36,696 nt of DNA from an uncultured Cellvibrio sp. (lineage in GTDB: Bacteria; Pseudomonadota; Gammaproteobacteria; Pseudomonadales; Cellvibrionaceae): the NCBI GenBank assembly GCA_903858205.1, contig CAIOHY010000531.1, positions 1 through 36,696 of the forward strand, written 5' to 3'. The notes beneath the pieces are model-generated. The model had not been told where the DNA came from and did no database searches. It saw only the letters and a list, made by a program, of their open reading frames with translations. The stretch's first letter is position 1. The number at the start of each line of letters is the position of its first letter. Positions 1 through 36,696 of this stretch are shown here, one piece after another. The translations under genes were made by a program, and so were the position numbers.

Positions 1-881
1 CTGGAGGTGCGACGATTAGAAATGTAGCCAGTACGTTTGGCACGAATCTCTGTTCGCTCCAAGTTAATTCTTGCCAGATCATATTCGGCCTGTGCAAACG
101 ACATTGAAGCCTTTGCTTCGTTAGCTTTTGCTTGAATATTTTCCAATAATTTCTTTTTTGATTCCTGTAATGCGGAATAGGTTTTTTCAGCATCCTCCAC
201 CTTGGATTCTTGCGACTTATGCTGACTACGCGTTTGTACTATTTTTGATTCCAATGCAGCGCGCATGGCTTCTTTTGCTTCATAAAGTCGTTTAGCATTT
301 GTGTATTCATTTCTGGAAGTTACTTGCTGTGCAAACAATTTACTTATATTTTCATAGTTTTCTTTTAAGTAACCCAAATCAGCTTTAGTGGATTCCAGTT
401 CCTGCACCGCTTGTTCAATAGATGCCTCCGTGGATTTTAAGATAGCAGAAGCAGAATCGACATCAGTTTTGGCGCTGAGCAACTGCTTGTCTATTTCAAT
501 GCGGGTAAGTTCCACCTCGTTACTAGCTTGAGTAAATTTAGCAACTTCCAGCTCCTGTGAAGCGCGCGCTCTATTCAGCTCTGCTGCATACTGGCTACTA
601 TCTAATTTAATCACAATATCTTCAGCGCTTACTTGCTGGTCATCTTTAAATTTTACAGCCTCAATAACCCCACGCACCTCTGCAACCACATCAATAATGT
701 CGCACTGCACAATGGCATTATCAGTAGTCAGCATGTCACGTGTTGCAAAGCTGCGGGCGCCCATCCCACAAACAACCAACAAAATTACCAAGCCCACCTT
801 GTAGCGGTAGTCAAGCTGCAGGAAGGTGTCAATCAGTTTTGGCTTTGCTCTATTGGTAGAAGTATTCTCTGCATCAGACAT
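1..881 (-). CDS. HlyD/EmrA-family membrane fusion protein (partial, runs off the left edge)
   Basis: Reverse-strand reading from ATG at 881: MSDAENTSTNRAKPKLIDTFLQLDYRYKVGLVILLVVCG...DNAIVQCDIIDVVAEVRGVIEAVKFKDDQQVSAEDIVIKLD...; lipoyl/biotinyl hairpin plus long coiled coil, ending ...RINLERTEIRAKRTGYISNRRTS at the edge. Open to base 1. Directly downstream of the MFS gene. Confidence 0.85.
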   Translation of the reverse strand, partial: MSDAENTSTNRAKPKLIDTFLQLDYRYKVGLVILLVVCGMGARSFATRDMLTTDNAIVQCDIIDVVAEVRGVIEAVKFKDDQQVSAEDIVIKLDSSQYAAELNRARASQELEVAKFTQASNEVELTRIEIDKQLLSAKTDVDSASAILKSTEASIEQAVQELESTKADLGYLKENYENISKLFAQQVTSRNEYTNAKRLYEAKEAMRAALESKIVQTRSQHKSQESKVEDAEKTYSALQESKKKLLENIQAKANEAKASMSFAQAEYDLARINLERTEIRAKRTGYISNRRTS

Positions 882-898
882 TACTAAAATCCTGTTTG

Positions 899-2440
899 CT
901 ATTTAATCTGGTTGTTGAGTTTTTTCGATGAAATAAAGAGTGATATAACGGCCATAAACACAAATCCAAGCACAACCATTTGAAACATATTCATATAGGT
1001 GAGTGACAGTACTTGTTGGTTAACACGATCACGCAATGCGCGATAACCCATTTCTTTTGCGTGCTCAACGCTTGCTGTGTGAGCGAGATAAAACTCAACA
1101 ACATCACCAAAGCGCTTGTACAAAACGGTATTGAACCAAGTGACGTGATGCCGCAAATTTTCCCAATTGAGCATTTCAAACTGGGTAATTAAACTTGCAA
1201 AAACAGCTATGCCAATCGTACTACCCAGTAGTCGGGTGGTGGATTCTAATGCTGCCGCCGCAGGCATTTTCTCTTTAGGAATACTGATCAATGCCGCCGT
1301 GGTAACTGGACCGAGAATAAATGCAGCACCTATACCCTGCACGATTTGCGGCAAAATCATGTCATGCCAACCGGACTCGAAAGTAAAGTCCGCCATCATA
1401 ATGCCGCTTAGAATTCCCATCGATAAACCAAAAGAAATTAATAGTTTTGTTGGCACCCTATTGAATAACCAGCCTACCAATGGGAACGCCAACATCATTA
1501 CCAGTGCGCGTGGCGCCATAGATGTACCCGCTTGGGTCGGCGAAAAAAGTAATAACTCCTGCATATAAATAGGCAATACAAAGAGCGTTCCGGTAATCAT
1601 AAAGGCCGCAAAAAAATTCAGTAGATTGGCGGCAGCAAACGTACGATGAATCAGAATTTTGAAATCCAATAATGGCTGACTAATTGAGAATGAATGTGCG
1701 AGCAGCATCGTCCAGCTACCTGCTGCAATCAGCATTAATGTCATATTGAAATCATCTTCTAACCACAGCGTGCGATCGCCACGCTCAAGTAGCCAGATCA
1801 AACTAACGACAGCTACCGCCAGAAGAAACAGACTTGTTAGATCGAGGGGCAGTTTTTTTTGCGTAGTTCCTTCTTCCTGATTGCTCATAAACTCCTGAAC
1901 CATAATGACGCTGATAATTCCAATCGGAATATTGATTATAAAAATAAATTGCCAACTGAATTGGTCAATCATGATGCCGCCTAACATTGGCCCCAGTGCC
2001 GGCCCCAACATTATCGAGGTTCCATAGAGCCCCATTATCAATCCATGTTGCGCAGGCGGAAAAGTCCGGCGCAGGATCATACCCTCTACTGGCAAGAGTA
2101 ATCCCGCACCCAAACCTTGAATAACGCGCGCCATAATTAACTGTTCTAGCGAGTGTGATAGCGAACAGCAAATGGAGCCTCCAACAAAAAACAACAAACC
2201 GGTTTGATAAACATTTTTGCCACCAAAGCGCTCCACCAATCGAGCTGACAGAAACATGCATATCATGGAGGCAATCGCATAGCTGGTGCTCACCCAACTG
2301 ATCTCAGCGATAGTAGCTGAAAAAATGCCTCGCAAATTCGGTGTGGCCACATAAAGAATAAATGTATCCAGTGAGGACATTACGCCGCCCATGGAAACTG
2401 ACAGAGCAATTAGCCATTTTCTCTTTGACGCATCAATCAA
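899..2440 (-). CDS. DHA2-type MFS multidrug/metabolite exporter (EmrB-like)
   Basis: 513 aa, about 14 hydrophobic segments, LDTFILYVATPNL, ARVIQGLGAGLLLPVEGMILRRTFP, GPALGPMLGG motifs of DHA2 transporters. Confidence 0.9.
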   Translation of the reverse strand: MIDASKRKWLIALSVSMGGVMSSLDTFILYVATPNLRGIFSATIAEISWVSTSYAIASMICMFLSARLVERFGGKNVYQTGLLFFVGGSICCSLSHSLEQLIMARVIQGLGAGLLLPVEGMILRRTFPPAQHGLIMGLYGTSIMLGPALGPMLGGIMIDQFSWQFIFIINIPIGIISVIMVQEFMSNQEEGTTQKKLPLDLTSLFLLAVAVVSLIWLLERGDRTLWLEDDFNMTLMLIAAGSWTMLLAHSFSISQPLLDFKILIHRTFAAANLLNFFAAFMITGTLFVLPIYMQELLLFSPTQAGTSMAPRALVMMLAFPLVGWLFNRVPTKLLISFGLSMGILSGIMMADFTFESGWHDMILPQIVQGIGAAFILGPVTTAALISIPKEKMPAAAALESTTRLLGSTIGIAVFASLITQFEMLNWENLRHHVTWFNTVLYKRFGDVVEFYLAHTASVEHAKEMGYRALRDRVNQQVLSLTYMNMFQMVVLGFVFMAVISLFISSKKLNNQIK

Positions 2441-2543
2441 AATAATTCATCCGCATAGGTAATGGGTTTGCTGTGCGCAAATGCACACTGACTTCTTACA
2501 CGTGGAACATGCGGATATCCTAGCGTTGGACATGAAATTAAAT

Positions 2544-2563
2544 ACCTGTCAGATGTTACATAG
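2544..2563 (+). promoter_or_regulatory. lux-box-like palindrome ACCTGTCAGATGTTACATAG
   Basis: CTGT-N8-ACAT (one mismatch to a perfect CTGT-N8-ACAG dyad) in the divergent 2441-2599 intergenic region, about 37 bp upstream of the 2600 start. Confidence 0.6.
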
Positions 2564-2599
2564 CCTATACATTTACTTTCGCAATAGGGTCTCTATAAC

Positions 2600-3916
2600 A
2601 TGATCACACAACTATTTTTGGTAACTCATGTTATGAATACTGCAGTGAATAATGCGATCCTGTCCACGCAGGCAGTGCGCAAGTTAGGCGCGATTGAAAT
2701 GCGGATGGCGCTGTTCCATGCCAACCTCAACGGTTCTACGCAAGGGACACAGGCCATTTTTTTTTCAGCTAATGTGTCCAGCGAACAATTCATGAAGGCT
2801 GCCAACTATCTTTATGATCATTATGAAGCGCTTCAATGCACTATCAGAAAAGTCGACGAGGAGCTGTGGTTCTATCGCAGTGCAGTTTTTTCCAATATTC
2901 CGGTGCGTCACTTACAGTTAGAAACGCCTGCCGATATAAATACTGTTATCAGTGAATGCTTGGATCAGCCGATAGATCCAAACAAAGCGCTCTGGCGAGC
3001 GCAGTTGGTGAGCCTTGGCCATACCGGGCAGAAGGTATTTTTATTTAGCGCCCACCATGCAATTATTGACGCGAATGGCATGCATGATCTTGCCAATCGC
3101 TTTTTTCAGATTTTGTCGGCCGTCATTAGCAACGCTTCACTGCCCAGATTGCAGCCAATTAATTTTCCATTAGCTGTAGACGAGTTACTGCAACAAAATG
3201 CATCTCCTGTGGTAGTACCCACAGCGGAGCCTCGTCCACACGATAAATCTTGCCCTATCAATTATCGTCGAACCGGCTGGCAATTTGTCACACTTAAGCA
3301 AGAACAAATTGCAGCATTAGATAAGGCCCTGCAAGCCGACAATATAAAACTCCACTCCCTGATTAGCGCGGCACTTTGCCAAGCATTGCACGCGCAGGGC
3401 GTTGTGGCCGCCCATTGCAATTTCGGCACCGCGGTCTCGCTGCGTTTCTTGCAGGATACTAACCCCGAGTATTCCAACCCACTCGGATGCTATATGTCCA
3501 TCGCTACCACATCACTGGATATAAACGACAACCTCGTAGATTTCGCTCGAAAATACGATCGCGAACTGATGCATAAAATCTTCACCAGTTGTTTAAATAG
3601 GGTAGATACACTTTACGCCGACTTTGAAGCGGCAACACATAGGATTGCCCAGCTGGAAAACTTTTCCCAAGACGCAGGCATTACCAATATGGGTCACGTA
3701 GCCATTACTGAAACTTATCCTGGAATTGAAATCAGTGATTATCTAATGCTAGCTAATCGGGTGTCGGCCAATTTCTCTATCGTCGCTCACTGTTACGATT
3801 TTCTTGGTACACAACGTATTGGATTGGTATACCCCAAGCCCTGCCTTGCGGATGACGTAGTAGCGCGCGTCGCTGCTGACCTAGAAAAGCGCCTGCTAAG
3901 TTATAGCCAGCGCTAA
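2600..3916 (+). CDS. stand-alone condensation/acyltransferase-like protein (NRPS C-domain/PapA/WS-DGAT superfamily)
   Basis: 438 aa with FSAHHAIIDANGM, matching the HHxxxD(G) active-site motif; first gene of a +strand operon with PCP and A-domain genes. Exact start uncertain (ATGs at 2600 and 2633). Confidence 0.7.
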   Translation: MITQLFLVTHVMNTAVNNAILSTQAVRKLGAIEMRMALFHANLNGSTQGTQAIFFSANVSSEQFMKAANYLYDHYEALQCTIRKVDEELWFYRSAVFSNIPVRHLQLETPADINTVISECLDQPIDPNKALWRAQLVSLGHTGQKVFLFSAHHAIIDANGMHDLANRFFQILSAVISNASLPRLQPINFPLAVDELLQQNASPVVVPTAEPRPHDKSCPINYRRTGWQFVTLKQEQIAALDKALQADNIKLHSLISAALCQALHAQGVVAAHCNFGTAVSLRFLQDTNPEYSNPLGCYMSIATTSLDINDNLVDFARKYDRELMHKIFTSCLNRVDTLYADFEAATHRIAQLENFSQDAGITNMGHVAITETYPGIEISDYLMLANRVSANFSIVAHCYDFLGTQRIGLVYPKPCLADDVVARVAADLEKRLLSYSQR

Positions 3917-3954
3917 TACTTTTTATTGTGCTTAGTTAACTAAAAGGAACTCCT

Positions 3955-4218
3955 ATGACCGCGTTAAATGTTATCCAAATCGAGCAGCAAATCACTGCCA
4001 TTATTGCCGAAGTAAAGCGTATTCCCGTGACGGATATTCAGTTGGCACCCACCGATGATTTCATCAGCAAATACAACCTCAGCAGCATGGACGCCGTCTC
4101 AATGAGCGTAAAAATAAGTCAGCAATTTGGTTTCGGTTTTGGCCAGGCGGCAGAAGATATTGATGGGCTTGCATCCTTTGGTGCGTTGACCAACCTCGTG
4201 CAAAAAAGAGCCGCGTAA
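3955..4218 (+). CDS. acyl/peptidyl carrier protein
   Basis: 87 aa with a carrier-type serine motif KYNLSSMDAVSMSVKISQQFGFGF; stop at 4216-4218 abuts the next ATG at 4219. Confidence 0.8.
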   Translation: MTALNVIQIEQQITAIIAEVKRIPVTDIQLAPTDDFISKYNLSSMDAVSMSVKISQQFGFGFGQAAEDIDGLASFGALTNLVQKRAA

Positions 4219-5754
4219 ATGCAAGCCTTTACTCACAGAATCGCACACTGGGCACAGGCAAAAGCGGATACCTTGGCGGTTAATGATGGCGGCCAATCAA
4301 TAAGCTTTGGGGAATTACATTCACGGGCTCGGGAAATTGGCTGGCAGTTGCAAATTCTGGGCGTCGCACCGCGCGATCGCGTGGTGATACTCTTGCCCAA
4401 ATCGGTAGACGCAGTTGCTGCCATTGTGGGCGTTTTGCTTGCGGGTGCAACTTATGTACCGGTAGATGCCAGTTCACCTAAACAGCGACTGCAATCGATT
4501 CTGGAAGACTGTCAACCGACGGTCGTTATTGTGAATAAGCAGACGACGGATTTATTTCCCGCACAGACTCGATTAAATATTGATGCAACTCCGCGTGCGA
4601 GTTCGGTGGAGGTGGAATTTCCAACACCGGACATGGATGCAGATGCCTACGTGCTTTACACCTCAGGCTCAACCGGTGTACCCAACGGTGTGCAAATTAG
4701 CCAGCGCGCAATGCACAGTTTTTTTCATGCAGTAAATTGCTATATGGGCATTGATCATCGCTCACGCTGCATGAATACCTCGGCACTCTATTTCGATGTG
4801 TCTATCGCCGACTTACTTCTACCGCTTTACCAAGGGGCATCGGTGTGGTTGGGGCCGAGCATCCCATTGCCTTTCCGCTTTATCGATATCATCACCAGTA
4901 ATCGTATTACCCATTTTTGTGCAGTAGGTTCAACGCTCACCATGCTCGCCGGCATGCCCGGTTTTAGCGACCACCAATGGACGGATTTGCGTTGCATTAT
5001 GACGGGCGCAGAAGTGCTCAACCCCAACACTATCGCCAGCTGGCTCCACAACTCGCCCAATGCAGTGGTGCTTAATGGTTATGGTCCTACGGAAACTACT
5101 TGCGTTTGCACCGTCTTTGAGATCAACCAGGAACGCTTGCTAGGTTATTCCACATTTCCAATCGGCAAACCGCTTCCCGGTATAGAGGTGTTTATTGATA
5201 CACAAGCGACTGACGATGCTAATTGCGGTGAGCTTTGTATTAGCGGCTCGCAGGTAATGACTGGGTACCTGAATCGTACCACCCTGAATGAACTGCGTTT
5301 GTTTGCTCGCCATGGCGACACTTTTTATCGTACGGGCGACAAGGTTCGCTATAACCAACACGGCGAATTAATTTTCCTTGGACGAATCGATGATCAGGTA
5401 AAAATAAATAGCTATCGCATAGATCTGGGCGAGGTGATCACACCCTTCCTCAATACACCCGGCATTGAAGAAGCAATTGCAGTTCCACTTAATCATCCAC
5501 AGCGCGGTGAGTGCTTGGGTGTTGTAGTTAAATTAAAAAATGAGACTGATTTATCTGAATTAAAAAATCGCTGCAATGATGCACTGCCCGCCTATATGCG
5601 CGCCGCATTCGTTGCAGAGGTGAGTTCGCTCCCGCTGAGCCCCAGTGGCAAAATCAATGTGCGAAAACTACGCGCCATCGCCAATGCACACTTTAACGCT
5701 ATCGAAGCGGAAATCAGTAGAATTGATGACCTGATCAAGGAGCAAGAGTGCTAA
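4219..5754 (+). CDS. AMP-forming amino-acid adenylation enzyme (NRPS-type A domain)
   Basis: A3 YVLYTSGSTGVPNGV; A4 YFDVSIADLLLPLYQGA (Asp235 equivalent kept, suggesting an alpha-amino acid substrate); A5 NGYGPTET; A7 YRTGDKVRYNQHGELIFLGRIDDQVKI; A10 LPLSPSGKINVRKL. Confidence 0.92.
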   Translation: MQAFTHRIAHWAQAKADTLAVNDGGQSISFGELHSRAREIGWQLQILGVAPRDRVVILLPKSVDAVAAIVGVLLAGATYVPVDASSPKQRLQSILEDCQPTVVIVNKQTTDLFPAQTRLNIDATPRASSVEVEFPTPDMDADAYVLYTSGSTGVPNGVQISQRAMHSFFHAVNCYMGIDHRSRCMNTSALYFDVSIADLLLPLYQGASVWLGPSIPLPFRFIDIITSNRITHFCAVGSTLTMLAGMPGFSDHQWTDLRCIMTGAEVLNPNTIASWLHNSPNAVVLNGYGPTETTCVCTVFEINQERLLGYSTFPIGKPLPGIEVFIDTQATDDANCGELCISGSQVMTGYLNRTTLNELRLFARHGDTFYRTGDKVRYNQHGELIFLGRIDDQVKINSYRIDLGEVITPFLNTPGIEEAIAVPLNHPQRGECLGVVVKLKNETDLSELKNRCNDALPAYMRAAFVAEVSSLPLSPSGKINVRKLRAIANAHFNAIEAEISRIDDLIKEQEC

Positions 5755-6839
5755 TGAAAACCACAACGCACTCGCTGCTCTCGAGCGAACTATCCAACTC
5801 GATCGCAGCGGCTTTTACCCACACCACCAACCTTCATTCTCCGGTAAACACTCCACCAGCTCCCCATGAGCTTATTCGATTGCTGGGTGAAACAAGATTG
5901 GTGGCAGCATTGATTGACCCTGGTTCACACGAAAGCCTCTTGCTGCATCAAGTGCATCTGGCGAACTGGCTCGCGGGATTCGGTGTAAGTGCAGCCACTG
6001 ATTTGGCATTACACCAACTATGCACTGTGTATCCGTTACTCAAGCACCTCAGTGCTGGGTCAGCCAATGCACGCGCGCTAGCGACGCAGCTATTGCACGC
6101 GGAGAAATTAGCAGCGCGCATTATTCAACCTTGGGGGCACGCCACTAATCCCAGCGCACGACAAACTGGAAAGCATTGGATTATCCAAGGCGAATTACCG
6201 CTCTGCTTAGTAGGAGTGGACACAGAATATTTACTCATCCCGCTGACCACACCCGACTCATCAGCTTTGGCTATTTTTTGTCTCCCTCTGGGCACAACTG
6301 GTTTAAAAATTCTGGCGCGCGCACCAGTCTCGGCAAGCGGTGATTATTTTATCGCACGAATTTCACTGGAAAATGTGCAGCTCACTGAGGCCCAGCACCT
6401 TGGCAGCGTGGATAGTGATTTTATGCAACAAAGGGGCAATACACAGCTCACATTGGCAGCTATTGCCCAGAACCACACCAGCGAAACGGTGCTGACCACC
6501 AGCATCGAATTTTTGCGCAAACGTTTGGCAAATAATGCCCCCTTATTGAAGCTGGATGTACTGCAACAACGGCTCGCCGCACTCCGCGCAAAATTATCCA
6601 TGGCACAAGCGCTGGCGTTCTCAGCACTGGATGCGCAAGAGGCTCACAATTTCACACAACTGGCGCATGCCAGCTATGAGAATTCGCGCCAGTTATTGCA
6701 GACCATCAGTGGCGAATGCTTACATCTGGGCGGAATTAATCACTACCGCAACGACAGTGAATTGGCCGACGCCTATCAAGAAGCGCGCTGGAACAATTTT
6801 TTCAGTGCCTACACCCCGGCCGCTGTATTGGCGGATTAA
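5754..6839 (+). CDS. acyl-CoA dehydrogenase-like protein, degenerate FAD-cleft half
   Basis: ORF 5748-6839; ATG at 5754 overlaps the upstream TAA (TAATG). ACAD C-terminal signature TTSIEFLRKR...LQQRLAALRAKL and HLGGINHYRNDSELADAYQEARWNNFF, but no TEPxxGSD motif in the middle domain. Confidence 0.75.
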   Translation: MKTTTHSLLSSELSNSIAAAFTHTTNLHSPVNTPPAPHELIRLLGETRLVAALIDPGSHESLLLHQVHLANWLAGFGVSAATDLALHQLCTVYPLLKHLSAGSANARALATQLLHAEKLAARIIQPWGHATNPSARQTGKHWIIQGELPLCLVGVDTEYLLIPLTTPDSSALAIFCLPLGTTGLKILARAPVSASGDYFIARISLENVQLTEAQHLGSVDSDFMQQRGNTQLTLAAIAQNHTSETVLTTSIEFLRKRLANNAPLLKLDVLQQRLAALRAKLSMAQALAFSALDAQEAHNFTQLAHASYENSRQLLQTISGECLHLGGINHYRNDSELADAYQEARWNNFFSAYTPAAVLAD

Positions 6840-6850
6840 CAGGATCAGAA

Positions 6851-7924
6851 ATGCAATTAACGGATAACCAATACTCGCAGCAACTGCAGCAGTGGCTCGC
6901 GCAGTCTACGAAGACTCATTTCACTAACGGCCAGCAGCAATGGCCAGTGCGCGAATGGGTGAAATCCCTAGCCAAGGCAAATTTATCGGTTGCCGGATGG
7001 CCCGCACCTTATGGTGATGGCGAGCTGCGCAAGCAATTGCATTTACATTACCGCATTGCACGCAACGCACCAGGTAGTCTCGGCTTATGTATTACATCGC
7101 ATCTGGATATAGGCGCGCGGTGCCTGATGGAAAAGGCCAGCCCACAACTCGCTGAACAGTGGCTAGCCCCAGCATTACGCGGCGATGCGATTCTGGCTTT
7201 AGCGATGACCGAACCTCAAGCAGGCAGCGATTTGCAGGGCATTGAATTTAGCGCGGAGAAAAAAGAGCAGGGGTGGTCATTAACCGGGGTTAAACGCGGC
7301 ATCACCAATCTGCCCTTTGCAGATGCAGTGATAGTGCTGGCACGCACAGCCCCAAATCGATCGCCATTTAGTTACACATTGTTCTTGTTGCCGATGAACA
7401 CACCAGGTGTGGAGCGCGAAGTGGCGCTACCAACACTTGCTTACCCTGGTTGCCTTGGTGGAATGCAAGTAAAGAACGCGCTAATTCCGGAACAAAATGT
7501 GCTGGGCGCTCCCGGAACCGGGCTGATTCTTTTAATGCAACACATGGCTACCGAGCGATTATTTGTGAGTGCGCGGATGCGGGGCATCAGTGAGATGTTG
7601 CTAGAAAAAATTCAGCAACATTCTGCACTGGCCACAGATCAATTGGCCAAGTTGAAAACACAATCCTTGGCATTTAATGCTTTCTTCGAACAGTGCGTAG
7701 AAAATTATATACGCCAATCATTTCCAGCGCGCGAATCGGCCAGTTTGAAATATCTTGGTAGCCAACTGCTGAAAACTCTGTGCGCTACGCTTAGCGAGCA
7801 AGAGGGAGCTGCGGGTTATTTGGCTGATGGAAACGCGGAACTTTATCAGCGAGAGGCGATGGGTTTGGCATTGGCCGGAGGGAGTGAAGAAATCATGCTA
7901 GCAATCATTGGCAGTGAACTTTAA
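6851..7924 (+). CDS. acyl-CoA dehydrogenase family protein
   Basis: ALAMTEPQAGSDLQGIEF (FAD/substrate motif), GLILLMQHMATERLFVSARMRG, LALAGGSEEIMLAIIGSEL. Confidence 0.88.
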   Translation: MQLTDNQYSQQLQQWLAQSTKTHFTNGQQQWPVREWVKSLAKANLSVAGWPAPYGDGELRKQLHLHYRIARNAPGSLGLCITSHLDIGARCLMEKASPQLAEQWLAPALRGDAILALAMTEPQAGSDLQGIEFSAEKKEQGWSLTGVKRGITNLPFADAVIVLARTAPNRSPFSYTLFLLPMNTPGVEREVALPTLAYPGCLGGMQVKNALIPEQNVLGAPGTGLILLMQHMATERLFVSARMRGISEMLLEKIQQHSALATDQLAKLKTQSLAFNAFFEQCVENYIRQSFPARESASLKYLGSQLLKTLCATLSEQEGAAGYLADGNAELYQREAMGLALAGGSEEIMLAIIGSEL

Positions 7925-8000
7925 TTTAAGAACCCTTCAGGTTTTTCTGGCATCTATCGGTTGCGACTTCATTGCCGCAACACTCTGTCCACATTTTCAC

Positions 8001-8036
8001 CTCACATTACTGCACAGCGTCATACGCAGTAGTGAG
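8001..8036. repeat. imperfect inverted repeat, possible terminator between convergent genes
   Basis: CTCACatTACTGC...GCAGTAGTGAG between the stop at 7924 (+) and the stop at 8054 (-). No clear T-tract. Confidence 0.35.
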
Positions 8037-8053
8037 AAGTGATTGAAGTCAGA

Positions 8054-8452
8054 TTAATCCACAAACGCAGTTGCCTCAATTTCTACTTTGCCTTTGGAAT
8101 CAAATATCTCAGCGACTTCAATGATGGTCATCGCGGGAAACCCTTCACCGAAACGCGCATACCATGCGACGGCAATTTCACGCTTCTTGGCGTGATAAAG
8201 CGGAAAATCCGTAATAAACACGTTCATCTTGGCAATATTTCTAGCATCACCGCCAGCCGCACGAACAACAGTGAGCACATTATCCAAGCAGGCACCGAAC
8301 TGGGTAACGAGGTCATCACTTTCTAGAACCCCCTGGATATTGCCAGAGAGCTGACCAGAGATAAACATCATACGCTTACCTTCAGGCACGATAACACCAT
8401 GAGTGTAACCACTCGGATTGTGACGAGTGGGTGGATTAATTTTTTCAAACAT
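8054..8452 (-). CDS. RidA/YjgF/UK114-family protein
   Basis: MMFISGQLSG, LDNVLTVVRAAGGDARNIAKMNVFITDF, FPAMTIIEVAEIFDSKGKVEIEATAFVD align to the RidA fold; the canonical FPARSxVEVA Arg is Met here. Confidence 0.88.
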   Translation of the reverse strand: MFEKINPPTRHNPSGYTHGVIVPEGKRMMFISGQLSGNIQGVLESDDLVTQFGACLDNVLTVVRAAGGDARNIAKMNVFITDFPLYHAKKREIAVAWYARFGEGFPAMTIIEVAEIFDSKGKVEIEATAFVD

Positions 8453-8554
8453 AGGAGTTATCCATCACAAGAAGGGGGGAAAGAAAATAAATGAGACTCA
8501 AAAATATCAAGTCACCTCATCAAATATAATGACGCGTTTTATCCTACCCCAGAT

Positions 8555-8574
8555 AGCTGTTAGAAATGACAGTA
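8555..8574 (+). promoter_or_regulatory. lux-box-like palindrome AGCTGTTAGAAATGACAGTA
   Basis: Perfect CTGT-N8-ACAG dyad in the divergent RidA/SDR intergenic region, 70 bp upstream of the SDR start. Confidence 0.7.
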
Positions 8575-8643
8575 GGTACTCAATCAGCATTGCTTTAAAA
8601 TGCTGACGCTAATCCCCAGTCCATTTTATTTTCAGGAGTATCT

Positions 8644-9378
8644 ATGACCACCCAAACAATCAAAGGCACTAGCGTATTGGTGACTGGCGCCTCGCGCGGA
8701 CTTGGCCTGGCATTTGTGAAAGTGTTGGCGGCACGCGGTGCTGAAAAAATTTATGCAGGCTATAAAAATGCAGAAGGTCTTGCAGAACTGAACAACCTGA
8801 AGTTGGCCAATGTAATTCCAGTATTACTGGATGTTACCGACTCTAACCATATTCAATTATTAGCTCAACAAATTAATGCACTGGATATTATTATTAATAA
8901 TGCGGGCATTGCATCAGCCTGCGGGTTTACCGCTGACCATGTATTGGAAACCGCAACTGCTGAAATGAACACGCATTATTTTGGCCCCCTAAAACTGATA
9001 ACCACTTTTTTGCCATTGCTCAAGCAAGCGCCGCAAGCTGGCATTATCAATATCGCCTCCATAGCGGCGATCAGTAATTTCAAGGCCATGGGCACCTACT
9101 CTGCATCAAAAGCCGCATTGCATTTTATGACTCAAGGTTTACGTGCTGAGCTTGCTGGCTCCACTATTTTTGTTCAAGGCGTCTACCCTGGTCCATTCGA
9201 TACTCGTTTAGCCGCCGGTTTTGACGGATTCAAACAAAGCCCGGAAACGATCGCAAACATCGTTCTGGATCTTTATCGCGAGCGAGTAGATGAAGTATTC
9301 CCAGATGAATTCTCTAAAACCATGTATCAAACCTTCCTTGAATCACCTAAAAAATTAACCGAAATTTTCTCCCAGTAA
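8644..9378 (+). CDS. short-chain dehydrogenase/reductase
   Basis: VLVTGASRGLGLAF, IIINNAGIA, YSASKAAL: classical SDR motifs. Confidence 0.92.
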   Translation: MTTQTIKGTSVLVTGASRGLGLAFVKVLAARGAEKIYAGYKNAEGLAELNNLKLANVIPVLLDVTDSNHIQLLAQQINALDIIINNAGIASACGFTADHVLETATAEMNTHYFGPLKLITTFLPLLKQAPQAGIINIASIAAISNFKAMGTYSASKAALHFMTQGLRAELAGSTIFVQGVYPGPFDTRLAAGFDGFKQSPETIANIVLDLYRERVDEVFPDEFSKTMYQTFLESPKKLTEIFSQ

Positions 9379-9396
9379 AAAGCGAGGTATAAAAAC

Positions 9397-9429
9397 GCCG
9401 TCTTGTAAATGAAACCACTACAAGACGGC
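9397..9429. terminator. intrinsic terminator, likely bidirectional, between convergent genes
   Basis: GCCGTCTTGTA-N11-TACAAGACGGC, a perfect 11-bp stem followed by TTTCTATTTT and preceded by AAAAA; sits between the stop at 9378 (+) and the stop at 9465 (-). Confidence 0.9.
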
Positions 9430-9464
9430 TTTCTATTTTATTCCCCCCTTCGTAAAGTAATTGG

Positions 9465-10130
9465 CTAACCCACAACCACTTGACGAAATGCAAACTCCGC
9501 CCCGTGCCCTTTCAGATAGCCCCTTCCTCCTGCAAATTGTAAATATTGGTCAACCAGTTTATGGATGAGCGGCAAACCCAGCGATTGAAATAATTCCAGA
9601 TTAGCGGGCAGCTCTGGATTCTCAACCGCCAGCTCCCACAGGGCTTCAAATGCAAATAGCTTTGCTTGCAATTCTGCCAAGGTGAATTCTACATGCTGAT
9701 TGCGAACCAAGGGCACACCAAACGTTTGGCGCTGGCGCACCTCTGCAAGCAACTCGGTAAACACATATTCTGCAAAACCCAAATCAACTGCGGCAATCAT
9801 CAACACAGACTGGTTAGATTGGATATGGACAAATTCCTTCGACTTAGCGTTAGCAGCGCAACAAGCCACTGCGATAGCTCGATTGAGTTGCAGAAAGGGT
9901 GTGCGACCAAGCGCACGCAGATGATGATGTAGCTGATCCTTGATTGAAGGCTTAGCAAACTCTGCTATAAATGATTGCAGCACAGCTTTCTCAGGTATCT
10001 CCTTACCTTGCATCCATTGTGGGTGATCCGGCCAGTTACTCTTCAACCAGTGGCGCACATCCAACGTCATTAAATCAACGGATGTATTTATCACGGGGAC
10101 TCCATTATTAATATTTTTCAGTGGCGGCAA
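9465..10130 (-). CDS. short acyl-CoA dehydrogenase-like subunit (C-terminal domain type)
   Basis: 221 aa; EVRQRQTFGVPLVRNQHVEFTLAELQAKLFAFEALWELA (R-x-x-F-G...Q ACAD motif) and LQFAGGRGYLKGHGAEFAFRQ; lacks the middle beta domain and TEPxxGSD. Overlaps the upstream ACAD by 23 bp. Confidence 0.75.
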   Translation of the reverse strand: MPPLKNINNGVPVINTSVDLMTLDVRHWLKSNWPDHPQWMQGKEIPEKAVLQSFIAEFAKPSIKDQLHHHLRALGRTPFLQLNRAIAVACCAANAKSKEFVHIQSNQSVLMIAAVDLGFAEYVFTELLAEVRQRQTFGVPLVRNQHVEFTLAELQAKLFAFEALWELAVENPELPANLELFQSLGLPLIHKLVDQYLQFAGGRGYLKGHGAEFAFRQVVVG

Positions 10131-11238
10131 TACTTTTCAACATCATTTCATCAGAGCCGGTGGAGATGGAAAATAGACGCGCATCGGCAACGCAGGTTTG
10201 TAAACTGTTAACATCGCCCTTTGAATGCTGACGCGCCAGATCAAGAGCAAAAAGCGAAGCGCTTCGCGCAAGACGGGACGAAATGAGTTTACTGCTGGAT
10301 GACAGACTCAGGTATTCGCCATTAGCAAGCCAGTGCTGCATAGCTTTATACGTCAGTGCTCGACTAGCTTGCCATTCCGCAATTAGTGTTTGTAATTGCT
10401 GGTCTGCGGTATAGGTCCACTGTGCAGCGCGCGCGAGACATTGATAAGCAACTTGGTTTGCACGCAAAGACGATAAAATTCGCTCTTGTGCAAATTGCTG
10501 CAATTGATTGATCATTCCCATACCGGGCATCCCCAAACGGCAATCATCCCCTATCCAGAGATCATCAAAAAAAATATCGCTAACCGGGCATTGTGCGTTG
10601 CCAAGTGCAGGCCAGACATTGCCGAGCCTGAGTCCGGGCGTGTCTTTGGGTATCAAAAAATTCACCATGTTGAACGGCGCTCGATAATCAGCCAAGCGCG
10701 CTATTACAAAATGCACATCGGCTAGTGATGCCAATGAAATCATTGTTTTGTGGCCACATATACGCCAGCCGGAGCCATCCCTGGTAGCCGTTGTTGCGAG
10801 GTTAGTTACATCCGATCCAGCACCTGGTTCGCTAACCGCGTGACTTAACAGAATTTCGCCCCGCAGTGCAGGCATTAAGAATCGTTCAATTTGTTCCGGT
10901 GCCCCGTACTGGTCAATAAAGGGCGCCACCATATCTAGATGAATGGTGAGAGCCATACCAATACCACCGGATGGAATTCGCCCCAAACTTTCCGCGAACA
11001 TGGCTTGGGCCGCCAAACCAGCACCGGTACCACCTTTTTCTTTTGCGTAACGCAACCCACTCAACTGCTCGCTGCGGAGCGCGGCGATGAGTTGGTGATA
11101 ATTACATTGAGTAGTTGTTTTAGCTGCAGGCATCAAAAAGCGGTCGAAGGTCTTGTTAATGTGCGCTCGCAGTTGTTCGGCACCCTCAAATTTCCAAAAT
11201 GCCGGAGTGGGATGGTCACCCAATAAAAACTGGTTCAT
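10108..11238 (-). CDS. acyl-CoA dehydrogenase family protein
   Basis: LLSHAVSEPGAGSDVTNLATTATRDGSGWRICGHKTMIS, SISTGSDEMMLKSIAATEKY. Confidence 0.88.
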   Translation of the reverse strand: MNQFLLGDHPTPAFWKFEGAEQLRAHINKTFDRFLMPAAKTTTQCNYHQLIAALRSEQLSGLRYAKEKGGTGAGLAAQAMFAESLGRIPSGGIGMALTIHLDMVAPFIDQYGAPEQIERFLMPALRGEILLSHAVSEPGAGSDVTNLATTATRDGSGWRICGHKTMISLASLADVHFVIARLADYRAPFNMVNFLIPKDTPGLRLGNVWPALGNAQCPVSDIFFDDLWIGDDCRLGMPGMGMINQLQQFAQERILSSLRANQVAYQCLARAAQWTYTADQQLQTLIAEWQASRALTYKAMQHWLANGEYLSLSSSSKLISSRLARSASLFALDLARQHSKGDVNSLQTCVADARLFSISTGSDEMMLKSIAATEKY

Positions 11239-11262
11239 TCGTCACCTCAAAAAATGAGCGGA

Positions 11263-12129
11263 CTAGCCTGACTGCTGCCACTCAAGCGAGACCTGACCCG
11301 TGGCGATATGAGCGACCGATCCCATCATGGTAATGTGAAAAGCGGGTGAAATAGCAATGTGAATATCACCACCAGCTAGATGGACAAGAACCTCTCCATC
11401 GCAATAACCCAGCTTATGCGCAACAGCCGCAGCAGCACAACTGCTGCTACCGGATGCCAAAGTGTAACCGGCGCCTCGCTCCCAAATTTCAACCTGAATT
11501 TCACGGCGATTAAGAACGCGTACAAACTGAACATTGGTGCGATTAGGAAATAGCGGATGTGTTTCTAGAATGGGCCCGAGCGCACGCGCCATTTGCTCAT
11601 CGGGATGATCAGTAAATATCACGCAGTGAGGGTTGCCAATCGTCGCAGCGGAAAACACCAGATCTTGTCCATTTATCACAACAGATTCTTGCAAGACATC
11701 GCGCATCAGCCCGGCTACCGGAATAGCGTGACTGTTAAAACTGACCTGCCCCATCTCCACACGCACTTGCCTACCACATTCCAGTATTTGTGCGTTAACT
11801 TTTCCGCCTTTGGTATGCAAAACAAATTCGTCATCGCCAACAATTTTCTGGTCCCATAGGTAGCGACAAAAAATTCGTATGCCGTTACCACTTTTTTCCG
11901 CTTCACTGCCATCTGGGTTAAAAATCCGAAGGTGCGGAACTCCATAGTCCGCGCTGCCGGAGTCAAGCAGCACACCATCGGAGCCGATACCAAAATTTGT
12001 GTCGCATATCCGCCGAATCAAATCACAGTTTAATTCTTCTACAAAATCAACAGCGCGCATAACTATGTAGCTGTTACCCAATGCATGGTACTTGAAAAAA
12101 TCCATAAGTGATTCCAGCAATCTAATCAA
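11263..12129 (-). CDS. DapF-fold protein (diaminopimelate epimerase-like) lacking both catalytic cysteines
   Basis: FFKYHALGNSYIVM, FGIGSDGVLL, IFNPDGSEAEKSGNGIRIFCRYL, WERGAGYTLASGSSSCAAAAVA; DapF family, but the two Cys positions are Ile (GNGIR-I) and Ser (TLA-S-G). Confidence 0.85.
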   Translation of the reverse strand: MIRLLESLMDFFKYHALGNSYIVMRAVDFVEELNCDLIRRICDTNFGIGSDGVLLDSGSADYGVPHLRIFNPDGSEAEKSGNGIRIFCRYLWDQKIVGDDEFVLHTKGGKVNAQILECGRQVRVEMGQVSFNSHAIPVAGLMRDVLQESVVINGQDLVFSAATIGNPHCVIFTDHPDEQMARALGPILETHPLFPNRTNVQFVRVLNRREIQVEIWERGAGYTLASGSSSCAAAAVAHKLGYCDGEVLVHLAGGDIHIAISPAFHITMMGSVAHIATGQVSLEWQQSG

Positions 12130-12134
12130 AAAAA

Positions 12135-12737
12135 CTAATGTGAGTGGATATTAAGCGACTCATCCACCTCAATCCATAAAGCTACTGAACGCTCCACACC
12201 AATTTGCAATGTTTTTCCTTCACCCATGCGCCAACAATTAACACCCAGTTGACGCAACATTCTTTCACAGGCAATACTGGTAACAGTCACATAATATTTA
12301 ATATTTTTTCTGCGCGCGAACTCATAGAACGACCGAACCATTTGAATGGTAATACCGGACATATAGCCTTTATGACAGCTAGCAGATCCTTTGCGGACAG
12401 CAAAACGACTAATTTCCCACACATCACTTTCCATTGGCGCAGCTTCGCCCTGTAATAATTCAGGAAAGATATCCTTGAGCATATAGCTACCCATGGTAGG
12501 CAGTGCCCGCCAACATCCATCCACGCTGCCCTGTGCATTTTGCACAGCAATATGAAAGGGATCCAGATCATCAAAATTATCTCGCTCGAGACCGTCATGC
12601 GTTTGTATGTCCCACTGCAGACGCTCCAGAAAAATTTCATGACGCAGTTTAAAAATATCGGTGAAAAAACCGGCTGATATCGAACTATTATTTTCCTGTG
12701 CAATCACAATGTTACTCATCCTTTTGCAGCTCCGCAT
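12135..12737 (-). CDS. LuxI-family acyl-homoserine-lactone synthase
   Basis: KLRHEIFLERLQWDIQTHDGLERDNFDDLDPFHIAV...VDGCWRALPTMGSYMLKDIFPELL...VWEISRFAVRKG contains the invariant LuxI residues (R, F, W, E-x-D-x-x-D, R, E-x-x-R). Confidence 0.93.
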   Translation of the reverse strand: MRSCKRMSNIVIAQENNSSISAGFFTDIFKLRHEIFLERLQWDIQTHDGLERDNFDDLDPFHIAVQNAQGSVDGCWRALPTMGSYMLKDIFPELLQGEAAPMESDVWEISRFAVRKGSASCHKGYMSGITIQMVRSFYEFARRKNIKYYVTVTSIACERMLRQLGVNCWRMGEGKTLQIGVERSVALWIEVDESLNIHSH

Positions 12738-12783
12738 CTAACTAATGGAGCCGCCAACTTAATAATCTATTCCTTTAGACATT

Positions 12784-12803
12784 AGCTGTCGCTTCTAACA
12801 GTA
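12784..12803 (-). promoter_or_regulatory. lux-box-like palindrome (minus strand TACTGTTAGAAGCGACAGCT)
   Basis: Perfect CTGT-N8-ACAG dyad starting 47 bp upstream of the luxI-family start. Confidence 0.72.
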
Positions 12804-12860
12804 GCCAATAACACCAAATATAATTGTTTAAAAACAATGAGTTAACTATAATTTCGTGAA

Positions 12861-12880
12861 GACTGTAAGAACTGACAGCT
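12861..12880 (+). promoter_or_regulatory. lux-box-like palindrome GACTGTAAGAACTGACAGCT
   Basis: Perfect CTGT-N8-ACAG dyad in the same divergent region, upstream of the RibD-like ORF. Confidence 0.68.
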
Positions 12881-13000
12881 GGCGATATCGGGCTGATGGT
12901 GGCAAGGTTTTTAAAAGAGCCACCTGTAACATTTTTCACTAGCGCACTGTGAGAATTTCACCAAAATACGTATTCGACTAAGAAATTACAGGTAAGCGTT

Positions 13001-13969
13001 TTGAAACGATCGGAGCTGAACGATAAAACATTTAGTGATGCACTAAGCCTTACATTGAATACATCTCGTAGTTTGGCGCCTCGCGCCGCTATCGGCTGGT
13101 GTTTATTGGATACCGGAAATCAAGTTATAGCTTGCGATGCAACTATGGCTGGCGTGGCATCCACAAAGCTGATTCATTGCCTGCGTCAACATGCTGAACA
13201 ATGCCAGCAAATAGTGCTTACACTGGAACCCATTCAGGGAATCGTGAATGGAGGTGAATTAATTAATGTGTTGGAAAATTCATCGTGCGAAAAAATTAGT
13301 ATCGCTCATCGTATGGAATCGAAATATCTCGATTTGGACTGGTTACGCTGGAAAGAAACTTGGCCAGGAGACTTAAATTATCTCGCGCAATCTTACGTGG
13401 CGGAACAACTTGCGGCCGGCATTGAATCAGTTAAACAACGTCATCGCCCATGGGTAATTGCGGTGTGTGCAGCAGATTGGTTTGGTCGAAGCTTATCGCT
13501 GAAGGATCAATGTGAAGGTTTTGCAATTAAGGAACAACTTAATCATTACGCAAGCCAAAGTCGCGCAATTCTGTTTACTCCTGAACAGCAAGAATTCGTC
13601 AGTAATTTACCAGAAACAAATTCTATTAATGAACCTATAGCTCCATTTGAAATTTATGATTTTCACGCAATTGAATCGCTACTGAACTATTGGGCAAGTG
13701 AATATAGATGCAACTGCGTAATTTATACCAATACTCTTACACTCGGTTATTTGCTCCAGCAAGAACTGGTGGATGAAGTCGTTTATTATTTGGCAGATGC
13801 AGACAACGACAGCCGCTTAGCTGAAGCCGGCTCGATGCACGGGTTGCCGGTAATGAATTTCGCGGGCTGGCAAACTACCTCCTGCTCAAAAGCAGGAGAT
13901 GGTTGCCGCTTAGTGTTAAGGCGCAAATCCAGCCACTCAAATTATCTATCAAATCCTAGGCTTAATTAA
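13001..13969 (+). CDS. degenerate RibD-like protein (deaminase-reductase architecture)
   Basis: APRAAIGWCLLDTGNQVIACDATMAG...IVLTLEPIQGIVNGGELINVLE...HRPWVIAVCAADWFGRSLSLKD...NCVIYTNTLTLGYLLQQELVDEVVYYLAD resembles RibD (PNPxVG, VTLEPC, RPWVxLKxAxSLDG, LVDExxxY) with catalytic motifs eroded. TTG start after AGGTAAG. Confidence 0.65.
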   Translation: MKRSELNDKTFSDALSLTLNTSRSLAPRAAIGWCLLDTGNQVIACDATMAGVASTKLIHCLRQHAEQCQQIVLTLEPIQGIVNGGELINVLENSSCEKISIAHRMESKYLDLDWLRWKETWPGDLNYLAQSYVAEQLAAGIESVKQRHRPWVIAVCAADWFGRSLSLKDQCEGFAIKEQLNHYASQSRAILFTPEQQEFVSNLPETNSINEPIAPFEIYDFHAIESLLNYWASEYRCNCVIYTNTLTLGYLLQQELVDEVVYYLADADNDSRLAEAGSMHGLPVMNFAGWQTTSCSKAGDGCRLVLRRKSSHSNYLSNPRLN

Positions 13970-14695
13970 TCCCGACGACATTGCTTTAGCAACAGCGTGC
14001 TGACGATTGACCGCACCTAATTTTTTAGTGGCGCTGGTTAAGTGAAAAATAACCGTACGCTCGGTAACATCAATAATTTTGGAGATTTCCCAAGTGGTTT
14101 TCCCCTCGCACGCCCAGAATAAGCACTCCACTTCACGGGGAGTAAGATTATCTTTTTTCTTGGGTGCACTATTGATATTAATGCGCATCACAGTGCCAAA
14201 CAATTCAATGCAAAATGCATGGGCGAGGGGCAGCACTTTTTCAAAACGAGCATCTATATCCTCCCCCGAAGCACTTGCAAGACTAAAAATGGCAAAATCG
14301 CCATTGTGGGAGCGAAGAGGAATCGAAATACCATGAATGAGTCCAAACTCTGCAGCTTGCGCTAATATTTGCTCAGCAGCGGGAGTAAGGTAATCGTCGA
14401 GCTCTAACAATTGATCCCAACGAACAGGGGTTACGTTCTCAAAACAATAACGCACAACTGGATCATTGCTTTGGTAGGAAGATTCAAAATAGGTTTTAAT
14501 CCAAGCGTCTGGATAATTGGTGATCGAGGATATCTCGGGTGCACTAAGTGAGGTAGGGCGACACATCCCGAAGAGATAATGCTCGAACCCTACCATCTCA
14601 CTAAATTTATCGCATAAAATTTTCACGTCGTCCAAAGTAGAGATTTGACTTTGATGACCGGAAAAATCCTGCAAGATTTGGAAAGCTTGAACCAT
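13949..14695 (-). CDS. LuxR-family transcriptional regulator with autoinducer-binding domain
   Basis: YPDAWIKTYFESSYQSNDPVV, TPVRWDQL, HGISIPLRSHNGDFAIFSLA (W/Y/D-P/W/G autoinducer pocket residues) and HTH NLTPREVECLFWACEGKTTWEISKIIDVTERTVIFHLTSATKKLGAVNRQHAVAKAM. Confidence 0.93.
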   Translation of the reverse strand: MVQAFQILQDFSGHQSQISTLDDVKILCDKFSEMVGFEHYLFGMCRPTSLSAPEISSITNYPDAWIKTYFESSYQSNDPVVRYCFENVTPVRWDQLLELDDYLTPAAEQILAQAAEFGLIHGISIPLRSHNGDFAIFSLASASGEDIDARFEKVLPLAHAFCIELFGTVMRININSAPKKKDNLTPREVECLFWACEGKTTWEISKIIDVTERTVIFHLTSATKKLGAVNRQHAVAKAMSSGLIKPRI

Positions 14696-15439
14696 ATCAA
14701 AATTCCTTGATAGTTGATTTATGCGCTAGCCGTATGATCCGCCGGTTGAGGCGAAGTTAATTTGTGCAGTCATTAACAGCAGGTGTAAGTCGCATTCCTC
14801 TAAGACTCGATTTCAACTGCCGAACGCAACTTATTTAAATCACAACAGGTGTCGTGCCAGAAAAACGAGTCCCTGATTATCTCGGGCATAACCAAAGAAT
14901 AACACCAGAAGATTAAAAAAGTCAGCGCCAAGGCGTGTATTAATTATTAATTAGTACGTGATGCGCCATTAAAATTGACAAAAAAACAGGGAGAGATATT
15001 TTTTTCGGATTCTTTGTCGGCTAAATAAACCTAACCACTGTATATAGCGCGCTAGTAGTCATTAGCACCCTACTACTTTTACGCAAGCTTTCGTGCCATT
15101 CATCGCGCATAAAATATATGCATTGTGTCGCCATAAACCGTTTACCAATTTTTGGCGTTAATTAATGGTCTGTCGCTGACTATAAAAAAGTAACCGCACT
15201 GGCACGAGCATTTTGCTTAAGACAGCTTTACCATAGAGATCTATGCCGACCAGACCAGGTGAAATTTTCGCTGAATCTTTACTGATTATTGCAAGATAAA
15301 TTGAAGTCTGCTGGTTAATTTACCGGTTAAACATCCGCCATATATGGCAAGCCCTGATATCTACGGCAGCTTTAACGACAAGCAGGTGACATCGCGTATC
15401 CCGCCTCAGACTTACAACAGAATCATTGGACGGAAGGAA

Positions 15440-16057
15440 ATGTACATACCAAAACACTTTGAGGAATCTAACATTGAGGTTTTGCATGAGTTTATTAAAT
15501 GCAATCCATTTGCCGCGTTAATCACAAACACGGAAGACGGCCTTAACGCAGAACATATTCCAGTGTATTTAAATACTGAAAACGCCAATAGGGTACGCGT
15601 TCAAGGGCATATAGCCACGTCGAACTCTCTTTGGAAAAGAAGCTCACCTGCGCAAGAATGCCTACTTATATTTCAAGGCAGCAACGCTTACATCACACCC
15701 AATTGGTTTCCATCTAAAGAAACAGACGGAAGGGTTGTTCCCACATGGAATTATTCTGTTGTTCATGTGAGAGGCAATATAGAATTTATTCATGAACCAG
15801 CATGGAAACTTGAATTACTGAACAAGCTGACAGCTCAACATGAGAATACTTTGAATAACCCCTGGAAAGTTTCAGATGCGCCTCCTGAGTTTATTCAGAA
15901 ATTGTTACCGGCAATTGTAGGCTTTGAAATTGTCGTTAACGACATTGTCGGAAAATTTAAACTCAGCCAAAATCAGACGCAAGACAATAGAACTGGCATC
16001 GCTGAAGGGCTGGAAAAACAGGGTCATGAAATGGCCAGACAGATTTCAAAATCCTAA
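15440..16057 (+). CDS. PaiB-like FMN-binding negative transcriptional regulator
   Basis: MYIPKHFEESNIEVLHEFIKCNPFAALITNTEDGLNAEHIP; VVPTWNYSVVHVRGNIEFIHEPAWKLELLNKLTAQHE. ATG at 15440 with GGAAGGA upstream is preferred over 15344. Confidence 0.88.
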   Translation: MYIPKHFEESNIEVLHEFIKCNPFAALITNTEDGLNAEHIPVYLNTENANRVRVQGHIATSNSLWKRSSPAQECLLIFQGSNAYITPNWFPSKETDGRVVPTWNYSVVHVRGNIEFIHEPAWKLELLNKLTAQHENTLNNPWKVSDAPPEFIQKLLPAIVGFEIVVNDIVGKFKLSQNQTQDNRTGIAEGLEKQGHEMARQISKS

Positions 16058-16151
16058 CGACTACTAATTGCTGCACTCAGGATCGCCGAATCGTTTTTGT
16101 AACCAATTAAACAACCCACCAATTCAAAATCATCACAAGCGGAACAATTTT

Positions 16152-16598
16152 ATGGCAACTCACACAATTAATATTCATCGCGTTATTCGTGCTGAACGTG
16201 AATTACTTTATCGCGCATTTTTGGATGCGGCTGCGTTATCAAAATGGCTTCCCCCCAATGGATTTACCTGCACGGTTGATCATATCGACGCGGTTGTGGG
16301 TGGCACGTTTAGAATGTCATTCACAAATTTTGCGTCCGGCGGTAGTCATTCATTTGGCGGAAAATATCTTGAATTAATTCCATATGAATTAATTCGCTAT
16401 ACAGACGCATTTGATGACCCCAATTTAGCCGGAGAAATACAAGTCACTATTAAACTAAAAAAGGTGTTGTGCGGCACCGAGCTAACTATTGAGCAAGCAG
16501 GCATTCCCGAGGTTATACCGCCAGAAATGTGCTACATGGGGTGGCAAGAGTCATTAATCTTGTTAGCGAAACTGGTAGAAACGGTAGTGGCGGAATAG
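16152..16598 (+). CDS. SRPBCC/AHSA1-family protein
   Basis: IHRVIRAERELLYRAFLDAAALSKWLPPNGFTCTVDHIDAVVGGTFRMSF...GTELTIEQAGIPEVIPPEMCYMGWQESLILLAKLVE. ATG at 16152 preferred. Confidence 0.85.
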   Translation: MATHTINIHRVIRAERELLYRAFLDAAALSKWLPPNGFTCTVDHIDAVVGGTFRMSFTNFASGGSHSFGGKYLELIPYELIRYTDAFDDPNLAGEIQVTIKLKKVLCGTELTIEQAGIPEVIPPEMCYMGWQESLILLAKLVETVVAE

Positions 16599-16812
16599 AA
16601 GTAACCGCAGTGGTTATTTCCGCACTACCGCATAACATTTGCAGGGGCACGGATTGCCCTAATCGGCAGTTGATACGCGCATGTGCGCTGAAATTTACAA
16701 AAAAAGTGATAGGCAGTGAATCCAAAGTAAAACCTGGCTGTGTCTAAGGTTGGTCGTAGCGTTACAAGTTATGAATTGAATCAGTAATTTAGCCAGCCAA
16801 ATTGGACAATAT

Positions 16813-17619
16813 ATGTCGTTAAAATTATTTCTTACAGCTATCACTTTATTATTTGCCTCGTTAGCATTTTCTGAGCCTAGCGCATCCAACACGCCTAATC
16901 ATGCAGGCAATGCAAAGAAAATTCTTATTATTGCTTCAAACGTGACCGACATGGGTGATCCAGAAAAACACGAGGCAAGGAATGATCTCTGGGAGTACGC
17001 ACCGCCATACCATGTATTTGTTTCGCATGGTTACGAGGTGGACTTTGCTTCTCCGCTGGGTGGTGCCGTGCCGTTTGCGCGGGAGCCATTGGGGATTAGC
17101 AGCTATACCATCAAATATGAGGGGTTCTTGAGTAAAGCCAACAACTCCTTGGCGCCTAAGCAGTTGAACCCAAGCGAGTACTCAGCAGTGTTCATCGGCG
17201 GGGGTTACGGAAATATTTTTGATGTGGCCTCTAATAAAAGTTTGCTCGGAATTATTGCGAAAATTTATGAAAGTGGCGGAGTAATTGGAAGCGTTGGCCA
17301 TGGCGCTGGCGCCTTTGCAAACGCAACGCTTTCCAGTGGTCAGCCTCTTGTAAAGGGTAAGCGTATTGCAGGTTTCCCCAACTCAACAGAAAAAGAAAAG
17401 GACTGGGCAAAACAAGGAAGCCTACTGCCTTTTTTAGTTGAAGAGAGGCTTAAAGAAAAAGGCGCGATTACAGTGAACAAAGACAATATTCCAGACAAGC
17501 ACGATGTCATTATTGATGATCGCATTGTCTCGACGATGTTCCTGCCATCTGCCGCATTGGTAGCTAAAGAAATGCTTATCGTGCTCGAGAAAAGCGGAGA
17601 GCCTAATAAATCCAAATAG
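16813..17619 (+). CDS. secreted DJ-1/PfpI-superfamily protein lacking the nucleophile Cys
   Basis: N-terminal signal peptide; GYEVDFASPLGG, YSAVFIGGGYGNIFD, GGVIGSVGHGAGAFANA (usually CHGPAA), DDRIVST. Confidence 0.8.
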   Translation: MSLKLFLTAITLLFASLAFSEPSASNTPNHAGNAKKILIIASNVTDMGDPEKHEARNDLWEYAPPYHVFVSHGYEVDFASPLGGAVPFAREPLGISSYTIKYEGFLSKANNSLAPKQLNPSEYSAVFIGGGYGNIFDVASNKSLLGIIAKIYESGGVIGSVGHGAGAFANATLSSGQPLVKGKRIAGFPNSTEKEKDWAKQGSLLPFLVEERLKEKGAITVNKDNIPDKHDVIIDDRIVSTMFLPSAALVAKEMLIVLEKSGEPNKSK

Positions 17620-17777
17620 GCTACGAAAAAGATTAACAAGCGACTGCGGTAGGAATCGGATCAAATCACCTGATCTACCTAGACTCCTGACAGCAGCGAG
17701 TCTCACGGCGGCTTGCTTCGCGAAGCGCGCCCTACTTCACAGGAATGCACAGCACTTGGTGCCGAGCATTAGTTTTG

Positions 17778-18590
17778 TTAGTTAACCCCCAACAACCGCT
17801 GCGTTTCCTTGCGCACGACCGCGTAACATTCGCAGGCGCATTGCTCTAACATTTTGCGATTTGTTACTGAAATATGCCCGCGTCTATAACTAATGCAACC
17901 CATACTTTGCAAGCTCGCCGCAGCGGCGGTGACGCTTTCGCGGCGCACGCCGAGCATGTTGGCAACTAATTCTTGCGTGAGAACAAATTCACCCGAGCTA
18001 ATGCGATCCAAGGTAAGCAACAGCCAGCGGCTGAGTTGTTGCTCTACGGAATGATGGCGATTGCACGCGGCGGTTTGTGATACTTGCGTGATCAATGCTT
18101 GGGTGTAGCGCAATAAAATCTGCTGCAATTGCCCGTGCCGATTAAATTCAGTTTTTACCTGTGAGCGCTCCAAACGATACGCGTAGCCCGTGGTGTGTAC
18201 CATCGCGGAACTGGGTGTAGTGTTGCCGCCGGTAAACAGCGAAATGCCCACCATACCGTCATTACCGACACCGGAAATTTCTGCTGACGCACCCGAGGCA
18301 GTCACGTAGTGCAATGACACTATGGCGCTGGTAGGAAAATACGCGTGTTGTAATTGCGTATTGGGTTCGTAGAGCATATCGCCCAAGCGCAGGGGCACCA
18401 ATTCCAAATGCTCCGCGAGCCTTTCCAGATCAGAGTCCGGTAAGGTGCCAAGCAATCCATTCAGACGAGGATGTTGCGTCTGGTCAGCCGTTGCCATAGA
18501 TGCACCTTTGGGTTTTGCAACGGCGACATTAGTAACCGCTGATCTGCGCGCATCCTGATTAGATACTGGCGGTATTGTTGATACTGGCAC
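17778..18590 (-). CDS. Crp/Fnr-like transcriptional regulator
   Basis: Cyclic-nucleotide-binding-like fold (LGDMLYEPNTQLQHAYFPTSAIVSLHYV) plus winged helix LTQELVANMLGVRRESVTAAAASLQSMGCISYRRGHISV. Confidence 0.88.
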   Translation of the reverse strand: MPVSTIPPVSNQDARRSAVTNVAVAKPKGASMATADQTQHPRLNGLLGTLPDSDLERLAEHLELVPLRLGDMLYEPNTQLQHAYFPTSAIVSLHYVTASGASAEISGVGNDGMVGISLFTGGNTTPSSAMVHTTGYAYRLERSQVKTEFNRHGQLQQILLRYTQALITQVSQTAACNRHHSVEQQLSRWLLLTLDRISSGEFVLTQELVANMLGVRRESVTAAAASLQSMGCISYRRGHISVTNRKMLEQCACECYAVVRKETQRLLGVN

Positions 18591-19419
18591 TGCTGTACAC
18601 CATTTGTTTGCATTCCACGCCTATGCCGCGATAACCAATAAATCGGCAGGATTGATCGAACATGGGCTCGCCGCTCACGCGGTAATGTTGTTGGGAACCA
18701 TCGGAATGGGTGCGGCTGAAGGCGAAATCGATAAAAGGTTGGCGTGCTTCAATGGTCGCATGCAATTGCGCGCGTTCGGCTGCATCCCAACCATCGTGAC
18801 CAGTTTCATTTGCGCTGCCTTCAAGTGTATCAACGCGGATGCCGAGCATGTCTAATACCGGCCCTGATACTTTGGTGAAATAGCCGCGTTGGTCTTGCTC
18901 CCAATACCAATCCGACGCTAGCTCGGTGAGGCTGCGAAACCGCGCTTCACTTTCACGCAATTCTGCTGTGCGTTCGGCAATTTTTTCTTCCAACAATTTA
19001 TTGTGATCTTCTAATTTTTTATACAGCAAACGTACTTCCAACATATTACTAATGCGTGTTTTTACTTCGATTACACCAAAGGGTTTACTAATAAAATCTT
19101 TTGCGCCCGCCTGCAGTGCACGTAATTTGTGTGCGGGCTGCGCGGTTAATACGATAACGGGCAAATAGGCGTCGGTAATATTGGTGCGCAACCCCGCCAT
19201 AACTTCAAAGCCATCCATGCGGGGCATTTGTAAATCAAGCAGAATTAAATCGTACTGATGCTGGCGATGCAGTGCGCAGACTTCAGTTGGATTAAGTGTG
19301 GCGGTCACATTTTTGTAGCCCGCGTCACTGAGCAGCTCTTCCAACAACTGCACATTACTGAGCTGATCATCGACAATCAAAATCTTCGCAGTGAGCAGAT
19401 CCAGTGTGGTGAGCATCAT
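18559..19419 (-). CDS. response regulator: REC domain, coiled coil and PAS domain
   Basis: ILIVDDQLSNVQLLEELL, LILLDLQMPRMDGFEVMAGLR, PVIVLTAQ, KDFISKPF, then RFRSLTELASDWYWEQDQRGYFTKVSG PAS; ATGA overlap with the kinase gene. Confidence 0.9.
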   Translation of the reverse strand: MMLTTLDLLTAKILIVDDQLSNVQLLEELLSDAGYKNVTATLNPTEVCALHRQHQYDLILLDLQMPRMDGFEVMAGLRTNITDAYLPVIVLTAQPAHKLRALQAGAKDFISKPFGVIEVKTRISNMLEVRLLYKKLEDHNKLLEEKIAERTAELRESEARFRSLTELASDWYWEQDQRGYFTKVSGPVLDMLGIRVDTLEGSANETGHDGWDAAERAQLHATIEARQPFIDFAFSRTHSDGSQQHYRVSGEPMFDQSCRFIGYRGIGVECKQMVYSSASINNTASI

Positions 19420-20648
19420 AATGCGCGCTCTGCTTGTGCTACCGGCGCCGGATGAGCATCCACATATTTGAGTGTGAGATCGAGCGTATCCATAAATTCA
19501 TTCACTTTAATGGGTTTGGTGAGATAACGAAAAAAGCCCGCATCCAAACCCTTGGCGATATCGCGCGGCATTGCAAAGGGTTGAAATAATTGTTCGATTT
19601 GCTCAGGTGCTAAACCCGAACCCGCATCTTCAACGGCGATGCGAATACGCCCCGGCACTCGCTCCTCACAAGTCACAGTAACGCTGCCGCCGATACGGTT
19701 GTATTTGATGGCATTGGAGAGCAAATTAATTAGCACTTGTTTTACCCGCGTGCGATCGGCTTTTACAAAATGGCGCATGCCCAGCGGTGGAAACGTCACG
19801 CTGATGCCGCGCTTGTGCGCTTGCGGTTCAATCATCGCTGCGCACTCCAGCATCACATCCGCCAGCCCCATAGGTTCAAGCGAGAGCGATAATTTTCCCG
19901 ATTCAATTAATGCGAGATCCAGAATTTCGTTAATCAATTCCAGCAGATACCAACCCGCTTGTAATATCTGCTCAATGCTGCGTTTTTGCGTTTCTGTCGG
20001 CGGTGGATTGCCTGACTCAATTAATTGCGCAACCCCCAAAATCGCACTCAGTGGTGTGCGCAATTCGTGACTCATGCTGGAAAGAAAATCGGATTTGGCC
20101 AGATTGGCTTTTTCAGCCACTGCCATCGCTTGGGTTAGTTTTAACTCGGCCTGTTTACGCTGGGAATTGTCGGTGGCTATTAATAAATAGCCAATCAATG
20201 CATCCTCATCATCGCGCAGCGGTGTGATTGAGACGATTGCCGGAAAACGGCTGCCGTCTTTGCAGATGTAAGTGAGTTCGTAAATATCTTCAATGCCGCG
20301 CGATGCCTTGAAGGTGAGCGCCTCAAAACCGGGCTTGATTTCGGTATTCAGTTCCACACTCAATAACTGCGCACGCGCCATGACTTCTTGCGGGTCATGT
20401 ATATCGCTCGGCGTAATTTTATTGATGACATCAGCGGCAGCGTAGCCCAGCGTGCGCTCTGCACCAATGTTAAATAATTGGATAATGCCTTTTTCATCGG
20501 TTGCGATAATCGAAAAATTCGCGCTGTTTAAAATCGCATTTTGCAGCGCGCCGGTTTTTAACAGCGCTTGCTCCCGCCTTATTTCATTCATACTCTCAGT
20601 ACTGCGTATATTGGTGGGAGAACCAGCATTCTCTTTTACATTAATCAT
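19416..20648 (-). CDS. PAS sensor (hybrid) histidine kinase with apparent internal deletion
   Basis: PAS, HisKA (KSDFLSSMSHELRTPLSAIL), N box (VLINLLSNAIKYN), G1 (EDAGSGLAPEQIEQLFQPF), then directly REC C-terminus AMPRDIAKGLDAGFFRYLTKPIKVNEFMDTLDLTL. Confidence 0.88.
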   Translation of the reverse strand: MINVKENAGSPTNIRSTESMNEIRREQALLKTGALQNAILNSANFSIIATDEKGIIQLFNIGAERTLGYAAADVINKITPSDIHDPQEVMARAQLLSVELNTEIKPGFEALTFKASRGIEDIYELTYICKDGSRFPAIVSITPLRDDEDALIGYLLIATDNSQRKQAELKLTQAMAVAEKANLAKSDFLSSMSHELRTPLSAILGVAQLIESGNPPPTETQKRSIEQILQAGWYLLELINEILDLALIESGKLSLSLEPMGLADVMLECAAMIEPQAHKRGISVTFPPLGMRHFVKADRTRVKQVLINLLSNAIKYNRIGGSVTVTCEERVPGRIRIAVEDAGSGLAPEQIEQLFQPFAMPRDIAKGLDAGFFRYLTKPIKVNEFMDTLDLTLKYVDAHPAPVAQAERAL

Positions 20649-20762
20649 GTACCAATCCCTTAAAAAAATGATTCAACAGTAACTGGAACGAGGTGGTGCA
20701 GATGTACGCACCACCTGAGGCAACCAGGAATCTTCATCATTATTTAAGGTGCTGTCTGTACG

Positions 20763-22253
20763 CTACCGAACATAAGTAAAAATCACATTGACGCGGCGAT
20801 TATCTTGCTGGCCTGCCGCACTGGTGTTGTACGAATAGCGGCGGGTTTTACCAAAACCTTCCGCCGTTAAACGCGAGCGTTCAATGTCTTCATTCGTTAC
20901 CAGATAATCCACCACATTTTGTGCACGTTTCAGGGAAATCTCCTGCGCCAGTGCCGGTGTGGCTTGCAAGTTAGCGGTGTGCCCCTCAACCGTCGCAGTC
21001 ACGGTTTTATTGTCTTTCAAAAATTTCGCAACCTTGGACAGTTCACTGTGGTATTCGGGCTTCACCTTCGCGCTATTAATATCGAATTCGATCAACATGC
21101 CCATAGTCGCACGGGCTGCGGCGGGTGATAGCCCCTCAATATCACTGACGCAGGCGATCACGGTATTGATGCGACGGTTTGCGCGTTTGCCATCTTCCGT
21201 TGCATTATCCGCAACCGGACGAGTATCACCGTAACCGACTGCAGAAATACGGTCGCTTGCAATACGCTGCTCACGCACCAAATAACTCTTTACACTCTCC
21301 GCCCGGTCACGCGACAAGCGTTGATTGGCTTCCGGCTTACCGATGTTATCGGTGTGGCCTTCAATAATCGCATTGGTGTCCGGGTATTTTTTTAGATAGG
21401 TGCCAACCACAGCGAGGCGCTCCCAATCTTCGCGTTGGATTTCATCGTTATTAATTTCAAACTGAATATCCAACATGCTGCAATATTCTTCAGTGAGTTT
21501 TTCACTTCGCTTGGTAACAGGTGCTGCCACAACGTCTGCAACCGGCGCTGCATTTTGCTCACCAAAGCGATAAAGCGCACCCAGTGAATACATACTGATT
21601 TTTCCGTTGTTGCCAATCACGTCATTGATGGCATATCGCTCTGCTTCAACACGCATGGAAAATTGTTGCGTGAAATCATATTGCAGACCGCCGCCCCATT
21701 TCATATCGGTATCGCGCTCACGGCGATTAGGATCGGTAACGACAACACTATCGCTTCCTTGAAAGCGATCTTTCGCTTCACTGTAATGCACACCGGCGCG
21801 GGCAAAAGCGGACATTTTTTCTGTGAATGGTACTGAGCCAACCAAATCAATATTAATTCCTTTCGTTTTGGTTCTGGTTTTTAGCGCGCCAACTTGATTT
21901 TTAATGGCGCGCGAACCAAATTGACCTAAATCGAAATAGCCAGCTTCTAATGCGAAGTTATCATTCAGTTGATAACCGGCAAATACTTTGTAGCCATTAT
22001 CGCGGTCATCATCCGTAATCGAATTCAAACCGCCGCCGATTACACGGTTGGCAATCGCACCATCATCAATACTCTCATGGGTTTGGCCGATATTTAAACC
22101 GCCGTACCAATTAGAACTGAGATCGTATTTGTTATCCGCTTGTGCATATAACAGCGGGCTGGAAACCATAGCGGCAATACTGATAGCCAATGCAAGGCGG
22201 GTTGGTTGCAACGATTTTTTGCGCAAATACATTTGAGTAGTTGTGTGTTTCAT
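20763..22253 (-). CDS. OmpA-family outer membrane protein with N-terminal beta-barrel and two tandem OmpA-like C-terminal domains
   Basis: Signal peptide; OmpA-type barrel (NWYGGLNIGQTHES...); GHTDNIGKPEANQRLSRDRAESVKSYL...DGKRANRRI and a second EGHTANLQATPALAQEISLKRAQNVVDYL...GQQDNRRVNVIF. Confidence 0.9.
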   Translation of the reverse strand: MKHTTTQMYLRKKSLQPTRLALAISIAAMVSSPLLYAQADNKYDLSSNWYGGLNIGQTHESIDDGAIANRVIGGGLNSITDDDRDNGYKVFAGYQLNDNFALEAGYFDLGQFGSRAIKNQVGALKTRTKTKGINIDLVGSVPFTEKMSAFARAGVHYSEAKDRFQGSDSVVVTDPNRRERDTDMKWGGGLQYDFTQQFSMRVEAERYAINDVIGNNGKISMYSLGALYRFGEQNAAPVADVVAAPVTKRSEKLTEEYCSMLDIQFEINNDEIQREDWERLAVVGTYLKKYPDTNAIIEGHTDNIGKPEANQRLSRDRAESVKSYLVREQRIASDRISAVGYGDTRPVADNATEDGKRANRRINTVIACVSDIEGLSPAAARATMGMLIEFDINSAKVKPEYHSELSKVAKFLKDNKTVTATVEGHTANLQATPALAQEISLKRAQNVVDYLVTNEDIERSRLTAEGFGKTRRYSYNTSAAGQQDNRRVNVIFTYVR

Positions 22254-22448
22254 GTGTAACTCCGGGAGAGGTGCCGTCCATGATTGCGCAGGTTGCGCAG
22301 ACTGACCTTAGGCTCAATAAGTTGAGCGGCTTCTTCGGTTTTGAGTATCGGAGTTTTTAACGGCGAGGTCGGTGCGTTGGCGAACTTATTATTTATTGGC
22401 GCGCTGATGATTCAACATCAACGAGCCAAGCGTGAGAATTGAAACAGT

Positions 22449-22598
22449 TTATCTAACCCGCATATCGTTCTTAACCGATCTAACACCCTCGATTGAACGC
22501 GTAATATTCGCGGCTTTATTTATGTCGCCTTGTGAACTCACAAAACCGCTCAACTGCACAACACCTTTAAAAGTCTCCACATTAATAGCGAGTTGTTT
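22449..22598 (-). pseudogene. BON-domain gene remnant
   Basis: Minus-frame KQLAINVETFKGVVQLSGFVSSQGDINKAANITRSIEGVRSVKNDMRVR*, a typical C-terminal BON domain, but blocked upstream by an in-frame TAA with no plausible full N-terminus. Confidence 0.55.
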
Positions 22599-22790
22599 TT
22601 ATGTGCGCTTGCGCACCGACAGGGATTATTGCAAACGACAAGCTAGCGTTGTTAATCACTCAAACAAGGTCATCAACAGGAAAATGCAGTTTCACTTGCC
22701 GGATGCGAGGGCGCATACATTCAACATCTGCCAATGGAATGACCAGATGTTGAATCATGGAAGTGAGTACCGTGCGGTAAGAAACATTCA

Positions 22791-23570
22791 TCACTGTACA
22801 CAGGGAGGTACTCTGACCACACGAGGCAGGAGTGCCGGGCGCAGCGATGCAGCAGGTGTTAAGGGGCATGGCATTAGCCGGTCAGTTTCTTTTTTTACAA
22901 CGGCGTAACATTCACAGCTTAACTCTTCAAGCTGTGCGCGATCCAATACCGTAATTTGTCCACGCGAATATTCGATCACGCCCAATTTTTGTAATTTGCC
23001 GGCGGCCTCGGTTACACCTTCACGCCGCACGCCGAGCATATTGGCGATGAGTTCTTGCGTCATGGTTAAGCGATTGGTGGGTAAACGATCCAGTGACAGC
23101 AACAACCAGCGACAAAGTTGTTGATCAATAGAGTGGTGGCGATTACAGACAGCAGTCTGCGCCATTTGCGTAATCAGTGACTGGGTATAGCGCAAGAGCA
23201 ACATCAAGAGTTCTGAGTGGCGATTAATTTCATCTTTAAATTTTTGTGCTAGCAACCGATACGCATAACCACCACTTTGGATAATCGCGCGGCTCGGCGT
23301 ACTGTCCCCTCCCATAAATAATGCAATACCAATTATACCTTCCTTACCAACAACGGAAATTTCAGCCGATGCGCCATCTTCCATCACATACAACAAGGAC
23401 ACTATGCAATCGACAGGAAAATAGACATGGCGCAAGGTGTCGCCAGATTCATAGAGCACTTTACCTAGTGGCAAAGCTACCAATTCAAGATTAGGCAGGA
23501 GCCGCGCGTACACATCAGCAGGCAAGGCAGCCAGTAAATAATTAATTGACGATTTTGGTGGTTGAGGCAT
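22791..23570 (-). CDS. Crp/Fnr-like transcriptional regulator (paralogue of 17778-18590)
   Basis: VLYESGDTLRHVYFPVDCIVSLLYV...HHSIDQQLCRWLLLSLDRLPTNRLTMTQELIANMLGVRREGVTEAAGKLQKLGVIEYSRGQITV. Confidence 0.88.
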   Translation of the reverse strand: MPQPPKSSINYLLAALPADVYARLLPNLELVALPLGKVLYESGDTLRHVYFPVDCIVSLLYVMEDGASAEISVVGKEGIIGIALFMGGDSTPSRAIIQSGGYAYRLLAQKFKDEINRHSELLMLLLRYTQSLITQMAQTAVCNRHHSIDQQLCRWLLLSLDRLPTNRLTMTQELIANMLGVRREGVTEAAGKLQKLGVIEYSRGQITVLDRAQLEELSCECYAVVKKETDRLMPCPLTPAASLRPALLPRVVRVPPCVQ

Positions 23571-23710
23571 AGGTAGTTCTCCAGACGACGAAAGCGCGCT
23601 TCCAAGTGCGCGAATAATACGGCAGCGGCAATGCTCGCTATGTACGCTATCGAACAGACTACGCCTAAATCGCTAACAGAAGTTTTTTAATTCAATACAA
23701 GAGACTGAAA

Positions 23711-23857
23711 ATGGCTGGGATGATAGGTTTTTCACTCGTTATTGTTGGCGCAACCAGTTTTGCGTCGCTGTATGGCTGGCGTGGATTATTCATTTTTTTA
23801 TTAAGCGCCGCGATCATTGCACTACTACTGCGCGCACGGGAATTACGTCGCCTCTAA
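23711..23857 (+). CDS. small membrane protein (48 aa)
   Basis: MAGMIGFSLVIVGATSFASLYGWRGLFIFLLSAAIIALLLRARELRRL*, two hydrophobic segments with a positively charged tail; below the ORF-track length cut-off. Confidence 0.45.
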   Translation: MAGMIGFSLVIVGATSFASLYGWRGLFIFLLSAAIIALLLRARELRRL

Positions 23858-23959
23858 ACACTTATTTATTGCAATTTTCGCAGGACGTACGCCAGCGAAC
23901 AGATCGCTACCCCGCTAAAAATTATAATGTGGTTTTTCAATTCCAACGAGTGCAACACC

Positions 23960-24178
23960 ATGAACATTACCAAAACAATTGCCATTATCTTGCTTGCTAC
24001 AGGCGTACTCAGCTTGGCTTACGGCGGTTTTAGTTACACCAAAGAGACGCATGAAACCACTATTGGGCCACTAAAATTAAGTGTGAATGAAGAAGAACGA
24101 ATCAACATTCCCATCTCCCTCGGGATTGGCTGCCTTTTATTTGGCAGTTTGTTGCTGGCATTGCGCAATAAGCTTTAA
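23960..24178 (+). CDS. small membrane protein with two TM segments
   Basis: MNITKTIAIILLATGVLSLAYGGFSYTKETHETTIGPLKLSVNEEERINIPISLGIGCLLFGSLLLALRNKL; ATG at 23960 preferred over the upstream start. Confidence 0.7.
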   Translation: MNITKTIAIILLATGVLSLAYGGFSYTKETHETTIGPLKLSVNEEERINIPISLGIGCLLFGSLLLALRNKL

Positions 24179-24188
24179 TTTACAATCA

Positions 24189-24224
24189 CCATTTTGCGCG
24201 CCGCACGCTTGGCGCGCAAAATGG
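24189..24224. repeat. perfect 14-bp inverted repeat, candidate terminator or cruciform
   Basis: CCATTTTGCGCGCC-GCACGCTT-GGCGCGCAAAATGG between convergent genes; no long T-tract. Confidence 0.7.
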
Positions 24225-24236
24225 ATCGAATGAATT

Positions 24237-24266
24237 TTGTTAAACGTTGTTAAACTTTGTTAAAAA
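24237..24266. repeat. three tandem 10-bp repeats TTGTTAAAC(G/T)
   Basis: TTGTTAAACG TTGTTAAACT TTGTTAAAAA. Confidence 0.6.
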
Positions 24267-24326
24267 CAGGAACGAGATTTGTTACAACGCCTAAAGACGA
24301 TTAGAAAGAATATCGGTTCAATCCGT

Positions 24327-24818
24327 TTACACATTGACTTGATCGACAACCAACCGATGTTCCGCATCAAACACCCAGGCTTCTTCATAATCAACTTCAA
24401 ATAAGTGCCCATCCGGATCTTTGAAATAACCTGCAATCCCCCAGTGAGTGCGCGTGGCCGGTTTTACCAAAGTGCCGCCCGCCTCTACCGCTTTAGCCAA
24501 AATGCGCGGCACTTCATCGGCAGTCTGTGCGAGGTAAATTAAACCCACACCGGAAAAGCCCGATCCCGCTGCGCTATCGAATAACGCATCTTGTGCAAAA
24601 TCATTGCGCGATATCAAACAAATCGCATAACCGCCCATATCAAATTTTACAAATCCCTCATTGCCAGCGGGCGATTTTTTCCATCCCAGTGCTTCATAAA
24701 ATTGTGTGGCTGCGGGAACACTATCCACCCCCAGCAAAATCAAATGCATCCGCTGGCGCGGCGAAAGTGGCGGTACATCATCTGATGAAAAAACATGTCC
24801 GACGGGTTTATCCAACAT
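24327..24818 (-). CDS. VOC-superfamily (glyoxalase/bleomycin-resistance-like) protein
   Basis: MHLILLGVDSVPAATQFYEALGWKKSP...VKFDMGGYAICLISR...IAGYFKDPDGHLFEVDY. Confidence 0.88.
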   Translation of the reverse strand: MLDKPVGHVFSSDDVPPLSPRQRMHLILLGVDSVPAATQFYEALGWKKSPAGNEGFVKFDMGGYAICLISRNDFAQDALFDSAAGSGFSGVGLIYLAQTADEVPRILAKAVEAGGTLVKPATRTHWGIAGYFKDPDGHLFEVDYEEAWVFDAEHRLVVDQVNV

Positions 24819-25070
24819 TTTTTATTAGTCTCCTTAATGAGATGTGGAAATATTTCTTACCGACAATAGCATTTTTGAAATTGCGGCTCCTAGCCCTTCT
24901 TGCCAACCTCTGTAACCAAACGTCGGGAAATGTAAAAAGCATTGCGGGCGTATTCCTTGCATACTAGCCTCAGAACCTAATGCTCCAAGTTGCAATTGCT
25001 GGCTTTTAAACACAAAAAGACAACAGAAAGCCGATTATTTACTAAAGAATTGCTTCACATTAATCAACTG

Positions 25071-26240
25071 ATGGATATGCTCATGCTTGCTTCTGTAACT
25101 CGCCTGTCGCGCGGTCAACGCTGGTTATTCGCTCTTGCCCTGGTTCTCGTCTTGCTACTAGTGTGGTTTTTTGGCTTTCGCGATGCAGCGGAAAAAAAAC
25201 CGCCACCACCTAACCCCTGGATGGGGCCAACGCCGGTGCATGTGGTGAAGGTGACTAAAGAGGATTTGAAAGTCCACATCAAAGCCATTGGCAGTGTGGT
25301 GCCAGTTAATACAGTGACGGTGCGCAGCCGGGTGGATGGCCAGCTGTTGCGCATTCTGTTTAACGAGGGCCAGCAAGTGAGCGCGGGCGATCTACTGGCC
25401 GAGATTGATCCGGCGACTTACAAAGTCCGTTTGGATCAGGCCGAAGGCTCCTTGCAGGAAACCCGCGCGCAACTAAAAAATGCAGAAGATGACCTGCGTT
25501 TGTACGAGCGCTTGATTCAGCAAAAATCCATCGCCCAACAGCAGTTTGATAAACAGCAGGCACTGGTTGACCAACTGCGCGGCACCCTGAAAAACAATAC
25601 CGCTCAAGTGGATGACGCGCGCCTGCAGCTTTCTTACACGCGCATTACGGCTCCCATTACCGGGCGCTTGGGTTTGCGCCGGGTCGATGTGGGTAATTTG
25701 GTGAAAACCGGCGATGCCGACGGCTTGGTGACCATCACCCAAACCCAGCCGATTGCCGTCTCCTTCACGATTCCCGAGAACCAATTAGTTGCCGTACGCG
25801 GCGCTTATCTTGCCGCTGAAAAAACCTCTACTGCCTTACCGGTTGAGGCGTGGGATCGCAGTGAACAGAGTTTATTAGCTACCGGCAAACTCACCACCCT
25901 CGATAACCAAATCGATACCGCCACCGGCACCCTGCGCTTGAAAGCCCAGTTCGAAAACACCGACGACAGCCTCTTTCCCAATCAATTTGTGAATGCGCGC
26001 CTGCACTTGAGCACCCTCGATGGCGCGGTGACCATTCCGATCGATGCCGTGCAATACGGTTCCAAAGGGACTTATGTGTACGTGGTTGAAGAGGGCAAAG
26101 CCAAAATCCGCCCGATCAAATTAGGCGCACTTGAAGGCGCACGCACCTCGGTTTTGGAAGGTTTGGCCGAGGGTGAGCAAGTGGTGCTGGAGGGGATCGA
26201 CCGCCTCTGGGAAGGCAAAGATGTGAAGGTGATGGAGTAG
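25071..26240 (+). CDS. mdtA: RND efflux periplasmic adaptor (MdtA-like)
   Basis: Membrane anchor, VVPVNTVTVRSRVDGQLLRILFNEGQQVSAGDLLAEIDPATY...YTRITAPITGRLGLRRVDVGNLV. ATG at 25071 preferred over the TTG at 24990. Confidence 0.85.
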   Translation: MDMLMLASVTRLSRGQRWLFALALVLVLLLVWFFGFRDAAEKKPPPPNPWMGPTPVHVVKVTKEDLKVHIKAIGSVVPVNTVTVRSRVDGQLLRILFNEGQQVSAGDLLAEIDPATYKVRLDQAEGSLQETRAQLKNAEDDLRLYERLIQQKSIAQQQFDKQQALVDQLRGTLKNNTAQVDDARLQLSYTRITAPITGRLGLRRVDVGNLVKTGDADGLVTITQTQPIAVSFTIPENQLVAVRGAYLAAEKTSTALPVEAWDRSEQSLLATGKLTTLDNQIDTATGTLRLKAQFENTDDSLFPNQFVNARLHLSTLDGAVTIPIDAVQYGSKGTYVYVVEEGKAKIRPIKLGALEGARTSVLEGLAEGEQVVLEGIDRLWEGKDVKVME

Positions 26241-26275
26241 GTTTGAAGAAGTTAATCATTAAACAGAGATAACCA

Positions 26276-29200
26276 ATGAGCTTATCCCGCCCTTTTATCC
26301 TCCGCCCCGTTGCCACCTCATTGGTGATGCTGGCGCTATTACTCGCCGGAATTCTAAGCTACCGCATGTTGCCGGTCGCCGCTCTGCCGCAAGTGGATTA
26401 TCCAATCATCCAGATTTTCACCTTTAACCCCGGTGCCAGCCCCGATGTGATGGCGCGCACCGTGACCGCGCCGCTGGAACGCAGCCTCGGGCAGATCCCC
26501 GGTTTGAAGCAGATGTCGTCCACCAGCTCTACCGGTGCCTCTATCATCACCCTGCAATTTTCGCTGGAAGTGGATTTGGGTGTGGCTGAGCAGGAAGTGC
26601 AGTCTGCGCTCAATACCGCCAATAACCTGCTGCCGAATGACTTACCCACCCCGCCGATTTATCGCAAAGTAAACCCCGCCGATGCCCCCATCATGACCCT
26701 TGCGGTCACTTCCGCGAGCCTGCCCTTGCCGGAAGTGTACGATCTGGTGAACTCGCGGATGGCGCAAAAACTGGCGCAGCTGCCCGGTGTGGGGATGGTG
26801 ACTTTGGCCGGCGGCCAGCGCCCGGCGATCCGCATCAAGGTCAACCCCAATGCGCTCGCCAATACCCAGATGAGCCTTGAGCAGGTGCGCAATGCAATCG
26901 TCGCGGCCAACACCAACCAACCCAAAGGCAGTTTCGACGGGGCTCAGCGCTCCACCATGCTCGACGCCAATGACCAGATGCGCTCGACGCAGGAATACCG
27001 CGATTTACTGATCAGTTGGCGCGATGGTTCGCCACTGCGTTTAGGCGATTTAGCGACCGTCGAAAACGGTGCTGAAGACCGCTTCCTCGCCGCCTGGGCC
27101 AATGACCAACCGGCGGTGCTGATCAATATCCAGCGCCAACCGGGCGCCAATGTGATTGATGTGGCGGATAGCGTGCAGGCGTTACTGCCGCAACTTACTG
27201 CCACATTACCGGCAGCGGTGAATGTGGCCATGCTCAGCGACCGCACCCACAGCATCCGCGCCTCGATTCGCGATGTGCAAAAGGAACTGATTTTTGCGAT
27301 CTGCCTAGTGGTCGCCGTGACCTTCGTATTCCTGCGTTCGGTGCCCGCCACGATCATCCCGAGCCTCGCGGTGCCGCTGTCGTTAATCGGCACTTTCGCG
27401 GTGATGTATTTTCTCGATTTCTCGATCAACAACCTGACCCTGATGGCACTCACCATCGCCACCGGATTTGTGGTGGACGACGCGATAGTCATGCTGGAAA
27501 ACGTCGCCCGCCACCGCGAGCAGGGCGAATCACCGATAAATGCAGCGCTCAAGGGCGCGGGGGAAATTGGGTTTACGCTGGTATCGCTCACGATCTCATT
27601 AATCGCGGTGTTGATTCCGCTGCTGTTTATGGGCGATTGGGTTGGGCGATTGTTTCAGGAATTTGCGATTACGCTCGCGGTGGCGATTGGTATTTCGCTG
27701 CTGGTCTCGCTCACCCTCACCCCCATGATGTGCGCGCGTATGCTCAAGCACGCGCCAGTGCATAACGACGCCCAACCGGATTTTATGGAGCGACTGATCG
27801 CCAGCTACGGGCGCGGGCTGGATAAAGTCTTGCAACACCAAACGGCGGCTATGGCGGTAATGATTGGCACAGTGCTGCTCACCGCTGGCCTTTACCTCGC
27901 CGTGCCCAAAGGCTTTTTCCCGATTCAGGACAGCGGTGTAATTCAAGCCGTAACCGAAGCGCCGCAAGATACCTCCTTCAGCGCCATGACCGAGAAGCAG
28001 CAAGCCTTGGCGGAATTGATTCTGCAAGATCCGGATGTGGAAGGGCTTTCATCGTTTATCGGCGTGGACGGCAGCAATATCACTCTCAACTCCGGCCGCT
28101 TGCTGATTAACCTCAAGCCCCACCACGAGCGGGATGCGAGCGCGAGCGACATCATCGACAGACTGCGTGAGCAGATCAAAAGCGTCGCCGGTGTTACCGC
28201 TTGGTTCCAGCCGGTGCAGGAGCTGAGTATCGAAGACCGCGTCAGCCGCACCCAATACCAGTTCAGCCTGACCACGCCGGATTCCGCGTTATTGGATGAG
28301 TGGGTGCCGCGCGTGCTGGAGCGGTTGCGGCAGGAACCGGCGCTCGCCGATGTCGCGTCCGACCTGCAAAACCGTGGCCTGCAGGCCTATGTGGAGATTG
28401 ACCGCGATGCCGCCGCGCGCCTTGGTGTGCGCGTGAGTGATATCGCCGGTGCATTGCAAACCGCCTACGGCCAGCGGCAAATCGCCACCCTGTTTACCCA
28501 AGCGAATCAGTATCGTGTGGTGCTGGAGGTTGATCCGGATTACGCCCAAGGCTTGAAAGCGCTGGAGAATACCTACATCGCCAGCAGCTCCGGCAAACCG
28601 GTGCTGCTCACAACACTCGCCAAAATCACCCAGCGCCCGGCGCCGCTGCTGATCAACCACCAGAGCCAATTTCCCTCAACTACCATCTCCTTCAACCTCG
28701 CGGGCGATGCCTCACTCGGTGAAGCGATCGACGCGATTGAAGCGGCGCAGGCCGAATTGGATTTACCTGCCGCCTTGGAGCTGCGCTTTCAGGGCGCGGC
28801 CGAGGCCTTCCGTGCATCGCTCAGCAATACACTTTGGCTGGTGCTGGCCGCGATAGTGACTATGTATATCGTGCTGGGGATTTTGTATGAGAGTTTTATC
28901 CACCCAGTGACCATTCTTTCCACCCTACCCTCGGCTACCGTGGGTGCTTTGCTCGCATTATTGCTGACTGGTCAGCCACTGGATTTGATCGCAGTGATCG
29001 GCGTGGTGCTGCTGATCGGCTTGGTGAAAAAGAACGGCATTATGATGGTGGACTTTGCACTCGAAGCCCAGCGCAGCCTCGGCCTTAGCCCGCGCGAGGC
29101 GATTCATCGCGCCGCCTTAATGCGCTTCCGCCCGATTTTAATGACCACCCTCGCCGCCTTGTTCGGCGCAATCCCACTCATGCTCGCCAGCGGTTCCGGC

Positions 29201-29356
29201 GCGGAATTGCGCCAACCCTTGGGATTGGTGATGGTGGGAGGATTGTTGGTAAGCCAGGTGTTGACCGTGTTTACCACGCCGGTGGTGTATTTGTTTTTTG
29301 ATCGCTGGGTTGGCAAGCCAACTGCGAATGAATTTGTCGAGGAGGCACAAACGTAG
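26276..29356 (+). CDS. mdtB: RND multidrug efflux pump subunit (MdtB-like)
   Basis: 1026 aa; [85 protein letters not shown]. Confidence 0.88.
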
Positions 29357-29442
29357 GTTGGGCAGCCATGCCCAACATTTGTAAGCCGAACCTGATTATG
29401 TTCGGAAAGAGCATTTGTTGGGCATAGCTGCCCAACCTACGT
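29351..29442. repeat. nested palindromic element between mdtB-like and mdtC-like genes
   Basis: Arms ACGTAGGTTGGGCAGCCATGCCCAACA (29351-29377) and TGTTGGGCATAGCTGCCCAACCTACGT (29416-29442), inverted with one mismatch; each arm is itself a hairpin, with an inner CCGAAC...GTTCGG. Confidence 0.9.
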
Positions 29443-29450
29443 AAAACATC

Positions 29451-32400
29451 ATGTTCATCGCAGATCCCTTTATAAAACGCCCGGTCGCCTCCAGCTTGTT
29501 AGCGGTCGGCACTGTCCTGCTCGGGCTTTTAGCCTTTCGCATGCTGCCGGTCGCACCCTTGCCGCAGGTGGATTTCCCCGCCGTACAAATCTACGCAGGC
29601 TTACCCGGCGCCAGCCCGGAAAGTATGGCGGCGACGGTGGCGACACCGCTGGAGCGCGCCCTCGGCAGCATTCCGGGCGTGACGGCGATTAACTCCAACT
29701 CGACCCAAGGCTCAACCTTTATCTGGGTGGAATTCACCCTCGACCGGGACTTGGATTCCGCCGCGCGCGATGTGCAAGCCGCACTTAACGCCGCTCGTGG
29801 CCAGTTACCTGCGGGTATGCCGGGCAATCCGGGTTATCGCAAAATCAGCCCATCGCAAGCGCCGATTATGGCGCTCGCGCTCAGCTCGCCCAACCTCTCG
29901 CCTGCGGCTCTGTATGACTCAGCCGCCACCATACTTGCGCAGAAACTCTCGCAAATTAAAGGCGTCGGCCAAGTGGGAATCGACGGCGCTTCCCTGGCCG
30001 CCGTGCGTATCCAACTCAACCCCAATGCCCTCGCCCATTACGGCATTGCCTTGGATGAAGTGCGCAACGCGGTCGCTAACGCCAATGTGATGCGCCCGGT
30101 TGGCATGCTCGAAGAAAACGATACCCGCTGGCAGGTGCATACCAATGAAAGCCTGCGTTCAGCCAGGGATTACCAGACTCTCGTAATCCGCTACGGCGAT
30201 GAAGGTGGTGTAGTGCGCCTGCAGGATGTCGCCACCGTTACCGATTCCGTCGAGAACCGCTACACCGATGGTTTCCACAACCAAAGCTCGGCGGTGACCC
30301 TGACCGTGAGCCGTCAGACCGGCGCCAATATCGTCGAAACCATTGACGCGATTAACACCCAACTGCCCGCACTGCGCGCCCTTATGCCCGCCGATACCCA
30401 ACTCAAAGTAGTAATGGATCGTTCACCCGGCATCCGCGCAACGCTCAAAGAAGCGCAAATCACGCTGGTGCTTTCAGTCTTGTTAGTGGTCGGTGTGGTC
30501 TGGGTATTTCTCGGCAGTGCCCGCAGCGCGCTTATCCCCAGCCTTGCGATTCCGGTGGCGATTATCGGCGCCTTTGCGGTCATGTATCTCTACGGTTTTT
30601 CGCTCAACAACCTCTCGCTGATGGCGCTGATTGTCGCCGCCGGATTAGTCGTAGACGATGCAATCGTGGTGCTGGAAAACATCAAACGCCATATCGAGCG
30701 TGGCCTTTCGCCCTTTCAAGCGGCGATCCAAGGCACACGCGAAGTAGGCTTTACGCTGCTGGCGATGAATATCACGCTGGTGGTGGTCTTTATCTCGATT
30801 TTATTGATGGGCGGCGTGGTGGAAAAACTCTTCCGCGAATTCTCCATCACCCTCGCTGCAGCGATGATTATTTCGCTCGCCGTATCACTCAGTCTCACAC
30901 CCGCGCTTTGCGCCCAACTGTTAAAGGCCGAACCAAAAAAAGAACATAAACCCGGTATTTTTGATGACATCAAACACGGCTACTCCATCGCACTGGATTG
31001 GGCGCTGCGCCATAGCCGCATAGTGTTATTGATTCTTGCGGGCGTCATCGGCCTGAATATTTACCTCTACGTCGCGATTCCCAAAACCATGCTGCCCGAG
31101 CAAGACACCGGCCAAATGACCGGCTGGATTCGCGGCGACGATGGCTTTTCGTTTCAATTGATGCAACCGAAAATCCAGCAATTCCGCCAACTCCTGTTAG
31201 CTGATCCGGCGGTAGAAGATGTATTCGGCGCGAGCGGTGGCGGCAACGGCGTGAGCAACGCCTGGATGCGCATCAGTCTCAAACCTATGGCCGAGCGCGG
31301 CGTGTCGGTGCATGAAGTGGTGGACAGATTGCGTCGTCAAATGCCGAGCATTCCCGGCGCTATGTTGATGATCGGCCCCGACCAAGACATCCGCCTCAGC
31401 TCGCCCTTTAGCCGCAGCGAACAGGAACTTATGCTGCTCGCCGACGATTTAAAACTGCTGCACAAATGGGCCGCAAAAATCACCACCGCGATGGAAAAAA
31501 TGCCGGAGCTGACCGAGATCGACGGCGTAAAAGAAGAAGGCACCCAGCAAGTTGTACTCACCATCGACCGCGAAGCCGCGCAGCGCTTGGGCGTGAACAT
31601 GAACGCGGTCGCCAGCATGCTCAACAACTCGTTTTCGCAGCGGCAAGTTTCCACCATGTTCGACGAAATGAACCAATATCGCGTGGTGATGGAATTGGAG
31701 CCCGGCTACACCGCAACGCCCGCTGTGCTGGAGCAACTACAAGTTATCACTAACGATGGCAAACGCGTTCCGCTCTCGACTTTTTCCAGTTTTAATTACG
31801 GTTTGGCAGAAGACCGCGTGCGCCATAGCAATCAATTTGCATCCGAGAGCATTGGTTACGGCGTGGCGGAAAATTTCACTGAAGAACAAGCCCGCGCCGC
31901 AATCGAAACCAAAATCGCCGAGCTGATGGTTCCTAAAGAAGTCTACCTCGCACCCGCTGGCAGCAGTCGCCCCGGTTGGGGGCCAAGCACACCTGGCATG
32001 GCGCAAGATCCGGCGGTATTAATTGCCTGTGTGCTGCTTGCGGTGTATTTAATTCTGGGGATTTTGTACGAGAGCACCATTCACCCGCTCACGATTTTAT
32101 CGACGCTGCCCTCAGCGGGAATCGGCGCATTACTCGCATTGCGTTTAAGCGATACACCGTTCAGTTTGATTGCGATGCTCGGTTTATTTTTATTGATCGG
32201 CATCGTCATGAAAAACGCGATTTTGATGATCGACTTCGCGTTGGAACTGGAACGCAAAGAGGGATTATCCTCGCGTGATTCCATTTTCCAAGCCGCACTC
32301 CTGCGTCTGCGCCCGATTATGATGACCAACCTCGCCGGCCTGCTCGGTGCGCTGCCGTTAATTCTCAGCTTTAACGAAGGCTCGGAACTGCGCACCCCGC

Positions 32401-32549
32401 TCGGCATCACCATCATCGGCGGCCTCGCTGTCAGCCAATTGCTCACACTTTTCACTACGCCCGTGGTGTATTTGTATATGGAGAAGGTGAGGAATTGGGG
32501 GTTGGGCAAAAAGGTAAGACAGGCGAATCAAGCCGTGGCACCAAATTAA
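29451..32549 (+). CDS. mdtC: RND multidrug efflux pump subunit (MdtC-like)
   Basis: 1032 aa; FIKRPVASSLLAVGTVLLGLLAFRMLPVAPLPQVDFPAVQIYAGLPGASPESMAATVATPLERALGSIPGV, GLVVDDAIVVLENIKRH. Confidence 0.88.
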   Translation: MFIADPFIKRPVASSLLAVGTVLLGLLAFRMLPVAPLPQVDFPAVQIYAGLPGASPESMAATVATPLERALGSIPGVTAINSNSTQGSTFIWVEFTLDRDLDSAARDVQAALNAARGQLPAGMPGNPGYRKISPSQAPIMALALSSPNLSPAALYDSAATILAQKLSQIKGVGQVGIDGASLAAVRIQLNPNALAHYGIALDEVRNAVANANVMRPVGMLEENDTRWQVHTNESLRSARDYQTLVIRYGDEGGVVRLQDVATVTDSVENRYTDGFHNQSSAVTLTVSRQTGANIVETIDAINTQLPALRALMPADTQLKVVMDRSPGIRATLKEAQITLVLSVLLVVGVVWVFLGSARSALIPSLAIPVAIIGAFAVMYLYGFSLNNLSLMALIVAAGLVVDDAIVVLENIKRHIERGLSPFQAAIQGTREVGFTLLAMNITLVVVFISILLMGGVVEKLFREFSITLAAAMIISLAVSLSLTPALCAQLLKAEPKKEHKPGIFDDIKHGYSIALDWALRHSRIVLLILAGVIGLNIYLYVAIPKTMLPEQDTGQMTGWIRGDDGFSFQLMQPKIQQFRQLLLADPAVEDVFGASGGGNGVSNAWMRISLKPMAERGVSVHEVVDRLRRQMPSIPGAMLMIGPDQDIRLSSPFSRSEQELMLLADDLKLLHKWAAKITTAMEKMPELTEIDGVKEEGTQQVVLTIDREAAQRLGVNMNAVASMLNNSFSQRQVSTMFDEMNQYRVVMELEPGYTATPAVLEQLQVITNDGKRVPLSTFSSFNYGLAEDRVRHSNQFASESIGYGVAENFTEEQARAAIETKIAELMVPKEVYLAPAGSSRPGWGPSTPGMAQDPAVLIACVLLAVYLILGILYESTIHPLTILSTLPSAGIGALLALRLSDTPFSLIAMLGLFLLIGIVMKNAILMIDFALELERKEGLSSRDSIFQAALLRLRPIMMTNLAGLLGALPLILSFNEGSELRTPLGITIIGGLAVSQLLTLFTTPVVYLYMEKVRNWGLGKKVRQANQAVAPN

Positions 32550-32553
32550 AGTC

Positions 32554-32576
32554 TGGCATATGGTTGACATATGCCA
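32554..32576. promoter_or_regulatory. operator-like inverted repeat upstream of vapBC
   Basis: TGGCATATG-GTTGA-CATATGCCA (perfect 9-bp arms) overlapping a TTGACA (32564-32569) / TAAATA (32586-32591) promoter-like pair with 16-bp spacing. Confidence 0.65.
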
Positions 32577-32628
32577 AGCTTTGGCTAAATACTAACCACA
32601 GAACATTCGATATCTGCAGGAGGTATTT

Positions 32629-32859
32629 ATGCGCACCGTATCCATATTCACCAATGGTAAAAATCAGGCTGTACGCCTGCCAAAAGACATGGAATACCAA
32701 GGCATCAGCGAATTGGAAATCATCAAAGAGGGCGATACCTTAATTCTTCGCCCAACTCGCCCCAGCTGGACATCCCTCACCGAGCTTCCCAGAGCCGACG
32801 ACGATTTTCTAACGGATCGCACCGACGTAATTGCTGATGAAGGACGATTCACACTGTGA
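32629..32859 (+). CDS. vapB: VapB-type antitoxin (AbrB/MazE-like fold)
   Basis: RTVSIFTNGKNQAVRLPKDMEYQGISELEIIKEGDTLILRPTRPSW; AGGAGGT ribosome-binding site; overlaps the toxin start. Confidence 0.88.
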   Translation: MRTVSIFTNGKNQAVRLPKDMEYQGISELEIIKEGDTLILRPTRPSWTSLTELPRADDDFLTDRTDVIADEGRFTL

Positions 32860-33272
32860 AATCGACCTACATGTTAGACACCTGCATTTGCTCCTTTCTC
32901 ATGCGCGAGCAGCCTGTTGCCGTTTTGCAACGGCTTGCGAATGCCGTCACCGAACAACACCGTATCGTCATCTCCGCTATCACCTACTCCGAAATGAGGT
33001 TTGGTGCGATTGGGAAAAAAGCGTCCCCTAAACACAGTCTGTTAGTGGATGAATTTATCAAACGCCTTGATGCAATTCTCCCTTGGGATAAAGATGCGGT
33101 AGATGCAACAGTAAACGTGAAATTACAGTTGGCAAATGCCGGAATTCCAATTGGCCCAAACGACACCGCCATCGCCGGTCATGCCATCGCACGGAACTGC
33201 ATATTAGTAACGAATAATCTGCGCGAATTTAATCGGGTGAACGGATTGTTAGTTGAAGATTGGGCAAGTTAA
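32856..33272 (+). CDS. vapC: VapC-type PIN-domain ribonuclease toxin
   Basis: YMLDTCICSFLM, ISAITYSEMRFGA, IGPNDTAIAGHAIA, LVTNNLREFNRVNGLLVEDW. Confidence 0.92.
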   Translation: MKSTYMLDTCICSFLMREQPVAVLQRLANAVTEQHRIVISAITYSEMRFGAIGKKASPKHSLLVDEFIKRLDAILPWDKDAVDATVNVKLQLANAGIPIGPNDTAIAGHAIARNCILVTNNLREFNRVNGLLVEDWAS

Positions 33273-33555
33273 GTAGCGTTTATTTACATATCATTCTTAA
33301 AAAACCGCGCCTAGTCTTATAAAAAACCAATTATTTTTTCGCTTCAAATAACATCTGCGCAAACTTTCAGCGATCGGTCGTTTAAACCTTCGCACAAGCT
33401 CACCAGCGTGTAATAGCCCGTAATAACCCATCATTCACTGAGCAACTATGCTGTTCGGCGCAGGCGTTGCTTCACGCTCGTCATTAACACTATGCAACAG
33501 GGAGTTGATCAAGCCATAGAACATTAAAAATATTTCCGAAAAATAAGGATTCGTT

Positions 33556-34591
33556 ATGAAAAAAAATGAAAACAAAATCCGTGTTTTAATTGATACCGAT
33601 GCCGACTTTGATGATTACATGGCGATGCTGTACTTACTCAAGCATCCCGCTATCGATGTTACCGGCATTACTGTTACGGGTACCGGTGATGTTCATTTAA
33701 CGCCAGGAGTAAGCAATGTCAGCAATATGTTGACACTGCTGGACAATTCCGACGCATTAAAATTCCGGTAGCACGCGGCGCAAAAGCGCCAATGATTTAT
33801 AGCAACACCTTCCCCGGTGATGCCCGAGAAGCGGCAAATGTTCATTACGACGCTCCCTTCCCAGCAAAAAACCCCAACGCCACTCTGGATGATGCGCAAG
33901 CTTTTTTGCGCGATTACTTTATTAATAGCAACCTACCAACAACACTTTTGTGTATTGGTGGCGGATCTAATTGGGGGCGGCTGTTTGATTCTGCCAAAAC
34001 CGATCCGGAATTACGCGCAGCACTGGATAAAAATCTGAAACACATTGTGATGATGGGAGGAAACCTGTTACCGGAATTTGTAACACCGGGCGCTGAAGGC
34101 AATATCCAACCCACACTACAACCCAATCCTTACTACACCAACAAAGCTGCCGAGTGGAATATTTTTGTGGATGTTCGCGGCGCGCAGGAAATTTTTGCCA
34201 GCGGCATTCCCATCACTCTGGTTGCATTAAATGCAACATCGCAAGTGCCTATCACCCAAGAATTTGTCGCTTAGCTTGCAACGATTAATAATCCTGTCGC
34301 AACATTTCTCACACAAGTGTTAGAAAGCAGCACTATCAAAGATGGCATTGGCGCTTATCTCGATTTTTGGGACCCGCTTGCCGCTTGCCGCTTGCCGCTT
34401 GCGTAATTACCAACCCTGAACTCGTAACTACGCAATCATTTTCCATTCGTGTCGAACAAGAACTCGATGAAGAAAATGATAAATCCGGCATGATCATCGT
34501 CGATCAAAAAAATGGTTATCCGGTACAAGTCGCATTGACCGCGAATGCCAGTGCGGTGTACAGCACTTTTCTGGAAATAATTACCAACTAA
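33556..34591 (+). pseudogene. inosine/uridine-preferring nucleoside hydrolase-like pseudogene
   Basis: RVLIDTDADFDDYMAMLYLLKHPAIDVTGITVTGTGD... continues in other frames as IPVARGAKAPMIYSNTFPGDAREA...KHIVMMGGNL...EWNIFVDVRGAQEIFASGIPITLVALNATSQVPI, then LDFWDPLAA and CVITNPELVTTQSFSIRVE. Frameshift near 33760, in-frame TAG at 34272-34274, frameshift at 34375-34402. Confidence 0.88.
34375..34402 (+). repeat. four tandem perfect copies of CGCTTGC
   Basis: CGCTTGC x4 inside the pseudogene; two copies would restore FWDPLAACVITNPEL in frame. Confidence 0.9.
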
Positions 34592-34663
34592 AGACATTCG
34601 CTTTCCATTTATTTATTTCTAATTCATATTTTTCACTCCACATTTTTTAATCAGGATTTTGTT

Positions 34664-36028
34664 ATGAAACGAGCACTCTTTGCTATTGCCTGCAGTATTG
34701 CAGCCAGTGGTGCACTTGCACAAAGCGCCAAAACCGAAGCCTATCGCAACGCGGCTGTACCTGCGCCAGCTAGCTGGCAAGGGCCAACATTTAAATTGAG
34801 TCACGATTATCCGCAAACAAAACCACAAGCGTGCAGTGTTACTGAATGCCCCTGGCTGGGAATACCCTTGCCAACCAAAACCAACTTTACCGATGCGGGA
34901 ATTCCCGTGTGGAAAGACGGCGGTGTTTACGACAATTACATTAACGCTATTCTCGATTATGTAAAAAAAGGCCAGACAACGGATTTAAATAATCAGGAAG
35001 GACTTAAAGTACAAGTGAATGGAAAGACAGAATGGTTCCATATTCCCTGGATGGCATTTGATAAGCACACCGGGCGCGAATTTGTTCATGGCTTAACTAA
35101 TGAACGTACCGCCGTTATCAGCGATTTTTACGGCCAAGACCGTTTGGGCGTGCATTCATTGGTCGGCGCAACACCCGGCAATGAACAAGGTTTTGAAACC
35201 TGGGCGGTAGGTATGTACAACAGTTACGGCGGTTACACAGTTGGCCAAAGCTGGAGCAAAAAAGGCACACCAAATATTGACACTATCAACGGAATTAAAG
35301 CCTTGAAAGGCATGCCTTTTATGCAAGGTACGGTGGTGGTTAAATTTTTATTTACCACTGCAACACCGGAAGAAGTGTCTTATTTAAAAGGCAGCCCGGA
35401 ATGGCAAGCCGATCGCCATCTTGAAGTCGATAATAAATTTCAATGCAAACGCGAAGTACAAACCGTTCGACTGGTGCAAGTGAATGTCGCTGTTGTTGAT
35501 GAGCGCTCACCCAGTCGCTGGGTTTACGGCACCTTTGCCTATCTCGATGGCAAAGGCAAAACCGTGTGGGACAATTTAAAACCGGTGGGATTGCAATGGG
35601 GTATGGACTCCTGGACTTTCCCTGCAGTGCCACAAGCAGAATCAATTCCTGCGCGTCAAAGTGTGCTGAACAAATCCATCAGCGCGTTTGAGCACTATGG
35701 TTGCAACGGTCGTCTTGCAGGTCCGGTGGATAACAAACTCAGTTCATGCCTCTCTTGTCATGGCGGTGCTTTCGCCAATACCGCTGGTTACACTTTTGCT
35801 GAAGGTGCCTACGGACCACCAGTGTTTGGATTTGAAGGTTTATGTACGCAATACAGTCAGGACAACGCCGAATATTTTCAAACCATTCAATTCCCGCAAG
35901 CTTACACCGGCGGTAATTATCCCGATGCGATGAATATGGATACCTCTCTGCAAATGCAAATCGCCATGCAGGAATGGGCATTGTTTAAACAAAACGGCAC
36001 AGCCGCTGCAGCTTGCGAGGTGAAATAA
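34664..36028 (+). CDS. secreted protein with a C-terminal CxxCH (possible c-type heme site)
   Basis: Signal peptide MKRALFAIACSIAASGALAQS; KLSSCLSCHGGAFANTAGYTF. Confidence 0.7.
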   Translation: MKRALFAIACSIAASGALAQSAKTEAYRNAAVPAPASWQGPTFKLSHDYPQTKPQACSVTECPWLGIPLPTKTNFTDAGIPVWKDGGVYDNYINAILDYVKKGQTTDLNNQEGLKVQVNGKTEWFHIPWMAFDKHTGREFVHGLTNERTAVISDFYGQDRLGVHSLVGATPGNEQGFETWAVGMYNSYGGYTVGQSWSKKGTPNIDTINGIKALKGMPFMQGTVVVKFLFTTATPEEVSYLKGSPEWQADRHLEVDNKFQCKREVQTVRLVQVNVAVVDERSPSRWVYGTFAYLDGKGKTVWDNLKPVGLQWGMDSWTFPAVPQAESIPARQSVLNKSISAFEHYGCNGRLAGPVDNKLSSCLSCHGGAFANTAGYTFAEGAYGPPVFGFEGLCTQYSQDNAEYFQTIQFPQAYTGGNYPDAMNMDTSLQMQIAMQEWALFKQNGTAAAACEVK

Positions 36029-36696
36029 TGAAAAAATTTATTATCGCCTCATGTTTATTTGCGGCAACCGGTTCCACTGCATTTGCAGCAGAGAATTTAT
36101 ACAAAGATCTTAAACCGGTAATCAGTGGCCAACATCTCAATGAAGTTCCACCACAACCGTTTGCAGCGTCGGGCGTGGTAAAACGCCCCTACTTTGACTA
36201 CTTCAATTGGCAAAACTTTATTGCACTCATGTGGCCCAGCAAAGTAGGTTCTCACGGAGTCCCTTACAAGCCAAACGACAAAAGTGTATTCGGGAAATAT
36301 AACGCCGACCTGCTACCGGTATGGCTCGGATATAAACCGGCCTTTGACTTGTTCCCGCAAAACGGCACTAAACCTATCGCCTGGGAGAGAAATAATGGCA
36401 CAGCAGTTTGTCGCAATATAAAACCCGGCGACAAACGCGCAGTGTTAATTAGCGGCTCACAATTCACCTCTGTTGCCGATGAACTTGACCAGGCATTTGG
36501 CGGCCGCTGCCAGACCAGACCGGCATATTCACGCGCTATGAAGTGCGTATGAATAAAGTGGAGTACGATTATGTGCGAGACAACGGTTATTACAACAAAA
36601 GCAATTGGCCGAGCGATGGCGTTAATTTCCCCGCCGGTAACGGTAAAGACATTAGCGGTGTAATCGAAGTGAAGGCCGCATGGCGCGATTTGCGCA
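36013..36696 (+). pseudogene. secreted protein, frameshifted, continues off the right edge
   Basis: Signal peptide MKKFIIASCLFAATGSTAFAAE; ORF to 36552 loses sense after ELDQAFGG; another frame continues PLPDQTGIFTRYEVRMNKVEYDYVRDNGYYNKSNWPSDGVNFPAGNGKDISGVIEVKAAWRDLR. Could be a sequencing error. Confidence 0.6.

Follow-up and report, generated by a model that had tools for sequence, protein, structure and literature searches.

Genes lying between luxI and luxR are known as negative regulators (PMC3386692), and RsaM, RsaL and MupX each occupy this position as a single gene (PMC3386692, PMC10710839). In Acinetobacter baumannii, a third gene of this kind is found in abaI-abaM-abaR, and the genes A1S_0112-0119, for acinetin 505, depend on AbaI (PMC5376624, PMC8088503). 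By its description, the acinetin cluster resembles the locus that we report here: both contain an AMP ligase, a free-standing carrier and an ACAD (PMC5376624, PMC8088503). However, the acinetin ligase has been likened to fatty acid-ACP ligases, and its cluster has an NRPS, whereas our locus has an amino-acid adenylation (A) protein, paired ACADs and no NRPS; moreover, the third gene is of RsaM type in A. baumannii and of RibD type here. Most biosynthetic gene clusters linked to luxR are uncharacterised (PMC5872303). Like them, the present locus has luxR and luxI adjoining biosynthetic genes, but it contains no multimodular NRPS or PKS. Stand-alone A, peptidyl carrier (PCP) and ACAD proteins also make up the PltF/PltL/PltE, PigI/PigG/PigA and RedM/RedO/RedW sets; our locus is set apart from these by an A code unlike that for proline, by apparently dead subunits in its two ACAD pairs, and by a condensation-like (C) protein, RidA and an SDR.

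Gene content and proposed pathway

The DNA analysed (the window; 36,696 nucleotides from an uncultured Cellvibrio sp.) is the entire contig CAIOHY010000531.1. A sequence-only reading had named C-like, PCP, A, ACAD, RidA, SDR, luxI, DapF-like, luxR and EmrAB genes here; ORF calls and profile matches recovered all of them at or near the positions it gave, with agreeing Pfam families.

3..881, minus: EmrA/HlyD-like membrane fusion protein, 39% identical to the Marinifaba orthologue; cut by the contig end
899..2440, minus: EmrB-like MFS exporter (PF07690, 166 bits); orthologues at 68% (Marinifaba) and 56% (G036)
2600..3916, plus: stand-alone condensation/PapA5-like acyltransferase, C (PF00668, 40 bits; HHAIIDANG motif)
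3955..4218, plus: stand-alone PCP (PF00550), Ser in LSSMD by alignment; 72% (Marinifaba)
4219..5754, plus: stand-alone amino-acid adenylation protein, A (PF00501, 240 bits; TIGR01733, 331 bits, above cut-off)
5748..6839, plus: ACAD1, 'a'-type subunit lacking the TEPxAGSD motif and catalytic Glu (alignment, tree)
6851..7924, plus: ACAD2, 'b'-type, motifs intact (best NCBIfam match PigA, 90.7 bits)
8054..8452, minus: RidA-family enamine/imine deaminase (PF01042); 79% (Marinifaba)
8644..9378, plus: SDR, short-chain dehydrogenase/reductase (PF00106, 130 bits); 62% (Marinifaba)
9465..10130, minus: ACAD4, shortened 'b'-type subunit lacking the FAD domain and catalytic Glu (b clade, 98/97)
10108..11238, minus: ACAD3, 'a'-type, motifs intact; 48% to G036 ACADa
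11263..12129, minus: DapF-like isomerase with Ser in place of each catalytic Cys (PF01678, 185 bits; TIGR00652, 236 bits)
12135..12737, minus: LuxI-type AHL synthase (PF00765, 109 bits; best PDB match LasI, 130 bits; alignment)
13001..13969, plus: RibD-derived putative pseudoenzyme (RibD*), third gene of the quorum-sensing cassette (fold, hhalign, motif loss)
13949..14695, minus: LuxR-type AHL receptor (PF03472, 123 bits; PF00196, 58 bits)

Because EmrA is cut by the contig end, more cluster genes may be missing.

The best explanation of the whole, which we consider reasonably probable, is a quorum-sensing-controlled cluster that makes a small molecule out of a single amino acid, with RibD* as a tuner of the quorum-sensing circuit. 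LuxI would make an ordinary AHL; LuxR-AHL would bind the lux boxes of three divergent promoters, as the conserved sites suggest, and would turn on together the exporter, C-PCP-A-ACAD1-ACAD2, RidA, SDR and luxI-dapF*-ACAD3-ACAD4. Judging by the protein families, one alpha-amino acid would be activated by the A protein and loaded on the PCP, and the carrier-bound aminoacyl group would be desaturated by two heteromeric acyl-carrier dehydrogenases, each composed of an FAD-active and a degenerate subunit. The intermediate may then be isomerised or epimerised by the Ser/Ser DapF-like protein (DapF*), its enamine/imine or keto form handled by RidA and SDR, the acyl group moved off the carrier by the PapA5-like C protein, and the product exported via EmrAB. 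RibD*, presumably catalytically dead, most likely tunes quorum sensing, probably negatively, by analogy with RsaM, RsaL and MupX, which do so from the same position. If true, this would be a compact, AHL-inducible pathway; a new protein type would take a central place in luxI/luxR circuits, whose previously known third genes, RsaL, RsaM and MupX, restrain signalling; and two duplicated dehydrogenase pairs with opposite active sites lost would constitute a natural experiment in enzyme evolution.

Predicted quorum-sensing control

LuxI and LuxR matched their respective domains, and their catalytic and ligand residues look intact by alignment and structure match. A lux-box position weight matrix (PWM) was trained on Marinifaba promoters and then run on the window. 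The five top-ranked sites all fell within three cluster promoters, and none of 1,000 permuted matrices placed more than two such top sites there. The reverse test gave 4/4, and the matrix also picks out luxI promoters in other genomes. Significance was reached by this cross-genome matrix and by the strict pattern CTGT-N8-ACAG, observed three times (0.35 expected); by itself, the count of plain lux-box consensus matches was not significant (7 in the window vs. 15 in shuffles). The predicted sites are these:

2544..2563, plus: lux box 1, ACCTGTCAGATGTTACATAG, EmrB/C divergent promoter
8555..8574, no strand assigned: lux box 2, AGCTGTTAGAAATGACAGTA, RidA/SDR divergent promoter
12784..12803, no strand assigned: lux box 3, luxI promoter
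12861..12880, no strand assigned: lux box 4, luxI/ribD* promoter; top PWM score in the window
12922..12941, plus: lux box 5, ACCTGTAACATTTTTCACTA, upstream of ribD*

Marinifaba shares a 17-bp core of lux box 1, located upstream of its C gene (L025 9818), and a site nearly identical to lux box 5 lies upstream of ribD* at L088 10639. Quorum control of the cluster, which the sequence-only reading had proposed from its gene content, is a well-supported prediction. In G036, a Cellvibrionales metagenome-assembled genome (MAG) with a related cluster, no site matched the Marinifaba-trained matrix, so that quorum control there is positional only. As a separate observation, position 2544, at which the earlier reader began the locus, is the first base of the lux-box-like site listed above as lux box 1.

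Conservation of the cluster and the acyl donor of LuxI

The conserved biosynthetic core comprises the C-like, PCP, A, ACAD and EmrAB proteins. It recurs in Marinifaba aquimaris, a cultured strain, and in G036, with A proteins that are 45-58% identical (58% for Marinifaba, 45% for G036) and C-like orthologues at 46% and 34%; the C-like protein scores 38.5 bits against the PapA5 model, below its cut-off. Both genomes place luxI/luxR next to the genes for EmrAB, the C, PCP and A proteins and paired ACADs; signalling genes and enzymes are found together in two other bacteria. No further close relatives of the core were found among the genomes sampled. One genome (G296) has EmrAB and a 24% identical C-like protein in common with the window; its gene set is otherwise different, which makes it a cousin of the cluster, not a member. 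Weak C-like matches in G443, G476, G091 and G093 were rejected, as no cluster core surrounds them. A plasmid collection yielded no relative of C or RibD*; none of its DapF-like matches reached 60% identity, and the best of those inspected sits in a housekeeping neighbourhood. Marinifaba and G036 also have a haem-oxygenase-like enzyme; a search for it in the genome of the window found none. In the literature on stand-alone A/PCP/ACAD desaturation (article texts), no description of this gene set was found; the cluster is apparently rare and undescribed.

The relatives also bear on the identity of the acyl donor. LuxI enzymes that use aryl or branched acyl groups exist. The A, PCP and ACAD enzymes might likewise supply an unusual acyl group to LuxI, yielding a non-standard homoserine lactone, as the sequence-only reading had offered as one option; luxI indeed heads the operon of dapF*, ACAD3 and ACAD4, and LuxI weakly matches the coumaroyl-HSL synthase 6wn0 in the PDB. 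We regard this as highly improbable. In the MAG, these same enzymes stand under a luxI-rsaM-luxR set that is not orthologous: its LuxI and LuxR are of a different clade, and its LuxI differs at the 3-oxo-sensitive site (VTVTS vs. ISVSP). Furthermore, the LuxI clade of the window also serves PKS and NRPS clusters, LasI is the best structure match of LuxI, and conservation extends to a separate exporter and a C-like transferase. An ordinary AHL remains our preferred product of LuxI.

Substrate activation and the ACAD pairs

Proline A codes are of the DVQ type. The code of the A protein, read from the alignment, is DVACITGCVK, which is unlike these; it is identical or changed at one position across the window, Marinifaba and G036. 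The sequence-only reading had taken the conversion of proline to pyrrole by sets of the PltF/PltL/PltE type as its model. Such chemistry, for which PigI/PigG/PigA would be another precedent, is unsupported, since the A code does not resemble those for proline. This chemistry could be argued from the intact ACADs: the best NCBIfam matches of ACAD2 and ACAD3 are PigA and RedW, and among the PDB matches of ACAD3 the prolyl-PCP dehydrogenase 5zw0 comes second. Yet the PigA/RedW equivalog scores (91/77 bits for ACAD2, 102/101 for ACAD3) fall far below the cut-offs of 500/650, the prolyl ligases 7thn and 6o6e rank under NRPS domains as matches of the A protein, and one ACAD would suffice for proline, whereas two pairs plus RidA and SDR are present. 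We consider proline-to-pyrrole chemistry very improbable. The broader suggestion, that an amino acid is loaded on the PCP and then oxidised by the ACADs, is probable.

In the alignment, neither ACAD1 nor ACAD4 has the FAD-binding motif or the catalytic Glu. In the tree, ACAD1, ACAD3 and G036 ACADa form the 'a' clade (100/99), and ACAD1-ACAD2 and ACAD3-ACAD4 each consist of one a-clade and one b-clade member encoded together. The four ACADs appear to form two pairs that have degenerated reciprocally: in each, one subunit is intact and the other dead. Alternatively, ACAD1 and ACAD4 may be decaying pseudogenes rather than structural partners: they have lost their catalytic motifs, they sit on long branches, and ACAD4 is just 221 residues long. 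This seems unlikely to us, given that ACAD1 retains its operon position and an open frame of 363-386 residues, that the same losses occur in the window and Marinifaba at 23% identity, and that the pattern is reciprocal (a dead/b alive and a alive/b dead). Mycobacterial ChsE1-ChsE2 is a heterotetrameric acyl-CoA dehydrogenase whose paired ACAD genes are likewise adjacent; the present putative heteromers differ in that one partner lacks the FAD motif and Glu, reciprocally across the two.

The DapF-like protein lies above its family cut-off (TIGR00652, 236 vs. 115 bits) but has KSGNG and ASGSS where diaminopimelate epimerase has CGNG and ACGTG; the catalytic Cys pair, present in the housekeeping DapF of the same genome, is gone. 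This protein and ACAD3/ACAD4 were found in the window and not in the Marinifaba or G036 clusters, which marks them as accessory, not core. Any step assigned to them in the pathway is conjectural.

The RibD-derived protein

The description of this protein as RibD-like holds for its fold only. A first structure model (two sequences) was poor (pLDDT 68) and was replaced by one of pLDDT 84.8, whose best Foldseek matches are full-length RibD structures (E 4e-15, TM 0.64); hhalign against true RibD gave 95.5%. There is no relevant Pfam match even at E=5. RibD* differs from RsaM, RsaL and MupX in this fold and in having no match to PF16245 (RsaM family). An overlap with luxR, reported for RsaL, is also seen for ribD* (21 bp, tail to tail).

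The order luxI-ribD*-luxR occurs at six loci with differing neighbouring genes, and the RibD*-linked LuxI and LuxR proteins form clades (94/93 and 98/96, respectively). A RibD* relative in G1293 is accompanied by neither luxI nor luxR in the 20 kb that were read. In G036, an RsaM gene (PF16245, 53 bits) lies between luxI and luxR, and RibD* is not in the cluster. Because RibD* travels with luxI-luxR across cluster types, we assign it to the quorum-sensing cassette and not, as had been supposed, to the chemistry.

RibD* could instead be a reductase acting in the pathway or on the AHL: the predicted model retains the complete RibD fold, and the lux box upstream of ribD* suggests coordinated expression. 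We find this improbable, since the HAE and PCxxxxxxxxC zinc ligands and the NADPH-site motif E(A/G)G are absent in all seven family members (the window protein lacks SxDG as well), and RibD* stands beside unrelated cluster types and is replaced by RsaM in the G036 cluster. RibD* is probably a pseudoenzyme regulator in the RsaM/RsaL/MupX position. Literature on RibD with LuxI/LuxR (again article texts) yielded no description of this set. More tentatively, and at somewhat less than even odds, RibD* would represent an unrecognised family of quorum-sensing regulators, descended from a riboflavin enzyme by loss of both active sites, in a portable luxI-ribD*-luxR cassette that controls PKS, NRPS and PCP/ACAD clusters, the window adding a new amino-acid desaturation pathway with two reciprocally degenerate ACAD heteromers. 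As it has no meaningful Pfam match, RibD* could serve as a search handle for quorum-sensing-controlled clusters missed by standard profiles. A survey recorded five intervening genes of unknown function, one of them in Saccharophagus degradans 2-40 (PMC3386692, PMC10710839); the latter might be a RibD* member.

Gene content and relatives of the cluster

All of the genes that a sequence-only reading had named at this locus were present in the window, as judged by gene calls and family matches. The RibD-like assignment stood in part: the predicted structure of this protein (RibD*, encoded between luxI and luxR) matched full-length RibD structures, whereas Pfam offered no meaningful match. The source genome is fragmented (4.45 Mb in 669 contigs, G+C ~48% in sampled contigs), and the window spans one entire contig (C531, 36,696 bp). 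Because the contig ends inside the EmrA gene, the cluster may be incomplete at its left edge.

We searched for relatives using the stand-alone condensation-like protein (C). Matches were found in 5 of 392 genomes of the order, exceeding 200 bits only in the window's genome and in G036, a Cellvibrionales MAG; among 369 genomes of the class there were three, exceeding 100 bits only in the window's own genome. A scan of 84,980 species genomes, based on short peptide patterns that distant relatives will escape, returned two loci, in Marinifaba aquimaris and in that MAG (JAPOUS010000105.1, "Cellvibrionales bacterium"), which belongs to the order of the window's genome. Apart from Marinifaba itself, no close relative emerged when 395 genomes of its order were searched with a profile of the adenylation protein (A).

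Gene orders of the related clusters
Marinifaba: EmrA-EmrB-C-PCP-A-ACAD1-ACAD2-RidA-SDR-luxR-ribD*-luxI
Marinifaba, beyond luxI: aldo/keto reductase, haem-oxygenase-like enzyme, AfsA-domain protein, FAD monooxygenase, hydrolase, HAD, flavodoxin, phosphopantetheinyl transferase
G036: luxI-DUF4902-luxR, and PCP-A-ACADa-ACADb-haem-oxygenase-like-C-EmrB-EmrA

Comparison of these orders with that of the window defines a common core at the sequence level: C, the carrier protein (PCP), A, the acyl-CoA-dehydrogenase-like proteins (ACADs) and the exporter EmrAB. The DapF-like gene and a second ACAD pair occur only in the window. The window and Marinifaba share the A code DVACITGCVK, from which that of G036 departs at one residue. 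In the open-access literature we found no pathway or paper that describes the window's gene set; the cluster is a new variant among quorum-sensing (QS)-controlled biosynthetic clusters.

In Marinifaba, luxI is followed by genes for an AfsA-domain (A-factor synthase type) protein, an aldo/keto reductase, an FAD monooxygenase and a hydrolase (L046, 4569-5318). A similar run adjoins a C-like protein and EmrAB in another sampled genome, G296 (L021, 2295-6509), where the 258-aa protein resembling the AfsA-domain protein had no Pfam match. The wider cluster family may include a gamma-butyrolactone-type step.

Probable quorum control and the LuxI acyl donor

A 17-bp element, ACCTGTCAGATRTTACA, lies upstream of the C gene in both the window and Marinifaba. 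A symmetric matrix was built from four Marinifaba sites and used to scan the 36.7 kb. Its five top matches (12861, 2544, 8555, 12784 and 12922) all fell inside the cluster's three divergent promoters, although these occupy 1.7% of the window in total; none of 1,000 column-permuted matrices placed more than two of its five best matches there. As the training sites were picked by eye among consensus matches in intergenic DNA, it is the scan of the window that constitutes the test, rather than the sites used for training. The reverse test recovered 4/4 Marinifaba sites, and an eight-site matrix also ranked luxI promoters of other genomes among its top matches. This concentration of lux-box-like sites supports the quorum control proposed earlier. 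No site in G036 matched the matrix, which might be expected, as its LuxR belongs to another clade.

LuxI and LuxR of G036 both fall in clades other than the window's (support 100/100), and the third gene of its cassette encodes an RsaM domain (PF16245). Its enzymes are nevertheless orthologous to the window's (45% identity for A, 56% for EmrB), indicating that one chemistry has been placed under two different QS cassettes. It had also been suggested that the enzymes supply LuxI with an unusual acyl donor. The A code, however, is nearly constant while the LuxI/LuxR clade varies, as does a LuxI segment (VTVTS vs. ISVSP) that, from EsaI and LasI, we presume to govern 3-oxo preference. These comparisons argue against a LuxI that uses the pathway product.

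Candidate enzymes and proposed chemistry

In the ACAD tree, one clade unites both ACAD1 proteins (from the window and from Marinifaba) with ACAD3 and G036 ACADa (100/99), and another unites ACAD4 with ACAD2 and G036 ACADb (98/97); ACAD1 and ACAD4 lie on long branches, so their clade is surer than their exact placement. FAD motifs of the TEPxAGSD type and the ER-motif Glu are retained in ACAD2 and ACAD3, whereas ACAD1 and ACAD4 have neither. The simplest history is that an a-b pair was duplicated and then lost opposite active sites, leaving two putative heteromers (ACAD1+ACAD2 and ACAD3+ACAD4) with one live subunit each.

The DapF-like protein passes the DapF family model, yet has serine at the positions of both catalytic cysteines, which are present in the genome's housekeeping DapF. 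Its substrate-site residues are mostly kept (first-motif Asn, GNPH, ERGAG). It is plausibly an isomerase or epimerase acting on a more acidic carbon, e.g., that of a thioester or a desaturated aminoacyl group.

The sequences themselves show which genes are present and conserved, where lux-box-like sites lie, which motifs have been lost and that the cassette is mobile. In the chemistry that we propose, an amino acid would be loaded and desaturated on the carrier, RidA, SDR and the DapF-like protein would serve as pathway enzymes, and the product would be released by the C-like protein and exported.

RibD* and its cassette

Within the order sample, the LuxIs most similar to that of the window come from genomes G106 (58%) and G342 (52%), and both belong to luxI-ribD*-luxR cassettes adjoined by large PKS genes. 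Searching with RibD* alone added three relatives; two lie in such cassettes, one of which has an ABC exporter and an NRPS-type gene nearby. Another search, over 165 genomes of the order, recovered RibD* from no genome other than the window's and G106, apart from a single 30-bit fragment. In all, luxI and luxR adjoin ribD* in six of seven family members. The six cassettes form clades for both LuxI (94/93) and LuxR (98/96), and ribD* and luxR overlap tail-to-tail, by 21 bp in five cassettes and by only 4 bp in the sixth. None of the seven RibD* proteins has HAE, PCxxxxxxxxC or E(A/G)G, but all keep the D-E of the reductase-domain (L/V/I)DE segment; true RibD genes lie elsewhere in 4/4 genomes checked.

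In a survey of luxR-luxI circuits, the single intervening genes RsaL, RsaM and MupX were all negative regulators; the others were a LuxR-like regulator, two genes for DNA mobilisation and five of unknown function, among them one of Saccharophagus degradans (PMC3386692). Given its gene position and lost active sites, RibD* would act as a regulator, probably a restraining one, and may be a new QS component.

A RibD* relative in G1293 (L101, 9471-10394) lies near NRPS-type and thioesterase-like genes, with no luxI or luxR in the 20 kb read. In G1284 (L102, 13398-16122), two divergent DUF6895 genes lie near a luxR-ribD*-luxI cassette, one immediately preceded by a lux-box-like site (14759, score 20.3). 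In G093 (L092, 10210-11849), the gene directly after luxI encodes a protein of 344 aa that carries a cytidine-deaminase-type domain (PF00383, 30.7 bits); this may be an independent association of deaminase/RibD-like proteins with luxI.

Other features of the window

Three further features were noted:
19416-20648: histidine kinase whose C-terminus resembles a receiver-domain tail, as though an internal piece were deleted, followed by a PAS/receiver protein
24990-32549: RND efflux operon, adaptor and two pumps (MdtABC-like), 55-59% G+C, above its surroundings
32856-33272: small protein resembling, by eye, a PIN-domain (VapC-type) toxin
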